Positions 1 to 64,000 of a DNA stretch of 64,000 nucleotides are shown here, piece after piece. This DNA is from Streptomyces sp. WZ-12 (GTDB lineage Bacteria; Actinomycetota; Actinomycetes; Streptomycetales; Streptomycetaceae). The notes below the pieces were generated by a model. It ran no database searches and was not told the origin of the DNA. It was given only the letters and a program-made list of their open reading frames with translations. The position numbers and the translations under genes are program-made. The DNA is taken from the NCBI RefSeq assembly GCF_028898845.1, contig NZ_CP118575.1, positions 186,001 through 250,000 of the forward strand. The letters run 5' to 3'. The first letter of the stretch is position 1; each line of letters begins with the position of its first letter.

Positions 1-17
1 CCGACCGCACAAGGTCG

Positions 18-120
18 GTACCCCTTGTACGACGGCGCCCCCTCGGACCCCACGACCGACCCCTCCCACAACGACCCAACATCAAGATCACCTCACGCCA
101 CCCACAACAACCCGATAGCG
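18..120 (-). mobile_element. IS6-family left-end remnant (copy A)
   Basis: This 103-bp stretch is the reverse complement of 62815-62917 with one visible difference. It reads on the minus strand as the end of an IS6-type element running into the first codons of its transposase (SYKGY), then breaks off at about position 17. No functional gene remains. It abuts an IS630-type fragment on its other side. Confidence 0.7.
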
Positions 121-231
121 CCTGTCCGCGACCTCGCTCTGCCGTATCCCTTGTTCGAATAAATCAGCTGCCCGCATACGCCGCCGCTCGGCCTCAACTG
201 CCCCCAACCGCCTACGAGTTAGAATCTCCAT
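121..231 (-). pseudogene. IS630-type transposase, N-terminal fragment
   Basis: From an ATG at 231 the minus strand encodes about 37 residues with the helix-turn-helix pattern of IS630 transposases (RMRAADLFEQG, then IRQSEVADR). The reading frame then runs into the IS6 remnant at 120. Only the first DNA-binding helices survive, so this is a truncated relic. Confidence 0.55.
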
Positions 232-285
232 ACACACGGTATGCCGAACAAGGCCAGATCATCAAACGCGCCGTCAAAGATCAGT

Positions 286-324
286 ACTTCCTGCTCGAAG
301 ATCCACCGTTGACCGCACAGCCCC
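286..324. repeat. IS256-type element end remnant
   Basis: About 39 bp here match 46810-46848 at nearly every base; that second copy lies just outside an IS256-type transposase start. No coding sequence accompanies it here. The rest of 232-364 shows nothing recognisable. Confidence 0.5.
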
Positions 325-364
325 TCAGTCCGGGGCAACTCCACGACTCAATAAATGTCGGGGA

Positions 365-2500
365 TTAGGAAACGGTGAATTCTTCTTCATTGATGAGGCG
401 TCGGAGTTTTCGATATTCGGTGCGGACGGCGTTGAGTAGGCTTGCCGTGCTGATGGGTCGATGACTGACGGCTGCTTGGTAGGCCGCGGTCAGAGCACAG
501 GAACGGATGCTTCCCCCCACGAGGTCGAAGGTGTTGGCCAGGCGAGTGAGGTCAAGGTCATCGTCCCTGGGAACGGATGTTCCCAGGCATTGGTCCCACA
601 ACAGCCGCCGATGGTGTGCATCGGGGAGGGGGAAGTGGATGATCATGTCTAGCCGCCGAGTAAAGGCTGGGTCCAGGTTGGCGTGAAGATTGGTGGTCAT
701 CATGGCCAAGCCGTCGAAGCTCTCAAGACGCTGAAGGAGGTAGGCAGTCTCGAGGTTGGCATAGCGGTCATGGGCGTCCTGGACTTGTGTTCGCTTGGCG
801 AAAAGGGCGTCGGCTTCGTCGAACAAGAGGACAGCATTGACATTGGTCGCTTCGGTGAATATGCGGTCGAGATTTTTCTCAGTTTCGCCGATGTACTTGT
901 CGACGACGGAGGCCAGGTCGACGACGTAGAGGTCGAGACCAAGGTCGGCAGCGACAACTTCTGCTGCCAAGGTCTTGCCGGTACCAGACTCACCGGAGAA
1001 CAGAGCTGTGACGCCGAGCCCACGGCTGTTCGCCGGACGCATCCTCCACGTGCCAATAACCAGGTCACGATGGCGTGCCCGCAGCGGGAGTTCCCTGAGC
1101 TGGGATCGTGGTAGCAGCGGCAATATAAGTTCCTCCCAGCGCGCGGTGGGGGAGATGCGACGCGCAAGGCGTTCCAGTCCGGCGGCGTTATGCACTCGGG
1201 CAGAGGTGCGCAGGTGGCTGAGGTTGACAGCTGTGCCCTCAAGTTCGGCGTGGCGGCGAGCGGCGTCGACGGTTTGGTGAATGTGCTTGGCCGAGAGCCG
1301 ATAGGAGGCTGCCATCTCAGCGGCAGCGCTCGGAAGTTGACTGGCCAACTCGCCAAGGGCAGCCTGCCACTGCGCCGTGCGCTCGGCGGGAGTCGGTGGC
1401 GAGGCGGTGATGCGAAGAGGAAGGCGTTGACTCCAAGCAGGGTCCCAGGAGCATGCTCCGGTGACGATCATGGGTAGTGGCTGATCCTGCCACGATGGCA
1501 CAAGTGCGTGAGAGGGAAGGTGCGGTATCGTTCGGTCGGCTGGGCCGATGATGAGAGCACAGTTGCGCAGTCGTGCTTCGCGCAGGGCCGTAGATACCAA
1601 GAGGGCGACTTGCTCTGTCGATGTGTCCTTGCCTAGGTGAAGCACCAAGGCTGACTCTTCGGCGGCTGTGACTGCATCGACGGCCAGGGCCGTGGCGGTG
1701 TGGGGGTCGTCCTGCTGGATGTACGCCAAGGGTTCCCCTCGGACTACAGCCGCGGCTAGACGCTGTGTGGCCTGGCAGTGCGCAACCGCCATCGGAAGGA
1801 GTTGAGGGCAGGCCAGGTAGGCGGTGTCGATGAGCCCTTCATCTAGAGAATCGTCTCCCAAAAGGTGCGCGACGACGCGGTTGGCTACGCGCAGTGTCTG
1901 GGATGGCCAGGGTCCCTCGGATTCCTGAAGGGTCAAGAGGCCCCCGCCGACGAGGGGTGCATGGAGGGTGAAGCGGGCTCGGTCCGCGGCACTGGCGGTT
2001 GAGGCGGAGCACAAGAGAAGTGCCAGTTGAATGGTGGCCCGCCGGCAGGTGATGTCGCTGTTGAGATAGGCATAGAACTGCCCGAATCGGGCGTCTACTT
2101 CTGGTGCCAGGGCGATCAGCAGTACTTCGATGTCCAGAGAGGACAGTGAGAAGGCCCTGATGAGCTCACGGAGCCGCAGCCGCACACCGGTGTGCTCCAG
2201 ATGGTCCGCCCATGCTTCGAGTTCGGCCCGCAGTTCTTGGTTGTGACTCTCGTCGAGGAGGTGAGCGCGTGGCTGGTCGAACAGCTTCATGATGTGCTCG
2301 GGCGACATGTGGATGCCCAGCAGTGAATCCGCGAGGGACGGGGCAGCATCTTCGTTGGTCACGGTCACGGCTTGGCGAACCCGCTCCTCGATGAGGGCGA
2401 GGCGCCCTAGGAGGTAGGAGAAACTCGGGTCTTCGGGGCTGGGCAACTCCTCCATGTCGTTGGGGGGGGGTGGGCACCCCCGGCGGGGCGGGCGCTGCAT
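365..2500 (-). CDS. eCIS-associated AAA+ ATPase
   Basis: The long frame encodes 711 residues. The N-terminal ~480 residues are a helical region typical of these proteins. The C-terminal third is an AAA+ module with Walker A GESGTGKT (about 503-510), Walker B LLFDEAD (about 558-564), a sensor-1-like TTN and an RRLD arginine-finger region. AAA+ ATPases of this type close most eCIS loci (Afp15/Pvc15-like) and are thought to help load cargo or assemble the particle. The true start is probably ATG 2528, which overlaps the stop of the preceding tail gene (ATGA). That frame joins this one only if the nine-C tract at 2462-2470 had eight Cs, giving a protein of about 720 residues. As written, translation could start at ATG 2500 or ATG 2455 (MEELPS). 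Confidence 0.9.
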   Translation of the reverse strand: MQRPPRRGCPPPPNDMEELPSPEDPSFSYLLGRLALIEERVRQAVTVTNEDAAPSLADSLLGIHMSPEHIMKLFDQPRAHLLDESHNQELRAELEAWADHLEHTGVRLRLRELIRAFSLSSLDIEVLLIALAPEVDARFGQFYAYLNSDITCRRATIQLALLLCSASTASAADRARFTLHAPLVGGGLLTLQESEGPWPSQTLRVANRVVAHLLGDDSLDEGLIDTAYLACPQLLPMAVAHCQATQRLAAAVVRGEPLAYIQQDDPHTATALAVDAVTAAEESALVLHLGKDTSTEQVALLVSTALREARLRNCALIIGPADRTIPHLPSHALVPSWQDQPLPMIVTGACSWDPAWSQRLPLRITASPPTPAERTAQWQAALGELASQLPSAAAEMAASYRLSAKHIHQTVDAARRHAELEGTAVNLSHLRTSARVHNAAGLERLARRISPTARWEELILPLLPRSQLRELPLRARHRDLVIGTWRMRPANSRGLGVTALFSGESGTGKTLAAEVVAADLGLDLYVVDLASVVDKYIGETEKNLDRIFTEATNVNAVLLFDEADALFAKRTQVQDAHDRYANLETAYLLQRLESFDGLAMMTTNLHANLDPAFTRRLDMIIHFPLPDAHHRRLLWDQCLGTSVPRDDDLDLTRLANTFDLVGGSIRSCALTAAYQAAVSHRPISTASLLNAVRTEYRKLRRLINEEEFTVS
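2462..2470 (-). repeat. Nine-C homopolymer near the AAA+ ATPase start
   Basis: Nine G on the plus strand are nine C on the coding strand. They separate an upstream 21-codon frame that starts at ATG 2528 (MIPSADD, proline-rich) from the ATPase frame. Removing one C fuses the two frames. Such tracts slip readily and are also where long-read consensus errors concentrate. Confidence 0.8.
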
Positions 2501-2524
2501 TGGTCGGGTCGTCGGCGGATGGGA

Positions 2525-3667
2525 TCATGAGGTTGCCGGTTCCGTAGCGGTGCTGCGCCCAGATGAAAGAGGTTCAATCACAATAGACATTAATTCGAGA
2601 ATTTCCAAATGGATGGTTTTAGCGCGGGAGGTGTTTTCGGTGTCTTGAGTGGCCGCGATCTTGACGGTGCCAGAACGCCCCATCCGTTGAGTTGTGGACG
2701 CCTCGCCATCATCAGAGGCGTTTAGTTCTTGAGTAATGTCATTTGAGCCCGCTAGTTCGAAATTAACTTTGACTTTAGGGGCTCCTGATCCGGCGGTGGG
2801 TTGCGCCTGAGCGACTCCGACGGCGATAGAGTACGGATTACCATTAGAGCCAGCTTCGAGTTCGAGAGGGAGGGGAGTAAATTCTCCTTCAGCTATTGCG
2901 CCTTCACCCTCCTTGCTTTCCTCCCAGACTTTGATGGTGAACGGGCCGGGCTCATATTCTGGTCCCGGTCCAGGATCCTTGTAAGTGTGGAAGCAGGTGG
3001 TTCCATCTACGTCCTCTACGATACCATCTCCCCAGTCCACTTTAACTTCTACCTCTTCACCTGTGTCCCGGTTATGAATGTTGACCGCGACGTCGGCCCA
3101 ATATGGGCCAGATTTGACGACCAGATACAGGCCGGCGGCGATCTTATATTCGAGGTGGGCGGGGCAGTGAGCCCGCACGAGCCGGTCGAATTGTTCGCGG
3201 ACTCTTGGTTCGTTGAGATCCAAATCGCTGCCTTGTTCGGAGACGAGTTGGCGGGCGATGATTTGCACAATGCGGTCGTCAGGGTTTACGCCGTGGGGTT
3301 CGGTGATGCTCAGTTTCCATCCATACACGTCGCGGGCTTCGGCGATGAGTGCTTGGGGTGTTCCGATGCGGGCATTGATCCATCCGCAGCTGTCGATGGC
3401 GGCGCGGCGGCGTTGTTCGGACCAGCCGGGTTCGGTGCGGGCTCCGCTGATGTGGACGAGCCAGTCGAGGAAGGTTGCGGGTGCACTCCAGGGGTCGAAG
3501 AGGTTAGGGAAGCTGTCGAGGGCGTGTGCCATGGGGTCGAGGAGTGCGTCGATTCCCGCGGCGAAGGCTCGGACGACATGGTCTTGCGTGTAGATGGAGG
3601 GGAGTAGTTGTGCGGTGTGGCCCTGCCCGGTGATTGCGGGCGTGTTGTCGGAATGGGAAGTCGTCAT
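2525..3667 (-). CDS. eCIS tail protein I-like baseplate component with PKD-like C-terminus
   Basis: The protein has 380 residues from ATG 3667, which has GAGGAGAG just upstream; an in-frame earlier ATG lacks this. The first ~190 residues resemble the phage tail protein I (gpI) family (LLPSIYTQD at the start, then FLDWLVHISG and LVRAHCPAHLEY), which caps the baseplate wedge and links to fibres (Afp12-like). Residues ~195-270 look like a PKD fold (VDWGDG, FHTY, FTIKVW), followed by a further beta-rich segment. The stop overlaps the ATPase ATG. The extension beyond the gpI core may be a surface or receptor module, which is inference. Confidence 0.85.
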   Translation of the reverse strand: MTTSHSDNTPAITGQGHTAQLLPSIYTQDHVVRAFAAGIDALLDPMAHALDSFPNLFDPWSAPATFLDWLVHISGARTEPGWSEQRRRAAIDSCGWINARIGTPQALIAEARDVYGWKLSITEPHGVNPDDRIVQIIARQLVSEQGSDLDLNEPRVREQFDRLVRAHCPAHLEYKIAAGLYLVVKSGPYWADVAVNIHNRDTGEEVEVKVDWGDGIVEDVDGTTCFHTYKDPGPGPEYEPGPFTIKVWEESKEGEGAIAEGEFTPLPLELEAGSNGNPYSIAVGVAQAQPTAGSGAPKVKVNFELAGSNDITQELNASDDGEASTTQRMGRSGTVKIAATQDTENTSRAKTIHLEILELMSIVIEPLSSGRSTATEPATS

Positions 3668-3841
3668 CTTTGCTCTCCTCATGTTTACACAGCGGGAAGT
3701 TCTCTTATTCGGTTGCCTCCTGATGTGTCTGGTGGCGCGGTGTGCAGCACCTTACGCTGCGTTCTCTACGGTGCCGTCGCCTCATCCACCGCTGCTTCGT
3801 GCTGTCGTGCTTCCGCCGTGGCCCACTTGTCGAGGCTTGGG

Positions 3842-6800
3842 TTAGGTTTCGATTTCTACAGTGATCTCGTGCTGACCTGAGTAGATTGTTTCCAGGGGGC
3901 AAAGATCGATACTGTCCGTCAGCTCATCCGCTGTGACAGTGTTCCCTGCGGAGCGTGCGAATGATAGGGAATCAATGCGTTGCAGGTCAGGGAGCTTTTG
4001 CAGCTCCCTGTATGCCTCGCCGATGTGGACGCGTCGACCGAAGGGCCAGCCTGAGTGATGAGGGCCGCCTCCGTGAACAGGGTTAAAAAGGCGGTACATG
4101 GCCTTCTCGGCAACATCCTGCAGTGCCTCGCAATCTTCCGGAGTGCTGTCGGCCGCCGCGTAAATCGTCCCTACGACACGGACTTCTTGGTATTGGGGAG
4201 GCTCGATTTCGAGGTCCACCCCAGGAGGCATGATACGAGCCAGCCCGCGGGTCAGAGTGGCTTTCAGTTCCGGCGAGGGATCGAGCAGTTCGAGGTCGAT
4301 AGAGCCATCAGGTTCTGCAGCGACGCTCGGTACGACTATGAGGTGCACCCTGTCCGGGTTTTGCCGTAGTGCCATCTCGGCATCGAGGCCGCCGGTGGCC
4401 GCTGTGGGGTTCACGATAATGAGGCCGGGAATCTCCTCGGATAGCTGGGAGACCATGCCCGCGGGCACGTTGCCCTGGGCGCCTTGGCTAACGAGGTAGT
4501 CCCGACCGACTTGGATTGTTGCCCCCAAAGGGGGCACTGCGCCGTGCTGATAGGTGTTGATGGCGTCGTAGTTCACACACGGGCCGAAGGAGACCTCCCC
4601 GGTCGCATGGTCGATGACAATATGTCGATCATCTGGATGGGAAGCAGCAAAGGACTCCACGGGTGTCCATTCCTGGAACTCTCCCCCAGCGGTGACCAGC
4701 ACGGTCGGGGCGTCGCCAAGAATTGGCCAGGCAGGCAGGCTCAGGCGTTGGCCTGGGCAGCCGGTGGCCGTGCCGATGGAGGCGCCGGCGGGGACACAGT
4801 CGGCTTGTATGGCACCTACGCTTGCGGTCTGTGCGTACGCGCAGGCGCGTATCACTGGCGCGGGCTGTCCGGAGGTATCCAGCACGCATGACAGCCAAGC
4901 ACCCGCCCGTTGTGGGAACCCCTGCGCGCGGAGTGCAGCGCCGTCTGGAAACAACTCGTCAAGGGTGTGCGGGAGCACCTGGTTTACGGCCTCGTGCCAG
5001 CCGGGGATATCGCCGAGCCGAGCAGACAGGATCGTCGTGTCGTCGGTGCCGGCCTGGGGTTGAGTTTGGCTGCGGAGGATGGAGGGACTGAAAGGACCGA
5101 GGCCGTGCAAAGTCACTGTCAACGTGGGCGGCTGTTGGGCGTCGATCGTGCCCGCTGGAAAAGTGAACGTCAAGGTCGCGTCGGGCAAGGGGAGATCTTC
5201 GGGGATCGCGGTGGTGAATCCGGCGGGTGCACCCAGATCCACACTACCCCCGACCCATGGTCCTTGGGCTCCGTCCTGTACGAGCGATAGTCCAATCTGC
5301 CGCACCAGGGAGACGGAATCGGTGGTCATGAAGCGCACCGGCGGGGTACGCGTGTCTAGGGCGGGCTGCAGCGCGACGCTTCCTGCGGGGAGTTGGACAT
5401 CGATAGTGCTCAGGGCCGGATTGCTCAGGCTCACGGTCAAGGTTGTGGTGGCCGCGCGGCAGGGTGTTGTGGAGACCGCGGGCGAAAGTTGCTCGTAATC
5501 GGTGGTAGGGACCCGGGCCTGTACAACCCCGGCCGCGACACGGCGGGCAAGTTGCTCGTAGTCGTAGGCGACTACCGCGCGCTCGGGGACCGCCGCGCCC
5601 AACGGCGTGCGTTCAGCGGCCTCGAGCAAGGTTTCGCCGTCAGCCCCACCTGTGCAGGAGGTGGGGTTGGTTACGGCGGAAACCTGGGGCAGCGGTGTGC
5701 GCAGTACCGAGATCGTGCCTGCCGCCACATTGCCCTGAGTACCGCCACCGACCAGGTAACTGCGCATGTGCAGGGCAGCACCGCTGACAGGCACGGCACC
5801 GTATTGCTGTATCCCGCTGGCCTCTTTGACTTGAATGCCAAAGACAACCTCCCCTGTGGCATGATCGAGAGTGAAATGACGATCCAGCGGGCCCGACTGA
5901 GAAAGAGACTCGACGAAGGACCATTCCTGACACTCCTCATTCACCGTTACTTCGGCGACCATCGGCCATGCTTGTGGCTGTGGCCTCTCTGTCAGGGCGA
6001 AACGCTGGCCGGGGAGCCCCGAGGAAACTCCTAACTCCTGTGCCGGCACGAGCCGTCCTTCCACCACCGGCGCACTCGCTTGCTGCTCCACGACCCGTAC
6101 TTGGCGCACCGGAAGTCCGTACTGCCACGATGAGGAGTCTGCCGGCCGGCATCGCAGCACACCAGCCCCGTCCGCGCGCAGCGGAGAGCCGCGCGGTCGT
6201 CCGAGGCGGACAGCGACGGGGGCGTGCCTGTGCGGTACTCGCAAGGTTACGGTAATGCTGTCCGATGCGGTGCGCTGATCCTCTGTTAGAACATCACATG
6301 GGGCCCAGGCCGAGCCCTGCCCTCTGCTCCCCACCCACGCCTCCCATACCCACGCCCCAGCTTCCTTCTCGGCGGCCACGTCGACGCGCACCCTGACGTG
6401 TTCCTTGGGCATCGGCCGAGACAACACCAGCAAGAGAAATGCGTTGCTCTCACCCGCACTGACAGAGTCCGCTGGGAGTAGGTTTCCCCGCAGTGCGGAC
6501 ATCGGATCATTGAGGTCCTCTTCGATGACAACGCCGGATCCTTCCAACCTCTGAGGAGAAAAGGCTATATCTCGGGTGGTGGTAAAGACCACTGGCTCCT
6601 CGTTCTCTGTGGATTCCGTGGCCACCTCTGTGCCCGCGGGTATCCGCACGCGTTGACCTGCATCGGCAAACAACTCAAAAACCACCGTGCCTCGTGCCGC
6701 GGATGACAGGTACGCACGCGCTCCGATCTGGCTCAGCAGCGCTCGACAGTTCATGCTTGGAGCAGAATTTAGCCGACTACGCAACGCGTCCGCCATCTGC

Positions 6801-6937
6801 GAAGATGCCGCCAGTAACGCCTCCCCCGGGTCCGCGCCCCAGCCATTCCATTTCCCTCCGGAGGCCCCCTGGACGGCCTCTCGCGCCTCGGACAATAATT
6901 CAGAGATGCTACGATCATCAACAGAGGGGTTATCCAT
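3842..6937 (-). CDS. Large baseplate J-like wedge protein (Afp11-type)
   Basis: This 1031-residue protein has the character of putative baseplate assembly proteins in eCIS loci. Two similar halves each carry an LVGGGTQGNVAAGT or LVSQGAQGNVPAGM motif and a repeated HATGEV(V/S)FG strand, features typical of the J/gp6-like family that forms the baseplate ring. It starts at ATG 6937 with only a weak ribosome site. It lies 175 bases before tail protein I, and that spacer holds no supported gene. Upstream is a 611-bp gap that breaks the otherwise compact operon. Confidence 0.88.
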   Translation of the reverse strand: MDNPSVDDRSISELLSEAREAVQGASGGKWNGWGADPGEALLAASSQMADALRSRLNSAPSMNCRALLSQIGARAYLSSAARGTVVFELFADAGQRVRIPAGTEVATESTENEEPVVFTTTRDIAFSPQRLEGSGVVIEEDLNDPMSALRGNLLPADSVSAGESNAFLLLVLSRPMPKEHVRVRVDVAAEKEAGAWVWEAWVGSRGQGSAWAPCDVLTEDQRTASDSITVTLRVPHRHAPVAVRLGRPRGSPLRADGAGVLRCRPADSSSWQYGLPVRQVRVVEQQASAPVVEGRLVPAQELGVSSGLPGQRFALTERPQPQAWPMVAEVTVNEECQEWSFVESLSQSGPLDRHFTLDHATGEVVFGIQVKEASGIQQYGAVPVSGAALHMRSYLVGGGTQGNVAAGTISVLRTPLPQVSAVTNPTSCTGGADGETLLEAAERTPLGAAVPERAVVAYDYEQLARRVAAGVVQARVPTTDYEQLSPAVSTTPCRAATTTLTVSLSNPALSTIDVQLPAGSVALQPALDTRTPPVRFMTTDSVSLVRQIGLSLVQDGAQGPWVGGSVDLGAPAGFTTAIPEDLPLPDATLTFTFPAGTIDAQQPPTLTVTLHGLGPFSPSILRSQTQPQAGTDDTTILSARLGDIPGWHEAVNQVLPHTLDELFPDGAALRAQGFPQRAGAWLSCVLDTSGQPAPVIRACAYAQTASVGAIQADCVPAGASIGTATGCPGQRLSLPAWPILGDAPTVLVTAGGEFQEWTPVESFAASHPDDRHIVIDHATGEVSFGPCVNYDAINTYQHGAVPPLGATIQVGRDYLVSQGAQGNVPAGMVSQLSEEIPGLIIVNPTAATGGLDAEMALRQNPDRVHLIVVPSVAAEPDGSIDLELLDPSPELKATLTRGLARIMPPGVDLEIEPPQYQEVRVVGTIYAAADSTPEDCEALQDVAEKAMYRLFNPVHGGGPHHSGWPFGRRVHIGEAYRELQKLPDLQRIDSLSFARSAGNTVTADELTDSIDLCPLETIYSGQHEITVEIET

Positions 6938-7548
6938 GACGCCACACCCAATTCTCTAAAATCCGAATATTTGCCGTTCTAAGCTTTCAGCGTCAAAGCC
7001 TACAATTCACCCCCAGTTAGGAAGAGCGGGTTCGGCACTTTCTCGGCGCACGCCCATGATCCAGGAATCTCCCCCCCACTGACCAGCACTCGGCGATTCG
7101 CATGGCTTCCCGAGGAGAGAGGATCGTGCCGGTCACGAGCCGCCCAAGGCTATTTTGTAGGATCTCCGGCACGCCGTTGACCAGGGAGTTCTTCCGGCAC
7201 TCACAACTTCGCAACAGCCCTGATCCATGACCTGACCTGGGCCCAAAATACATACGGAAAAAGGAGCCAAGGAGAGAAGAGTTAAGAAAGTCTCGGAACT
7301 GTTCGGCCGATCCGCGACCCAAAGCCGCCCCGGCAACCCTGTTATCCAGCGCCCTCTGCAAAGTTAGCATGCGCCGGGCAATTCCCCTGAAAACTCTAGG
7401 GAAGTCCAATCTCGTGCCACTGTCTCACAACTCGCCAAATAGGTCAATACCATGTTTGCAGAAGGCAGCACCCCCGCACCGACTTCCGCTCTCACCCACA
7501 TATCAGAACCCGTCCGAATCAAAAACCAAAACCGCGTACCCTTGAAGC
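6938..7548 (-). other. Unexplained 611-bp gap inside the eCIS operon
   Basis: No convincing gene is seen. A 130-codon minus frame (7017-7409) lacks family resemblance and has ordinary shadow-ORF composition. Local GC is lower than in the flanking genes. The gap could hold an internal promoter for the distal genes, a decayed gene or an insertion scar; I see no inverted repeats that settle this. Confidence 0.5.
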
Positions 7549-9018
7549 CTAATCTTCCACAGCAAAACTCGACTCGACATCGATCTCCAGCGTGCCCACC
7601 AGTTCCTTTGAGGCGAGCTGGACCTGTTGCGTAGGGTCGCTATTGGGGTTTTTCAGATCGAAGAGTTCGATCTGGTCGACCTCACGGACAGATGGAACTT
7701 TTTCCAGCGTTTGAAGGATCTCTCCTACGTGAACTGGCTTGCCCCAGGGCCAGCCGGTACCCTCTTCTCCACCGTATAGAGGGTGAAAGTACTGACGGAG
7801 GGCAGCTTCCGCGTCTTCCTTGACCTCTTCATCAGACGCGTTTACCCAGGGTGTCACCGTAGCCTTGATCTTAATCTCATGATAGATGGCGAGGACCGTT
7901 GTCACCGACGTGCCGATAATGCGTAGATCTTCTGCTCGCTTCTGAACTCTCCCTATGAGGTCGTCAGAACCCACAGAAAGAGACGTGTAAGTATCCGGTT
8001 GCGGAAATTGGGGAACGACGTTAAGCACTATGTTGCGGGGTACACCGCTGGGCAGCTCTTCTGTGGCAGCGCCTATACGCGCTACACCTGGGACGTGTTG
8101 TAGCGTACGTTCGAAGTCGGCAAGAGTGACAGCACGTTGCAGCGACGTAAGCCCCAGGGCCGAACGCTTAATTACTTCATCTACGGTCTCCGCCGAGCTC
8201 CCCATGTCCAGCAGTTCTCCGTCCGCTTCCAAATCGCCGCTATTCGTCAGAATTGTCACTGGAAAGGAGGAAGGAATAGGGACACTGGATGCAGTGTAGT
8301 ACGTTGCAGTAATGCGTTGACCTTGGTCCGGAATCGCACCGTATTGAAGCGATGTCGAAGTTTGTGAAACGTATACCAGAGGGCCAAACATGACCTTTCC
8401 GGATACATCGTCCCAAGTCCAGCACTCCTCCTCTTCTTTTCGGCGAGAAAAGGACAGGACGAGGTCCCAGGGATTCCCTTGACCATTGATAGTTACCGTC
8501 AAGAGCGGAGCATCGTTGGCCCATAACGTAGGCGACAGTGGTTGACGGGCAGGGGAAAAAGATTGCCCAGGCTGCCCCGTGGAGATACCCAGTACTTCGT
8601 CCTCGACTAGTTCTACAGCGGCGGCATCTATAACGATTCCTGATGAATCCTCGCTGACCATTGGAGCAGTGATCGTGATGAATTTCACTGGATACTCTGC
8701 ACTGGTCGCCTGAGTGCCGGGCGGGATCTGCGGCACGCTGCCATCAGCTTTGAGGGTGACTCGGATGCGGGGCGGCGTGGGAGGTGCGGGGGCAAGGCCG
8801 AGGAGTTTGAGTAGGGCGCGTTGGTGTGATTCTGGAACGCGATTGACTCGGTAGCAGAGCTCGTCCACCTGTTGGGCGCAGGCTTCGATCAGGGTGATGC
8901 CGGGGTCGGAGACGTTGTGGTCGGTCCAGGTGGGATCGAGGGTGGGAAGGAGTCGTTTGGCGGCGTCGACGAGGTCTTGGAAGCGGAGGTCGTCGAGGTT
9001 GGGGACAGGGAGGGCCAT
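7549..9018 (-). CDS. Baseplate J-like wedge protein (Afp/gp6-like)
   Basis: The protein has 489 residues starting MALPVPNLDD at ATG 9018, one base inside the gp25-like gene stop (TGATG) and preceded by GGAGGCGGG. The N-terminus has the conserved LLPTLDPTWTDHN and GITLIEACAQQVDELCYRVN pattern of the J/gp6 wedge family. The centre has VSGKVMFG and a C-terminal region typical of wedge arms (HEIKIKATV, YGGEEGTGWPWG). It should form the inner baseplate ring with the larger J-like protein encoded after it. Confidence 0.9.
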   Translation of the reverse strand: MALPVPNLDDLRFQDLVDAAKRLLPTLDPTWTDHNVSDPGITLIEACAQQVDELCYRVNRVPESHQRALLKLLGLAPAPPTPPRIRVTLKADGSVPQIPPGTQATSAEYPVKFITITAPMVSEDSSGIVIDAAAVELVEDEVLGISTGQPGQSFSPARQPLSPTLWANDAPLLTVTINGQGNPWDLVLSFSRRKEEEECWTWDDVSGKVMFGPLVYVSQTSTSLQYGAIPDQGQRITATYYTASSVPIPSSFPVTILTNSGDLEADGELLDMGSSAETVDEVIKRSALGLTSLQRAVTLADFERTLQHVPGVARIGAATEELPSGVPRNIVLNVVPQFPQPDTYTSLSVGSDDLIGRVQKRAEDLRIIGTSVTTVLAIYHEIKIKATVTPWVNASDEEVKEDAEAALRQYFHPLYGGEEGTGWPWGKPVHVGEILQTLEKVPSVREVDQIELFDLKNPNSDPTQQVQLASKELVGTLEIDVESSFAVED

Positions 9019-9440
9019 CACCCGCCTCCAGTGTTGGGTGTGGTTTCTTCGGGGATGACATAAAAGGGGAAGACGAGGTTCCGGATGCTGTTGGTGGAGC
9101 GGATGCGGTAGCGGATGTCGATGTACATCAGTCCGGGGGTGGTGTCGTCGGTGGCGATGCCGATGTGGTCGACCTCGATGCGGGGTTCCCACCGTTCGAG
9201 GGCGGTTTGGGTTTCATACACGGCCTGGCCGGCGGTCGTCGCGTCGAGGGGGGCAAAGAGCAGTGAGTGGACGTTACAGCCAAATTCCGGGCGCATCGCC
9301 CGTTCGCCGAGCCGGGTCGTGAGAATAATGTGGATGGCCTGTTCGATCTCGCGAGGGCCGCTGGTGAGTGCCACGGTGGCGTCGGCGTTGAAAGTGGCAG
9401 GATGTGTCCAGCCACGGCCGATCAGGGCGGTGTCGTTCAC
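9018..9440 (-). CDS. GPW/gp25-like baseplate wedge protein
   Basis: A 140-residue protein with the gp25 signature: IEQAIHIILTTRLGERAMRPEFG followed by the short beta segments of the family. Gp25/GpW lysozyme-like proteins nucleate the sheath on the baseplate in phages, T6SS and eCIS (Afp9-type). It starts with GTG 9440 behind GAGGAGG, and its stop overlaps the next gene's ATG by one base, indicating translational coupling. Length is normal for the family. Confidence 0.92.
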   Translation of the reverse strand: MNDTALIGRGWTHPATFNADATVALTSGPREIEQAIHIILTTRLGERAMRPEFGCNVHSLLFAPLDATTAGQAVYETQTALERWEPRIEVDHIGIATDDTTPGLMYIDIRYRIRSTNSIRNLVFPFYVIPEETTPNTGGG

Positions 9441-9503
9441 GCTGGCCTCCTCGTAGGGTGGGGCGAGTGCTGGGGATGGGAACGTGAGATGAGGACGCCA
9501 AGA

Positions 9504-11294
9504 TCAGTTGATCTCCACGGATCTGCCTTCGATCTTGACGTTGCCTGTGGTCTTGAGCGTGAGATCAGCGCTGCCGGCGTCGAGGCTGAATCCCTCACCG
9601 TTTAGGATGATGGCACCGTTATCGGTGATGCTGATACTGCTGTCGCCGTTGGCTATGTCGATATTTCCGTCCTCCTGACTGAGGTGCAGGGTTCGCTGTC
9701 CGTCACCGGTGGTCAAGCAGACGTGCTGGTCGCCCGTGATGCTGGTGGTCTTGGTGAATCGATCGAGTTGCAGCACTTGCCTGCCCTCGCCGGTGGACAA
9801 TCGGATGCCTTGCGGATCCTTATCTTTGGCGTCAAGGAATTCGAGCCGGTCCCCGCTGCGGGACGCTAGCGATTGCCGGTTAATGTGATCTTTTGATTCG
9901 GGGTCGATCAGTGGGAGGTCTTCGCTGGAGGGGGTGGGTTTGTCCTTGCCATTGTAGAGACCGCCGAGGACGTAGGGATGGTCAAGTCGCCCTTGTTCAA
10001 ACCCGATGAGGACTTCGTCTCCGACCTCCGGGCTGATCACTCCGCCACCGCGAACGCCGCCCAGTTGCACCGTGCGGACCCAGTCGGTTTCGTAGGTTTC
10101 GCTGAGCCAGGGCAGCTTGAGTTTGACCTGGCCCCGGTCTTTGACGTGGTCCGGGGTGTTCTTGTCTGACTTGACAGCGACCACTTTGGCGACCGCCAGG
10201 CCTGCGTGGTAGCCGGGTGGGAGAGGCGGGCGTTCATAAGGCAAAGGAGCGGGAGGGGCCGTGCGAGCGCCAAGGCGTACCCAGGTCGTGTCGCCGTTCT
10301 GGTCGAAAACGTGCGTGACCGACGTAGCTGTATAGCGGCCAGTAAAGATTGACCCTGTGTTGATGAGGGTGACGGGCGTTCCGGCGCGGAGTTGAGGGGA
10401 GATACGGAGAGATGCCTCTAGTTCGATGAAGCCAGAGGTGATGGAGGTGGCCAGTGCCTCGGCTGTGGCTTTGGCGTCCTTGGCGGAGGTGCAACCGGTG
10501 GCCAGTTCGGTGGGCGGCGTGTCGAGGCCTAGTTTTTTGGCGGCTTCGCCGGGGGTCAAACCAAGGTCAATCTGTGGGCTTTTGCCGGCTTTGGCAGTCG
10601 TTGTGACGGTGTCCTTGATGAGAGGATCCCAGCCGATGACCTTGACCTCTTCAGCCTGCCCTGCGGAGTCGGCCATGATTCGCAAGGTGAGAAGATTATC
10701 ACCGAACTTGAGTACGTAGGGATTTTTGGCGGTGATTTGATTCAGATGTGGTGCTTTATCGGCTGCTGCTGGTCTCAGCAACGATAGTTCTTCGCGGTCC
10801 ACTACGAGTTCCAACCCGGTTTTGCGGGTGAGCATCTGGAGGAACTCCCAATCCGTCATATTCGTCTGGGCCATGTAGCCTTGTTCTTCGTCCCTATCGA
10901 CCTTTCCTAACTTCAGTTTGACACGCCTAACCACCTCGCCCAAGATTTCCTTGGTGGTCATTCCTTCATAAACGATCGCATGGCGTCCGTGATGGAGCCT
11001 GTGTGCGCGGTCCAGAGCTCTGATCACAGTGAACGTTCCGTCAGTGTTGAACTCTGTCTCCACTGCGGTCACTTCTCCATCGAAGAGCTCTTGCCGCGAG
11101 GAACCGATCGGCACGGAGATTTCCACTGTCGAACCGATGGAGATTTCGAACTTACTCAGCATCTCGTGATAAGGGTCTCGAAAACTCAGTCGGGCTGATG
11201 CTGGCAGGCGGGTGTGTGTATCGACGGAGAGACTTTCAAAAAAGCAGCCAGACAGCTGTTTGCTGTTGAAGATGATTTGAGGCAGATTAGCCAT
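9504..11294 (-). CDS. VgrG-like spike/hub protein (Afp8-type)
   Basis: The protein has 596 residues from ATG 11294 (MANLPQIIFNS), preceded by GGGAGG; a slightly earlier in-frame ATG has no ribosome site. The N-terminal two thirds resemble the gpD/gp27-like hub fold (TDWEFLQMLTRKTGLEL). Residues ~395-455 form the gp5/Vgr OB-fold (RGQVKLKLPWL, SPEVGDEVLIGFEQGR, PYVLGGLYN). The end is a repetitive beta-strand needle. It should make the trimeric spike under the tube. It overlaps the LysM gene by eight bases. No fused toxin domain is visible at the C-terminus. Confidence 0.92.
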   Translation of the reverse strand: MANLPQIIFNSKQLSGCFFESLSVDTHTRLPASARLSFRDPYHEMLSKFEISIGSTVEISVPIGSSRQELFDGEVTAVETEFNTDGTFTVIRALDRAHRLHHGRHAIVYEGMTTKEILGEVVRRVKLKLGKVDRDEEQGYMAQTNMTDWEFLQMLTRKTGLELVVDREELSLLRPAAADKAPHLNQITAKNPYVLKFGDNLLTLRIMADSAGQAEEVKVIGWDPLIKDTVTTTAKAGKSPQIDLGLTPGEAAKKLGLDTPPTELATGCTSAKDAKATAEALATSITSGFIELEASLRISPQLRAGTPVTLINTGSIFTGRYTATSVTHVFDQNGDTTWVRLGARTAPPAPLPYERPPLPPGYHAGLAVAKVVAVKSDKNTPDHVKDRGQVKLKLPWLSETYETDWVRTVQLGGVRGGGVISPEVGDEVLIGFEQGRLDHPYVLGGLYNGKDKPTPSSEDLPLIDPESKDHINRQSLASRSGDRLEFLDAKDKDPQGIRLSTGEGRQVLQLDRFTKTTSITGDQHVCLTTGDGQRTLHLSQEDGNIDIANGDSSISITDNGAIILNGEGFSLDAGSADLTLKTTGNVKIEGRSVEIN

Positions 11295-11988
11295 GCCAGC
11301 CTCCCACATCGGTGAGTGCCGGGATGGTCAGCACCGTGCCGGGCGCGAGGGCTGCGACGTCATCTATACCGTTGATTGTGGCGATGCGACGCCAATGGTC
11401 GGGGCTCCCGTAGTAGCGCCAGGAGATCAGAGGAAGAGATTCACCTGCGATGAATCGGTGCTGGGTGAGTGCATCGAAAGACCCTGATGTTGGATTTTGT
11501 CGTTGTATTTCCCCACCGATTTCTTCGATAGAGATAGAGCAGGTTGCTTGTACAGGTTCACCGCTAAGTAAAAACGCAGTGTAGATAGCATTCACATCTG
11601 TGATGCAACCATTGAAGCGCCCCGCCTGAGAGCCTCCCCATTCCAGGCGGACCCATGGCGGGGAGGGCCGCTGCGCATCGATGCTTTTTTGGGTGGGCCT
11701 GCAGCAGTTAAGGAGCTCATCAACCTTTTCTTGAACATAGAATTTCGCAGATGCATCGATGGCCCTGAAGCGAGCATCAAAACTGAGGGTACGGGGCTGC
11801 GCGCCGATAAATTCTGCGCGCGCGGCGGCCTGCGCTGCCCGGGCTGGAGTTCGAGCAAGCCTTGCCGACCCACCGGTCGACAATTGGGTCGGATTGAAGT
11901 TGAACTCGATATCTTTGATAAATGCCCCCGGGTTGGTGCTAAAATTGTCACCGGGCGGCTCGTATATCTTAATTTTCGCGTGGACCAT
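11287..11988 (-). CDS. CIS tube/hub protein with C-terminal LysM domain (Afp7-type)
   Basis: The protein has 233 residues. The N-terminal ~170 residues fit the CIS tube protein family (IKDIEFNFNPTQLS, then LSFDARFRAID), which sits between hub and inner tube. The C-terminus is one LysM repeat (HRFIAGESLPLISWRYYG, then NGIDDVAALAPGTVLTIP). The LysM may bind glycan or simply serve as an assembly domain, as in homologous eCIS proteins. It overlaps the spike gene that follows. Confidence 0.9.
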   Translation of the reverse strand: MVHAKIKIYEPPGDNFSTNPGAFIKDIEFNFNPTQLSTGGSARLARTPARAAQAAARAEFIGAQPRTLSFDARFRAIDASAKFYVQEKVDELLNCCRPTQKSIDAQRPSPPWVRLEWGGSQAGRFNGCITDVNAIYTAFLLSGEPVQATCSISIEEIGGEIQRQNPTSGSFDALTQHRFIAGESLPLISWRYYGSPDHWRRIATINGIDDVAALAPGTVLTIPALTDVGGWHG

Positions 11989-12042
11989 GCCTCGACTCCA
12001 TAGTAGATCCTTTCAGATGGGGAGTCCTCCGACCCTAAAATC

Positions 12043-12456
12043 CTAGACGAATCCTTGGTGGCAAATCTCCAGGGTCTCCTCGGCCGCGGACACTCTACCC
12101 GCATCGAACGAGGGGCCCTTCCAACTCACGGGAAACACACCCATCAGGAGCCAACTGCCCAGTACTCTGCCATCCGGTCCGCTGGCCACAATCTCGCCTA
12201 AAGTGGGCAGAGGTACAATTCCTGAACTGCTGACCCACCACGACAGCGGTATGGTCTGCTTGGTGAAAGGCCGACTGAGCGTGATGTTGGAAAACCGTAC
12301 CCCGGTCGGCCACTTCCACGTAAAGGAATCGAACCCGCCCTCCTTGTACTCGTCGATCTCGACGTTACAGCTGAGCCCCTCGCATCGGGTAAAAAAACCA
12401 AACCCCAAAACACCTGCAGTGAATTTCCAGCTCATCGCGAAGTCATCGTCAGACAT
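12043..12456 (-). CDS. Second inner-tube-like protein (T4 gp19 family)
   Basis: The protein has 137 residues from ATG 12456 (MSDDDFAMSWKF) with GGGAAGGGAG upstream; a GTG eight codons earlier is less likely. It has the tube-family pattern: F..CEGLSCNVEIDEYKEGG and VRFSNITLSRPFTK. eCIS loci usually encode more than one tube paralogue; the copy beside the LysM gene likely forms the tube-initiating ring on the hub (Afp5-like). Confidence 0.88.
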   Translation of the reverse strand: MSDDDFAMSWKFTAGVLGFGFFTRCEGLSCNVEIDEYKEGGFDSFTWKWPTGVRFSNITLSRPFTKQTIPLSWWVSSSGIVPLPTLGEIVASGPDGRVLGSWLLMGVFPVSWKGPSFDAGRVSAAEETLEICHQGFV

Positions 12457-12543
12457 GACGAAACTTTCTCCCTTCCCCACTCAGATACATAGAGTGGCTT
12501 CCAATATTGAAGTGGCGGCGATTAAGCAGGTTCGACGATCGAT

Positions 12544-14109
12544 TTAAGGCAAGAAGGAGAAGATTCCCGAGCGTTCGTCTGAGGATTTCTGCTCCTTGCG
12601 CATCATCCAGCTCAGCGGAGCGAATAGGGCCTGAGCGAGTCTCTCGGCGTGATACGCTAGAAGCTCCTCAACTATGTCATCCATATTCCCACGATTCAGG
12701 TGGGCCGAAACTGACGGCGAATCGAAAGCTTTCCTTGCTGCATCTGGGAATTGAGACGCGACAGTCGTGCCCAAGGGGGTGACTGTTTGCGATACAGGCA
12801 CTGAGGACGCCTGCCCACCACTCTGTTGGCCCGCCGAGAGCGCTACCTGGGGTTGGGGCTCTGGCCGCGTGAGCCGAGCGCCACGTGGTAAAGACGACAG
12901 CGGCTCACCGAATCCTGAGGCTCTCGCCGGCACGACAGGTGTCGACGATGTATGCGCGGAAGGCCGAACGAAGGAGAGCGGCACCTGTCCAACAAACACC
13001 GGCTCACTGTGTCCCCCCTGCTCATCCCTCGCCGACACACCAGCACGACCAACAACAGGCCACCCACAACCAAGCAAACCGCCAACCGCTCGCCCCCGCC
13101 CCGAGACCACCTCACGCCGGCGTTCGACACCTGTGCTCGTCAACACCAGTCCCGATACCGAGACCACCCCACTCCTCCGCCCGCGCACCAAACGAACTGT
13201 GCCACCCCCACCGAACATTCGACCGCGAGCCCAAGGAGACGCCGACACACCAGCACGACCAACAACAGGCCACCCACAACCAAGCAAACCGCCAACCGCT
13301 CGCCCCCGCCCCGAGACCACCTCACGCCGGCGTTCGACACCTGTGCTCGTCAACACCAGTCCCGATACCGAGACCACCCCACTCCTCCGCCCGCGCACCA
13401 AACGAACTGTGCCACCCCCACCGAACATTCGACCGCGAGCCCAAGGAGACGCCGACACACCAGCACGACCAACAACAGGCCACCCACAACCAAGCAAACC
13501 GCCAACCGCTCGCCCCCGCCCCGAGACCACCTCACGCCGGCGTTCGACACCTGTGCTCGTCACCACCAGTCCCGATACCGAGACCACCCCACTCCTCCGC
13601 CCGCGCACCAAACGAACTGTGCCACCCCCACCGAACATTCGACCGCGAGCCCAAGGAGACGCCGACACACCAGCACGACCAACAACAGGCCACCCACAAC
13701 CAAGCAAACCGCCAACCGCTCGCCCCCGCCCCGAGACCACCTCACGCCCCTTCTCTACAACCGGCAAACGCCGCCACCCCCACCCCACCACCGACACGGG
13801 TTGGGGCGAACGCACGAAGGACAACAACGCGGGCAACGGCACGCCACGGGTCCGCCGCGATCGCCTCCGCCACGAGAGCACTCCACCCCACACCGTAAGG
13901 ATCCGTGGAACCTTTGCTACGGTGATGAGGCAGTGTCGAGACCATGCAGTGAGGTGTCTGATGGGCTGCGTCAGTGCCGTGCGGAGGGGTGGTGTGGTGC
14001 GTGACGCGTGTGCCCCCCGGTGTGTCGTATTCGAAGCGCCGTCGCCTGACGCCTCGGGGGGTGGTGTGGTGGCGTCTGAACGACGCGACCAGTCCGGCAG
14101 ACGCGTCAC
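12544..14109 (-). CDS. Repeat-expanded eCIS hypothetical protein
   Basis: Streptomycete eCIS loci carry a low-complexity gene of unknown role between the hub chaperone genes and the second tube. Here it is 521 residues. The C-terminal ~45 residues are helical and look genuinely coded (MDDIVEELLAYHAERLAQAL). The middle is 3.4 copies of a 70-residue Gly/Arg/Val-rich unit encoded by 210-bp repeats. The N-terminal frame is uncertain: a competing frame starts with GTG overlapping the upstream stop (GTGA at 14114-14117) and runs to 13742, so a frameshift just upstream of the repeats is possible. I assign no function. Confidence 0.6.
   Translation of the reverse strand: MTRLPDWSRRSDATTPPPEASGDGASNTTHRGAHASRTTPPLRTALTQPIRHLTAWSRHCLITVAKVPRILTVWGGVLSWRRRSRRTRGVPLPALLSFVRSPQPVSVVGWGWRRLPVVEKGREVVSGRGRAVGGLLGCGWPVVGRAGVSASPWARGRMFGGGGTVRLVRGRRSGVVSVSGLVVTSTGVERRREVVSGRGRAVGGLLGCGWPVVGRAGVSASPWARGRMFGGGGTVRLVRGRRSGVVSVSGLVLTSTGVERRREVVSGRGRAVGGLLGCGWPVVGRAGVSASPWARGRMFGGGGTVRLVRGRRSGVVSVSGLVLTSTGVERRREVVSGRGRAVGGLLGCGWPVVGRAGVSARDEQGGHSEPVFVGQVPLSFVRPSAHTSSTPVVPARASGFGEPLSSLPRGARLTRPEPQPQVALSAGQQSGGQASSVPVSQTVTPLGTTVASQFPDAARKAFDSPSVSAHLNRGNMDDIVEELLAYHAERLAQALFAPLSWMMRKEQKSSDERSGIFSFLP
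13031..13748. repeat. Tandem 210-bp repeats, 3.4 copies
   Basis: Units begin at 13031, 13241, 13451 and 13661 with exact 210-bp spacing. I find a single base difference between full units (near 13562). Because 210 is a multiple of three, copy-number change keeps all reading frames open, which also creates several long false ORFs on both strands. The near-identity implies recent amplification or ongoing homogenisation. Confidence 0.95.
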
Positions 14110-14115
14110 TCGTGT

Positions 14116-14274
14116 TCACCTGCCTTCGTTGATGGTGGTGTTGATGCGGTTGATTTCGTTGACGTACCGCAGCCGTTCGTGGTGGGTGAGACTGTGGATG
14201 TCTTGGAGTGCCCAGTGGAAGTGGTAGGCGATGTAGGAGGTCTCGCGGTGCAGCTGGTCCACTGGGTGGGTCAC
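14116..14274 (-). CDS. DUF6760-type small eCIS protein
   Basis: A 52-residue gene too short for most ORF calls. It starts with GTG 14274, which overlaps the stop of the preceding gene (GTGA). The product begins VTHPVDQLHRETSYIAYHFH and continues LTHHERLRYVNEINRIN, the histidine- and aromatic-rich pattern of the small DUF6760 proteins found at this place in eCIS loci. Its role is unknown; the strict position beside the baseplate chaperone gene suggests an assembly factor. Confidence 0.82.
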   Translation of the reverse strand: MTHPVDQLHRETSYIAYHFHWALQDIHSLTHHERLRYVNEINRINTTINEGR

Positions 14275-14693
14275 GATTCCCCCAGGCGACCACGGGTTTC
14301 ACGCCCTGGGACTTCCGTTCCGCAGGAGGGGCATGCCAGTGGCTTGGGGTTGACGTCATTGATTTGCTCGTAGAGGTCCTGCAGGTAGGCGAGGTCGACT
14401 GCGAAGAGCGACTCCATGATGTTGGGGTTAACCTCGGGTAGAGAGCCGAGTTGGGTGACAACCAGGCTCAGGAGCACTACTCCCAGATAGGCTTCGTTGT
14501 CTCGCACGCGCAGGTCAGCCAAAGGCGCGAGTTCGTCCCGGGCGGTGGCTCGACGCATGGTGCCGCTGCGGTGCACGGTTCCGGTGGAGTCGACGTATCC
14601 CAAGGGAAGTTCGAAGGTGAATTCGATCTGCAGGTGTTGGGCAGCGGACGAGGTAGGCGGGGCGCCTGCGCGGGTAGGGGTTTCGATGGTCAT
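14271..14693 (-). CDS. T4-type baseplate hub assembly chaperone
   Basis: A 140-residue protein matching the T4 baseplate (gp26-like) chaperone family: FELPLGYVDSTGTVHRSGTMRRAT, then a helical part ending DLAYLQDLYEQIN. The tail has a CPSC pair that may be half of a metal site. It starts at ATG 14693, eight bases after the inner tube stop, and ends in a GTGA overlap with the small DUF6760-type gene. Expected to act during hub assembly and be absent from finished particles. Confidence 0.8.
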   Translation of the reverse strand: MTIETPTRAGAPPTSSAAQHLQIEFTFELPLGYVDSTGTVHRSGTMRRATARDELAPLADLRVRDNEAYLGVVLLSLVVTQLGSLPEVNPNIMESLFAVDLAYLQDLYEQINDVNPKPLACPSCGTEVPGRETRGRLGES

Positions 14694-14700
14694 ACGGCGG

Positions 14701-15147
14701 CTACGCTCCTTCGACGTCTACGTCTTCGTAGGTAACGGTGACCCTCTCTTGTGCGGCTCCTGACTGGCCTGCTTGGAGTGCGGGGGCTTCCCATGACTTG
14801 GCCCAAGCGTTGGACAGGCGGATGCGGCGGACAACCTCTTTTTGAGCATTCATCAGTACGATGGTGATGTTCTGTCGGGCCCCGTCGACGTCATGGTTTT
14901 CGACGGTCTGTTTGACCCAGTTGGTGAATGCGAGGTTCTTGTCCAGGCCGCGGGTGATGGTCACCTCGCCAGAGGTGGGGGGCCCGGGCTGCTTGCGCAG
15001 GATCGGGGTGCCGTCCGCGGTCACCTGGCGTACTTCGATCTCTTCCTGCCCGTAGGTGATGGCGCTGATCTCCTGGAAGGTCTCTACCAGAATACCGCCT
15101 AATTCTACGCCGAAAACGTTCGTACTTGCTGTGTCTCCGATGGCCAT
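14701..15147 (-). CDS. Main inner tube protein (Hcp/Afp1-like)
   Basis: The protein has 148 residues. It opens MAIGDTASTNVFG and has the tube signature VETFQEISAI followed by GEVTITRGLDKNLAFTNWV and VTVTYEDVDVEG, as in phage tail tube and Hcp-like proteins of eCIS. It sits 32 bases after the sheath stop, the usual sheath-tube pairing. It should stack as hexameric rings forming the ~1:1 partner of the sheath. Confidence 0.93.
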   Translation of the reverse strand: MAIGDTASTNVFGVELGGILVETFQEISAITYGQEEIEVRQVTADGTPILRKQPGPPTSGEVTITRGLDKNLAFTNWVKQTVENHDVDGARQNITIVLMNAQKEVVRRIRLSNAWAKSWEAPALQAGQSGAAQERVTVTYEDVDVEGA

Positions 15148-15179
15148 CTTGAATCATCACTTCCTGTGTGAGGTGAAGC

Positions 15180-16505
15180 CTAGGATTCGGGTCCTCCGAC
15201 GATTTGGGTCACTCTGAAGGTGATGAATTCACCGGGTCGAACGGCGGCGATGCCGATGTCACAGTAGACCTCACCGGCGGCTATGGATGTGGGGTCGTTG
15301 TTCGTTTCGTCGCAGATGACGTAGTAGGCATCGGAAGGCGTTGCTCCTGCCAGGGCGCCTGCGCGCCATTGGTCCCTGAGGAATACAGAGACGTTACCTC
15401 TGAGGCTGGACCACAGTCGTTCGTCGTTGGGTTCGAATATAGCCCACCGACTGCTGACACGGATTGATTCCTGGATGAAGTTGCACAGTCTCCGGACGTT
15501 TATGTACCTCCAGTCAACATCGGAAGAATCGACCTGAGTGCGCGCACCCCAGACGCGGATTCCTTGACCCCTGAAGGATCGGATACAGTTCAGCCCTTTT
15601 TCGTTGAGCTCGGCCTGTTCTTCATCCATGAGATTCTTCTCGAGGTCCAGGACGCCTTGGAGCACTTCGTTGGCCGGCGCCTTGTGTACTCCTCGCTTTC
15701 CGTCAACCCGCGCCCACATTCCTGCGACATGCCCCACCGGCGGTACATACATCTTCTCCCCTGCATTATCGAATACCTCCAGCCACGGGTAGTATAAAGC
15801 GGAGAATTTTGCGCTGTCATCCTCGGTAATCAGGGGGGTGAGTTCCAATGCGGCCCGGTCCCCCAAGCCTTCCTGGAGGTGAAGCACAGTCATACGATTG
15901 CGCATCTTTGCGCAATGGGCCGCCATCGCTCTTGCATTGAGCTTCGCCTGCTCCTCTGTGCCAAACCACAAGTCAGGGGCGATTACGATGGTGACGTCTT
16001 CAAGGGCTTCGAGTTCCGCCAAGCCGGTTCCATTGGCCCGGCTTCCCTGGTACGATGGAGCCTCCGCTTGTTCGGGTTCTGCTGCCGTGTCATCTTCCCC
16101 GCCAGCGTCGTCAACGCCACCATCGCCGGATGCAAACGGCGACATATTTTCCGTCGCACTGTAGTTATCATCTACTGCGACCCTATAGCAGGGTCCGCCT
16201 CCGTTTTCAAACCATCCCCGTATTGCAGCCGGCACATAAGTAGATGCCGGTTCGCCTGTGGATGCGGGTGTGCGGTTATCCCACGGAGCAGACAGAAACT
16301 CGTCGTCCCCTAGATTAGCCCCAGGCGCACCCACCTCTCCAAAGGTACTATTAAGCTCCTCCCATTCCTGCCAGTTCCGGATGAATTGGGGTTCGCCGTC
16401 ATACTGCGGATCCAAGAAGGCGGCACATGCGGTGGCCACGCCCTGAACCAAGCGCACCCCACTAGGAACCTCCTGCACATACACACCAGGAGCTTGCGGC
16501 GTCAT
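15180..16505 (-). CDS. Contractile sheath protein (Afp2-like)
   Basis: The protein has 441 residues from ATG 16505 (MTPQAPGVYVQEVPSG) preceded by GGAGAG; an upstream in-frame start at 16625 lacks a ribosome site and adds an unlikely 40 residues. The N-terminal APGVYVQEVPSG and C-terminal LFVREGEF-like strand (RPGEFITFRVTQIVGG) are hallmarks of phage/eCIS sheaths. A conserved RGNVSVFLRDQWRAGAL segment precedes the C-terminal strand. This is probably the first gene of the minus-strand operon. Confidence 0.94.
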   Translation of the reverse strand: MTPQAPGVYVQEVPSGVRLVQGVATACAAFLDPQYDGEPQFIRNWQEWEELNSTFGEVGAPGANLGDDEFLSAPWDNRTPASTGEPASTYVPAAIRGWFENGGGPCYRVAVDDNYSATENMSPFASGDGGVDDAGGEDDTAAEPEQAEAPSYQGSRANGTGLAELEALEDVTIVIAPDLWFGTEEQAKLNARAMAAHCAKMRNRMTVLHLQEGLGDRAALELTPLITEDDSAKFSALYYPWLEVFDNAGEKMYVPPVGHVAGMWARVDGKRGVHKAPANEVLQGVLDLEKNLMDEEQAELNEKGLNCIRSFRGQGIRVWGARTQVDSSDVDWRYINVRRLCNFIQESIRVSSRWAIFEPNDERLWSSLRGNVSVFLRDQWRAGALAGATPSDAYYVICDETNNDPTSIAAGEVYCDIGIAAVRPGEFITFRVTQIVGGPES

Positions 16506-16797
16506 GTTCACTCTCCATCCATCATAGGATCTATGACCATCAGTATCGGACACGATATGTGCGGTGTCACCTGGCGAATGAACAGCGAGTAGGGGGAAGA
16601 TGCTGCCCCAAAGGGACCTCTTCAAGGCATCCCAACCAACTGGCCCCGCTTACGCCTCGGGGCATTCAGAATGTCCACGAGTCAGCCCATTAAGGCTGGC
16701 ATTCTCTGCACACAGTGCACAACCCTTAGATCTTGCTGCATGCTAAATTCCATCCCTGTTTCATTAGAGCTCATCCCCCTGCTCGAGAGGCCGGCCC
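16506..16797. promoter_or_regulatory. Divergent intergenic region, sheath operon / cap gene
   Basis: This 292-bp region lies between the outward-facing starts of sheath and cap and must hold the promoters for both units. It is relatively AT-rich near 16730-16770. I could not assign -10/-35 boxes or an operator with confidence. The ribosome site GAGAGG for the cap gene ends a few bases before GTG 16798. Confidence 0.5.
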
Positions 16798-18630
16798 GTG
16801 ATAAAAGAAGTGGATAACGCGTTACAAGTCATCGTGGATACCGAAATAGGTGAGGGGCAATTTGTCATTAAGTTTGATGCCCCCACTCGGGAAAAGGTTG
16901 CCGAGTGGGGCGGGGCCCATGCCGTCGACCTGTTCCTCTATGAAATCCACGAAGACCGAGCCAAGCGCTCCTGCGGCAGGATCTCCGTATACCAGAAGAA
17001 CGGAGAGGCCCCCACACTGGAAAACCTGGGCCCTGAGTACAAAATTGGGGAATATGAGGCACCGCGCTTCTTCGCCCTCACGTACATGCTCACGGTCTGG
17101 ACTGGAACTCCGATGGACGAACACCAAGTGCTCGGGCAATTGACTGCGCGCTTCGCCCATGAACAGACACTCCTATTGCCCTCTTTGGAAAGCATCCCCA
17201 TCCTCAAACTGCTCGGCGTCACTGCCTCGCTGGAAATTTCTGAGCTGCCGCAGGATCGGATCTTTACGGACCTGTGGCCCGCTATCGGTAATACCCACAC
17301 CCCGTTCGTCAGTCTGACCGTGACGCTTCCCTTGGTGTGGTTCGATGCGCCAGCGATCGAGTATCGTGTCGACAAGGTGACTGTGAGATTTCCCGACGAA
17401 GTGCCAAACGCCGCCCCGTCGATCACTGAGCCGCCCGCAGGCAACACCGGGCGCAGGCCTCAGATCAAAGGAACCTGTGTGGCCGGTGCGACCGTGACCG
17501 TGGCAACGACCAACGGAACGATCACCCCCGCCACCGTCACTCCCGGCGGCACCGCCACCACCTGGACACTCCCGAACCTCACCGATGACCTGGCAATCGG
17601 CAGACACGAGCTGACCGCCACCCAGACCGTCCCCGGCAGCGCCCCCTCCCCGGCCTCCACCCCCCTCACCATCACTGTGGTCGCTACACCTGCCCGCCTC
17701 GTCGTCTGGGGCGAGGGCGCGGACCAACTCACCACCGGGGCCCCTACAGAGCAGGGCTTCACCCAGGTCGCCTGCGCCGGAGCCGGCGGCGTCAACTATC
17801 CTCTGGTGGCGGTGGCGATTGACAAGGACGGCAAACTGCGCGTCTGGGGACAGAACGCGGCTCAGCTCTCCGAGGCTCCTACAGAGGAGGGCTTCACCCA
17901 AGTCGCCTGCACCGGCTACGGCCGCGCCGGCACTCTGGTGGCGGTGGCGATTGACAAGGACGGCAAACTGCGCGTCTGGGGACAGAACGCGGCTCAGCTC
18001 TCCGAGGCTCCTACAGAGGAGGGCTTCACCCAAGTCGCCTGCACCGGCTACGGCGTCGTCAACTATCCTCTGGTGGCGGTGGCGATTGACAAGGACGGCA
18101 AACTGCGCGTCTGGGGACAGAACGCGGCTCAGCTCTCCGAGGCTCCTACAGAGGAGGGCTTCACCCAAGTCGCCTGCACCGGCTTGGGCGGCGCCGACTC
18201 TCCTCTGGTGGCGGTGGCGATTGACAAGGACGGCAAACTGCGCGTCTGGGGACAGAACGCGGCTCAGCTCTCCGAGGCTCCTACAGAGGAGGGCTTCACC
18301 CAAGTCGCCTGCACCGGCTCCGGCCGCGCCGACTCTCCTCTGGTGGCGGTGGCGATTGACAAGGACGGCAAACTGCGCGTCTGGGGACAGAACGCGGCTC
18401 AGCTCTCCGAGGCTCCTACAGAGGAGGGCTTCACCCAAGTCGCCTGCACCGGCTCCGGCCGCGCCGACTCTCCTCTGGTGGCGGTGGCGATTGACAAGGA
18501 CGGCAAACTGCGCGTCTGGGGACAGAACGCGGCTCAGCTCCCCGAGGCTCCTACAGAGGAGGGCTTCACCCAAGTCGCCTGCACCGGCTCCGGCGGGGCC
18601 GACTCTCCTCTGGTGGCGGTGGCCCTTTAG
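16798..18630 (+). CDS. DUF4255 cap protein fused to Ig-like domain and RCC1-like propeller
   Basis: The protein has 610 residues from GTG 16798. Residues 1-205 match the DUF4255 (Pvc16/Afp16 N-terminal) family: VIVDTEIG, then VDLFLYEIHED and VWFDAPAIEYRVDKVTV. That family caps or terminates the distal end of eCIS tubes. Residues ~206-297 are an Ig-like linker (GTCVAGATVTV). Residues ~299-610 are seven RCC1-type blades of 44-46 residues, each reading VWGQNAAQL..APTEEGFTQVACTG then a short variable tip and LVAVAIDKDGK. The last blade ends LVAVAL at the stop, which closes a seven-blade ring exactly. Usual DUF4255 caps lack such a propeller as far as I know. Confidence 0.88.
   Translation: MIKEVDNALQVIVDTEIGEGQFVIKFDAPTREKVAEWGGAHAVDLFLYEIHEDRAKRSCGRISVYQKNGEAPTLENLGPEYKIGEYEAPRFFALTYMLTVWTGTPMDEHQVLGQLTARFAHEQTLLLPSLESIPILKLLGVTASLEISELPQDRIFTDLWPAIGNTHTPFVSLTVTLPLVWFDAPAIEYRVDKVTVRFPDEVPNAAPSITEPPAGNTGRRPQIKGTCVAGATVTVATTNGTITPATVTPGGTATTWTLPNLTDDLAIGRHELTATQTVPGSAPSPASTPLTITVVATPARLVVWGEGADQLTTGAPTEQGFTQVACAGAGGVNYPLVAVAIDKDGKLRVWGQNAAQLSEAPTEEGFTQVACTGYGRAGTLVAVAIDKDGKLRVWGQNAAQLSEAPTEEGFTQVACTGYGVVNYPLVAVAIDKDGKLRVWGQNAAQLSEAPTEEGFTQVACTGLGGADSPLVAVAIDKDGKLRVWGQNAAQLSEAPTEEGFTQVACTGSGRADSPLVAVAIDKDGKLRVWGQNAAQLSEAPTEEGFTQVACTGSGRADSPLVAVAIDKDGKLRVWGQNAAQLPEAPTEEGFTQVACTGSGGADSPLVAVAL
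17701..18630 (+). repeat. Seven near-identical propeller repeats (132/135 bp)
   Basis: The phrase encoding RVWGQN recurs at 17841, 17973, 18108, 18243, 18378 and 18513, spaced 132 then 135 bp. Blades 2-7 are almost identical in DNA apart from the codons of the loop after CTG (encoding YGRAGT, YGVVNYP, LGGADSP, SGRADSP twice, SGGADSP). Variation is concentrated in one loop per blade, on the same face of the propeller. Confidence 0.95.
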
Positions 18631-18729
18631 TAGGGTCGGGGACTGGCGCGGTGGCTTCCGCTCCGTTTCCAGCCCCCGCCGCTTCAAACCGTACGTGCGG
18701 TTCTCCCGCATACGGCTTTCCGACATCGT
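18631..18729 (-). mobile_element. Group II intron remnant, 3' portion
   Basis: On the minus strand this carries the hairpin AGCCGTATGCGG...CCGCACGTACGGTTT that follows the maturase gene in bacterial group II introns. It continues, across the IS21 insertion, the maturase tail at 21344-21572. Intron domains beyond about 18640 are not recognisable and the cap gene ends at 18630, so the intron is truncated. Confidence 0.7.
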
Positions 18730-18811
18730 GTGAACGATCTTGATATTCCTCAGCCCCGCGATCACATAATTCCGCAGGTCCTCGCCGGGTTCTTGTCTAT
18801 CTGATCGAGGG

Positions 18812-19552
18812 TCAGTCTGTCTTCTTCGTGGCTCCTCCTCGGGGGCGTTTGTTGGGCCGGTAGCTCGGGCCGTTCATGATCACCTGGTGGCTGGTGTTGA
18901 TGAGCCGGTCGAGTAGGGACTCCGCGACGACGGGGTTCGGGAAGAGCGGATACCAGTCACTCGGCGCCCTGTTACTCGTCAGGATCAGCGACCGCCCTTG
19001 CCGCTCGGAAACCAGCTCGTAGAGGTCGTCGGCCTGCGTCGCGGTGAGCTGACGCATCGCGAAGTCGTCGAGGATGAGCACGTCGGGCCGGATGAACTCG
19101 CGCATGCGCTTGTCCCAGGTGCGGTCCGCGAGGACCCGGCTGGTCTTGGCGAAGCGGACGTTCGCGCCCTGCCGGATCGCGAGGTGACCAAGTGCCTGAG
19201 CGACGTGCGTCTTCCCGACGCCAACGGGTCCGAACAAAATTACGGACTCGCCGGTGTGGAGCCAGCGCAGGGCGGCGAGGTCGCGGATCTGGGCCGCGGG
19301 CAGCTTCGATGAAGCCGCGAAGTCGAACTCCTCAAGTGTAACGGCCTGCTCGAACTTTGCTCGGTGCAGGCGCCGTTGGAGCGCGACGGTCTCGCGGCGG
19401 GTGATCTCGTCCTGGCAAAGGGTCTGCAGAAACTCCAGGTGCCCGAGCTCGCCGCCGTGGGCCTGGGCGAGGCGGGCGTCGAGGGTTTCGAGCATGCCCG
19501 ACAGCTTCAGCGCCCGCAGCGCGTCCCGCAGGGCGGTGTCCATGATGCTCAT
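18812..19552 (-). CDS. istB: IstB-like ATPase of IS21 element
   Basis: The protein has 246 residues with Walker A GPVGVGKT and Walker B VLILDDF, then SNRAPSDWYPLFP as in IstB transposition helper ATPases. It follows istA with a one-base gap. Between RVLAD and RTWDKR it seems about seven residues shorter than close relatives I recall (usually LAGGHAD there), which would fit slippage between GCGGAC repeats; whether it still works is unclear. Confidence 0.93.
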   Translation of the reverse strand: MSIMDTALRDALRALKLSGMLETLDARLAQAHGGELGHLEFLQTLCQDEITRRETVALQRRLHRAKFEQAVTLEEFDFAASSKLPAAQIRDLAALRWLHTGESVILFGPVGVGKTHVAQALGHLAIRQGANVRFAKTSRVLADRTWDKRMREFIRPDVLILDDFAMRQLTATQADDLYELVSERQGRSLILTSNRAPSDWYPLFPNPVVAESLLDRLINTSHQVIMNGPSYRPNKRPRGGATKKTD

Positions 19553-19553
19553 C

Positions 19554-21170
19554 TCAGGCCACCTCTCCCGCGTCGCCGTGACCCTGGTCGCCGCGGTCGC
19601 CGTTCGCGGTGCCGGGGGTCATGTCGGCCGCGAAGAGCCGCTTCGGCCCGTGCAGGAACGCGGCGGCCCCGCCGTCGCCGGTGGACTCGGGCTGCGGGTC
19701 GCTCTCGGTGCCGGCGATCAGGATGCCCTTGACGGTCCGGTAGGACGGATCGCCCACCGTGATGGCCTTCGCGCAGGCCGCCTCCAGTCGCTCGCTCCCG
19801 TACTTCTCCTTCAGGCCGAGCACTCCCTGGGCGGCGCGGAGCCGGTAGAGCGCATTGATCTCCAGCAGCTCGGCGATCAACTCGGCGCAGGACGGGCCGA
19901 CTTGGGCTGCCTGCTTGCGGCACCAGACCGGGGTGCGCATATGGAAAGCGATCTTCTCGGGCGGGTAGTCGTTCTGGCCGGTGCGCTTGCCCTGCTCCAG
20001 CGCGGCGTGCGTCTTGACGAGCTGGCCGTCGTCGAAGACCTGCACCATCGTGGCGGTGGAGCGGACGTCGACCTTCTTGCCGATCAGCTTCCAGGGCACC
20101 GAGTAGAGGGTGCGGCCGACCTTGATGTGGATGTCCGGGCCGACGGTCGCCGTCGACCAGCGGGCCAGCACGAACGCGCTCGGCGGCAACGGCTGCAGCA
20201 CCGGCTTCTCGACTGCCTCGAACACCGACAGTGGTGCGGCCCCGCCCAGCGGGCGGCACTGCCGCTGCCCCGCGACGTTCGTGCACCACTCGATCGCGGC
20301 GGCCTGCATCTGGTCGATAGAGGTGAATTCCCGCCCCCTCCACCACGAATCACGTATATAGGGCATAGGTCGCTCCACCCTCGGCTTGTCCTTGGGTCTC
20401 AATGCCCTCGCTGGGTCCACCAACGTGCCGTAATGCGCGGCGAGTTCGGCATAAGACCGGTTGATCTTCGGGTCGTAGAGGTCCGGCTTCTCGACGCCGG
20501 TCTTCAAGTTGTCCGGCACCAGCCGCAGCGGCGTGCCGCCGAAGAACTTGAACGCTTCGACGTGGGCCTCGCTCCAGGCGTGCTGGTCCAGGTGAAGGAC
20601 GGGACGCACGAACATGTGCCGGGAGGCGGCCAGGACCATGACGAACGCCCAGATCCGGTGCCGCTTGCCCGAGCGCGGATTGATCCACTGCCCGAGGAAA
20701 CCGTAGTCGATCTGGGCCTCCGAGCCCGGCTCGACCTCGTCCCGCAACACGGTGACCTGCGAGCGGCGCGATTCCTCGGGCAGCGTCGCCTTGACCCAGC
20801 GGCGCAACGAGGCGACCGACACGTTCAACTCGTGCTCGTCGCGCAGGCGTTGGTGGATCGTCGAGACGGTCACCGTCCCGAGCAGTCCCTCGATGTAGTC
20901 GCGGTGCTTGTCGATCTCGGGCCAGGTGATCTGCCGCAGCCGCTTGTCCGCGAGCTTGGGGAACCAGCCCTTGATCAGCTCGGCCCAGTCCTTCTCGGTC
21001 ATGGGCGGCCCGCCGGGGGTTATCCCGGCGGCCACCGCCGGCGCCAGGTACTTCCCGATCGTCTTGCGGTCCACGCCGAGCGAGGCGGCCACCTCGCTTC
21101 GCGAGCGGCCCGCGTACCAGTGGACGTAGATCTCCGTGATGTCGACCACGCTGAACGTTCTCCTTGCCAT
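19554..21170 (-). CDS. istA: IstA transposase of IS21 element
   Basis: The protein has 538 residues. The N-terminal helix-turn-helix (RSEVAASLGVDRKTIGKYL) is followed by an rve-type DDE core: D in AQIDYGFLGQW, D in LVPDNLKT, E in KPRVER. A C-terminal IstA domain binds the transposon ends. Intact, with normal length. Together with istB it should mediate cut-and-paste or circle-based IS21 movement. Confidence 0.95.
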   Translation of the reverse strand: MARRTFSVVDITEIYVHWYAGRSRSEVAASLGVDRKTIGKYLAPAVAAGITPGGPPMTEKDWAELIKGWFPKLADKRLRQITWPEIDKHRDYIEGLLGTVTVSTIHQRLRDEHELNVSVASLRRWVKATLPEESRRSQVTVLRDEVEPGSEAQIDYGFLGQWINPRSGKRHRIWAFVMVLAASRHMFVRPVLHLDQHAWSEAHVEAFKFFGGTPLRLVPDNLKTGVEKPDLYDPKINRSYAELAAHYGTLVDPARALRPKDKPRVERPMPYIRDSWWRGREFTSIDQMQAAAIEWCTNVAGQRQCRPLGGAAPLSVFEAVEKPVLQPLPPSAFVLARWSTATVGPDIHIKVGRTLYSVPWKLIGKKVDVRSTATMVQVFDDGQLVKTHAALEQGKRTGQNDYPPEKIAFHMRTPVWCRKQAAQVGPSCAELIAELLEINALYRLRAAQGVLGLKEKYGSERLEAACAKAITVGDPSYRTVKGILIAGTESDPQPESTGDGGAAAFLHGPKRLFAADMTPGTANGDRGDQGHGDAGEVA

Positions 21171-21343
21171 CTGGCGCCACCTTCGACCGCGTACTTGATC
21201 GAAGGAAGCGTCCGCCTTCAGACGGCGAGGACCCTGTGACCGCGATCACGATCCCCATGGGGAATTCCGTGATCGCGGGGCTGGGAATTATGTGACGCAC
21301 GGGGCGTCTGAGGTGCGGAATTTCGTGATCGCCCACACATCGT

Positions 21344-21572
21344 TCACCGACTGGCATGCGCCGTCGCCCTGCGTACGGTTCCGGTAAGGCGGTAGACCCG
21401 GAGCCGTGTGATCCACCCGTAGGTGAAACGGGTGGTTCCAGTTCCGACCCCGCAGGCCGTGTTTTCGGCTGGCGAGGATCGCCAGCCGTTCGTGGACGTA
21501 GCCGTCGACCGCGTTGAACTTCCGCCCGGAGTTCCCGTTGCGGAAGTACGCTCCCCAGCCCCGCAGCACAGG
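21344..21572 (-). pseudogene. Group II intron maturase, C-terminal remnant
   Basis: The minus strand encodes RGWGAYFRNGNSGRKFNAVDGYV and RKHGLRGRNWN, the maturase/X-domain end of group II intron reverse transcriptases. After a frameshift, the next frame gives FTYGWITRLRVYRLTGTV and ends at a TGA just before the IS21 insertion. The upstream RT domain is missing, cut off by an IS3-A copy at 21573. Confidence 0.82.
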
Positions 21573-21641
21573 TGAGGTTCCCCCGAGATGCGGAGGATGG
21601 TGACAGAGGGTCAGATGGTTCTCATGAGAGGAACATCGACC

Positions 21642-21950
21642 ATGGCTGCCCCCAGGAAGTCCTCGCTGGAGTTGCGCGAGCGTGCGGTGCGGATGTACCG
21701 GACCTCCGACCCGAAGCCCCAGATCAAGCGACTGGCTATCGAGCTCGGCGTGCATCCCGAGGCCCTGCGCGGCTGGATCCGGCAGGCCGAGGCCGATGCC
21801 GGCGAGCGGGACGACCGGCTGGCCAGCGACGAACGCGTCGAACTCGCCGCGCTTCGCAAGGAGAACGCCCAGCTCAAGCGCGCGAACGAAGTTCTGCGGA
21901 CGGCCTCGGCTTTTTTCGCGGCGCAACTCGACCCGACCCGGCCCAGGTGA
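21642..21950 (+). CDS. IS3-A copy 1 OrfA
   Basis: A 102-residue helix-turn-helix protein with a leucine-zipper tail (MAAPRKSSLELRERAVRMY, then LAALRKENAQLKRANEVL). Near its end TTTTTTC is a -1 slippery site; slipping there joins it to OrfB to give the OrfAB transposase. The stop overlaps an OrfB GTG (GTGA). Confidence 0.93.
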   Translation: MAAPRKSSLELRERAVRMYRTSDPKPQIKRLAIELGVHPEALRGWIRQAEADAGERDDRLASDERVELAALRKENAQLKRANEVLRTASAFFAAQLDPTRPR

Positions 21951-22864
21951 CGGGGCTCCTCGACGAGCACCCTGACCTGGGAGTCGAGTGCGTCCTGCGG
22001 GAACTGCACATCGCCTCCTCCACCTACTACCGCTGGCGCCGCGCCGAGAAGCAGCCGTGCGAGCGGCGGCGTCGCGACGTCGAGCTGACCGAGCGGATCA
22101 AGGAGATCCACACCGAGTCCGGCGGGATCTACGGGTCTCCGCGCGTGCATGCCGTGCTGAAACGCGAGGGCACACGCGTGGGCCGCAAGCGGGTCGAGCG
22201 CCTGATGCGCGAGGCCGACCTGGCGGGCATCAGCCCGCGCCGCACAGGCTTCACGCGCCGGGATCCGAAGGCCACACTCGCCCCGGACCTGGTCAACCGG
22301 GACTTCACCGCACCGGCGCCGAACCGGCTGTGGGTCACCGACCTGACGATGATCTCGACCGGCGAGGGCCCGCTGTGGCTGTCGGCGATCCGGGACGCGT
22401 TCTCCCGCCCGGTGGTGGCCTGGGAGACCTCCGCCCGCGCGGACGCCGACCTGGTCCTGACCACGCTGGAGTACGCCCTCGCGTCCCGCGAGGTCGAGCC
22501 CGGCAAGCTCATCCACCATGCCGACCACGGCTGTCAGTACACATCCATCAAGCTCACAACTCGCCTGCTGCGGGCAGGAGTTGACCCGTCCATGGGCTCC
22601 GTCGGGGACAGCCACGACAACGCCCTCGCGGAGAACCTGTGGATGCTGATCAAGACCGAGTGCGTGCGCGGCCGCGTCTTCGCCACACGTGCCGAGGCGA
22701 ACCTCGCGCTCTTCGAGTACACAGACGGCTTCTATAACTCCCCCCGCACCCAGGAACGACTCGGCTTCCTCAGCCCGATCGAATTCGAGGAGAAGTACTA
22801 CGCCGAGCAGGCAACGGCCGAACGAGCGAACCTGAAACCCCGTCAACCCCTCCTGACCAGCTGA
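21947..22864 (+). CDS. IS3-A copy 1 OrfB transposase domain
   Basis: 305 residues with the rve DDE core: D in WVTDLTMI, D in HHADHGCQY, E in DNALAE. Compared with copies 2 and 3 it has two proline substitutions (FSRPVV for FSRRVV, and DPSMGS for DASMGS) which might weaken it. Normally made as OrfAB by -1 frameshifting. Confidence 0.93.
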   Translation: MTGLLDEHPDLGVECVLRELHIASSTYYRWRRAEKQPCERRRRDVELTERIKEIHTESGGIYGSPRVHAVLKREGTRVGRKRVERLMREADLAGISPRRTGFTRRDPKATLAPDLVNRDFTAPAPNRLWVTDLTMISTGEGPLWLSAIRDAFSRPVVAWETSARADADLVLTTLEYALASREVEPGKLIHHADHGCQYTSIKLTTRLLRAGVDPSMGSVGDSHDNALAENLWMLIKTECVRGRVFATRAEANLALFEYTDGFYNSPRTQERLGFLSPIEFEEKYYAEQATAERANLKPRQPLLTS

Positions 22865-22895
22865 TCAGCGCCTCCCGAACGACGGGGGAACCTCA

Positions 22896-23265
22896 ACCCG
22901 GCGCAGGCCGTTGACCAGGGAGTGCAGTGCGGGGAGTTGTCGTGTTCGACGCGCTCCATCCAGGCGGGGAGTTCGCTGCCGGTCAGGTCCCGCATCATCG
23001 TTGCGAAGTCGCGGACGTGCTGGGTGGCCGCGTCCAGTTCGGGACAGCCCGCACTGATCTCCTTGAGCGCGAGGGCGTCCTCATCCGGGAGGCTGCCGGG
23101 GTTCGTCATGATCCATCGGATGATGCGGCGGGGCCGCGGAGCCACACAGGGTGCTGCCGGTGCGGCGGTGGAGGATTTGAAGCGGCGGAGGTAGCGCCGG
23201 GTGGTCTGGATGCTGCCTTGAGCCCTTTCCATCTGTACGGCCTGTGGGTGAGGCGGCGAGAGCAT
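22896..23265 (-). pseudogene. ISL3-family transposase fragment (ISL3-B)
   Basis: The minus strand encodes about 100 residues typical of the C-terminal half of ISL3 transposases (RRIIRWIMTNPGSLPDEDALALKEI and LDAATQHVRDFATMMRD). The frame slips once near 22940 (an apparent one-base deletion), after which PALHSLVNGLRR runs into the IS3-A end. Truncated by IS3-A copy 1. Confidence 0.75.
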
Positions 23266-23410
23266 GTTGACCGTGGCGTGACGAACGGGGCATCCCGCTG
23301 GTTTGCCAAGTCGCCAAACACAGCCTCACCTGCGGAGATGCCCCGTGTTCCGGGAGCACGACCCGGAATCGCGACCAGGTGAGGTTCCCCCGTCGTTCGG
23401 GAGGCGCTGA

Positions 23411-24328
23411 TCAGCTGGTCAGGAGGGGTTGACGGGGTTTCAGGTTCGCTCGTTCGGCCGTTGCCTGCTCGGCGTAGTACTTCTCCTCGAATTCGATCGG
23501 GCTGGGGAAGCCGAGTCGTTCCTGGGTGCGGGGGGAGTTATAGAAGCCGTCTGTGTACTCGAAGAGCGCGAGGTTCGCCTCGGCACGTGTGGCGAAGACG
23601 CGGCCGCGCACGCACTCGGTCTTGATCAGCATCCACAGGTTCTCCGCGAGGGCGTTGTCGTGGCTGTCCCCGACGGAGCCCATGGACGCGTCAACTCCTG
23701 CCCGCAGCAGGCGAGTTGTGAGCTTGATGGATGTGTACTGACAGCCGTGGTCGGCATGGTGGATGAGCTTGCCGGGCTCGACCTCGCGGGACGCGAGGGC
23801 GTACTCCAGCGTGGTCAGGACCAGGTCGGCGTCCGCGCGGGCGGAGGTCTCCCAGGCCACCACCCGGCGGGAGAACGCGTCCCGGATCGCCGACAGCCAC
23901 AGCGGGCCCTCGCCGGTCGAGATCATCGTCAGGTCGGTGACCCACAGCCGGTTCGGCGCCGGTGCGGTGAAGTCCCGGTTGACCAGGTCCGGGGCGAGTG
24001 TGGCCTTCGGATCCCGGCGCGTGAAGCCTGTGCGGCGCGGGCTGATGCCCGCCAGGTCGGCCTCGCGCATCAGGCGCTCGACCCGCTTGCGGCCCACGCG
24101 TGTGCCCTCGCGTTTCAGCACGGCATGCACGCGCGGAGAGCCGTAGATCCCGCCGGACTCGGTGTGGATCTCCTTGATCCGCTCGGTCAGCTCGACGTCG
24201 CGACGCCGCCGCTCGCACGGCTGCTTCTCGGCGCGGCGCCAGCGGTAGTAGGTGGAGGAGGCGATGTGCAGTTCCCGCAGGACGCACTCGACTCCCAGGT
24301 CAGGGTGCTCGTCGAGGAGCCCCGTCAC
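23411..24328 (-). CDS. IS3-A copy 2 OrfB transposase domain
   Basis: 305 residues with a complete DDE core; it differs from copy 1 by FSRRVV and DASMGS. A GTGA overlap joins it to OrfA and the TTTTTTC slip site is preserved. It ends LGFPSPIEF where others have LGFLSP. Confidence 0.93.
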   Translation of the reverse strand: MTGLLDEHPDLGVECVLRELHIASSTYYRWRRAEKQPCERRRRDVELTERIKEIHTESGGIYGSPRVHAVLKREGTRVGRKRVERLMREADLAGISPRRTGFTRRDPKATLAPDLVNRDFTAPAPNRLWVTDLTMISTGEGPLWLSAIRDAFSRRVVAWETSARADADLVLTTLEYALASREVEPGKLIHHADHGCQYTSIKLTTRLLRAGVDASMGSVGDSHDNALAENLWMLIKTECVRGRVFATRAEANLALFEYTDGFYNSPRTQERLGFPSPIEFEEKYYAEQATAERANLKPRQPLLTS

Positions 24329-24633
24329 CTGGGCCGGGTCGGGTCGAGTTGCGCCGCGAAAAAAGCCGAGGCCGTCCGCAGAACTTCGTTCGCGCGCTTG
24401 AGCTGGGCGTTCTCCTTGCGAAGCGCGGCGAGTTCGACGCGTTCGTCGCTGGTCAGCCGGTCGTCCCGCTCGCCGGCATCGGCCTCGGCCTGCCGGATCC
24501 AGCCGCGCAGGGCCTCGGGATGCACGCCGAGCTCGATAGCCAGTCGCTTGATCTGGGGCTTCGGGTCGGAGGTCCGGTACATCCGCACCGCACGCTCGCG
24601 CAACTCCACCGAGTACTTCCTGGGGGCAGCCAT
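24325..24633 (-). CDS. IS3-A copy 2 OrfA
   Basis: 102 residues, helix-turn-helix plus zipper, nearly identical to the copy 1 product (starts MAAPRKYSVEL). It provides DNA recognition and fuses to OrfB by -1 frameshifting. Confidence 0.93.
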   Translation of the reverse strand: MAAPRKYSVELRERAVRMYRTSDPKPQIKRLAIELGVHPEALRGWIRQAEADAGERDDRLTSDERVELAALRKENAQLKRANEVLRTASAFFAAQLDPTRPR

Positions 24634-24702
24634 GGTCGATGTTCCTCTCATGAGAACCATCTGACCCTCTGTCACCATCCTCCGCATCTCGGGGGAACCT
24701 CA

Positions 24703-25286
24703 CACCGGGCACCGGTCCGCGACCTGCACCGCGTCAGGCAGGGCACGCCGGATCGCGTCAGCATAGGTTGCCGAGCCGTCACGGCACACGATCTCGATGC
24801 CCGGATGCTCGCTCAGCCACGCCTGTAGGGTGTCGGCCGTGCGACCGGGCAGCACGTCGATCCGCTCGTGAGTCTCGGCGTCGATGATCACGGTGGCATA
24901 GCGATGCCGCCGGCGCAGAGCGAAATCGTCGTCGCCGATCACGCGGGGCAGCCGCCCGGCGGATAACGGGATCCGCAGCAGGGCGCGCAGGGCCGTGTGA
25001 CGCGACAGGCTCACCGCCAATATCGCCAGCAACCGTGTCCCCGCCCGGCCCGCAACTCCTTGACCACTGCCTTGACTTGCCTGGTCAGGCGGGTCGTACG
25101 CCGCTGGTACCGGTCCAGGACGCCGGGCACCTGTTCACGGAAGGTGTGGCGGCAGCCGCGCGTGGGACACACCAGGCGCCGCACCCGCACGCGGACCACT
25201 ACCCGTCGTCCATCGACCGGCACGTCCACGACTGTCCGCCAGTGATAGCCGTGTACGCGTTCCGACGGGGCCCCGCAGGGGTGTGA
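24703..25286 (-). pseudogene. ISL3-family transposase, N-terminal half (ISL3-A)
   Basis: The minus strand encodes HGYHWRTVVDVPVDGRRV, a zinc-finger-like region (CPTRGCRHTF) and, after a one-base deletion near 25040, SLSRHTALRALLRIPL and IGDDDFALRRRHRYATVIID with the catalytic DD region, ending ADRCPV at the IS3-A copy 2 border. Joining this to 40080 without the IS3-A and one GTG copy gives ADRCPVWHNLCEAAL in frame, as in intact ISL3 transposases. The 5' end is also lost. Confidence 0.85.
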
Positions 25287-25750
25287 CCCAGATACGCGTC
25301 AAAGGGGCAACGGGTTGATCTTGAAGCCTCGACAGGTATTCGGGGTCACGCTGTGACGTCGGCGTTCTCGGTGAGGATGCGGTACACGGTGGCCACCGAG
25401 GGGTGTTCGCCCTTGTTCTTGCCTGAGGTGATGACGAGCTTGCGGGCGATCTCGGGGACGGGTACGCCGTTTGCCCGCAGGCTGCGGGCGTAGGCGGCCA
25501 TGTCATCGTCGACCACTTTGGGGCGTCCGCCGTGCCGGCCGCGCTCGCGGGCGGACGCCTGGCCCTCCAGGGATTTCTCCCGGATGTACTCGCGTTCGGA
25601 CTCGGCCATGCCGGCGAAGAACGCGAACAGGGCGGCGCCGTGCCCGGACGGGTTGTACACCCCCTGCAACGGTCCGGTGAGGAGTTCGAGCTGGATGTCG
25701 TGGTGGCGCAGGTCCTCGGCGATGGTCAGGAGTTCGGCGGCGTTGCGGCC

Positions 25751-26309
25751 TTTACCGAGTGTGCTTTGAGTGTGCGCTTCGCTCGATGGGGCGATCCGAG
25801 AGCACGTTGCGTGTCTATTTACTGATCGTCTCAGTTTCCTTCCCGACGTACGGGACGAGGGGCGGGAGACAGTGTGCGAAGTGGGATGGTCCTGGAGGAC
25901 ATCCGGGTACAGCCGATGAAGCGGGCCGGTGGCGGGTGGTCGTACACGATCGTCTGGCCGGACGGGTCGGTGGATGAGGAGGCGGACAGCTTCCTGCGGA
26001 TGCACGAGGGGTCGGGGACGCAGAAGACCTACGCGTACACCCTGGTCGACCACCTGCGGTGGCGGGTACGCGAGGGGCTGGGTACGGAGAAGGTCACGCT
26101 GCTGGATCTGCACCGGTACATGGGGGCGGTCGGGGCGAGGGTGCCGATGCCGTTCGGGCAGCCGTGGCGGACGCCGCCGAAGAAGCCGTACGGCGAATCG
26201 GGGCTCCAGACCGCGGCCGCGTGCTTGAAGGGCTTTTACCTGCACCAGTGCGCCAAGCGCGGGATGAACGACGATCAGAGCCCATCCGGCCAGATCGACG
26301 ATCGGTAAA
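25751..26309 (+). mobile_element. 559-bp mini-element with 8-bp inverted ends
   Basis: The element has ends TTTACCGA and TCGGTAAA and is flanked by GCGGCC at 25745-25750 and 26310-26315. It carries only the first part of a tyrosine-recombinase-like gene, so it looks like a deletion derivative that was mobilised in trans. A near-copy of its right end (TTTACTGATCGTC) lies inside it near 25815. The 6-bp repeat could be a duplicated target or the crossover core of a tyrosine recombinase. Confidence 0.7.
25874..26308 (+). pseudogene. Tyrosine recombinase/integrase, N-terminal fragment
   Basis: 144 residues: MKRAGGGWSYTIVWPDG, then a SAM-like core-binding region (TYAYTLVDHLRWRVREGL and TAAACLKGFYLHQ). 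The catalytic C-terminal domain (R-H-R-Y) is absent; the frame ends in the mini-element's right end. Assigned from overall pattern only. Confidence 0.55.
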
Positions 26310-26888
26310 GCGGCCCAGACGCTTCATTTCGTGCACCGTGAAGATCACCCGTTGGTAGGGGACGGCCTTCTTGATGGTGCGGGCGAAGTCCATCGCCTTG
26401 ACGAACTCCGGCCGGATCTTGACGCGGGTGCTGATCTTCTCGGAAAAGACTGGGTCGCACCTGGCTTCCGCCAGGGCGTCGAGCTGGCTCTGGAGCTCCT
26501 GCTGGGCGGTACTGCAACGTGCGTATCCCACTCTCGTGGGCTTCGTGGTGGCCTCGGGCGCGGCGCCATCGATGGCCGGACCCCTCTCCCATGCACGGCC
26601 GGGGCCGCGGTCGGCAGGGGTGCGGACTTCGAGCTCGGCGCGGAGCTGGGGGACGAGCATGAATCGGGGGGTGTGGTACTTCGGGGCGACCTTGCCGCCG
26701 CGGGTGCGGCAGGTGCTTCCGGCGGGCACCTCACACGTGGGGCAGTCGAACTGTTCGACGGCGGTGGCCGGTTCAGCGAGCTGGGGCATGTCGCAGAACC
26801 TACCGCGAGGGGCATTATGCGAAGGCTTTTTTGCGAGAGGTTGTGAGAACGAAGTTCAGGGGCAAACCGGACGCGGCCAGGTAGGGAT

Positions 26889-26997
26889 TGTCCTGTCTCT
26901 GTGATGTCCGGGCAGTCTCGGAGATCTCCGGGCAAGTGAGCTGACGTCTCGGTTATCTCCGGGCATTTGGTGGGGTGTATCGGTCTTCTCCGGGTGC
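26889..26997 (+). repeat. Transposon left end with repeated TnsB-type sites
   Basis: After the terminal TGTCCTGTCTC, the motif TCTCCGGGCA or close variants (TGTCCGGGCA, TCTCCGGGTG) occurs four times by 26997. Related copies occur near the right end at about 31815 and 31865. Multiple spaced repeats at both ends are the usual transposase binding arrays of Tn7-like elements. Confidence 0.75.
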
Positions 26998-27058
26998 GGC
27001 GGGCCCGGGCCTTCTACGGTCGTAGCGGCGGGGCAGCGACGTCGTAGCGGAGGCCGGG

Positions 27059-27850
27059 GTGGCGGGACATGAGGGTGTACCCGAGTCCGCGGAGGGATTC
27101 GAGGTCGAGTACGTCACGAGGGCGGGGGTCCGGCGGCGGGGCACGCTGAGCGAGCTGTGGCCGGTCCGGTTCGAGGAGGTCGCGCCTGAGCGGCGGTTTC
27201 CGTCTTTTCGCGGGCAGGGCAACTGGTGCGGCTGGTACTGGTCGGCAACGTGCGACGATCACGTGGGCTACGAATCGTGGCTGGAGCGGGACCGGCTGGT
27301 GCTCCTCGACTTCGACCCGCTGGTGACGGGCATGGCTTCGCAGCCGTTCCGGCTGTCGTGGACAGGGTCGGCAGGCAGGCGGATCCGGCACACGCCGGAC
27401 TTCTTCGTACGCCGCGCGGACGGCACGGGTGTGGTGGTCGATGTCCGCCCCGATGACCGGATCGAGCCGCGTGACGCGGTGAAGTTCGCCGCGACAGCGG
27501 CAGCCTGTTCGCTGGTGGGCTGGGACTTCTGGCGGGTGGGGACGCCGGATGCGGTGCTGATGGCGAATGCGCGATGGCTGGCCGGCTACCGGCATCCGCG
27601 GGTGCACCGCCCGGACGTCGCGGCCGGTCTGGTGGAGGTGTTCGCCGAGGAGACCGCGCTGCTGGCCGGGGTCCGCGGGGTCGGCGACCCGATCGTGGTG
27701 CTGCCCGTGCTCTATCACCTGCTCTGGCGCCGGATTTTGGCCGCCGACCTCGAAACGGCGCTGCTGGCCATGGGGACGACGGTCCGTCTGGCCGATGCGA
27801 CGGCGGGAAGTGGAGATGCCGACGCGTTCGCGACTGCTGCGGGTGGGTGA
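27059..27850 (+). CDS. TnsA-like endonuclease subunit
   Basis: 263 residues from GTG 27059 (GGAGG upstream). It fits the TnsA-like heteromeric transposase endonuclease family: acidic residue in YESWLERDRL, D in HTPDFFVRR, and VVVDVRP where the third catalytic group lies. TnsA normally cuts the 5' ends so that the element moves by cut-and-paste. It overlaps the TnsB-type gene by 35 bases. Confidence 0.85.
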   Translation: MAGHEGVPESAEGFEVEYVTRAGVRRRGTLSELWPVRFEEVAPERRFPSFRGQGNWCGWYWSATCDDHVGYESWLERDRLVLLDFDPLVTGMASQPFRLSWTGSAGRRIRHTPDFFVRRADGTGVVVDVRPDDRIEPRDAVKFAATAAACSLVGWDFWRVGTPDAVLMANARWLAGYRHPRVHRPDVAAGLVEVFAEETALLAGVRGVGDPIVVLPVLYHLLWRRILAADLETALLAMGTTVRLADATAGSGDADAFATAAGG

Positions 27851-29893
27851 CACGGTCCGGTTCGACGGGCGTCTGCACACGGTGGTCGCTTTGGAGGGGA
27901 CTGCGGTCCGGCTTGTCGACGAGGCTGTGTCGGCAAGCGTGGTGTTATTGCCGCACCTGCTGATGTCCGACGGGTTCGAGGTGGTCACGGCCGCCTCGCC
28001 CCGTATGACTGTTCCCGACTCCGGAGTGCTGGAGGGCCTTCCGCCCAAGGCTGTGGAGCGGGCGGAGTGGTGGCAGCGGCACCTGGTGGAAGTGCTCACC
28101 GGCCGGCCCGCCCATGCCCCGGACGGGCCGGTGAAGACCGAGTACGACCCGCAGATGAGGTCGCTGCGGCAGCGGGAGCTGGCCAAGTCCGCCGAGCTCG
28201 CGGCGTCCGGGACGGCGGTGTCGCTCACGGTGCTGCAGGACATGCGGGCCCGCTTCGAGCGGGAAGGGATCCTCGGCCTGGTCGATCCGCGGCTGCTCAC
28301 GGTCCCGGACGGCACGGGCCGGGCCGACCGGCAGGTCGTCGAAGCCCTGCGGCAGGTGGTGGACGGGCAGACCGGCAAGTCCACGGTGTCCGCTCAGGTG
28401 CGGCGGCGCCGGATGGAACGGCTCGTGGAGGCCGAGCACGGTCCTGGAGTGCCGCTGCCGTCGCGGGCCACGTTCTACCGGCTGCTGGCTGCGGTCACGG
28501 CCGGCCGGCACACCCTGGGCTCGGCCCGCACCCGCCGTTCCCTGGCCAAACAGCCGGACGGCATGTTCGGGCAGCTCACCGCCTCCAGGCCGGGCGAGGT
28601 CATGGAGATCGACTCAACTCCGCTGGATGTTCTGGTCGTTCACGAGGACGGCACGGTGGACACCGTCGAGATGACCGGCCTCGTGGACATCGCGACCAGG
28701 ACGCTGGCGGCAGCCGTCCTGCGGCCGTCGACGAAGGCGGTGGATGCCGCTCTGCTGCTGGCGCGGGCGATGACGCCGGAACCGATGCGGCCGGGCTGGG
28801 CGGAGGCACTGCGCATGTCACGGTCGGTGCTGCCGCACGCCTCGCTCATGGCAGTCGATGAGCGTCTGTCCAAGGCCGCCGCCATTCCGGTGATCACGCC
28901 GGAGACGATCGTCTGCGACCGCGGCAAGGCCTACCTCTCCGACACGTTCCGGGCGGCCTGCAGGTCACTGGGCCTGAGTTTTCAGCCCTGCCACCCGACA
29001 CCCCTACGGACAAGCCGCACATCGAGTCGACACTGGGCTCAGTGGCCACGATGTTCACTCAGTACCTCCCCGGCCACAAGGGACGCAGCACCGAGCACCG
29101 GGGCACTGACCCGGAATCCCAGCCGCTGTGGTCGATCCACCAGCTCCAGGAGCTGCTGCAGGAGTGGATCGTCATCTGGCAGAACCGCCCGCACGACGGG
29201 CTGCGGGACCCGTTCATGCCCGGGCGGGCGATGAGCCCGAACGAGAAGTACGCCGCCCTGGTCGCCGCCGCCGGCTACGTCCCGGTCCCGCTCGGCCCGC
29301 AGGAATACATCGGTCTGCTGCCCCGGGAGTTCAGGACGATCAACTCCTACGGCGTCCGCATCCGGCACCGCGCCTACGACAGCCCCGAGCTGACGCCGTT
29401 TCGACGGCAGCCGTCGGGCACCGGACCGGGTGACAGGCAGTGGGAAGTCCGCTACGACCCCTACGACATCTCCCGCGTCTGGGTACGCAATCACCGCGAA
29501 GGCGGCTGGATCACCGCGCTCTGGCGGCACCTTCGCACCGCACCGACCCCGATGGGCGAGCTGGCCTGGGACCACACCCGCCGCGTCCTCGCCGAGCGCG
29601 GCACCGATCCGGTCACCGAGCAGGAGATCGCCCAGGCCGCGGCCGACCTGCTGGACCGGGCCGCCGACGGACCCCAGGAATCGCCGGCCAAGCCCTCCCC
29701 GCGCAGCCGCAAGGACCGCAAGGTCGCCGCCCGCACCCGCACCACCAGCACTCCGTCCTGGCCCCGGCCCGCACCCGAGCCGGAGACCGAGGAAGCCGAG
29801 ACGGAGCCGGAGAACGACAGCCAGGAGACCCTCGCGGACGTCGTCCCACTGGGAATCTTCGACGCCCGCAAGGAGGCCGAGACATGGTGGTGA
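27816..29893 (+). pseudogene. TnsB/TniA-like DDE transposase, frameshifted
   Basis: It starts at ATG 27816 (GGGAAGTGGAG upstream). The first frame carries D in MEIDSTPLDV and D in IVCDRGKAYL; the E lies in DKPHIESTLGSV, which is in the next frame. The switch is at about 29000, where a single missing base in CACCCGACACC explains it. The second frame continues through Mu-type C-terminal beta domain (WIVIWQNRPHDGL) to 29893. As written no complete DDE enzyme is made. The end overlaps the ATPase gene by ten bases. Confidence 0.85.
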
Positions 29894-30939
29894 GCGCGCC
29901 GGAGCCCGAGGGCCGTGACGTCGCGGACCTGGCGGTGCCCCGTCGCGATCCCACCACGCAGCTCACCGGCTGGCGGCAGTTCGTCGAGGCCGATCCGACG
30001 GCCTTCGAGCTGCTGTCCGAACAGCGGTGGCGTTCGCTCGGCCCGGCGGATCAGGAGCTCTATGACGACGCCCGGGTCCTCTATCACTCCGAACTTCAAG
30101 TCGTACGCACCTCGGCCGTCCGGGAGATCGCCCACCAGGGACGGCTGCTGACCCTGCTCAACCAGCGCGAGTCCGGCGCCCGGCGCGGACTGATCGTCTC
30201 CGGGCGGCAGACGACGGGCAAGACCACCGCGCTCAAGCAGCTCGGGCGCCTGCACGAACTCTGGGTCCATCAGCGCTACCCGGGGGACGACCGGATCCCC
30301 GTCGTCTATCTGACCGTCCCGCCCAAGGGCTCACCCCGCAAACTCGCCATCGAGTTCGCCCGCTTCCTCGGCCTGCCCTCCGTCTCGGCCCGGCACAACA
30401 CCATCGACATCACCAACGTCGTCTGCCAAGTCATGATCGAGGCACGCACGGACCTCGTGCTGGTCGACGAAATCCACCTGATGAATCACGGCACCGCCGC
30501 CGGCGAGGACCTCTCCGACCACCTGAAGTACTTCACCGAGCACCTCCCGGCGACCTTCGTCTATGCGGGCATCGACGTCGAACAGTCCGGTGTCTTCACC
30601 GGAATTCGCGGCCGGCAGATGGGCGGCCGCTGCGTCCTGGTCCGCACCGGACCGTTCCCGCGCAACGCGGAGTGGCGGTCGCTCATCGCCACCATGGAAG
30701 ACACCCTGCGACTCCACCGGCACCAGCCGAAGACCCTGGTGAACCTGTCCGACTACCTCCACAAACGCACCGGCGGAATGATCGGAAGCCTCTCCCACCT
30801 GATCCGCGCCGCCGCGATCTCTGCCATCCTCGACGGAAGCGAGCGCATCACCCAGGACCTGCTGAAGAACACCCGGATCGATCACAACAGCGAGTCCGCG
30901 TCCCATTCCGCAACCGCCTCCCGCCGGAAGGCCGGATGA
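29884..30939 (+). CDS. tniB: TniB/TnsC-like AAA+ ATPase
   Basis: 351 residues from ATG 29884. Walker A is GRQTTGKT, Walker B is LVLVDEIHLM, and RGRQMGGRC lies in the sensor region. TniB/TnsC ATPases link target selection to the transposase. It appears intact, and its stop overlaps the ATG of the next gene (ATGA at 30936-30939). Confidence 0.88.
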   Translation: MVVSAPEPEGRDVADLAVPRRDPTTQLTGWRQFVEADPTAFELLSEQRWRSLGPADQELYDDARVLYHSELQVVRTSAVREIAHQGRLLTLLNQRESGARRGLIVSGRQTTGKTTALKQLGRLHELWVHQRYPGDDRIPVVYLTVPPKGSPRKLAIEFARFLGLPSVSARHNTIDITNVVCQVMIEARTDLVLVDEIHLMNHGTAAGEDLSDHLKYFTEHLPATFVYAGIDVEQSGVFTGIRGRQMGGRCVLVRTGPFPRNAEWRSLIATMEDTLRLHRHQPKTLVNLSDYLHKRTGGMIGSLSHLIRAAAISAILDGSERITQDLLKNTRIDHNSESASHSATASRRKAG

Positions 30940-31905
30940 GAGAGCCGACCGACTACTGGCTGACCAGGCCCCTTCCCCGCCCCTCCCGCCGTTCCCGCAC
31001 GAAAGCGAACGGTCCTATCTGGAACGGCTGGGCGCCACGAACGGAATCCGGGCCGAAAGGGTGCTGGCACAGAGCTCCTGGCTGGAGTCCCGGCAGGACT
31101 ACATCGAGCGGCTCGCCATCGTCAGCGGCCAGTCCCGCGAAACCCTCCTGCACGCGATCCCCCAACTCGGCCAGGAACACGGGCCGTTCCTCGCCGATCG
31201 CCCGGACTTCTCCGTGAACGCCCCTTGCCGACTCTGCGTCGCCCGCCGGACCGGAAGTTATTCCCACTTCTCAAGGGTCTCGGTCTGGAGCTCTCGCTTC
31301 CACGATCAGGTCTGCCTCCGGCACAAGATCTGGACCGGACGATCAGCCGAGAACTACATGCAACAGGTCGACGTCACCGACCTCCCTGACGTGATCCAGG
31401 CGCAACGGCGGCACTACCGGCTCCTGCGCAGACACGGACACGTCGTGCTCAGCGCCTGCTTCGAGCACTGCTCCGACCTCTGGGACGCCGTCGTCCGACG
31501 CGGATACCGCCCCAGCGACCGCCGCCGCCGTCTCGACGCCCTGGGCATCGGCCACCCCGAAATCTGGGACCCCCGCCGCTACATCGCCGTCTATCCCGAG
31601 GTCGTCGCGGCCACCGCGCTCTACGCCTCCCCTCACTGGAGGAAACTCGCGCGCTCCGAGGACAGCGGATACCTCCGCTTCCGGACCGAGTTCATCCGTC
31701 AGCTGCCACAGGAACGGATCCTTCTCAGGAGCAGCAAGCCGTGGTTCCTCAGGGAACTGGGAGACACCGCTCTACGCATCGAGGACGCCATTGCGGCATA
31801 TGCCACACCGCGAGATGCCCGGACTCCACCGAGACAAGCGGAGACCCGAACGTCTCAACCAACTCCGGGCACCGCAGGTCAGCAGACCGCACTACCCTCA
31901 CTTAA
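30936..31905 (+). pseudogene. tniQ: TniQ-like target-selection protein, frameshifted
   Basis: ATG 30936 overlaps the TniB stop and encodes MREPTDYWLTRPLPRP. The conserved continuation LPPFPHESERSYLERLGA is in another frame, so about one base is missing in the C-rich run near 30978. The remainder has the paired-cysteine and histidine TniQ zinc-binding pattern (CRLCVARR, FHDQVCLRHK). A second frame change near 31800 is possible: that alternative frame would end HLS-stop at the transposon terminus once the nested insertions are removed. Confidence 0.7.
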
Positions 31906-31906
31906 G

Positions 31907-33485
31907 CTTGAAATTAAAGGTTTCCCCTCGACTCTCAGGGTCGAGGGGTGTCCCTTTTCTGGGGATGTTTGCCGACAGGGTGACGGGGTGCGGGGGTGGT
32001 GGTGCGGCCTGGTGGGCGGCCGGGGCCGGGGCGGGTGGCTTTCGGGTCTCTGGTGGGGGTGCCCAGGATCCGTCGGATGCGGGGATAGCCGCGGCGGACA
32101 CGGCCGGGGGTGAGCTGTTCTTGTGTCAGAGGCTTTTCCCAGGGGCGGCGGAGGTCGTCGGCCAGGGGGCGGGCGAGGCGGAGTTGGGTGTAGGCGGCGG
32201 TGATCAGCCAGACCCAGCGGTCGGCTTGCTCGGGGGTGCGGAGCCGGGGGCGAGTCAGCCCGAGGACCTGCTTGAAGAACCGGAAGGTGTGCTCGATGTC
32301 GAATCTTCGAAGGAAGATCCGCCACAGGCGGTTGACGTCGTGCGGGGTGGCATCGGGGACCGAGTGCCACAGCCACAGCGGCTTGGGGTCCCGGTTGCCA
32401 GGCAGGTACTCCACTGCCAGGTGGACCAACGTGCCCTCGATGATGGGCAGTTCACCCTCGTGACTTACCCAGGATCCACGTCGGTCCAGTTTCGGGTGCA
32501 GGCGTCCCCAGCAGCGGGCGACGACGGCGCCGAAGCGGTCGTGCACGCTAGTCGACGCCTGCACGGGTGCGGGGTGGGTGGCGGCATCGGCCAGGCGGAA
32601 CGCCTCGCCGTGGCGCGGTTGCCGGCCTTTGGTGGGGCCCTTGCGGCGCCCGGGCGGGTGGTGCATGACGCGGTCGGCGCGGATCCTCCCAAGCAGCCGC
32701 ACCGGCACCTCGCGCAGCAGCCACGTCAGACGCACGATGTCGTAGCCGGAATCCAGCACGAACAGCACCTCGGGATCGCCTTCGCGCCACTGTCCGGCCT
32801 GACGCAGGCGGTCGAGCAGGTCCCGGATCTGGGCGGCGGTGACCTCGGTCGCATCGTCGGTGGGACCCAGGCGGACCGCATCCAGCACTCCGGTCCACGA
32901 GGTCCGGCCCCCGCCCAGCCCGGCGGCGACCTGGTAGGGCCACCCCGGAATGGTCTGCCGCACCCCGTCACACCGGCACGGGCGATGGCAGTGCAGGCGG
33001 TCTGGTGAGCACTCCGCGTCCGGACGCGGCCACGGCGTCACATCCAACGCGATCGAGATCTGCCTGTCCGTCCCGCGCGGCAGCCGAAGCCCGGCCAGCG
33101 CCCACCGCAGCCGCGACACATCCAGCCGGCCCTGGGCAAGCGCGCCGTACATCGCCCCGTGCCCGCGCCGGTGCACAGTCTCCAGTGACAACTCCGGCAG
33201 TGACACCACCGGGCCGCCCGCGCACAACACCGCATCGACCAGCTCGAACAACGCATCGGCACGGCGGGACATCGCCGCATACAACTCCATCCGAAAGGAC
33301 GACAGTTCGGCAAACGCCTCCCGACGAACGGACTCATGGACGACACTCAACACCGACGACCTCCTGGCCCGTTGCGTGACTCGACACCACACAGCGTGAA
33401 AGGGAGGCCGTCGTCATGTCCGGGAGATTCCCATGTGGGTGAACGCCCCAGCCTCCCGAACGATCACCGAAGGTTTAATTTCAAG
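31907..33485 (-). mobile_element. IS4/IS701-like insertion sequence nested in the transposon end
   Basis: 1579 bp with 12-bp perfect inverted ends CTTGAAATTAAA and the 5-bp duplication TTAAG (31902-31906, 33486-33490). It inserted at the left border of an IS5-type element, so it is the younger of the two. Confidence 0.88.
31935..33353 (-). CDS. DDE transposase of the IS4/IS701-like element
   Basis: 472 residues from GTG 33353; an earlier in-frame start at 33392 exists. Catalytic candidates: D in IALDVTPWP, D in FVLDSGYDI, and E in FDIEHTFRFFKQ, the IS4-type DDE arrangement. The family is common in streptomycetes (resembles the group labelled NF041680). The frame is uninterrupted. Confidence 0.82.
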   Translation of the reverse strand: MLSVVHESVRREAFAELSSFRMELYAAMSRRADALFELVDAVLCAGGPVVSLPELSLETVHRRGHGAMYGALAQGRLDVSRLRWALAGLRLPRGTDRQISIALDVTPWPRPDAECSPDRLHCHRPCRCDGVRQTIPGWPYQVAAGLGGGRTSWTGVLDAVRLGPTDDATEVTAAQIRDLLDRLRQAGQWREGDPEVLFVLDSGYDIVRLTWLLREVPVRLLGRIRADRVMHHPPGRRKGPTKGRQPRHGEAFRLADAATHPAPVQASTSVHDRFGAVVARCWGRLHPKLDRRGSWVSHEGELPIIEGTLVHLAVEYLPGNRDPKPLWLWHSVPDATPHDVNRLWRIFLRRFDIEHTFRFFKQVLGLTRPRLRTPEQADRWVWLITAAYTQLRLARPLADDLRRPWEKPLTQEQLTPGRVRRGYPRIRRILGTPTRDPKATRPGPGRPPGRTTTPAPRHPVGKHPQKRDTPRP

Positions 33486-33489
33486 TTAA

Positions 33490-34457
33490 GAGCGTGCGTG
33501 GATAGGGCGAGGGCGAGGTTCCGAACGCAGGTGCAGGCACGGGGCTGCGCGATCATGTGAGTTCCTACACCCTGTGATCGTGGGGGCTCCGTGCCTGCTT
33601 TGCCATCATGGCTCACCGACCCGCTCTGGTTCCAGTTCGAGGCTCTGCTGCCGGCGCGTGAGGAGTTCGATCCGTCGCATCCGCTGGGCCGCCACCGTCG
33701 GCGTATCGGCGACCGCACGGTCTTCGACAAGCTCGTACAGGTCCTGGTGTTCGGCTGCGGCTACCGGAAAGTCGCCGATGGTTCGTGCTCGGCGACGACG
33801 ATCCGCACGCGCCGTGACGAGTGGGTCAGATACGGGGTGTTCGAACGCCTGGAGCTGATCGTGCTGCAGGCCTACGACCGTTTCGTGGGGCTGGGGCTGT
33901 CGGACCTGCCGGTCGACGGCTGCCACACCAAAGCGCCCTGCGGCGGCGACGTTGCAGGTCCCTCGCCGGTGGACCGGCGCAAGGGCGGCATGAAACGCTC
34001 CGCAGCCACCGATGCCGGCGGCATCCCGCTCGGCACGGTCACCGCCCCCGGCAACCGTCACGACTCCCCACTGCTCGGCCCGACGCTGGAAAGACTCGAA
34101 CGTCTCGGGCCGCTCCCGGACGATGCCACCGTCCACCTCGATGCCGCCTACGGCACGGACAAAGGAGCGAAAACGGCGGCTGAGCACGGGCTGCGGGCCC
34201 AGGTCGCTGTCAAGGGTGTCGCCGCCCCGATCCAGAACACGAAAAGGTAGCCGGTCGAGCGCACGAATGCCTGGGGAAACCAGTTCTTCAAAATCGCCCG
34301 CTGCACCGAACGCCGCACCGAAGTCGCCGACGCCTACCTCTCGTTGGCACACGCCGTCATCACTCTGCGTCGCCTCATCCGCCGCACATGGACCCTCTAC
34401 CGCTGGGACACACGCCCCCGAAAACGACCCTGACCCCCGCCCTATCCGCGCATGCTC
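33490..34457 (+). mobile_element. IS5-family element in the transposon right end
   Basis: 968 bp with inverted ends GAGC(G/A)TGCG(T/C)GGATAGGGCG and target repeat TAA (33487-33489, 34458-34460). Removing it and the adjacent IS restores a continuous transposon right end. Confidence 0.85.
33591..34433 (+). pseudogene. IS5-family transposase with in-frame stop
   Basis: The first 219 codons encode an IS5/IS1647-like transposase (LPVDGCHTKAP, VHLDAAYGTD). A TAG at 34248-34250 replaces the Trp codon usually seen before PVERTNAWGNQ; the same frame then stays open for 60 codons to 34433. The stop removes the catalytic Glu of PVERTN, so the product should be inactive unless the stop is suppressed. 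Confidence 0.85.
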
Positions 34458-34479
34458 TAAGTTGAGACAGGACAGGGAT

Positions 34480-34796
34480 GTCTGGTCTCTCATTTCTGCG
34501 AACAAGCGTGTCGATTTTCATTTTGCTCCCACTCTCCCTGCCGGCGGCCAACCGGCTGTTGCCCGGCAAGGTCACCAAGTGGGATACTTCATCACTAACT
34601 TAATAATCAGCCACATTAATCCCAGGCGGGGGGTCCTGGCCTGGCGTCACGACGCCCGCAGAGCCGACCTTCGCCGAGGCTGACAACTAAAGCGTGCTAC
34701 CTGCCCCTGCATGAAGTTCGGCCGCGATGGCGCAGCAGGGCAGGCTGCCCGTACGGATCTTGGAGTCATCCTCGCGGAAGACGGTAAGGAGTCGTC
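34480..34796 (+). other. Non-coding stretch after the transposon
   Basis: No gene is supported. It is visibly less GC-rich than the neighbours and ends with GGTAAGGAG, the ribosome site of the toxin-like gene at 34797. It likely belonged to the upstream region of that gene before the transposon arrived. Confidence 0.4.
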
Positions 34797-35935
34797 ATGT
34801 ATGCGACTAGAGCATTAAAGTCAGACCGCCCGACCAGTCGGCAAATCCAGGCCGATAGAGAAATGCAGCAACGGGGAAAGGCTGCATTAACACGGCCAAC
34901 CCCCCTGAGCCTCTTGCGATACATCGATGGCGCACTGGAGCCCTATGTGGGGGCGATATTCTTACAAGGTGAGATTATCCCTGGTCGCCGAGCTGCTGAC
35001 CTCCTTAAAATCATATGGGAGAATCGCTGGGAGCCGATTTCAAGAGTCTGCAAGGAGAATAAATACACCATTTGTGTTCGGGTGACTGGCGAACCCTCTA
35101 TCCGACGAATTACAGAAGAGACCAAACCGAAGCCGCACACCATCCTGGAGAAGTCCATCAAGGAAAGTTCCGTTAAGGCGAAATATGGAGCGCGCGCGGA
35201 GAGCGTTATGTTATGCAGTGGCTGTATAGTCAGGACCTGGACGGATTTGTCGGACATTGGGACGAGCTGGGCCTTGCGGGTGTTCGAATCGATAATCCCC
35301 CTCAAGGCGTCCTGGACATGGACATCGTGCAAACAGGCAAGAATGGTGAACAGTATGTTCCAATTGATACTGATGCAGAGGATGGTGGTCCAGCGCTGAC
35401 CCGTCTGAAGAGCAATCCGTGCTGGAAGCAGTATCTGTACACGGGCGACTATGATCTGCACGAGGCTTACGCGGCCTTGGGTGGCGGCGGCGGACAAATA
35501 CCTGAGGCCACCCCCGAGAAGGTCAAGTTGTTGAACCGACTCAACGCCGGGATAGCGAAAAATTACAGAGAAGGAGGCACGGAAAAGGTGCGCCGCAGTG
35601 GTGCCGCGGAGAAGAAGGGGGGAACCCTCCACATGCTGGAAGGGTCCGACTATGCCATGTTTCAGCACGGCGATCAAGCCACGTACAGAATGAACCAGTA
35701 CCTCGAAGCGGCAGCTGCACAGAAATGGCAGGTCTCACTGGTACGAGCGGTGGCGACAGAATCCGATGAGCCCCTGGCATGGTGCCGCTTGGGGCAGTGG
35801 TACATCACAAATAACCGCATAGAACACGCGGCCCTGCGAAACCACTGGAAGCTCACTCCTCCCCACACTTGGGGAGCCGCGGAGGTGGGACGGACAGAAA
35901 AGGGAGGTTACAGGAGGGCAAAGTTTAACGCGTGA
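34797..35935 (+). pseudogene. Putative anthrax-type (EF/ExoY-like) nucleotidyl cyclase toxin, frameshifted
   Basis: Two frames (34797 to ~35211 and ~35212-35935) form one protein of ~378 residues if one copy of a tandem TTATG (35207-35216) is removed, giving AESVMQWLYSQD. Part one has CKENKYTICVRVTGEPSI and KPKPHTILEKSIKESSVKAKYG, like the Lys-rich catalytic core of edema-factor-type cyclases. Part two has YTGDYDLHEAY, where a D-Y-D pair would bind metal, LNRLNAGIA, and FQHGDQATY, where the HG resembles the family motif. Lower GC than its neighbours suggests transfer. This is a pattern match only; another polymorphic-toxin domain is possible. Confidence 0.45.
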
Positions 35936-36085
35936 CGAATGCTCCGGTATACAAGCCCAGAATTCGGAAGATTCATACCGAGACGGTGAAACCCGGAGAC
36001 GCTAGCCCGTGGATCCAGCGTTCAAGAGACTCAACAAGACCCCAACGAGCTGAATCGACTGAGAGCAGGATCACAATTGTCGGGG
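35932..36085 (+). pseudogene. Start of an unidentified gene, cut by Tn3 fragment
   Basis: A GTG at 35932 overlaps the toxin-like gene stop (GTGA) and opens a frame MTNAPVYKPRIRKIHTE that runs about 50 codons before reaching the Tn3-derived sequence. The coupling suggests a real downstream partner, possibly an immunity or accessory protein, now truncated. No family recognised. Confidence 0.3.
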
Positions 36086-36098
36086 CTGGCTTGCTGAC

Positions 36099-36633
36099 TC
36101 AAGCTGCTGGGCCGAAGGCGTCCGCGTCTGGGGCCTGTTCGCGGAGTGGCGTGAAGTCGACGTCGAGTTTCGGGTTGTATGCGTCGGGCTGGAGCTCGTG
36201 GGTGGAGTATTCGCCGAAGCGGTTGATGTGTTCGGTCAGGTACGGCGAGATGTGGGCCAGGTCCTCCGGGGCAATCTCCCAGCCCTCCTCCAGCAGCTGC
36301 CGGACGATCTCAGCGATGTCCAGGGCGTTGTGGAAGATCACCACGTTCGTGAGCAGCGCGTTGAATTTCATTGCCTTCTCCTGCTCGACAGGGTCGTTGT
36401 CGGCAATGACGCCGCCGTTGCCGAACCCGAGCCACTGGGAGAAGCCGTTGAACGCCTCGACCTTGTTGGTCGCTGCGGTCACCCGCCGACGCAGTGGTGC
36501 ATCGGAGAGGTAACGCAGGAGCTGGACGGTGCGGATTACGCGGCCGACCTCGCGGAACGCGGTATAGGTGGCGTTCTTCCGCGATCCTGAGCGCAGCCGC
36601 TTGAGCAGCGTGGACGAGGAGATGGTCGCAGAC
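36099..36633 (-). pseudogene. Tn3-family transposase, C-terminal fragment
   Basis: About 178 residues: FREVGRVIRTVQLLRYLSD, AATNKVEAFNGFSQWLGFGNGG with the catalytic Glu region, and LSPYLTEHINRFGEY. This is the end of the Tn3 DDE domain. The N-terminal ~800 residues are absent. Confidence 0.88.
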
Positions 36634-37035
36634 GTGCTTTCCACCTCAGCCTCACTGGGCTTCGGAGTCGTCGGCAGAACGGGAGTCTCTGGTACACGCA
36701 TTTCCCGGGGAAGGGACTCCATCCAGCACTTGCGGGAGTACTCAAGCGACTTTGAAGTATACGCCGCAATCCGGAGAGGGCTTGAGAGGATCAGAGAGGC
36801 AGTAAGAGAAGAATGGATGGCGCCACTCGGGGCAAGCGTCTTGATTGCTTTCGACGAAGCCTCCGACAACCGAGCCTCTTCCGTCAACGTAAAACTTATC
36901 GACCTGGCACACACCTTCGGCATCAGAGAAGGGCTGACCCAGGAGCAGGTGACAAAATACCAGGACAGATTCATACTCGGTATATCTAACCTCATATCGA
37001 CAATCGCAGAGATCTCCTCCGAGAAGCACCTGTAG
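36629..37035 (+). pseudogene. Inositol polyphosphate kinase-like C-terminal fragment
   Basis: The frame encodes SLGFGVVGRTG, then SDFEVYAAIRRGLERIREAV, LGASVLIAFDE, VKLIDLAHTF and FILGISNLISTI. This order matches the end of IPK-type kinases (GFRVxGM, GSSLLIIYD, DVRMIDFAHT, YIFGLENLI), including the metal-binding IDxAH. The N-terminal lobe is missing where the Tn3 fragment begins. The family is mainly eukaryotic. Assignment rests on motif order only. Confidence 0.5.
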
Positions 37036-37170
37036 GCGTCATCTACAGTACAGCCGGTGGTGTCACTGTCGGTTGCGTCGGGTGCGGTAGTTGGCTGGCC
37101 CGTGCCTGGGTTTGGTGGCGTAGGCGCCAGTGGCTTGACCTACTTTGACAGAGAGGGAATTGAGCAACGG

Positions 37171-37208
37171 AGTCACCCTGATGTCAGTGGCCGGGCTGAA
37201 GAAGCTCA
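37171..37208 (+). repeat. Solo end of the IS5-E element
   Basis: The 38 bases ending GGGCTGAAGAAGCTCA match the terminal sequence of the IS5-E copies at 37859 and 56990. The rest of that IS is missing here. Its TGA supplies the stop codon of the HTH gene. Confidence 0.7.
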
Positions 37209-37745
37209 CTGCGTGCTATGGCGGCGGATGGTCTCCAGGTCGGTGGGTGAGATTCTCCCCGCTCCGTCCGATGTGTAAGCGACTAGGTCGTACTGTTCGC
37301 GGCGTGATGACGGCCGACGGCCAGATCTACTGTCAATGGCCTGCATACGTTCGATGGTTGCGGGTGCGGACTTTACCGGTTTGGCGGATCTCGCACTGTC
37401 GGCAGCGGCGAGAAGGGCATCCACAACACCGAGGACTACCTCTCGTTCACGGTGCGACAGACGGCTGGCTCGGGGAGGCATGACGAACGGCTGTGCAGGG
37501 CGGTTTCGGTAGATGCCAGCCGCCTTCTCGAGCCGGCTGCGTGGAAGGTTCAGGGCCAACGACAGGCCGTCGAGAGTCTCCTCTTCTAGTGCGCCGGTGT
37601 GCTCGCCACGCACCAGGCGCCCGATGGTTCCATGACTGACATGCCCTCGGCCCCGAGCGGCAGCCGCGCGATAGCTTAGGGGCCTTCGCGAATCCCCAAG
37701 TTCGGCCAATCGGGCCACAACGAGCTTTTGAAGATCATCGCTCAT
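37206..37745 (-). CDS. Helix-turn-helix (XRE-like) regulator, 3' end replaced by IS
   Basis: 179 residues from ATG 37745 (GGGAGG upstream). The N-terminal ~80 residues form an XRE-like DNA-binding domain (LSYRAAAARGRGHVSHGTIGRLVRG, LDGLSLALNLP). The rest is polar and disordered-looking. Its stop codon is the first triplet of an IS5-E end, so the native C-terminus may have been cut. A nearby target is not obvious. Confidence 0.75.
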   Translation of the reverse strand: MSDDLQKLVVARLAELGDSRRPLSYRAAAARGRGHVSHGTIGRLVRGEHTGALEEETLDGLSLALNLPRSRLEKAAGIYRNRPAQPFVMPPRASRLSHREREVVLGVVDALLAAADSARSAKPVKSAPATIERMQAIDSRSGRRPSSRREQYDLVAYTSDGAGRISPTDLETIRRHSTQ

Positions 37746-37858
37746 AAGACAAGCCTCCCGTCTAGTCAGAGTTAGTGCCAATCTTCACGATACGACTCCG
37801 GATCGCGGCGTGTGGCGCGCGCTTTGGACGAGTCGCAGACGTGAGCAATGAGCCTCAA

Positions 37859-38652
37859 TGAGCTTCTTCAGCCCTGCCACTGATCGGGTGACAGAGGTCA
37901 ACCCGTGACAGGCGAGGCCCTCGGACTGTTGAGCAAGATGTCTCACGTCTCAACTCGCCAGCCAGAGAGCCTCGTTGGTTACCTATCCTTGCGCACTGGA
38001 CCTACCGCACACGCTCGTGGAGTGGGTCACCATGCTCATCGTCACCCAGGAGGGTGACCGCCGCTGCAAGCTCCGCCCGTCGGGACGGGCCCTGGTGGCG
38101 CTGGTCTACCTGCGGGAGCACACCACCCTCGCGAAGATCGCCGCTGGTTTCGGGATCAGCGAAGCCACCGCCCACGCCTACGTGCACAGCGTGACGGCGC
38201 TCCTCGCAGGCCGGGCACCGTCCCTGACCGGGGCGCTACGGAAAGCCAAGCCGGAATACGTCCTGGTGGACGGCACCATCGCCGAGTGCGACCGGGTCGG
38301 CGACGGCCAACGCAACTACTCCGGCAAGGCCAGACGCCACGGTGTGAACATCCAGGCCGTCACCGATCCGGCTGGAGAGGTGATCCGGTATTCGCCCGCA
38401 CTGCCCGGCCGGACCGTGGACATCACCGCAGCACGGACCCATCACATCATCACGGTGTGTGAGCGATTGAAGATCCCGGCCCTGGCGGACAAGGCATACG
38501 TAGGGGCCGGCGGGACCTTCTGCACACCGTTCAAACGCCACGGCGGCCGCGAGCTGACCACTCGTCAAAGCTGCGTCAACCGCGCGCACTCCCAGCTTCG
38601 GTCAATGGCCAAGGCCATCCTAACCCTGGAGCAGCACCGCTGAAGAAGCTCA
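37859..38652 (+). mobile_element. IS5-E copy 1
   Basis: 794 bp with ends TGAGCTTCTTCAGC and GCTGAAGAAGCTCA. A truncated second copy lies at 56377-56990 and a solo end at 37171. No target duplication is evident. Confidence 0.8.
37975..38643 (+). pseudogene. IS5-family transposase with C-terminal internal deletion
   Basis: 222 residues: [32 protein letters not shown] (first catalytic D) and [11 protein letters not shown] (second D). After RAHSQLR the sequence jumps to [11 protein letters not shown], omitting about 28 residues that normally hold the catalytic Glu (VERAVAxLK). Probably inactive. Confidence 0.75.
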
Positions 38653-38825
38653 GTGAACCGTGCAGCTCAGCCTGCTGCAGATCCGCCCTCACCGGCCGGA
38701 TCTGCAGCCGCAGGAACACCCGCAGGTCGCCCGGCTCGCGCATGGCCGCTATGTCTTGAGGTTCCCCCGAGATGCGGAGGATGGTGACAGAGGGTCAGAT
38801 GGTTCTCATGAGAGGAACATCGACC

Positions 38826-39134
38826 ATGGCTGCCCCCAGGAAGTACTCGCTGGAGTTGCGCGAGCGTGCGGTGCGGATGTACCGGACCTCCGACCCGAAG
38901 CCCCAGATCAAGCGACTGGCTATCGAGCTCGGCGTGCATCCCGAGGCCCTGCGCGGCTGGATCCGGCAGGCCGAGGCCGATGCCGGCGAGCGGGACGACC
39001 GGCTGACCAGCGACGAACGCGTCGAACTCGCCGCGCTTCGCAAGGAGAACGCCCAGCTCAAGCGCGCGAACGAAGTTCTGCGGACGGCCTCGGCTTTTTT
39101 CGCGGCGCAACTCGACCCGACCCGGCCCAGGTGA
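38826..39134 (+). CDS. IS3-A copy 3 OrfA
   Basis: 102 residues, MAAPRKYSLELRERAV start, intact zipper and TTTTTTC slip site; functions as the DNA-binding part of the OrfAB transposase. Confidence 0.93.
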   Translation: MAAPRKYSLELRERAVRMYRTSDPKPQIKRLAIELGVHPEALRGWIRQAEADAGERDDRLTSDERVELAALRKENAQLKRANEVLRTASAFFAAQLDPTRPR

Positions 39135-40048
39135 CGGGGCTCCTCGACGAGCACCCTGACCTGGGAGTCGAGTGCGTCCTGCGGGAACTGCACATCGCCT
39201 CCTCCACCTACTACCGCTGGCGCCGCGCCGAGAAGCAGCCGTGCGAGCGGCGGCGTCGCGACGTCGAGCTGACCGAGCGGATCAAGGAGATCCACACCGA
39301 GTCCGGCGGGATCTACGGCTCTCCGCGCGTGCATGCCGTGCTGAAACGCGAGGGCACACGCGTGGGCCGCAAGCGGGTCGAGCGCCTGATGCGCGAGGCC
39401 GACCTGGCGGGCATCAGCCCGCGCCGCACAGGCTTCACGCGCCGGGATCCGAAGGCCACACTCGCCCCGGACCTGGTCAACCGGGACTTCACCGCACCGG
39501 CGCCGAACCGGCTGTGGGTCACCGACCTGACGATGATCTCGACCGGCGAGGGCCCGCTGTGGCTGTCGGCGATCCGGGACGCGTTCTCCCGCCGGGTGGT
39601 GGCCTGGGAGACCTCCGCCCGCGCGGACGCCGACCTGGTCCTGACCACGCTGGAGTACGCCCTCGCGTCCCGCGAGGTCGAGCCCGGCAAGCTCATCCAC
39701 CATGCCGACCACGGCTGTCAGTACACATCCATCAAGCTCACAACTCGCCTGCTGCGGGCAGGAGTTGACGCGTCCATGGGCTCCGTCGGGGACAGCCACG
39801 ACAACGCCCTCGCGGAGAACCTGTGGATGCTGATCAAGACCGAGTGCGTGCGCGGCCGCGTCTTCGCCACACGTGCCGAGGCGAACCTCGCGCTCTTCGA
39901 GTACACAGACGGCTTCTATAACTCCCGCCGCACCCAGGAACGACTCGGCTTCCTCAGCCCGATCGAATTCGAGGAGAAGTACTACGCCGAGCAGGCAACG
40001 GCCGAACGAGCGAACCTGAAACCCCGTCAACCCCTCCTGACCAGCTGA
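39131..40048 (+). CDS. IS3-A copy 3 OrfB transposase domain
   Basis: 305 residues, full DDE core, with the FYNSRRTQERLGFLSP C-terminus that also appears in the partial copy 4. The other full copies have NSPRTQ. Of the three copies it looks closest to a functional consensus. Confidence 0.93.
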   Translation: MTGLLDEHPDLGVECVLRELHIASSTYYRWRRAEKQPCERRRRDVELTERIKEIHTESGGIYGSPRVHAVLKREGTRVGRKRVERLMREADLAGISPRRTGFTRRDPKATLAPDLVNRDFTAPAPNRLWVTDLTMISTGEGPLWLSAIRDAFSRRVVAWETSARADADLVLTTLEYALASREVEPGKLIHHADHGCQYTSIKLTTRLLRAGVDASMGSVGDSHDNALAENLWMLIKTECVRGRVFATRAEANLALFEYTDGFYNSRRTQERLGFLSPIEFEEKYYAEQATAERANLKPRQPLLTS

Positions 40049-40079
40049 TCAGCGCCTCCCGAACGACGGGGGAACCTCA

Positions 40080-40907
40080 GTGTGGCACAACCTGTGCGAA
40101 GCCGCTCTGAGCGAGGTCAAGGCGCACAGCGCCTGCTGGGCCACGGTGCTGGACGCGCCCATCTATGAGGGGCCCCGCGCCCAGACCACGCTGGAACGCT
40201 GGCACCAGGTCCACGGCCTGCTCGATCAGGGCGTCGGCCTGCTCGAATGCGCTCGCCGTCTCCAACTGGCCCTGAACACCGTCAAACGCTACGCCCGCGC
40301 CGATCGGCCCGAGCGCATGCTCCGCGTCCCCAAGTACCGTGCCAGCCTCGTTGATCCCTACCGCGAGCACCTGCGCAAACGCCGAGCCGAGGATCCCGGC
40401 GTCCCCGTCAAGCACCTCTTCGAAGAGATCAAAGCCCTCGGCTTCACGGGCTGCCTGAACCTCCTGCACAAGTACATCAACCAGGGTCGTGCGGACGCCG
40501 ACCGCAGCCATATCTCCCCGCGCAGGCTCGCTCGGATGCTGCTGACCAGGCCCGACAACCTCAAGGTCGAGCAACACGAGCTCCTGCCCAAGCTCACCAC
40601 CGCATGCCCTGAGATGACCCAACTGGCCATCAGCATCCGGGACTTCGCCCCGCTTCTCACGCCGCACGCCGACAACGCCGACGCGCTCACGCGCTGCATC
40701 GCCCAAGTCCGAGCAGCCGACCTGCCCCATCTACATGCCTTCACCCGGGGACTGGACCGGGACCTCGACGCCGTGATCGCCGGGCTCACGCTTCCGTACA
40801 GCAACGGCCCCACCGAGGGCGTCAACACCAAGACCAAACGGATCGCACGCCAGATGCATGGACGAGCAGGCTTCACCCTGCTTCGGCACCGCATCCCCCT
40901 CGGATAG
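40080..40907 (+). pseudogene. ISL3-family transposase, C-terminal half (ISL3-A)
   Basis: 275 codons beginning VWHNLCEAALSEVKAHSACW and ending VNTKTKRIARQMHGRAGFTLLRHR, the typical ISL3 transposase end. It has no start of its own and begins exactly at the IS3-A border. Its N-terminal half is at 24703-25286 on the other strand. Confidence 0.88.
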
Positions 40908-41333
40908 CAGCACGCTCCATCACCACCGAAAGTGAGACAGGGCCCGGTCTACTGGACAGACCCCCATCACGGCGGATCGAGGCTCAGATGCACTCGCGAA
41001 AAAGGATCCCTATTTGGGTCGTTGTTCGGGAACTTCGGCGCCCCTTAAGGTGCCTTAAGGGGCGTGATCTGGCGTATCCCTTGACTTCGGACAGAACGGG
41101 GTGAAGATGGCAATACACCAGAAAACCAGAGGGAGTCGCATCCCGTTGACAGAGACGTCCGTCGACCCCGAGCGATCCCCATCAAGGCTCTGGCTAGGCT
41201 CCCGGTACAGCGCGTGCCGCTACTGGAATCGCTGGCGACGGCCAAGATTCACAGCATCGGTACGAAGCGCCGGGGGCCGTCGCGTATCTGGCGCCCGCCG
41301 TTGTTACGGGGCCGGATGGCCCTCTGTGGCAGT
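40908..41333. other. Intergenic stretch without supported gene
   Basis: It holds the outer end of ISL3-A (about 40908-40940), a perfect 26-bp palindrome at 41039-41064, and short low-confidence frames without family resemblance. Confidence 0.5.
41039..41064. repeat. Perfect 12-bp palindrome with 2-base loop
   Basis: Arms CGCCCCTTAAGG and CCTTAAGGGGCG flank TG. There is no following T-run, so a classical terminator is unlikely; an operator or an IS-related hairpin is possible. Confidence 0.6.
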
Positions 41334-42206
<873 letters not shown>

Positions 42207-42379
42207 TCCCTTGGGTGAGCTTCCCCCGCTGTGCGGGAGGTGCTGATCAGCAGGTCGGGATGGGTTGATGGGTGTTCAGGTTCGTTCGTTCGGTCGTTGC
42301 CTGCTCGGCGTAGTACTTTTCCTCGTACTCGATCGGGCTGAGGTATCCGAGCCGTTTTTGGATGCGGCGGGGGTTGTTA

Positions 42380-43547
42380 CTGACTTCGGCTCGTCAGGGT
42401 GATCTTTGGCGAAGTCGCTGGTGAGGCGGGCGCGTTGTCTGTATCTCGTGGTGTGTGAGATATGCAGATGGGGGCGGGCTTACCGCTGCGGGACGTCAGC
42501 GTCGCGAGGCTGTACGGATGCAGGCGGTCGAGCTGTTCGAGCAGAAGATCAAGCCGCCGGAGGTCGCACGGCGGCTGCGGGTGAGCGTGAAGTCGGCCTA
42601 TCAGTGGCAGCAGCTGTGGCGTCAGGGCGGCGCCGATGCGCTTGGTTCACGAGGGCCCGGTGGCGGCCGGTGCCGGCTGTCGCCACGCTGCCTGGCGAAA
42701 CTCGCCGTGTATCTCGACCAGGGTCCGGCCGCGCACGGGTGGGTGGAGGACCAGGTGTGGACCGCGGCGCGAGTGGTCACGCTGATCGGCAGGAAGTTCC
42801 ACGTCTCCTACAGCGTCTCGGGTGCCACCCGGTTGATGCACCGGCTCGGCTTCTCCCCGCAGGTTCCCGCGCGGCGGGTGGCCGAGCGCGACGAGCAGGC
42901 CGTGAAGGTGTGGAAGGAGGCGACCTGGGCGGAGGTAAAAGAGCCCGGGCGGCCTGCGGGGGCTACCTCTGCTTCGAGGACGAAGCCGGGTTCACCCGCA
43001 AGCCGCCCAGGGGACGCACCTGGGGCCGGCGCGGTGTGACGCCGGTTGTGACGGTCAGCGGACGACGATCGGGACGCCTGTCGGTGGCCGGGCTGGTCGC
43101 CATGCGGCCCGGCTCGCGGACCCGCCTGTGCCACCGGCTGATCGCCCACCCGGCGGGCAAGGGTAAGCGCCGCAGCATGAGCGAGCGCGACTTCATCGCG
43201 CTGATCGACGGCGCCCATCAGCTCGTCAAGGCACCGATCGTCCTGGTGTGGGACCGGCTGAACACGCATGTCTCCCGCAGGATGCGGAAGTTGATCGACG
43301 AACGGGAATGGCTGACGGTATTCCTGCTGCCGGCCTACTCACCCGATCTGAACCCGGTCGAGTGGGTGTGGGCACACGTCAAACGCAGCCTGGCCAACCT
43401 CGCCGTCGTGGCCCTGGACCGCCTCGAGGCACTCGTCCGCAACCGGCTCAAGCGCCTCCAGTACCGGCCCGACACCCTCGACGGCTTCATCGCCGGAACC
43501 GGCCTCACCCTCGATGACCCAACATCACCCTGACGAGCCGAGGTCAG
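42380..43547 (+). mobile_element. IS630-family element
   Basis: 1168 bp with 24-bp inverted ends differing at one position (CTGACTTCGGCTC on the left, CTGACCTCGGCTC on the right), flanked by TA at 42378-42379 and 43548-43549, the IS630/mariner target. It sits in IS3-B OrfB. Confidence 0.93.
42455..43533 (+). CDS. IS630 transposase, probably made by -1 frameshift
   Basis: The first frame (42455-43039) holds the helix-turn-helix (EVARRLRVSVKSAYQW). The second, -1 frame runs to 43533 with D in CFEDEAGF, D in LVWDRLNTH and E in YSPDLNPVEWVW. The switch falls at GGTAAAAGAG (about 42937), an A_AAA_G slip site often used by IS630 elements. The element could therefore be active. Confidence 0.88.
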
Positions 43548-44331
43548 TAGAAGCCGTCGATGTACTCGAAGAGTGCGAGGTTGGCTTCGGCCCTGGTGGT
43601 GAAGGTGCGGCCGCGGATGCCCTCGGTTTTGATCGTGGACCACAGGTTCTTGGCGAGGGCGTTGTCGAAGCTGTCGCCGATCGATCCCATAGATGCCTCA
43701 ATGCCCGCTCTGAGCGGGCGTGTTGTGAGTTTGATGGACGTGTATTGACAGCCGTGATCGGCGTGGTGAATGAGTGTGCCGGGCTCGACCTCGCGGGATG
43801 CGAGCGCGTACTCCAGCACGGTGAGCACCAGGTCCGCGTCGGCGTGGGCGGAGGTCTCCCAGGCGACCACCCGGCGGGAGAAGGCGTCGCGGATCGCGGA
43901 GAGCCACAGGGGCCCCTCGCCGGTGGGGATCATGGTCAGGTCGGTGACCCACAACCGGTTCGGTGCCGGCGCGGTGAAGTCCCTGCCCACCAGGTCCGGG
44001 GCCAAGGTAGCCTTCGGATCCCGGCGCGTGAACCCCTTGCGCCGAGGGCTCACGCCCGCCAGACCGTCCTCGCGCATCAGGCGCTCGACCCGCTTGCGGC
44101 CGACGTGGACGCCCTTGCGTTTGAGGACGGCGTGTACACGGGGAGAGCCGTAGATCCCACCGGAGTCCGTGTGAATCTTGCGGATCTGCTCGGTCAGCTC
44201 GACGTCGCGACGTTTGCGCTCGCACGGTTCCCTCTCGGCTCGACGCCAGCGGTAGTAGGTGGCGGAAAGGACGGAGATCTCCCGGAGTACGGGCTCGACC
44301 CCCAGATGCGGATGCTCATCGATGAGCTCCA

Positions 44332-44640
44332 TCACCTGGGCCGGGTCGGGTCGAGCTGGCCGGCGAAAAAAGCGCTGGCGGTCCGCAGGATCTCATTCGC
44401 GCGGCGCAGTTCCTTCACCTCCCGCCGCAACTGCGCAAGCTCTTCCTTCTCCTCGGTGGTCAGCGGGTCCTCCCGCTCACCACGGTCAGCCTCGGCCTGA
44501 CGGATCCAGCCCCGCAAGGCTTCGGGATGCACACCGAGATCGACAGCCAGACGCTTGATCTGCGGCTTCGGATCCGCGGTGCAATACATCCGCACCGCAC
44601 GCTCACGCAACTCCAACGGATATTTTCTCGGGGCAGCCAT
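44332..44640 (-). CDS. IS3-B OrfA
   Basis: 102 residues starting MAAPRKYPLELRERAV with a zipper ELAQLRREVKELRRANEIL. About the same layout as IS3-A OrfA, including the run of T before the frame end and a GTGA overlap with OrfB. Confidence 0.88.
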   Translation of the reverse strand: MAAPRKYPLELRERAVRMYCTADPKPQIKRLAVDLGVHPEALRGWIRQAEADRGEREDPLTTEEKEELAQLRREVKELRRANEILRTASAFFAGQLDPTRPR

Positions 44641-44709
44641 GCTCGAAGGTCCTCTCATGAAACCCATCTGACCCCACGTCAACTCCCTCCGCATCTCGGG
44701 GGAACCTCA

Positions 44710-45405
44710 ATTTTGATCTTGTTGTTGTGGCCTTCGACGGCGCCGGAGCTGTAGTGGAGGCTGAGGCCGGCGACGACGGCGTCGAGGTCTTGGCCGAGGC
44801 CGGTGACGAAGGTGTGCAGGGCGGGCAGGTCGTCGGCCTGGACGCTCGTGATCCACTGGTTCAGGTCCCGACCCTGACGGTTGTTCATGAGCTCGGCGAA
44901 CGCGCGGACGTGGTGGGCGGTGCGGTCGAGTGCGGGGCAGCGGACGAGGATCGCCTTGAGCTGCTGGGCCTGGTCATCGGTGAGACGGTCGGGATGGCGG
45001 GTGAGCCAGCTGGTCACGTCCCGCACGGACGGCGCCTTGCGGGGGGGCGTGCGGGAAGTTCTCGCGGAGCATGGCCACGTAGACCTTCACGACGTTCTCA
45101 CCACCGGGGTAGCCGCGCTCGCGTACTTCCTCGAAGAGGCGGCGGGCGACGGTGCAGCCCTCCGCTCACCGCTGGTGCAGGTAGGGCTTGTAGGGGTCGA
45201 GGATGCTGGCCCGGCCGGCCCACCGGCCGACCAAGAGCTCGTCCGCGCTCGCCGCATTGGCGAAGCGACGGACGGTATTGCGGGCCAGTTCAAGCTGACG
45301 GGCGATCGCGCGCAGTCCAACGCCCTGGTCGAGGAGGGCGTTGAGGTGCCTCGAGGTTTCCGGACAGGCGTCCAATAGGATCGCCTGGAACAGGGAACGA
45401 GGAAC
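44710..45405 (-). pseudogene. ISL3-family transposase fragment (ISL3-C)
   Basis: Minus-strand pieces: ETSRHLNALLDQGVGLRAIA and LILDPYKPYLHQR-like (45166-45400), then a shifted frame with RDVTSWLTRHPDRLTDDQ and ALHTFVTGLGQDLDAVVAGL (44710-45026), ending SGAVEGHNNKIK at the IS3-B border. The N-terminal part is missing. Confidence 0.78.
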
Positions 45406-45410
45406 AAGCA

Positions 45411-46492
45411 GTGGCACCGAGAAAGTACTCCCCGGAGTTCCGTGAGGAAGCCGTCCGGATTGCCTTGAGTTCGAGCAAGACGGTCACCGAGGTCGGCCGG
45501 GAACTCGAGATAAATCCGGAGACGCTCCGTGGCTGGATGAAGAAGCACCAGAAGCGGAATGAGTTGCCCGCCGATGCCGGCCTGCCCGTCAGTGAGCGTG
45601 CGCGACTGAAAGAGCTGGAACGGCGCAACCACGAGCTCGAGATGGAGAACGCCTTCCTGACAAAAAGCCGCAGCGTACTTCGCGAAGGATCCCCGGTAGC
45701 GAGCAAGTACGAGTTCATCGATGAGATGCGACTTGATACGGCGGAGTACGTCTACAGCGTCGAGTTCATGTGCAGCAGACTCGGCGTTTGCAGATCCGGC
45801 TACTACGAATGGCGCGACCGTCCAGAATCCGCAACAGCCAAGCGGCGCGAGGAACTGAAAATGCTCATCAAGAAGGCATTCGAGGAATCCGACAGCACCT
45901 ATGGCTACCGGCGCGTCCACGCCCAGCTGGCCCGCTGGGGCCGCGCCGTCGGCCCGGAGCTGGTCCGCCGCCTCATGCGCGAGATGGGCCTGGAACCCTG
46001 CCAGCCGAGGCCGAATCGTTTCGGCCTCACCCAAGCCACGGCCAGCCTGGTGCCAGACCTTGTCGGCCGCGACTTCACCGCCGACACACCCGGCGAAAAA
46101 CTTGTCGGCGACATCACCTACATACCGACGACAGAGGGCTGGCTTTATCTCGCGACCATTATCGACTGCTGCAGCAAGGAAGTTATCGGCTACGCAATGG
46201 ATGACCACTACCGGACGCCGCTCATCGTCCGGGCTATCCGTAACGCGGCACGAAACCGCAAGCTCACCAAGGGCGCGATATTTCATAGCGATCGCGGCAG
46301 CAACTCCATGTCCACCGAGTTCGCAGATGTCCTCAAGAAGCTTCAACTCCGAAAGTCCGCCGGGCGCACGGGGATCTGTTTCGACAACGCGATGGCCGAA
46401 TCATTCTTCGGAGTCCTCAAGAACTAACGCGTATCGCGCGTCACGTACTTGACCCGCGAGGCCGCACGACAGGACATCACTCGATACATAGA
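45411..46492 (+). pseudogene. IS3-E transposase with fused frames and nonsense codon
   Basis: The frame from GTG 45411 reads OrfA (KYSPEFREEAVRIALSSSKT, zipper ELERRNHELEMEN) straight into OrfB (SKYEFIDEMRLDTAEYVYSV) with no frameshift. The DDE residues are in VGDITYIPT, FHSDRGSN and NAMAESFF. At 46425-46427 a TAA replaces the usual Glu of KNERVSRV; the same frame then gives RVSRVTYLTREAARQDITRYIE before being cut. The element's right end is lost to an IS256 fragment. Confidence 0.82.
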
Positions 46493-46555
46493 ATAGAAGC
46501 TGCGAATAGCCGCGTGAAATAGACCGCCAGACGACTGTCCGGAAAACGCGAGGCC

Positions 46556-46848
46556 CCTCAGGTTGCCGCCGACGGCCTTCTCATGCTTCTCGTGGCCGAG
46601 ATGGTCGGCGAACTCGCCTTTGAGGGCGGACGCGAGGATCTTCTTCGTGAGCTGCAGCAGCCCGCCCTGGCCTGTCAGCCGGATCCCGTCGGCCTTCGCA
46701 CGGTCCACCAGCTGGCTGATCAGCTGGTCGTCCAGAGCATCCGGAGCCCCCGCGGGCTTCACTTCCTCGACGGCCTCACCCGAGATGATCACGCCTGTCA
46801 TCAGGTGTTACTTCCTGCTCGAAGATCCACCGTAGACCGTACAGCCCC
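46556..46848 (-). pseudogene. IS256-family (mutator) transposase, N-terminal fragment and end
   Basis: From GTG or ATG near 46801 the minus strand encodes about 80 residues (LVDRAKADGIRLTGQGGLLQ, ALKGEFADHLGHEKHE) typical of IS256 transposase starts. It loses similarity after GGN. The terminal 46810-46848 recurs at 286-324. Confidence 0.8.
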
Positions 46849-47468
46849 GGCTCTCTGACGAAGCCCTCGTGGTCGCCACCCGCTGCTTGGCAGCGGCTGA
46901 GATCGGGGGGATATTATAGAGAGCTGACTCAACGAGTGTTCATCCGGTCTGCCATGAGCAGTGGAACACCGAGCGCGTGTCAACTCACGGCCAGTGTTTA
47001 TCCGGCAACTGGCCGTCAGACTGCGGAATTCCCGGACGCGGGAGCGCCACCGATGACCTACCTCTTCCGAATGACCTGACCTGTCAGGAGCCGATCCAGC
47101 TGGGTTTCTATTGCCGACGTCTATACCATCGGAGGTTGGACCTGTCAAAGAGGAAGAATCGAGCAAAGGGCATGTCACTGTCGGCTGAGGCATCATGAAG
47201 AAGACAGTCTCCGTCTCCAGTCTTGCCCACCGATAATACACTCCTCTGTTCTTGACGCCGGGACGTTTATTCACAGCCCCCGGATCGGACCCGCCTACAG
47301 GCCCGTAGCCTGTGGAAGCATTGCAGGTGACGTTCGTTATGAATAAGCCTCTGGCCGTGTCCACACGATCGGCCCTAACAACAACGCTACTGGCGACGAA
47401 CAGACCATCACTGGCCTCGGGCCTGCTGGTAACTCCGCTCTATCCTCCCGATAACTTAGGGGGAACTC
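46849..47468 (+). other. Upstream region of the amidase gene, no gene supported
   Basis: About 620 bp without a convincing frame on either strand. The final bases TAGGGGGAACTC before ATG 47469 serve as a strong ribosome site. Promoter elements were not recognised. Confidence 0.5.
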
Positions 47469-49205
47469 ATGTGTACCTTTCCTGATTCTGCCTCTTACTG
47501 GCTTGAATACCTACCAAGAGTGGAAGACACGCCCGAGCGCACGCGCCTGGTCGACTACGAGATCCTGGAGCTGGCAACGCTATTCCGAGCAGGGCATACC
47601 ACCTCTGTGGAAGTGACGCAGGAATACCTGAGGCGGATCGACGAGTTCAACGGCCCTTTTGAAACCTACGACGAAAATGGCGGCTATAACGCGTTCGTCC
47701 GGGTCGACCACGACGCCGCACTACAGCAAGCCACAGACGCAGATGCCCGCCTGCGTGACGATCCGCAGGCTCCGCTGCTGTGCGGCATCCCTGTGGGAGC
47801 CAAGGACTCCATCGCTATCCAGGGCATGGAAGCTAAGAACGGCACTCACCTCTTCGACGGCAACCTCGCGGACAAAGATGCGGCTGCAGTAGCAGCCTTG
47901 CGGAGCGATGGCGCAGTGGTGCTGGGCCACACAATCGCCTCGGAGTTCTCTACCCACACCACAGGCACATTCGCGGGCAACGCCTGGGACCCGCGCTACA
48001 TCCCCGGTGGCTCGAGCCAAGGTTCAGGCGTCGCTCCGATAGCACGCCTGGCGGCAGCAGCGATCGGCGTCGAAACCGGTGGTTCGATCGTCACCCCGGC
48101 CGCCTGCAACGGTGTCAGCGCGATCAAACCGACTCTGGGACTGGTATCCGAAAGCGGCGTGATGCAGGGATCGCCTGGTATGGATGTTGCTGGCCCCATG
48201 GCACGCTCCATGCGTGACGCATCACTGCTGCTGAACGCAATGACTCGGTTCGACCAGCGAAACAATCCCGCCACCCTCGGCCCAGCACCGACGTACCCTC
48301 TAAAGCCGCAAGAAGCAGGAGAGCCTCTTGCCGGACTGCATATCGGCATCCCCCAGAGCGACTGGATGGGGGGAACCTCCGTTGGCCCCGGACGGCGACC
48401 ACCTGCCGACACCTACGACACTGACTACCGCACCGCGTTCGAACGATGCAAAGAAGAGCTGCGGGCCCTGGGCGCCGAGGTATATGAGTTCGAGGGGCTC
48501 GATCTGAGCGACCCCGACCACGACCCGTTCTCCAACGGCGAGTTGCAAGAGATCGACGGCATGCTGTTCACTGCTGCGCTGGCCAACCGAGGCCTCAACC
48601 AACGACGTTTGCGTCAGTTGGAAGCCGTGCGCGCATTTGCTGAAACCCGGCCGAACGGTCAGGAGCTCATCTATAAATACGCAATCGATTTCCTGATTCC
48701 GCGATATGCGCAACTATCATTCGCAACGCAACTGGCTAGTGAGCGTCGCCGCCGACTGCTGTGCGACGGCTACCAAGCTGCCTTAGAACAGGCAGATGTA
48801 GACTTCATGTTAGTTCTTCCGCTGGGGGCTCACATTCCAGTTCGCTTCCAGCCAGAAAACCCAAACTATGAACCCTCACACACTAATCAGCGCGCATTTT
48901 ACTCCCACCCGAATCTTATGGGATGGCCGATGGTTACCTTCCCGATCGGGTTGGGGAATAGCCTTCCCCTGCCAATCACCGCGGCCTTCTGGGGCCCACG
49001 CTTTAGCGAACCCTTACTGACCCAGGCAACGATCGACTACCAGCATCACTATCCCGACTACCACCACCTCGCCCCGCCAGATCCGTTATTCGGTCCAGCT
49101 ACGAAGAGGCCTCCTCAACAACCGCGTGTGGGGCCGCTCACCTCGATGACCACCGCAGATCCACTGGGATGGGAGCTGACTACGATGGCGGCAATGCTCC
49201 AGTGA
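47469..49205 (+). CDS. Amidase-signature family hydrolase
   Basis: 578 residues. The Ser-cisSer-Lys triad is visible: Lys112 in GIPVGAKDS, Ser182 in GGSSQGSG and Ser206 in ETGGSIVTPA, with spacing as in fatty-acid amide hydrolase-type enzymes. Family members cleave amide bonds in fatty amides, aryl amides, peptides or Glu-tRNA partners; GatA is unlikely because no gatB/gatC neighbours occur. No signal peptide is seen, so a cytoplasmic enzyme is expected. It is the only intact metabolic gene within the IS-rich part. Substrate unknown. Confidence 0.9.
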   Translation: MCTFPDSASYWLEYLPRVEDTPERTRLVDYEILELATLFRAGHTTSVEVTQEYLRRIDEFNGPFETYDENGGYNAFVRVDHDAALQQATDADARLRDDPQAPLLCGIPVGAKDSIAIQGMEAKNGTHLFDGNLADKDAAAVAALRSDGAVVLGHTIASEFSTHTTGTFAGNAWDPRYIPGGSSQGSGVAPIARLAAAAIGVETGGSIVTPAACNGVSAIKPTLGLVSESGVMQGSPGMDVAGPMARSMRDASLLLNAMTRFDQRNNPATLGPAPTYPLKPQEAGEPLAGLHIGIPQSDWMGGTSVGPGRRPPADTYDTDYRTAFERCKEELRALGAEVYEFEGLDLSDPDHDPFSNGELQEIDGMLFTAALANRGLNQRRLRQLEAVRAFAETRPNGQELIYKYAIDFLIPRYAQLSFATQLASERRRRLLCDGYQAALEQADVDFMLVLPLGAHIPVRFQPENPNYEPSHTNQRAFYSHPNLMGWPMVTFPIGLGNSLPLPITAAFWGPRFSEPLLTQATIDYQHHYPDYHHLAPPDPLFGPATKRPPQQPRVGPLTSMTTADPLGWELTTMAAMLQ

Positions 49206-49309
49206 ACGCTTCTCATCCTGCGGCACGCGGGTGATGACGGGTCCGTGACGTGGCAGGCCTCCTGGTCGTTCCGTTGCCGATCTCACTCATCAACGTCCGG
49301 ACGCAGGAG

Positions 49310-49464
49310 CCCTATTGGTCCCGTATCGTGCCATGCTCGATGTCCCGCACGAGGTCGTTGAGCACGTCTCGAGGCTGGTCTACGCCCGAAGGTGTGAGCT
49401 AAACGCCCGCTGGCGCAGGCTCGGCTGCTTCCGCCAAGCCCTCCTCGCCCTGGTACTGCAGGAA
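49310..49464 (+). pseudogene. IS5-type transposase N-terminal fragment
   Basis: The frame reads LVPYRAMLDVPHEVVEHVSR and RRLGCFRQALLALVLQE, the opening of an IS5/HARBI1-like transposase, and ends at TGA where the next IS begins. The 104 bp before it after the amidase gene show nothing recognisable. Confidence 0.55.
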
Positions 49465-49629
49465 TGACCTTCCCCTCGTAGTGTGGAGGCGTGGCTGAAG
49501 GGGAAGTTGAGGATCATGGGTGGGAAGCGACGGTCGTATGACGCGCCGTTTCGTGAGGGTGCGGTGCGGATCGTGCTGGAGACCGGGAAGCCGGCCGCAG
49601 AGGTTGCGCGGGACCTGGGCGTGCACAGT
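49465..49629 (+). pseudogene. IS3-C left end and OrfA start, truncated
   Basis: The first 165 bp of IS3-C (TGACCTTCCCCTCGTAG end) and OrfA through GVH are identical to 55066-55230. It then jumps to unrelated IS1182 sequence. Confidence 0.85.
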
Positions 49630-49632
49630 CAG

Positions 49633-49890
49633 CTGCCGTCCGTACTGGGTGGAGCGGGTGCACTGATCGCGCACGGGGCAGGGTGCGCAAATGGCGGTCG
49701 CGAAGCGGATGCGGAGCGCGTCCCGGCCGTTGTTGTCCACACCTTGTGTCCAGTGCCTGCTCGTGGCGCCGGTCGGGCAGACGGCCTGCCTGGCCTGCCA
49801 GTCGATGGCGAAGGCGGTCTTACCGAAGCCGCCGCCCCGGCTGCCTGCAGGGTGTTGTTCGACCGGGCCGGCCCGGTGACTGTGACGCCA
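49633..49890 (-). pseudogene. IS1182-family transposase fragment
   Basis: Minus-strand codons give FGKTAFAIDWQARQAVCPTG and CAPCPVRDQCTRS, the cysteine-rich C-terminal region of IS1182 transposases. Both ends are lost. The 160 bp after it (to 50049) show no gene. Confidence 0.7.
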
Positions 49891-50049
49891 CGGGAGACCG
49901 GTGCGGTCAGCAGCAGCTCGGCAGAGGTGTATCCTCTCGGTGTGAGGTCTCAGGAGATGCTTGACCGTTTGTGCTCTGGACATGGTTGACACGTTCGGCT
50001 GAATGCCCGTGATCTCCCGTCCCCTTGCGGGGCAGGAGTGCTTCCGTAA

Positions 50050-50777
50050 GTGGTCGTGGATGTACAGCAGTTGGCCGAGTACCGCTACCGGGCCGTGCGC
50101 GAGGTGCTCGGTGGGTCTCCGGTCGCCACGGTCCCGTCCCGGCTGCGACCTGAGGACATCGCCTACCTGACCATGCGCTACGGCGCCCGGCCGGCCGGTC
50201 CCGAGCCCACATCCCCCGCCCTGCCCCGGGCCCGCGGCGGAACGGCCATCCTCGCCGCCGGCGAACCGATCGAGGTCGAACGCAAGGTCCTGCGGGACGG
50301 CATCGTCTGTCTGGCCGGCGGTCGCTACAGGTCGGCTTTGCCCTGGCTGGACGCACGATCACCCTCCGGCTCGACGGGCACCTCATGCATGCCATCGCCG
50401 ACAACGCCCTGATGGGAACGTGGCCCTGCCCCGTTCCAGCCAACCGCCTGGAGCAGACCCACGGGGCTCGGACAGCGGCTTCCCCGCTACCCCCTCCGCC
50501 CCTGCCGACCGGTGCCATCCAAGCCCAGCGCAAGGTGCATGCGAGCGGCCGCTTCCAGATCAACGGGCAGTTCATCAAGCTCGGCCCCCGGCATGCCGGA
50601 AAGATCGTCACCGTCGTCATCGAGGACACCCACTACCGGATCCTGCACGGAGAGGACGAACTCGCCGTCAGGCCCCGCAAGAACCTCGGACCGATCACCA
50701 GGCTCTACGTCAAAGGCATGGGCACCCAGAAGGACCGTCAAGGATCTCCTGACAACAAACCGTCAGGGAAGTCCTGA
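50050..50777 (+). pseudogene. IS481-like transposase with catalytic core deleted
   Basis: The first 30 residues (VDVQQLAEYRYRAVREVLGGSPV) match the IS481 N-terminal helix-turn-helix; the rest resembles the C-terminal beta domain (GRFQINGQFIKLGPRHAGKIVTV, DTHYRILHG). The rve core is missing. A frame slip near 50325 (one base short in TACAGGTC) separates 50050-50325 from 50330-50777. Confidence 0.7.
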
Positions 50778-50855
50778 GACCTCACACCGACATATCCGGC
50801 ATCCACCAGGTGCTCCGCCGGCAAGTGTTCAAATCTCGGTCAAACCCGGAGCGGT

Positions 50856-51536
50856 TCAGTTCTTGCCATCACGGGGCTGGTTGCCCGGCGCAAGACCTGC
50901 CTGGTAGGCGAGGATGGCGGCCTGCGTCCGGTTCTCGAGCCCCAGGTGTGTCAGCATGCGCGACGCATACGTTTTGACACTGGCGAGGGAAAGGTGGAGT
51001 TCCGCAGCGATCCTCTGGTTGGTGTAACCGGCGCCGATGAGGGCGAGGACGGCACGTTCGCCGTCCTTCAGCGAATCGATCTTCTCCTGGAGGCCGCTGG
51101 AACTCGTTGGTTTCCTCGCATGGGCTCGGCTCACCAGCTTGGCCGTGATCTCCGGTGACATCACCGTGCCGCCCATCGCCACCATCCTCACTGCAGTGAC
51201 CAGTTCCTCGGACCTGAGGTCCTTCAGCAGGAAGCCTGAGGCACCCGCGTTGAGGGCCTCGATCACCAGATCGTCGGTGTTGAACGTGGTCAGGGCCAGC
51301 ACCTTCGGGGGGCTTTCGAGCCGCATCAGCTTGATGGTGGCCTCGACACCGCCGATGCGCGGCATACGGAGCTCCATGATGACGACATCGGGCTGGTGCT
51401 CCTGGGTTGCGCTGACCGCCTCTACCCCGTCTGCCGCCTCCCCGACGACGACGAACTGGTCGTCCGCCTCTAGAACGGAACGCAGCCCAGAACGGATGAG
51501 GCTCTGGTCATCGACAATCAGAACGCGGATGGCCAT
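50856..51536 (-). CDS. NarL/FixJ-type response regulator with Glu at the phospho site
   Basis: 226 residues from ATG 51536 (GAAGGAAG upstream). The receiver domain has the acidic pair VDD (9-10), the switch threonine in LTTF and Lys in LLKD, but the phospho-acceptor position reads VIMELRMP with Glu55 where family members have Asp. The C-terminal LuxR helix-turn-helix (GYTNQRIAAELHLSLASVKTY) is intact. No histidine kinase gene is adjacent; upstream DNA has been replaced by IS3-D. Glu can mimic phospho-Asp, so constitutive activity is a possibility. Confidence 0.92.
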   Translation of the reverse strand: MAIRVLIVDDQSLIRSGLRSVLEADDQFVVVGEAADGVEAVSATQEHQPDVVIMELRMPRIGGVEATIKLMRLESPPKVLALTTFNTDDLVIEALNAGASGFLLKDLRSEELVTAVRMVAMGGTVMSPEITAKLVSRAHARKPTSSSGLQEKIDSLKDGERAVLALIGAGYTNQRIAAELHLSLASVKTYASRMLTHLGLENRTQAAILAYQAGLAPGNQPRDGKN

Positions 51537-51695
51537 GGGTCTTCCTTCATTGTGGCAAGGGGCGTACTCACCCTGAAAGTCCACCCTTGGGTCGACGACG
51601 TGCCATGAGGCACGAGATGCAGGGTTGCGGCCCGAGTTTCCGGGGTGAGGGCTTCGGCAGCAGCGCGGTTCCGCTGCCCTGATGGTGCTGTGCGC

Positions 51696-52840
51696 CTATG
51701 GGTGGCTTCGTTGAATGGATGGGCAGAGCCCTGCCGGGTCCGAGCAGGAGATCCCGGAGCTCTTCGCGGGCTGCGGCAAGCGTGTCAGTGCCTTGGATTT
51801 GATCGCTTCGGTGCGTGTCAAGTCAAATGAGACGTGTGTGACGTCATGAGGCTTGTGGTTGAGGTTGCTGGCGTTTGGCGGGGTTGTTGATCCATGCTTG
51901 CGTTGGGATCTGGGGGGGCGCAGGGTGAAGCGTTCGGGGTGGCGCTCGTATGCCTCGGTCAGGGTGATGGCCCGTTGGTCGTGGACCTCGGCGGCGGTGC
52001 CGAAATGCGCCGAGGCGGGGGTGTGCAGGCCGATCCCGGAGTGCCGGTGCTCGTGGTTGTAGTAGCTGATGAACGCGTCGAACCAGTCCCGTGCGTGCGC
52101 GAGGGAATCGAACCTCTCGGGGAAGTCCGGTGCGTACTTCGCGGTCTTGAACTGGCTTTCGGAGTAGGGATTGTCGTTGCTCGTCTTCGGCCTTGAGTGG
52201 GACCGGGTGACGCCGAGGTCGATCAACGGCTGAGAGACCTTCTTCGAGGTCATCGAGGTGCCGCGATCCGCGTGCACGGTCTCGGGCACGATGCCGTTGC
52301 GGGTGATGGTCTCGCGGATCAGCTCCTCGGCGCGGTCGGCGGATTCGGCCCGCTCGACGGTGTGGCCGACCACATAGCGCGAGTAGATGTCGATGATCAC
52401 ATAGGCATGGAACCAGCTCCCTTTCTCCGGCCCGGCGAGCCTGGTGATGTCCCAGGTGAAGACCTGCGACGGTGCGGTGGCGACCAGCTCGGGCACCGTC
52501 TTGGCCGGATGGGTGGCCTGACGGCGTCGTTCACCGCTTTGCCCGGCCGCCCGAAGGATCCGGTACATGGTGCGGATGGAGCAGTGGTAGCGGCCTTCGT
52601 CCAGCTCGCGGGCCCAGATCTGCGCAGGCGCAAGTTCGGCATAGCGCGGGCTGTTCATCAACGCCAGCAAGGCGGTGCGCTCCTGGGTCGACAGTGCCGA
52701 GGCCGGTGTGGGCCTGGGATTCTTCGGTTTCGGCTCTGCCGGATGCAGCCAGCGGTGGTGGGTGGCCCGTGAACGGCCGGCCAGTCGGCACGCGGTCCGA
52801 TGCCCACGTACTTCTTCAACTCCTCAACGAGCTCGGCGAG
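51696..52840 (-). pseudogene. IS3-D OrfB
   Basis: The DDE core is present (FTWDITRLAGP, VHADRGTSM, NPYSESQFKT). The 5' portion (HLAELVEELKKYVG) and the continuation CRLAGRSRATHHRW are in different frames, switching near 52805. The stop at 51696 lies ~120 bases beyond the estimated IS end, so the last ~40 residues are host sequence. Confidence 0.75.
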
Positions 52841-53304
52841 ATGCTCGTCGAGGACGTGGTTCAGTCCGTGCTCTCGGAGAGTAGTTCCAAGAGCTTTACC
52901 CCTTTTCCCATCACCTCCAGCGCGGCGTCTCGCTTCTCCACCTCCCTCTCCAGACGCGCGATACGCCGCCGCAGCTTCCCGTTCTCGATCTCGGCTGCCG
53001 GCCTCTTCGGCCGCACGCCCGCCGTCCGCCGGTCGGCCAGGGCACCCAGAGCACTCGCATCCCGGGCGGCCCGCCACTCCTTGACATGGGAGTCGTACAG
53101 ACGCTCACGCCGCAGCACAGCCCTCTTCTCCCCCTTCGCGGCGGCGTCGTACTCCTCAACGATCCGCAACTTGTACTCCGGACTGAAGGTACGGCGCCTC
53201 GGCCTGGCAGCCGGATCTATCACGGGAATGTTCTCGCTGGTCATACCGAGCTGGTCTCCTATCGCGCCCTATCAGGCTAACAAGACAAAACGAGGCGTTT
53301 CACA
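51816..53304 (-). mobile_element. IS3-D element
   Basis: The right end TGTGAAACGCC (read leftward from 53304) is shared with the relic at 41334. The left end is placed at TGTCAAG 51816 from partial end similarity only. No target duplication seen. Confidence 0.65.
52861..53244 (-). CDS. IS3-D OrfA
   Basis: 127 residues, MTSENIPVIDPAARPRRRTF start, [20 protein letters not shown] helix-turn-helix, C-terminal coiled coil (LRRRIARLEREVEKRDAAL). Intact. Confidence 0.88.
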   Translation of the reverse strand: MTSENIPVIDPAARPRRRTFSPEYKLRIVEEYDAAAKGEKRAVLRRERLYDSHVKEWRAARDASALGALADRRTAGVRPKRPAAEIENGKLRRRIARLEREVEKRDAALEVMGKGVKLLELLSESTD

Positions 53305-53465
53305 CCACGCTGTCACAGAGGGCTTCGACGAGGTCGTCGAGTTGCAGCGCATTGGTGTTGAGGATTGCTGCGGCAGATACAGGGCCGCATTAAAGCCTTT
53401 GGACGCCGGCTGGAAAGACCTCGTCGAACGTTCCACCGCGCTGCACTCGGTGGGACGTTCCATCG
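53305..53465 (+). other. Possible 3' fragment of an unknown gene
   Basis: The plus strand reads TEGFDEVVELQRIGVEDCC and LDAGWKDLVERSTALHSVGR, which looks coded, between two IS borders. It has no start and no recognised family. Confidence 0.3.
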
Positions 53466-53489
53466 AGGCTAGGTCGTTTCTGATGGCTC

Positions 53490-53737
53490 TTGCTGGGGTG
53501 GTGGATCAGTGCTCTGGCTGGGCAGTTGCGTCGTTTGGTGCGGCGACATGAGCTCACGGACGCGCAGTGGCAGAAGATTGAGGCTTTACTGCCCGCCAAT
53601 GGCAAGCCTGGCCGGCAGTGGGCCGATCACCGCACAGTGATCAACGGGGTGCTGTTCAGAGCCCGTACCGGTGTTCCCTGGCCGGACCTGCCCGAACGGT
53701 ACGGCCCCTGGCAGACCGTCTACGAACGCCACCGCCG
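53490..53737 (+). pseudogene. IS5-family transposase N-terminal fragment
   Basis: The frame gives LRRLVRRHELTDAQWQKIEA and WADHRTVINGVLFRARTGVP, then ERYGPWQTVYERHRR, the start of an IS5 transposase. It is cut by the IS3-A end at 53738. Confidence 0.85.
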
Positions 53738-54064
53738 TGAGGTTCCCCCGTCGTTCGGGAGGCGCTGATCAGCTGGTCAGGAGGGGTTGACGGGGTTTCA
53801 GGTTCGCTCGTTCGGCCGTTGCCTGCTCGGCGTAGTACTTCTCCTCGAATTCGATCGGGCTGAGGAAGCCGAGTCGTTCCTGGGTGCGGCGGGAGTTATA
53901 GAAGCCGTCTGTGTACTCGAAGAGCGCGAGGTTCGCCTCGGCACGTGTGGCGAAGACGCGGCCGCGCACGCACTCGGTCTTGATCAGCATCCACAGGTTC
54001 TCCGCGAGGGCGTTGTCGTAGCTGTCCCCGACGGAGCCCATGGACGCGTCAACTCCTGCCCGCA
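53738..54064 (-). mobile_element. IS3-A copy 4, partial
   Basis: The terminal 327 bp of IS3-A, covering the last 98 OrfB codons (AGVDASMGSVGDSYDNALAEN). It has Tyr in GDSYDN where full copies have His. Cut at 54065 by an IS3-C end. Confidence 0.88.
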
Positions 54065-55065
54065 TGTCAATCCCCTGGAAACGTGGAGGACTTCCTTATG
54101 CTGCTCGGTCTTCCTGGTGCGCCCGCATCCGGGCTTCGGTGATCGTCCGTTCGAACTCCACCGGGGGCAGTCCGCCGGCGGCGCTGTGCCTGCGGCGGGT
54201 GTTGAAGAAGTCCGTGATCCATGTGGCGATCTTCAGTCGGGCCCCGGCACGGGTGGCGAAGCGGTGCCGGTGGATGTATTCGACCTTGATCGAGGAGTGG
54301 AAGGATTCGGCGGCCGCGTTGTCCAGGGCCGAGCCCACGCGCCCCATGGACTGCACCACACCCAGCCGGTCACACAGGCTGTTGTACGTCTCGCTGGTGT
54401 ATTCCGACCCGCGGTCCGAGTGGAAGATCACGCCGTCCACGGCGCCACCCCGTGTCGCGGCGGCCATCTGCAGCGACACGCTGACCAGGGCTGCATCGTG
54501 CCGCTCACCCATCGCGTAGCCGAGCACCCGGCGCGAGAACGCGTCATGGACGGAGGAGAGGTAGAGCTTGCCCTCGCCCGTTTCGATCTCCGTCATATCG
54601 CCCCACCACAACACGTCCGGGGCGATCGCGTCGAAGCGACGAAGCACCAGGTCACGGGCTGCTTTCCGCTTGCCCTGACGGGGCAGGTTCTTCCGTCGGC
54701 GCGGGGGTTTGCGGCCCTGGAGCCCGAGCTCGGCCAGCCCCTGGGCGACAGTGTTCACCGAGACCTGCCAGCCCTCGGCCCACAGGTCCAGCGTGATCCT
54801 CGGCGAACCGTACGTATTCCCCGACGCGTTGAAGAAGTGGGTGACCCTCTCGGCCAAAGCCGCGCGTCTGACCTCGCGTTTCGTCGGTTCCGACGGACGG
54901 CGGCACCACTTGTAGAACCAGGACTCGGACACCCCGAGCGCTCGGCAAGACACGGCGTGCGGGACGTGGTGCTCGGTCCGCTGGCCGGCGATGAAGCCCG
55001 CAACCGTCACTTCGTCGCCTCCTTCACCCAGAGGACCACGGAACGCTTGAGGACATCACGCTCCA
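54065..55065 (-). mobile_element. IS3-C copy 1, lacking most of OrfA
   Basis: It begins with TGTCAATCCCCTGG, the right end of IS3-C. OrfB is intact, but the OrfA gene stops at its last ~18 codons where the left end of copy 2 starts (55066), placing the two copies tail to tail with a shared border. Confidence 0.88.
54096..55010 (-). CDS. IS3-C copy 1 OrfB
   Basis: 304 residues with D in [10 protein letters not shown] in [10 protein letters not shown] in DNAAAESFH. Differs from copy 2 by VAQGLAEL (copy 2 VAQVLAEL) and NLPRQG (copy 2 NLTRQG). Without OrfA it is unlikely to act alone. Confidence 0.92.
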   Translation of the reverse strand: MTVAGFIAGQRTEHHVPHAVSCRALGVSESWFYKWCRRPSEPTKREVRRAALAERVTHFFNASGNTYGSPRITLDLWAEGWQVSVNTVAQGLAELGLQGRKPPRRRKNLPRQGKRKAARDLVLRRFDAIAPDVLWWGDMTEIETGEGKLYLSSVHDAFSRRVLGYAMGERHDAALVSVSLQMAAATRGGAVDGVIFHSDRGSEYTSETYNSLCDRLGVVQSMGRVGSALDNAAAESFHSSIKVEYIHRHRFATRAGARLKIATWITDFFNTRRRHSAAGGLPPVEFERTITEARMRAHQEDRAA

Positions 55066-55116
55066 TGACCTTCCCCTCGTAGTGTGGAGGCGTGGCTGAA
55101 GGGGAAGTTGAGGATC

Positions 55117-55434
55117 ATGGGTGGGAAGCGACGGTCGTATGACGCGCCGTTTCGTGAGGGTGCGGTGCGGATCGTGCTGGAGACCGGGAAGCCGGCCGCA
55201 GAGGTTGCGCGGGACCTGGGCGTGCACGAGGGCACGCTGCAGACCTGGGTCCACCGGGCCAAGGTCCGCGCGGCCGCGGAAGCATCGGGCGGTCTGAACG
55301 AGTCCGAACGCGGGGAACTGCGCCGGCTGCGTGAGGAGAACCGGCAGTTGCGCAAGGAGAACAGCGAGATCGGGATGGAGCGTGATGTCCTCAAGCGTTC
55401 CGTGGTCCTCTGGGTGAAGGAGGCGACGAAGTGA
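55117..55434 (+). CDS. IS3-C copy 2 OrfA
   Basis: 105 residues from ATG 55117 (MGGKRRSYDAPFREGAV), helix-turn-helix EVARDLGVHEGTLQTWV and a coiled coil (LRRLREENRQLRKEN). The stop overlaps OrfB GTG (GTGA). Confidence 0.92.
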   Translation: MGGKRRSYDAPFREGAVRIVLETGKPAAEVARDLGVHEGTLQTWVHRAKVRAAAEASGGLNESERGELRRLREENRQLRKENSEIGMERDVLKRSVVLWVKEATK

Positions 55435-56345
55435 CGGTTGCGGGCTTCATCGCCGGCCAGCGGACCGAGCACCACGTCCCGCACGCCGTGTCTTGCCGAG
55501 CGCTCGGGGTGTCCGAGTCCTGGTTCTACAAGTGGTGCCGCCGTCCGTCGGAACCGACGAAACGCGAGGTCAGACGCGCGGCTTTGGCCGAGAGGGTCAC
55601 CCACTTCTTCAACGCGTCGGGGAATACGTACGGTTCGCCGAGGATCACGCTGGACCTGTGGGCCGAGGGCTGGCAGGTCTCGGTGAACACTGTCGCCCAG
55701 GTGCTGGCCGAGCTCGGGCTCCAGGGCCGCAAACCCCCGCGCCGACGGAAGAACCTGACCCGTCAGGGCAAGCGGAAAGCAGCCCGTGACCTGGTGCTTC
55801 GTCGCTTCGACGCGATCGCCCCGGACGTGTTGTGGTGGGGCGATATGACGGAGATCGAAACGGGCGAGGGCAAGCTCTACCTCTCCTCCGTCCATGACGC
55901 GTTCTCGCGCCGGGTGCTCGGCTACGCGATGGGTGAGCGGCACGATGCAGCCCTGGTCAGCGTGTCGCTGCAGATGGCCGCCGCGACACGGGGTGGCGCC
56001 GTGGACGGCGTGATCTTCCACTCGGACCGCGGGTCGGAATACACCAGCGAGACGTACAACAGCCTGTGTGACCGGCTGGGTGTGGTGCAGTCCATGGGGC
56101 GCGTGGGCTCGGCCCTGGACAACGCGGCCGCCGAATCCTTCCACTCCTCGATCAAGGTCGAATACATCCACCGGCACCGCTTCGCCACCCGTGCCGGGGC
56201 CCGACTGAAGATCGCCACATGGATCACGGACTTCTTCAACACCCGCCGCAGGCACAGCGCCGCCGGCGGACTGCCCCCGGTGGAGTTCGAACGGACGATC
56301 ACCGAAGCCCGGATGCGGGCGCACCAGGAAGACCGAGCAGCATAA
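55431..56345 (+). CDS. IS3-C copy 2 OrfB
   Basis: 304 residues, complete DDE core as in copy 1, coupled to OrfA. Probably the functional IS3-C copy of the window. Confidence 0.93.
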
Positions 56346-56376
56346 GGAAGTCCTCCACGTTTCCAGGGGATTGACA

Positions 56377-56990
56377 CTTCAATCGCTCACACACCGTGAT
56401 GATGTGATGGGTCCGTGCTGCGGTGATGTCCACGGTCCGGCCGGGCAGTGCGGGCGAATACCAGATCACCTCTCCAGCCGGATCGGTGACGGCCTGGATG
56501 TTCACACCGTGGCGTCTGGCCTTGCCGGAGTAGTTGCGTTGGCCGTCGCCGACCCGGTCGCACTCGGCGATGGTGCCGTCCACCAGGACGTATTCCGGCT
56601 TGGCTTTCCGTAGCGCCCCGGTCAGGGACGGTGCCCGGCCTGCGAGGAGCGCCGTCACGCTGTGCACGTAGGCGTGGGCGGTGGCTTCGCTGATCCCGAA
56701 ACCAGCGGCGATCTTCGCGAGGGTGGTGTGCTCCCGCAGGTAGACCAGCGCCACCAGGGCCCGTCCCGACGGGCGGAGCTTGCAGCGGCGGTCACCCTCC
56801 TGGGTGACGATGAGCATGGTGACCCACTCCACGAGCGTGTGCGGTAGGTCCAGTGCGCAAGGATAGGTAACCAACGAGGCTCTCTGGCTGGCGAGTTGAG
56901 ACGTGAGACATCTTGCTCAACAGTCCGAGGGCCTCGCCTGTCACGGGTTGACCTCTGTCACCCGATCAGTGGCAGGGCTGAAGAAGCTCA
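56377..56990 (-). pseudogene. IS5-E copy 2, 3' truncated
   Basis: The transposase start to ITVCERLK (56382-56874) is nearly identical to 37975-38473, then cut by IS3-C copy 2. The outer end TGAGCTTCTTCAGC (read leftward from 56990) gives the sensor-kinase gene its stop codon. Confidence 0.88.
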
Positions 56991-58187
56991 CTCTATTTTC
57001 GTGTCAGACCCACGAGGGGAAGGCCATCGGTGTGTGGGGGTGGTGAAGTGGATGGTGATGGTGAGGCCGCCGTCGGGGTTGGCTTCGGCTGTCACGTGGG
57101 CTTGGTGCGCTTGGGCGATGTTGGCCACGATGGACAGGCCGAGGCCGGCGCCTTCACCGGTGGCTTTGCGGCGTTCGGCAAGTCGGTGGAAGGGCTCGAA
57201 GAGGCGGGGCACAACGTCGGCCGGGATGACGGGGCCAGTGTTGGCGACGGTCAGGTTCTCGGGGCTGGTGCGGATGGTGACGTGTCCGGTGGGGTGGTTG
57301 TAGCGCACGGCGTTGTCGATGAGGTTGTGTACGAGTTGTTCGAGCAGGATCGGGTCGCCTTCGATGTGCAGGGGCTGGGTCTGAAGGTCGAGGGCGACTT
57401 GGTGGTCACGGGCTGTGGGGGCTGTGTGGTGGCATACCTGCGTGGTGATTTGATCCAGGCGTACCGGGTCGTGGCGTTCGAGGCCGCGGTCGGATGTGGC
57501 GAGCAGGAGCAGGCCGTCGATGAGGTGGGTGCTGTGTTCGCTGATGCGGATCAGTTCCTGGCGGATGTCGGCGATGTGGTCGGGGCCGGGGGTGCCGGCG
57601 AGGCCGATCTCGGCTGCGGCCCGTTGCTGGGCCAAGGGGGTGCGCAGTTCGTGTGCGGCGTTGGCGGCGAAGCGGCGTTGTGCGGTGATGAGTTGTTCCA
57701 TGCGGTCGAGCATGTCGTCGAAGGTGTCGGCGAGGCGTTTGAGTTCTCCGGGCGGTGCGTCGAGGGCGATGCGTTCGTGGAGGGTGGCGCTGGACAGTTG
57801 CCGGGCTTGTTCGGTGATGGCAGCGACGGGGCGCAGGATGCGGCCGGAGATCCACCAGGACAGGGCGATGGAGAGGGCGGCGAAGACGGCAAGTGCGATC
57901 AGGCAGACGGTCAGCAGCTGGTGCAGGGCGGTTTGTTCGATGGTGGCGGCGAGGTTTTCTGCGGAGCCGTGGCGGTGGACTCGCGTGGGTGACGGTCCCG
58001 TGGGAGGGGGCGCCGTGTCGTTGACGACGTCGGCTGTGGTGATCGCCCCGTAGATCTTGTTGTAGAAGCCTCGGCGCAGGAGCACGTACACCAGGGTGAT
58101 CAGGCCGCCCTGAGCAAGGAGGAGCAGTGTGGCGTACAGGGCGGTGAGCCGCAGTCGTTCGGCTGCCTGGTGTTGTCGGCGTTTCAT
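56988..58187 (-). CDS. Sensor histidine kinase
   Basis: 399 residues. Two membrane segments (about 15-38 and 90-112) bracket a short external loop; then HAMP (about 112-165), the phospho-acceptor His179 in AAHELRTPL, and an ATP-binding domain with N box NLIDNAVRYN, VANTGP and GEGAGLGLSIV. It starts at ATG 58187, overlapping the regulator stop (ATGA). The stop codon is supplied by an inserted IS5-E end, so the last residues may differ from the ancestral protein; all catalytic motifs are intact. Likely partner of the adjacent regulator, sensing an envelope signal. Confidence 0.93.
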   Translation of the reverse strand: MKRRQHQAAERLRLTALYATLLLLAQGGLITLVYVLLRRGFYNKIYGAITTADVVNDTAPPPTGPSPTRVHRHGSAENLAATIEQTALHQLLTVCLIALAVFAALSIALSWWISGRILRPVAAITEQARQLSSATLHERIALDAPPGELKRLADTFDDMLDRMEQLITAQRRFAANAAHELRTPLAQQRAAAEIGLAGTPGPDHIADIRQELIRISEHSTHLIDGLLLLATSDRGLERHDPVRLDQITTQVCHHTAPTARDHQVALDLQTQPLHIEGDPILLEQLVHNLIDNAVRYNHPTGHVTIRTSPENLTVANTGPVIPADVVPRLFEPFHRLAERRKATGEGAGLGLSIVANIAQAHQAHVTAEANPDGGLTITIHFTTPTHRWPSPRGSDTKIE

Positions 58188-58861
58188 GGTCCGTCCTGGG
58201 GGGCGGCGGTGATGCGGTAGCCGGCGCCGGGGACGGTTTCGATCACCGGTGGGTCGCCGAGTTTGGTGCGTAGGCGGCTGAGGGTGACGCGGACGGCGGC
58301 GCTGTCGTAGCCGATGCCCTCCTGCCAGACCTCTTCGATCAGGTCCTCGCGGCTGACGGCGGCGCCTTCGGCTCGCATGAGGGTTTCCAGGACGGCGAAT
58401 TCCTTGGGGGTGAGTTGCAGGGGGCGGCCTGTGCGGGTGGCGTGGCGGGCGGTGGTGTCCAGGCGGATCCCCGCGCGCTGGAGGACGGGGGGCAGTGCCG
58501 GGCGTGCGCGTCGGCCGAGGGCCAGCACGCGGGCGAGGAGTTCCTCGTAGGCGAAGGGTTTGCTGAGGTAGTCGTCAGCGCCCAGGCCAAAGCCGGCGAC
58601 CTTCTCGTGCAGGGCTGTGGAGGCGGTGAGCATGAGGATGCGGGTGAGCAGCCCCTGGGCGATCACGCGGCGGCACACTTCGTCGCCGTGCAGTCCGGGC
58701 AGGTCCCGGTCCAGGATCATCACGTCGTAGGCGGCGAAGGTGAGCTTGTCCATGGCCTGAAGGCCGTCTGGGGCGACGTCGACGGCCAGGTGTTCCCGGC
58801 GGAGTCCGTCGGCGATCATCCGGGCCAGGAACGCATCGTCTTCCACCACGAGTACGCGCAT
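58184..58861 (-). CDS. OmpR/PhoB-type response regulator
   Basis: 225 residues from ATG 58861 (AAGGTGAT upstream; an earlier in-frame start lacks one). The receiver has VEDD, phospho-acceptor Asp51 in MILDRDLPG, and Lys in LSKPF. The C-terminal winged helix (LTPKEFAVLETLM, VRVTLSRLRTKLG) is intact. Coupled to the sensor kinase. The divergent lipoprotein-ABC operon is its likely target, by position. Confidence 0.94.
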   Translation of the reverse strand: MRVLVVEDDAFLARMIADGLRREHLAVDVAPDGLQAMDKLTFAAYDVMILDRDLPGLHGDEVCRRVIAQGLLTRILMLTASTALHEKVAGFGLGADDYLSKPFAYEELLARVLALGRRARPALPPVLQRAGIRLDTTARHATRTGRPLQLTPKEFAVLETLMRAEGAAVSREDLIEEVWQEGIGYDSAAVRVTLSRLRTKLGDPPVIETVPGAGYRITAAPQDGP

Positions 58862-59018
58862 ATCACCTTTTGTACCCGAGGCCGGTGTTTCTGCGGCGCA
58901 ACAGGTCCTGTTCGGGAACGGAAACGTCTGCTTCCTCCAAGCTGCATGGAGCGCCGCGCAGTCAGGGATTGCTACGTGGTGCGTCATACCTCACTCGGCC
59001 TGGACCTGGGAGATTTCC
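58862..59018. promoter_or_regulatory. Divergent promoter region, two-component system / ABC operon
   Basis: 157 bp between the starts of the regulator and the lipoprotein genes. It must carry both promoters and probably the regulator's binding sites; no clear direct repeats were found by eye. Confidence 0.55.
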
Positions 59019-59510
59019 GTGAAGAAGACGTATCGGATGCAGGTGGTGTCGGCGGCGGTGATGTTCGCCTTTGCCTTGTTCGCCACTGGCTGCTCAAGCG
59101 GGGGTGAGGAGGGAAAGGGCAGTGGCTCGCAGGGGCAGGACGCCGGTGCCGAGCAGGCCAAGCAGATGGACTGCCTGCGCAGCAAGGGTGTGCAGGTGGC
59201 TGATGGCGGCGACGGCCTGGGTGGTATCAACTGGGGCGACATCTCCGAGGACGAGAGGGCTAGAATCAGCCGGGAGTGCAAGATCGAGGACTCGTCCGGC
59301 CCAGGCACATCGGGCTCGGACAGCGGCATGTCCCAGGCCGACAAGGACAAGTTCCTCGAGATCGCCAAGTGCATGCGCAAGGAGGGCATCGATGTCCCCG
59401 ATCCGAAGTTTGCCGGCGGCGGTGTGATGCTGGGTGGGAAGGGCGACTCGGACAAGCCCGGATACAAGGATGCGCTGGACAAGTGCTCCGCGAAGGTCGG
59501 CATCAAGTGA
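59019..59510 (+). CDS. Secreted lipoprotein
   Basis: 163 residues from GTG 59019. A signal peptide with lipobox LFATGC (Cys about 25) predicts a membrane-anchored lipoprotein. The mature part has a Gly/Ser-rich linker and paired cysteine-containing segments (MDCLRSKGVQV, ECKIED; KCMRKEGIDVPDP, KCSAKVG) that may form disulfides. It is first in a five-step chain of overlapping genes, so it probably works with the downstream ABC exporter. Confidence 0.88.
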   Translation: MKKTYRMQVVSAAVMFAFALFATGCSSGGEEGKGSGSQGQDAGAEQAKQMDCLRSKGVQVADGGDGLGGINWGDISEDERARISRECKIEDSSGPGTSGSDSGMSQADKDKFLEIAKCMRKEGIDVPDPKFAGGGVMLGGKGDSDKPGYKDALDKCSAKVGIK

Positions 59511-60628
59511 CGCGGCGCCGGAAGGTGCTCATCGGCGTCGCGGCGGCCACGCTTGCCGCTGCCGGGGCGGTGACGGCGGTCTCGCTTGTCGGCGACCACG
59601 CTATGCCCAGCACGTATGAGCAGACCGGAGGGCCCCAGGCCCTTGGTGACGTCACCAGGGGCGACCTGAACGCCGCCGTGCGGGCGCAGGGCCGGCTCGC
59701 CTACGCGGGCAGCCGCAAGGTGAACGCGGGGCAAGGCGGGGTGCTGACCTGGCTACCCAAGGCCGGCGCGCAGGTCGGACGGGGCGAGAAACTGTACGAG
59801 GTGGATGCCAGGGGCGTGTACCTGATGTACGGGGACAAGCCCATGTACCGCGTCATGAAGCCCGGGGACAAAGGCGAGGACGTGCGCCAGCTCAAGCAGA
59901 ACCTCAAGGCCCTCGGCTACGGCAACCAGCTCACCGCAGATACCACCTACACACCTGGTACGGCCCTTGCCGTGAACGAGTGGCAGAAGGACAGGGGCCT
60001 GAAGCAGACTGGGACGATCAGCGCCGCACAGATGGTGTTCGCCCCCGACTCCCTGCGCGTAGGCACACAGCAGGCCGCCCTCGGCGATCGGCTCGAGCCC
60101 GGCAAGCAGGTCTATACGGCTTCCGGGGCCCAGCGGATCGTGGAAGTCGACCTCAAGGAGTCCGATGCGGGGCAGCGCAAGGTGGGCGACAAGGTCAGCG
60201 TCCAGCTGCCCGACGGCACCAAGACGGACGGGAAGATTTCCTCCGTCGGCGACCCCGCCGCTGGCCAGGAACCGGGGCAGGGCCCGGGCGGGGACGGCTC
60301 CGGCGGCCAGGACAGCGGCGGGAACGGATCCGGCGGTTCCAAGGACTCCAAGATCAAAGTGACCATCGAGTTCGCTCCCCCGGGCGAGGCCAAAGGCGCC
60401 GACCAGGCCCCGGTCACCGTCTTCATGAACGGCGAGCACCGCACCGATGTGCTATCGGTGCCCGTCGAAGCCCTCATCGCGCTGCCCGGCAAGGGCTTTG
60501 GGGTCCAAGCCATCGAGGACGGCAAGGTCCGCGATGTCCCGGTCCAGCTGGGCTTGTTCGCCGACGGCCGGGTCGAGATCACCGGCAAGGGCATCAACGA
60601 GGGCATCAAGGTGGTCATACCCAAGTGA
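59507..60628 (+). CDS. Peptidoglycan-binding membrane-fusion-type protein
   Basis: 373 residues from GTG 59507 (GTGA overlap with the lipoprotein stop). An N-terminal membrane anchor (VLIGVAAATLAAAGAVTAV) is followed by a biotinyl-lipoyl-like half (GQGGVLTWLPKAGAQVGRGEKLY), a PG_binding_1 domain (KGEDVRQLKQNLKALGYG) and C-terminal HlyD-type beta-barrel parts (KVSVQLPDGTKTDGKI). A Gly-rich linker lies near residues 250-285. Actinobacterial MacA-like proteins of this type pair with the ABC genes that follow. Confidence 0.88.
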   Translation: MTRRRKVLIGVAAATLAAAGAVTAVSLVGDHAMPSTYEQTGGPQALGDVTRGDLNAAVRAQGRLAYAGSRKVNAGQGGVLTWLPKAGAQVGRGEKLYEVDARGVYLMYGDKPMYRVMKPGDKGEDVRQLKQNLKALGYGNQLTADTTYTPGTALAVNEWQKDRGLKQTGTISAAQMVFAPDSLRVGTQQAALGDRLEPGKQVYTASGAQRIVEVDLKESDAGQRKVGDKVSVQLPDGTKTDGKISSVGDPAAGQEPGQGPGGDGSGGQDSGGNGSGGSKDSKIKVTIEFAPPGEAKGADQAPVTVFMNGEHRTDVLSVPVEALIALPGKGFGVQAIEDGKVRDVPVQLGLFADGRVEITGKGINEGIKVVIPK

Positions 60629-61395
60629 CACACGAGACGCACGCCATGCACGCAGCGCCCGAAACATGCGAAACCATCCATCCGGCCGAACCAACTACGA
60701 AGGAAACGGTCGTCGCCCTCCGCGGCGTCGCCAAGGAATACCCCGGCGGGGTGACAGCCCTCCGTGGGGTGGACCTTACGATCGGCGGCGGAGAGCTGCT
60801 GGCCATCGTTGGCCCTTCCGGTTCCGGCAAGTCCACGCTGCTGCACATCATCGGCACCCTCGACCAACCCACCAGGGGCACGGTCATCCTGGCGGGGCAC
60901 GACGTGGGCAGCCTGCCGGACCGGAACCTGTCGGCGCTGCGCGCCCAGCACGTGGGCTTCGTCTTCCAGGCCTTCCACCTCGTGCCGGGCACCAGCGCGC
61001 TCACCAACGTGACCGAAGGACTGCGCTACTCGGGCCTCTCGCGCGCCGAGCGCAAGCGGCGCGCAGCCGAAGCACTCGGCCGGGTAGGCCTCGGCGACCG
61101 GATGCACCACCGGCCCCACGAACTGTCCGGCGGCCAGAAACAGCGTGTCGCCATCGCACGCGCCGTCGCCGGCGAACCCGACGTGCTACTCGCCGACGAA
61201 CCGACCGGAGCCCTCGACTCGGCCTCCGGCGAGGCAGTGATGGAACTACTGCACGAACTCCATATGCAAGGCGCCACTATCGCCGTCATCACCCACGACC
61301 AGGAACTCGCCGCCTCTCTACCCCGCCGAGTCGCCATCCGCGACGGACACGTCGTCGAGGACACTCACGCAACCCGACCGACAGGTGCACCATGA
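60625..61395 (+). CDS. ABC transporter ATPase (MacB/LolD-type)
   Basis: 256 residues from GTG 60625 (GTGA overlap). Walker A GPSGSGKST, Q-loop FVFQAFHL, signature LSGGQKQR, Walker B VLLADEPTGALD and H-loop THD are all present. Together with the permease it should form a MacB-like mechanotransmission exporter acting on cell-envelope substrates such as peptides or antibiotics. Confidence 0.95.
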   Translation: MTHETHAMHAAPETCETIHPAEPTTKETVVALRGVAKEYPGGVTALRGVDLTIGGGELLAIVGPSGSGKSTLLHIIGTLDQPTRGTVILAGHDVGSLPDRNLSALRAQHVGFVFQAFHLVPGTSALTNVTEGLRYSGLSRAERKRRAAEALGRVGLGDRMHHRPHELSGGQKQRVAIARAVAGEPDVLLADEPTGALDSASGEAVMELLHELHMQGATIAVITHDQELAASLPRRVAIRDGHVVEDTHATRPTGAP

Positions 61396-62606
61396 CGACG
61401 CCGACGCAAGAACACACTCGGCTGCACCCGGCCCGCCTCACCTTCCCAGACGTGGCCGAGACCGGCTCCGCCGGTCTGCGCGGCCGCCCGATGCGTGTGG
61501 TCCTCTCGGCTCTAGGCATCGCCATCGGCATCGCAACCATGATCGCCGTCGTCGGCATCTCCTCCTCATCCAAAGCCAAACTCCTGGCCGACCTCGACAA
61601 ACTCGGCACCAACATGCTCGTCGTCACACCCGGCCAGTCCTACTCCGACGGCAAACCCCAACTGCCCAAGAAATCCCCCGAGATGATCGCAAGGATCGAC
61701 GGAGTGGAAGACGTCGGCGCATCCGCCTCACTCGACGGCCTACACATCTACCGCTCCGAACACATCCCCGCCACACAAACCAGCGGCCTGACCGTGCAAG
61801 CCGCCGGAGAAACCCTCCTCCAGACCGTACGCGGCTCCATAGTCTCCGGCACCTGGCTGAACAACGCCAACAGCCGCTACCCGGCCCTCGTCCTCGGCGA
61901 CCTCGCCGCCCAGCGCCTCGGCGTGAGCGGACCCGGCCAGCAGGTCTACATCAATGGCCAGTACTTCACCGTTATCGGCGTTATGGGCCCCCTACCCCTC
62001 GTCGAGGACCTGCGCACCTCCGCCCTCGTCGGCTGGGATGCGGCGAAGGAACTGCTCGGCTTCGACGGCCACCCCACCTCCGTCTACGAACGCTCCGCCG
62101 ACAGCGACGTCGAACACGTCCGCGACCTGCTCGCCAGGACCACCAGCCCCCAAGCGCCGCACGAAGTCAAGGTCTCCAACCCCTCCGATGCCCTCGCAGC
62201 CAAAGCCGCCTCCGAAGGCGCCTTCACCAAACTCCTCCTCGGACTCGGCGGCGTCGCCCTCCTCGTCGGCGGCGTCGGCGTCGCCAACACCATGATCATC
62301 TCAGTGCTCGAACGCCGCCACGAAATCGGACTGCGCCGCTCCCTCGGCGCCACCCGCGGCCAGATCCGGCTGCAGTTCGTCACCGAATCCCTGCTCCTGT
62401 CCGGCCTCGGCGGAATCGTCGGCATCGCCCTCGGCTCCCTCGCCACCTGGATCTACGCCACCACCAGCGCCACCCCCTGGCTGGTACCGCCCATCGCCAT
62501 GGCCGCAGGATTCGCGGCTACCTTGCTCATCGGATCACTCGCCGGCCTCTACCCCGCCGTACGCGCCGCACGACTCTCCCCCACACTCGCCCTCCACACC
62601 ACATAA
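61392..62606 (+). CDS. MacB-like ABC permease
   Basis: 404 residues from ATG 61392 (ATGA overlap with the ATPase). Layout: first membrane helix (VVLSALGIAIGIATMIAVVG), large external MacB-PCD domain (about 60-270), then three helices of the FtsX domain (LLLGLGGVALLVGGVGVANTM; GLGGIVGIALGSLATWIY; AAGFAATLLIGSLAGLYPA) with the ERRHEIGLRRSLGA coupling helix. Last gene of the operon. Confidence 0.95.
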   Translation: MTTPTQEHTRLHPARLTFPDVAETGSAGLRGRPMRVVLSALGIAIGIATMIAVVGISSSSKAKLLADLDKLGTNMLVVTPGQSYSDGKPQLPKKSPEMIARIDGVEDVGASASLDGLHIYRSEHIPATQTSGLTVQAAGETLLQTVRGSIVSGTWLNNANSRYPALVLGDLAAQRLGVSGPGQQVYINGQYFTVIGVMGPLPLVEDLRTSALVGWDAAKELLGFDGHPTSVYERSADSDVEHVRDLLARTTSPQAPHEVKVSNPSDALAAKAASEGAFTKLLLGLGGVALLVGGVGVANTMIISVLERRHEIGLRRSLGATRGQIRLQFVTESLLLSGLGGIVGIALGSLATWIYATTSATPWLVPPIAMAAGFAATLLIGSLAGLYPAVRAARLSPTLALHTT

Positions 62607-62703
62607 CGACGTTGTCGACGAGTAACGGGTTGACCCGCGATTGATGATCTTGGTCACGTGTGGGGACATGAGGAGGGTCACGGGAGTTGTCCTGAGTGTG
62701 ATG

Positions 62704-62814
62704 ATCCGCCAGGCCCGTGTAGCTATCTCCCATCCCGCCTTCTGCGGTGTCCCGGAGCAGTTCCTGGGTGAGTTGGTGGCCGAGCTCGCGCCGCGCTGGG
62801 AGGCGCGGTGCGGG
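62704..62814 (+). pseudogene. IS5-type transposase N-terminal fragment
   Basis: The frame gives ISHPAFCGVPEQFLGELVAE and LAPRWEARC, the start of a DDE_4-type IS5 transposase, cut by the IS6-linked repeat at 62815. Confidence 0.65.
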
Positions 62815-63130
62815 CGCTATCGGGTTGTTGTGGGTGGCGTGAGGTGATCTTGATGTTGGGTCGTTGTGGGAGGGGTCGGTCGTGGGGTCCGAGGGGGCGT
62901 CGTCGTACAAGGGGTACTGCTTCCCGGCCGAGGTGATCGCTCACGCGGTGTGGCTGTATCACCGTTTTCCGCTCTCGTACCGGGAGGTCGAGGAGCTCCT
63001 CTTCGAGCGTGGCGTCGTCGTCTCGTACGAGTCGATCCGCGCCTGGTGCACCACGTTCGGCCCGGCCTACGCCAGACAACTGCGTCGCCGCCGGCCTCGC
63101 CCGGGCGACAAGTGGCGGGGATGTCAACTG
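62815..63130 (+). pseudogene. IS6-family element start, transposase truncated (copy B)
   Basis: From GTG 62882 the frame reads SYKGYCFPAEVIAHAVWLYH, REVEELLFERGVVVSYESIR and FGPAYARQLRRRRPRPGDKW, the IS6 transposase N-terminus. It loses similarity just before the ISL3 border. The first 103 bp are repeated inverted at 18-120. Confidence 0.85.
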
Positions 63131-64000
63131 GCTCTGTTCCGTAGTCGGTGGTGACGCTGGGTTCTGCTTATGGGAGGAGGATGCGGTGGCGGAGGAGGGC
63201 GAAGCCTGCTCGTCCGTGCATCTGCCTCATGATCCTCTTGGTGCGGGTGTTGACGCCCTCGGTGCGTCCGTTGTGGTAGGGCAGGGTGAGGCCGGCGTCC
63301 ACGGCGGCGCGGTCGAGTTCAAGGCCGTTGCAGAAGGTCTGCAGGTGGGGCAGGTCGGCGGCCCGGACTGCGGTGATCCATTCGGTGAGCCGGGCGTCGT
63401 TGCCCGCGGCCGGGGCCAGCAGCTCGGCGAACTCGCGGACGAGCCGGGCGAGTTCGGTCATCTCAGGACAAGCAGCGGTGAGAGCTTCCAGGAGGGTGGT
63501 CTCCTTGGTGCGCAGGTGTTCAGGGCGGGTGAGCAGGAGTCGGGTGGCGCGTCGCGGGGTGGTGACCGGGCGGTCGCCTTCGGCGCGGCCGTGGTTGAGG
63601 TAGCGGACCAGCAGGTTGGCGCTGCCGGTGTAGCCCAACTCCCGTATCTCCCGCAGCAGGTGGGTGACAGGGACTGCGGGATCGGCCGCGCGGCGGGCGC
63701 GCAGATGGTCGCGGTAGGGGTCGACCAGGGTGGGCCGGTACTGGGGAGCGATGCGCAAGGCCGTCGGCTCGGGGATGCGGGCGTAGCGTTTGACGGTGTT
63801 CAGGGCCAGTCCCAGACGGCGGGAGCAGTCGAGCAGGCCGACGCCCTGGCTGAGGAGGCCGTGGATTTTGTGCCAGCGCTCGCGGGTGGTCTGCTCACGG
63901 ACCCCGCCGGGGCGGGGCGGGTTGACGGTGGCCCAGCAGGGAGCATGGGCGCGGACCTCGGCCAGGACCTTGTCGCACACGTTGCGGAACAGGTGCCAGC
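63131..64000 (-). mobile_element. ISL3-family element (ISL3-D), running off the window
   Basis: It begins with GGCTCTGTTCCGTAGTC, a typical ISL3 terminal repeat, at 63131. The transposase gene continues past the window end. Confidence 0.8.
63168..64000 (-). CDS. ISL3 transposase, C-terminal part (partial at window end)
   Basis: At least 277 residues, entered as WHLFRNVCDKVLAEVRAH and ending VNTRTKRIMRQMHGRAGF, with the GVGLLDCSRRLGLALNTVKR helix-turn-helix-like segment. No internal frameshift here, unlike the other ISL3 copies. The start is outside the window. Confidence 0.9.
   Translation of the reverse strand, partial: WHLFRNVCDKVLAEVRAHAPCWATVNPPRPGGVREQTTRERWHKIHGLLSQGVGLLDCSRRLGLALNTVKRYARIPEPTALRIAPQYRPTLVDPYRDHLRARRAADPAVPVTHLLREIRELGYTGSANLLVRYLNHGRAEGDRPVTTPRRATRLLLTRPEHLRTKETTLLEALTAACPEMTELARLVREFAELLAPAAGNDARLTEWITAVRAADLPHLQTFCNGLELDRAAVDAGLTLPYHNGRTEGVNTRTKRIMRQMHGRAGFALLRHRILLP

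What the first reader, a model, noticed from the sequence alone, without database searches (positions are those of the whole stretch)
16798..18630. eCIS cap protein carrying an Ig-like linker and a self-contained seven-blade RCC1-like propeller
The DUF4255/Pvc16-type domain normally ends the eCIS tube as a small cap. Here the same polypeptide continues into an Ig-like domain and exactly seven RCC1-type blades, starting and ending at positions that close a ring. Six of the seven blades are near-identical in DNA, and differences cluster in one loop per blade, on the same face. This looks like a recognition or anchoring surface displayed at the end of the particle opposite the spike, under recent amplification or gene conversion. 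It would mean the non-spike end has a binding job, for example to a membrane, regulator or host factor.
Basis: partly seen in the sequence, partly recalled or inferred. Interest (0 to 1): 0.78.

Follow-up and report, generated by a model that had tools for sequence, protein, structure and literature searches.

The report
Injection-particle cap with propeller head
A gene from a likely Streptomyces bacterium joins the protein predicted to close the back end of a phage-tail-like injection particle to a predicted seven-bladed propeller whose near-identical blades differ mainly in one loop, so the back end of the particle would likely carry a binding head, a fusion found in none of the other caps compared here.

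The parts
16798..18630 (+). fusion gene: cap + Ig-like domain + seven-blade propeller, 610 aa, GTG start
   Evidence: single intact frame
16807..17352 (+). Pvc16_N (DUF4255) cap domain, residues 4-185
   Evidence: Pfam E 1e-15; phmmer to 9gts_0A E 4.6e-15; Foldseek rank 1 = 9gts_0A E 2.1e-10 with the full-length model
17341..17469 (+). low-confidence linker and start of the Ig part, residues 182-224
   Evidence: pLDDT below 50 for residues 182-224; base composition changes near 17410
17410..17691 (+). Ig-like domain, residues 205-298
   Evidence: 86-88% identical to Ig copies of the paralogue; paralogue copies match Big_13; GC 69.5% against 55.6% in the cap part
17695..17832 (+). blade 1, residues 300-345, diverged copy; its first strand is like that of the paralogue's blade 1
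17833..18504 (+). blades 2-6, residues 346-569, framework identical in DNA, one loop per blade variable (blades 5 and 6 are identical)
18505..18627 (+). blade 7, residues 570-610, ends in the strand VAVAL that would close the ring with the start of blade 1
   Evidence: strands modelled at 593-596 and 606-609
15180..16625 (-). eCIS sheath protein, transcribed divergently from the cap gene
   Evidence: Phage_sheath_1C E 9.4e-20 and Phage_sheath_1 E 1.4e-19
14701..15147 (-). tube protein 1
   Evidence: Phage_T4_gp19 E 4e-24
14271..14693 (-). 140-aa ORF between tube 1 and the repeat array, no Pfam match
12043..12480 (-). tube protein 2
   Evidence: Phage_T4_gp19 E 5.7e-18
11287..11988 (-). CIS_tube protein with, by eye, a LysM-like end (Pvc7 type; the name is recalled)
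   Evidence: CIS_tube E 2.8e-15
9504..11309 (-). hub/spike protein (VgrG type)
   Evidence: Phage_base_V E 3e-15 and Phage_GPD E 3.4e-9
9018..9440 (-). gp25-like baseplate wedge protein
   Evidence: GPW_gp25 E 1.8e-25
7549..9192 (-). baseplate J-like protein 1 (true start probably inside this ORF)
   Evidence: Baseplate_J E 2e-7
3842..6937 (-). baseplate J-like protein 2
   Evidence: Baseplate_J E 5.1e-13
2525..3682 (-). tail protein I with, by eye, a PKD-like C-terminal part; its homologue in Streptomyces sp. H27-H5 continues into the Ig array
   Evidence: Tail_P2_I E 4.8e-7; 44% identity over 355 columns to L107
365..2500 (-). AAA ATPase (Pvc15 type; the name is recalled)
   Evidence: WHD and AAA domains

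Best explanation
This gene fuses the cap domain of a phage-tail-like injection particle to an Ig-like domain and a seven-blade array predicted to fold as an RCC1-type propeller, which likely acts as a binding arm transplanted from the baseplate onto the back (non-spike) end of the particle. Shown: one intact frame; cap-domain homology; seven blades with homogenised framework and loop-focused amino-acid change; a composition seam at the junction; the same Ig family on the baseplate tail protein I of a sister eCIS; a second Ig+propeller gene on the same contig. Predicted: the cap fold, the closed ring, and a flexible linker that leaves cap and head as separate bodies. Inferred: because known CIS caps are hexamers, up to six heads would crown the distal end and hold multivalently to a repeated ligand (a surface glycan or protein), tethering, clustering or orienting the particle, while the loops diversify to change what is bound and the framework is kept uniform by repeat exchange. 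Not tested: any ligand, any particle.
Against: No ligand, expression or particle data. The fusion is known from one genome (cluster of one member), so conservation by selection cannot be tested. Target binding in other eCIS is at the baseplate end (PMC12923769, PMC13314943, passages), and the S. coelicolor CIS is cytoplasmic with a bare cap and no fibres seen (PMC12237407, passages), so a rear-end binder lacks a precedent. In the paralogue the framework also varies (9 of 31 columns in blades 2-6), so loop focus is less exclusive there; blades 5 and 6 of the window are identical, loops included. The H27-H5 Ig arm ends without a propeller, and its tail-I gene and cap lie on different contigs, so their belonging to one eCIS is inferred. 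GC3 of the module (79-81%) is no higher than that of one cluster gene (gp25, 79%), so part of the seam may reflect amino-acid make-up. The Ig part of both models has low confidence. Transposase genes lie next to the gene.
Confidence: 0.5

Rival explanations
1. Young accidental fusion: IS-driven recombination joined a stray Ig+propeller module to the cap gene; it is tolerated because it hangs off the free C-terminus, and has no task at the distal end.
For: An IS21-type pair (18812-21170) lies just downstream of the gene, and transposase genes lie on both sides of the paralogue; composition seam; single known example.
Against: In frame near the natural end of the cap domain; all seven blades open; blades 2-6 differ from each other only by amino-acid changes in the loop plus one in-frame codon deletion, with no framework changes, which neutral decay would not give; the ring has the exact number of blades.
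Confidence: 0.22
2. Producer-side anchor or array former: the head binds a partner inside or on the producing cell (membrane, regulator, neighbouring particle), so the distal end is tethered while the baseplate faces outward.
For: The S. coelicolor CIS is cytoplasmic and its firing requires a membrane protein, CisA (PMC12237407, listing and passages); a distal-end anchor would leave the spike end free.
Against: A fixed self partner does not call for loop diversity; the paralogue and the sister eCIS place the same module family in tail-arm contexts; nothing here shows where the particle resides.
Confidence: 0.18
3. Structural extension: Ig and propeller stabilise the end of the sheath, as the Alg16B cap adaptor does, and bind nothing external.
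For: Caps of other eCIS have a second domain or a partner that stabilises the sheath end (PMC8894135, PMC13314943, passages); ten of the 166 caps compared carry tails of 209-235 aa that look Ig/TIG-like by eye, though Pfam names no such domain in the four of them scanned.
Against: Residues 182-224 are modelled with pLDDT below 50 and pTM is 0.56, so no fixed packing on the cap is predicted (monomer only); a structural part would not need loop-only variation; most caps compared, the sister caps included, do without such a part.
Confidence: 0.08
4. Assembly artefact: the array is a collapsed or expanded repeat from sequencing.
For: 135-bp near-identical units are a classic assembly hazard.
Against: Genome in two contigs; blades carry distinct loops in fixed places; the independent paralogue also has exactly seven; no reads were available to check.
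Confidence: 0.02

Closest known systems
Cis16, cap of the Streptomyces coelicolor CIS (PDB 9gts; PMC12237407)
   Same: Pvc16_N domain; best sequence and fold match
   Different: Cis16 alone forms a minimal hexameric cap (passages); no propeller reported there
Pvc16 / Afp16 caps (PDB 6j0f, 6rap; 293 and 295 aa, PMC8894135)
   Same: cap fold plus a second domain after it
   Different: their second domain is part of the terminator; here the addition is an Ig module shared with tail-arm proteins plus a 311-aa propeller
eCIS tail fibres with beta-propeller lectins and Ig folds (PMC12923769)
   Same: modular Ig/propeller binding parts in eCIS clusters
   Different: those are anchored to the baseplate by eBAP domains; here the anchor is the cap at the other end
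Tail protein I with Ig array, Streptomyces sp. H27-H5 (L107)
   Same: same Ig family (51% over 406 columns to the paralogue) in a sister eCIS
   Different: on the baseplate, several Ig copies, no propeller seen
Highly repetitive RCC1/BLIP-II propellers (PMC9218822)
   Same: near-identical RCC1-type blades; recent amplification is a known process
   Different: the section and passages seen describe none on an injection-system cap; by eye, longer variable loops replace the short loop of the Rhodococcus/Prescottella relatives
Umbrella toxin lectins of Streptomyces (PMC13274773)
   Same: diversified beta-propeller heads on a Streptomyces antibacterial particle
   Different: the two-target propellers described have 6 blades and another has 5 (seven-bladed families are also listed); umbrella particle, not a contractile system
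WD40 arrays of fungal NLRs (HET-D family; PMC4986451)
   Same: uniform repeats with a few diversified binding positions per repeat
   Different: WD40 not RCC1, intracellular receptors; shown there across alleles, here within two arrays of one genome

Membership tests
eCIS/CIS cap (Pvc16/Cis16) | Pvc16_N domain at the N-terminus | tested here: met
   E 1e-15, 58.4 bits over cut-off 27
eCIS/CIS cap (Pvc16/Cis16) | cap fold | tested here: met
   predicted model: Foldseek rank 1 9gts_0A, E 2.1e-10; also 6j0f, 9qgn, 7b5i, 6rap
eCIS/CIS cap (Pvc16/Cis16) | lies in a cluster with sheath, tube, spike, baseplate and ATPase genes | tested here: met
eCIS/CIS cap (Pvc16/Cis16) | hexamer on the distal end of the particle | not testable with these tools
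   known for homologues (PMC12237407, PMC8894135, PMC8894136, passages); no multimer model or particle here
RCC1-type beta-propeller | RCC1 repeat profile above its cut-off | tested here: met
   RCC1_2 77.9 bits against 22
RCC1-type beta-propeller | whole-domain RCC1-like model (WD40_RLD) above its cut-off | tested here: not met
   46.2 bits against 150; the profile is 363 positions long against about 311 residues here, and the secreted RCC1 relatives L118 and L119 also stay below it (129.7 and 143 bits)
RCC1-type beta-propeller | seven blades and whole-ring structural match | tested here: met
eCIS baseplate tail fibre (eBAP type) | N-terminal baseplate-anchoring domain eBAP1-5 | not tested
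   no eBAP model was searched; the N-terminus here is a cap domain
Bacterial propeller lectin (BP39L/CV39L type) | fold and sugar-binding residues | tested here: inconclusive
Diversity-generating retroelement target | DGR reverse transcriptase in the genome | tested here: not met
   the two RVT_1 genes found both carry the group II intron maturase domain GIIM

The most novel reading that the evidence does not exclude
A two-ended injection particle: the distal cap has captured a baseplate receptor-binding arm whose seven-blade propeller is a diversifying recognition surface, with the framework kept identical by repeat exchange and one loop per blade freed to change, so that six heads with 42 variable loops crown the rear of the particle and decide where it is held. 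The paralogue on the same contig would be a donor or partner reservoir of loops.
Probability: 0.27. Interest if true: 0.86.

Novelty: new variant of a known kind. Interest (0 to 1): 0.63.

Why it matters
If the head is displayed, the non-spike end of a contractile injection particle can have its own recognition job, which current models of eCIS (binding at the baseplate, terminator at the rear) do not include. It would show that arms move between baseplate and cap as modules, and it offers a bacterial case of propeller blades kept uniform while one loop diversifies. It is directly testable on one gene.

Tried and rejected
Homologues of the whole protein: two hits at E 1e-3 or better among 7996 candidates scored, itself and an unrelated RCC1-bearing transporter subunit at 25% identity over 42% of the query; a search with the cap region alone: only itself of 850 candidates. 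Plasmids: 35 records, none covering 80% of the query; phages: 3 records, propeller part only; viral contigs: no pattern match; the first genome-contig scan used two narrow patterns, 19 stretches matched and none was confirmed. Long 'open frames' of Pvc16_N matches in the genus looked like fusions; of 19 translated (17 long frames and the two other caps of this genome) the extra length lay upstream of the start, or was a tail that looks Ig/TIG-like or low-complexity by eye. Diversity-generating retroelement: rejected, both RTs are group II intron maturases. The Streptomyces atratus 'AAA ATPase' hit shows WD40-type propeller profiles among the 25 of 37 families listed, not RCC1. A blade-profile search of PDB sequences gave only two chance rows; the fold search did better. 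BLIP-II, a secreted RCC1-like binder, was not in the 50 rows shown by either fold search of the Ig+propeller model, so I draw no conclusion from it. The paralogue's N-terminus did not match the window's tail protein I by BLASTP (E 0.27), although it matches the H27-H5 arm. My first motif test for blades in cap tails failed on its own positive control and was replaced. The viral structure library gave RCC1 proteins of phages and giant viruses at the top; nothing more was drawn from it. Blade counts and loops among strains could not be compared: no second strain was found. Tape-measure and tail-fibre genes of this cluster were not searched for specifically.

Full report
OBSERVATION. The ORF at window 16798-18630 (+) is real and uninterrupted: GTG start, 610 residues. 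Pfam finds Pvc16_N at residues 4-185 (E 1e-15) and RCC1_2 repeats (E 3.7e-22). By sequence the nearest solved chain is 9gts_0A, the cap of the Streptomyces coelicolor CIS (E 4.6e-15; title). The repeats form seven units; successive starts are 46, 44, 45, 45, 45 and 45 residues apart and the seventh ends at the stop. TRF finds the array with period 135 and 94% matches.

WHERE IT LIES. The window is G000:C2:186001-250000, on a 378,325-base second contig of a two-contig, 9.55-Mb genome. The genus is inferred to be Streptomyces: a same-genus genome (G191) has a 19,496-base contig that matches, in length and in the start and length of its cap, a record of Streptomyces sp. H27-H5. On the minus strand beside the cap gene lie open ORFs for the sheath, two tube proteins, CIS_tube, hub, gp25, two baseplate J proteins, tail protein I and an AAA ATPase, ten in all, plus a 140-aa ORF without a Pfam match. 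The cap gene is divergent from the sheath gene with a gap of 172 bases. Of the three Pvc16_N matches in this genome this is the only one on the contig; the other two, on the chromosome-sized contig, are short and show no blades.

BLADE VARIATION. Among blades 2-6 the framework shows 0 differences in 310 codon comparisons, synonymous or not, while the loop between FTQVAC and VAVAI shows 19 nonsynonymous and 0 synonymous differences in 60 comparisons (the six equal-length pairs), plus a one-codon deletion in blade 2; 5 of 10 loop columns vary in blades 3-6. Blades 5 and 6 are identical throughout. Adding blade 7 brings three variable framework columns of 31. Identity at silent sites points to recent amplification or exchange; change only in the loop points away from neutral drift. 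The chance figure of 2e-4 treats codon columns as independent. DSSP puts the loop between two strands in the repeated blades, so by symmetry the loops lie on one side.

THE PARALOGUE. The same contig carries a second Ig+propeller gene at C2:368080-370398 (L032:9081-11399, 772 aa): about 90 residues that look PKD-like, four nearly identical Ig copies and seven blades. It is 77% identical to the window's module. Its loops are 11, 10, 12, 10, 9, 6 and 10 residues long and differ from each other. Its framework is less uniform (9 of 31 codon columns vary in blades 2-6). The consensus frameworks of the two arrays differ at 11 of 105 sites, so each array was amplified or homogenised on its own, as described for WRAP-type propellers (PMC9218822, section 12 read). 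Two arrays with exactly seven blades argue for a folded ring and against an assembly error.

ORIGIN OF THE MODULE. In G191 (Streptomyces sp. H27-H5) a 925-aa ORF starts with tail protein I (Tail_P2_I) and continues into Ig domains (Big_13, Big_6) with PKD matches below the Pfam cut-off. Its tail-I part is 44% identical to the window's own tail protein I and its PKD/Ig part 51% identical over 406 columns to the paralogue; the window's tail protein I itself does not match the paralogue. The sister cap in that genome is 202 aa, about 37% identical, ends about where the window's Ig domain begins, and is likewise divergent from its sheath gene. Tail I and cap are on different contigs there, with similar transposase ORFs on both, so that they form one eCIS is inferred. 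In the window the cap part has GC 55.6% and GC3 67%, the Ig part 69.5% and 81%, the propeller 67.6% and 79%; the eleven other eCIS ORFs measured have GC 56.1-63.1%, though gp25 reaches GC3 79%. The simplest reading is that an Ig+propeller arm was joined to the free end of an ordinary cap.

HOW RARE. Pvc16_N occurs in 192 of 295 genomes of the genus sample and 30 of 396 of the phylum sample. In all loci held, 166 distinct Pvc16_N domains were compared: the window's tail after the domain is 425 residues, the next 235, the median 57.5; two of the 166 are cut by contig ends. A blade profile hits 1 of 166 tails, the window's own. Ten others have tails of 209-235 residues that look Ig/TIG-like by eye, but Pfam finds only Pvc16_N in the 16 other caps of alignment A3, four of these long ones included. 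A profile search of 5.8 billion proteins, which scored 7997 candidates, listed 120 of 231 hits (259-421 aa apart from this one); among the 120 only the window's protein has RCC1 among its Pfam domains. The survey is mostly actinobacterial. A query with the Ig+propeller part finds matches in 36 of 295 genus genomes, at no more than 41% identity for blades outside the own genome; the best Ig match outside is H27-H5 at 58%.

LITERATURE. Passages of ten papers were seen and one section read; none was read whole. eCIS fibres with propeller lectins and Ig folds are known at the baseplate; that paper's main text has no 'RCC1' and uses Pvc16_N as a marker (PMC12923769). Caps in solved systems are hexamers, with a second domain or an adaptor in some (PMC8894135, PMC8894136, PMC12237407, PMC13314943). 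No paper in the library holds both 'contractile injection system' and 'RCC1'; searches on caps, DUF4255, Pvc16, propeller and adhesin gave no cap-borne propeller in the listings and passages seen. Subscription papers and preprints are not held. Nearest working analogues are the propeller lectins of Streptomyces umbrella particles (PMC13274773) and the WD40 arrays of fungal NLRs, where repeats evolve in concert and four positions per repeat are under diversifying selection at the interaction surface (PMC4986451).

VERDICT. The architecture is solid; the recognition role is the best inference, with idle fusion the main rival. What would most change this view is a second strain or a particle image. 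It is a new variant of a known kind, resting on one genome.

Noticed in passing
window 13030-13748 (inside ORF 12544-14109, minus strand): A 210-bp tandem array, 3.4 copies at 99% identity, sits inside the eCIS operon between tube genes; the surrounding 521-aa ORF has no Pfam match and other frames are open too.
   Followed up: partly
L093:1151-3687 (G000:C2:169151-171687, left of the window): Two minus-strand ORFs with a transposase-like ORF between them: one with three near-identical PKD/Ig-like repeats, the other resembling, by eye, a different (lectin- or sialidase-like) propeller; no clear Pfam match for either; possibly another arm of this eCIS.
   Followed up: partly
L093:7708-8505 and L093:8970-9710: An inositol polyphosphate kinase domain (PF03770, E 1.2e-20) and a calpain-family protease domain (PF00648, E 1.8e-7) lie left of the eCIS cluster; possible cargo, untested.
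   Followed up: no
L032:9081-11399 (G000:C2:368080-370398): Free-standing Ig x4 + seven-blade propeller gene between transposase genes, with no cap or tail-I domain found; its partner or location is unknown.
   Followed up: partly
window 21572-22864 and 23411-24712: Two nearly identical IS3-type transposase ORFs (HTH_21, rve) in opposite orientation near the cap gene, beyond an IS21-type pair at 18812-21170.
   Followed up: partly
L033, L039, L098, L099, L102, L106, L120, L124, L129, L137: Another class of actinobacterial caps carries tails of 209-235 residues that look like Ig/TIG-like domains by eye; Pfam names none in the four scanned.
   Followed up: partly
L118:5857-7140 and L119:1769-3052: Plasmids of Prescottella equi and Rhodococcus qingshengii encode proteins with highly repetitive RCC1 blades, by eye a signal-like N-terminus, and an Ig-like C-terminal part (He_PIG matched in the first); the same loop position varies by eye.
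   Followed up: partly
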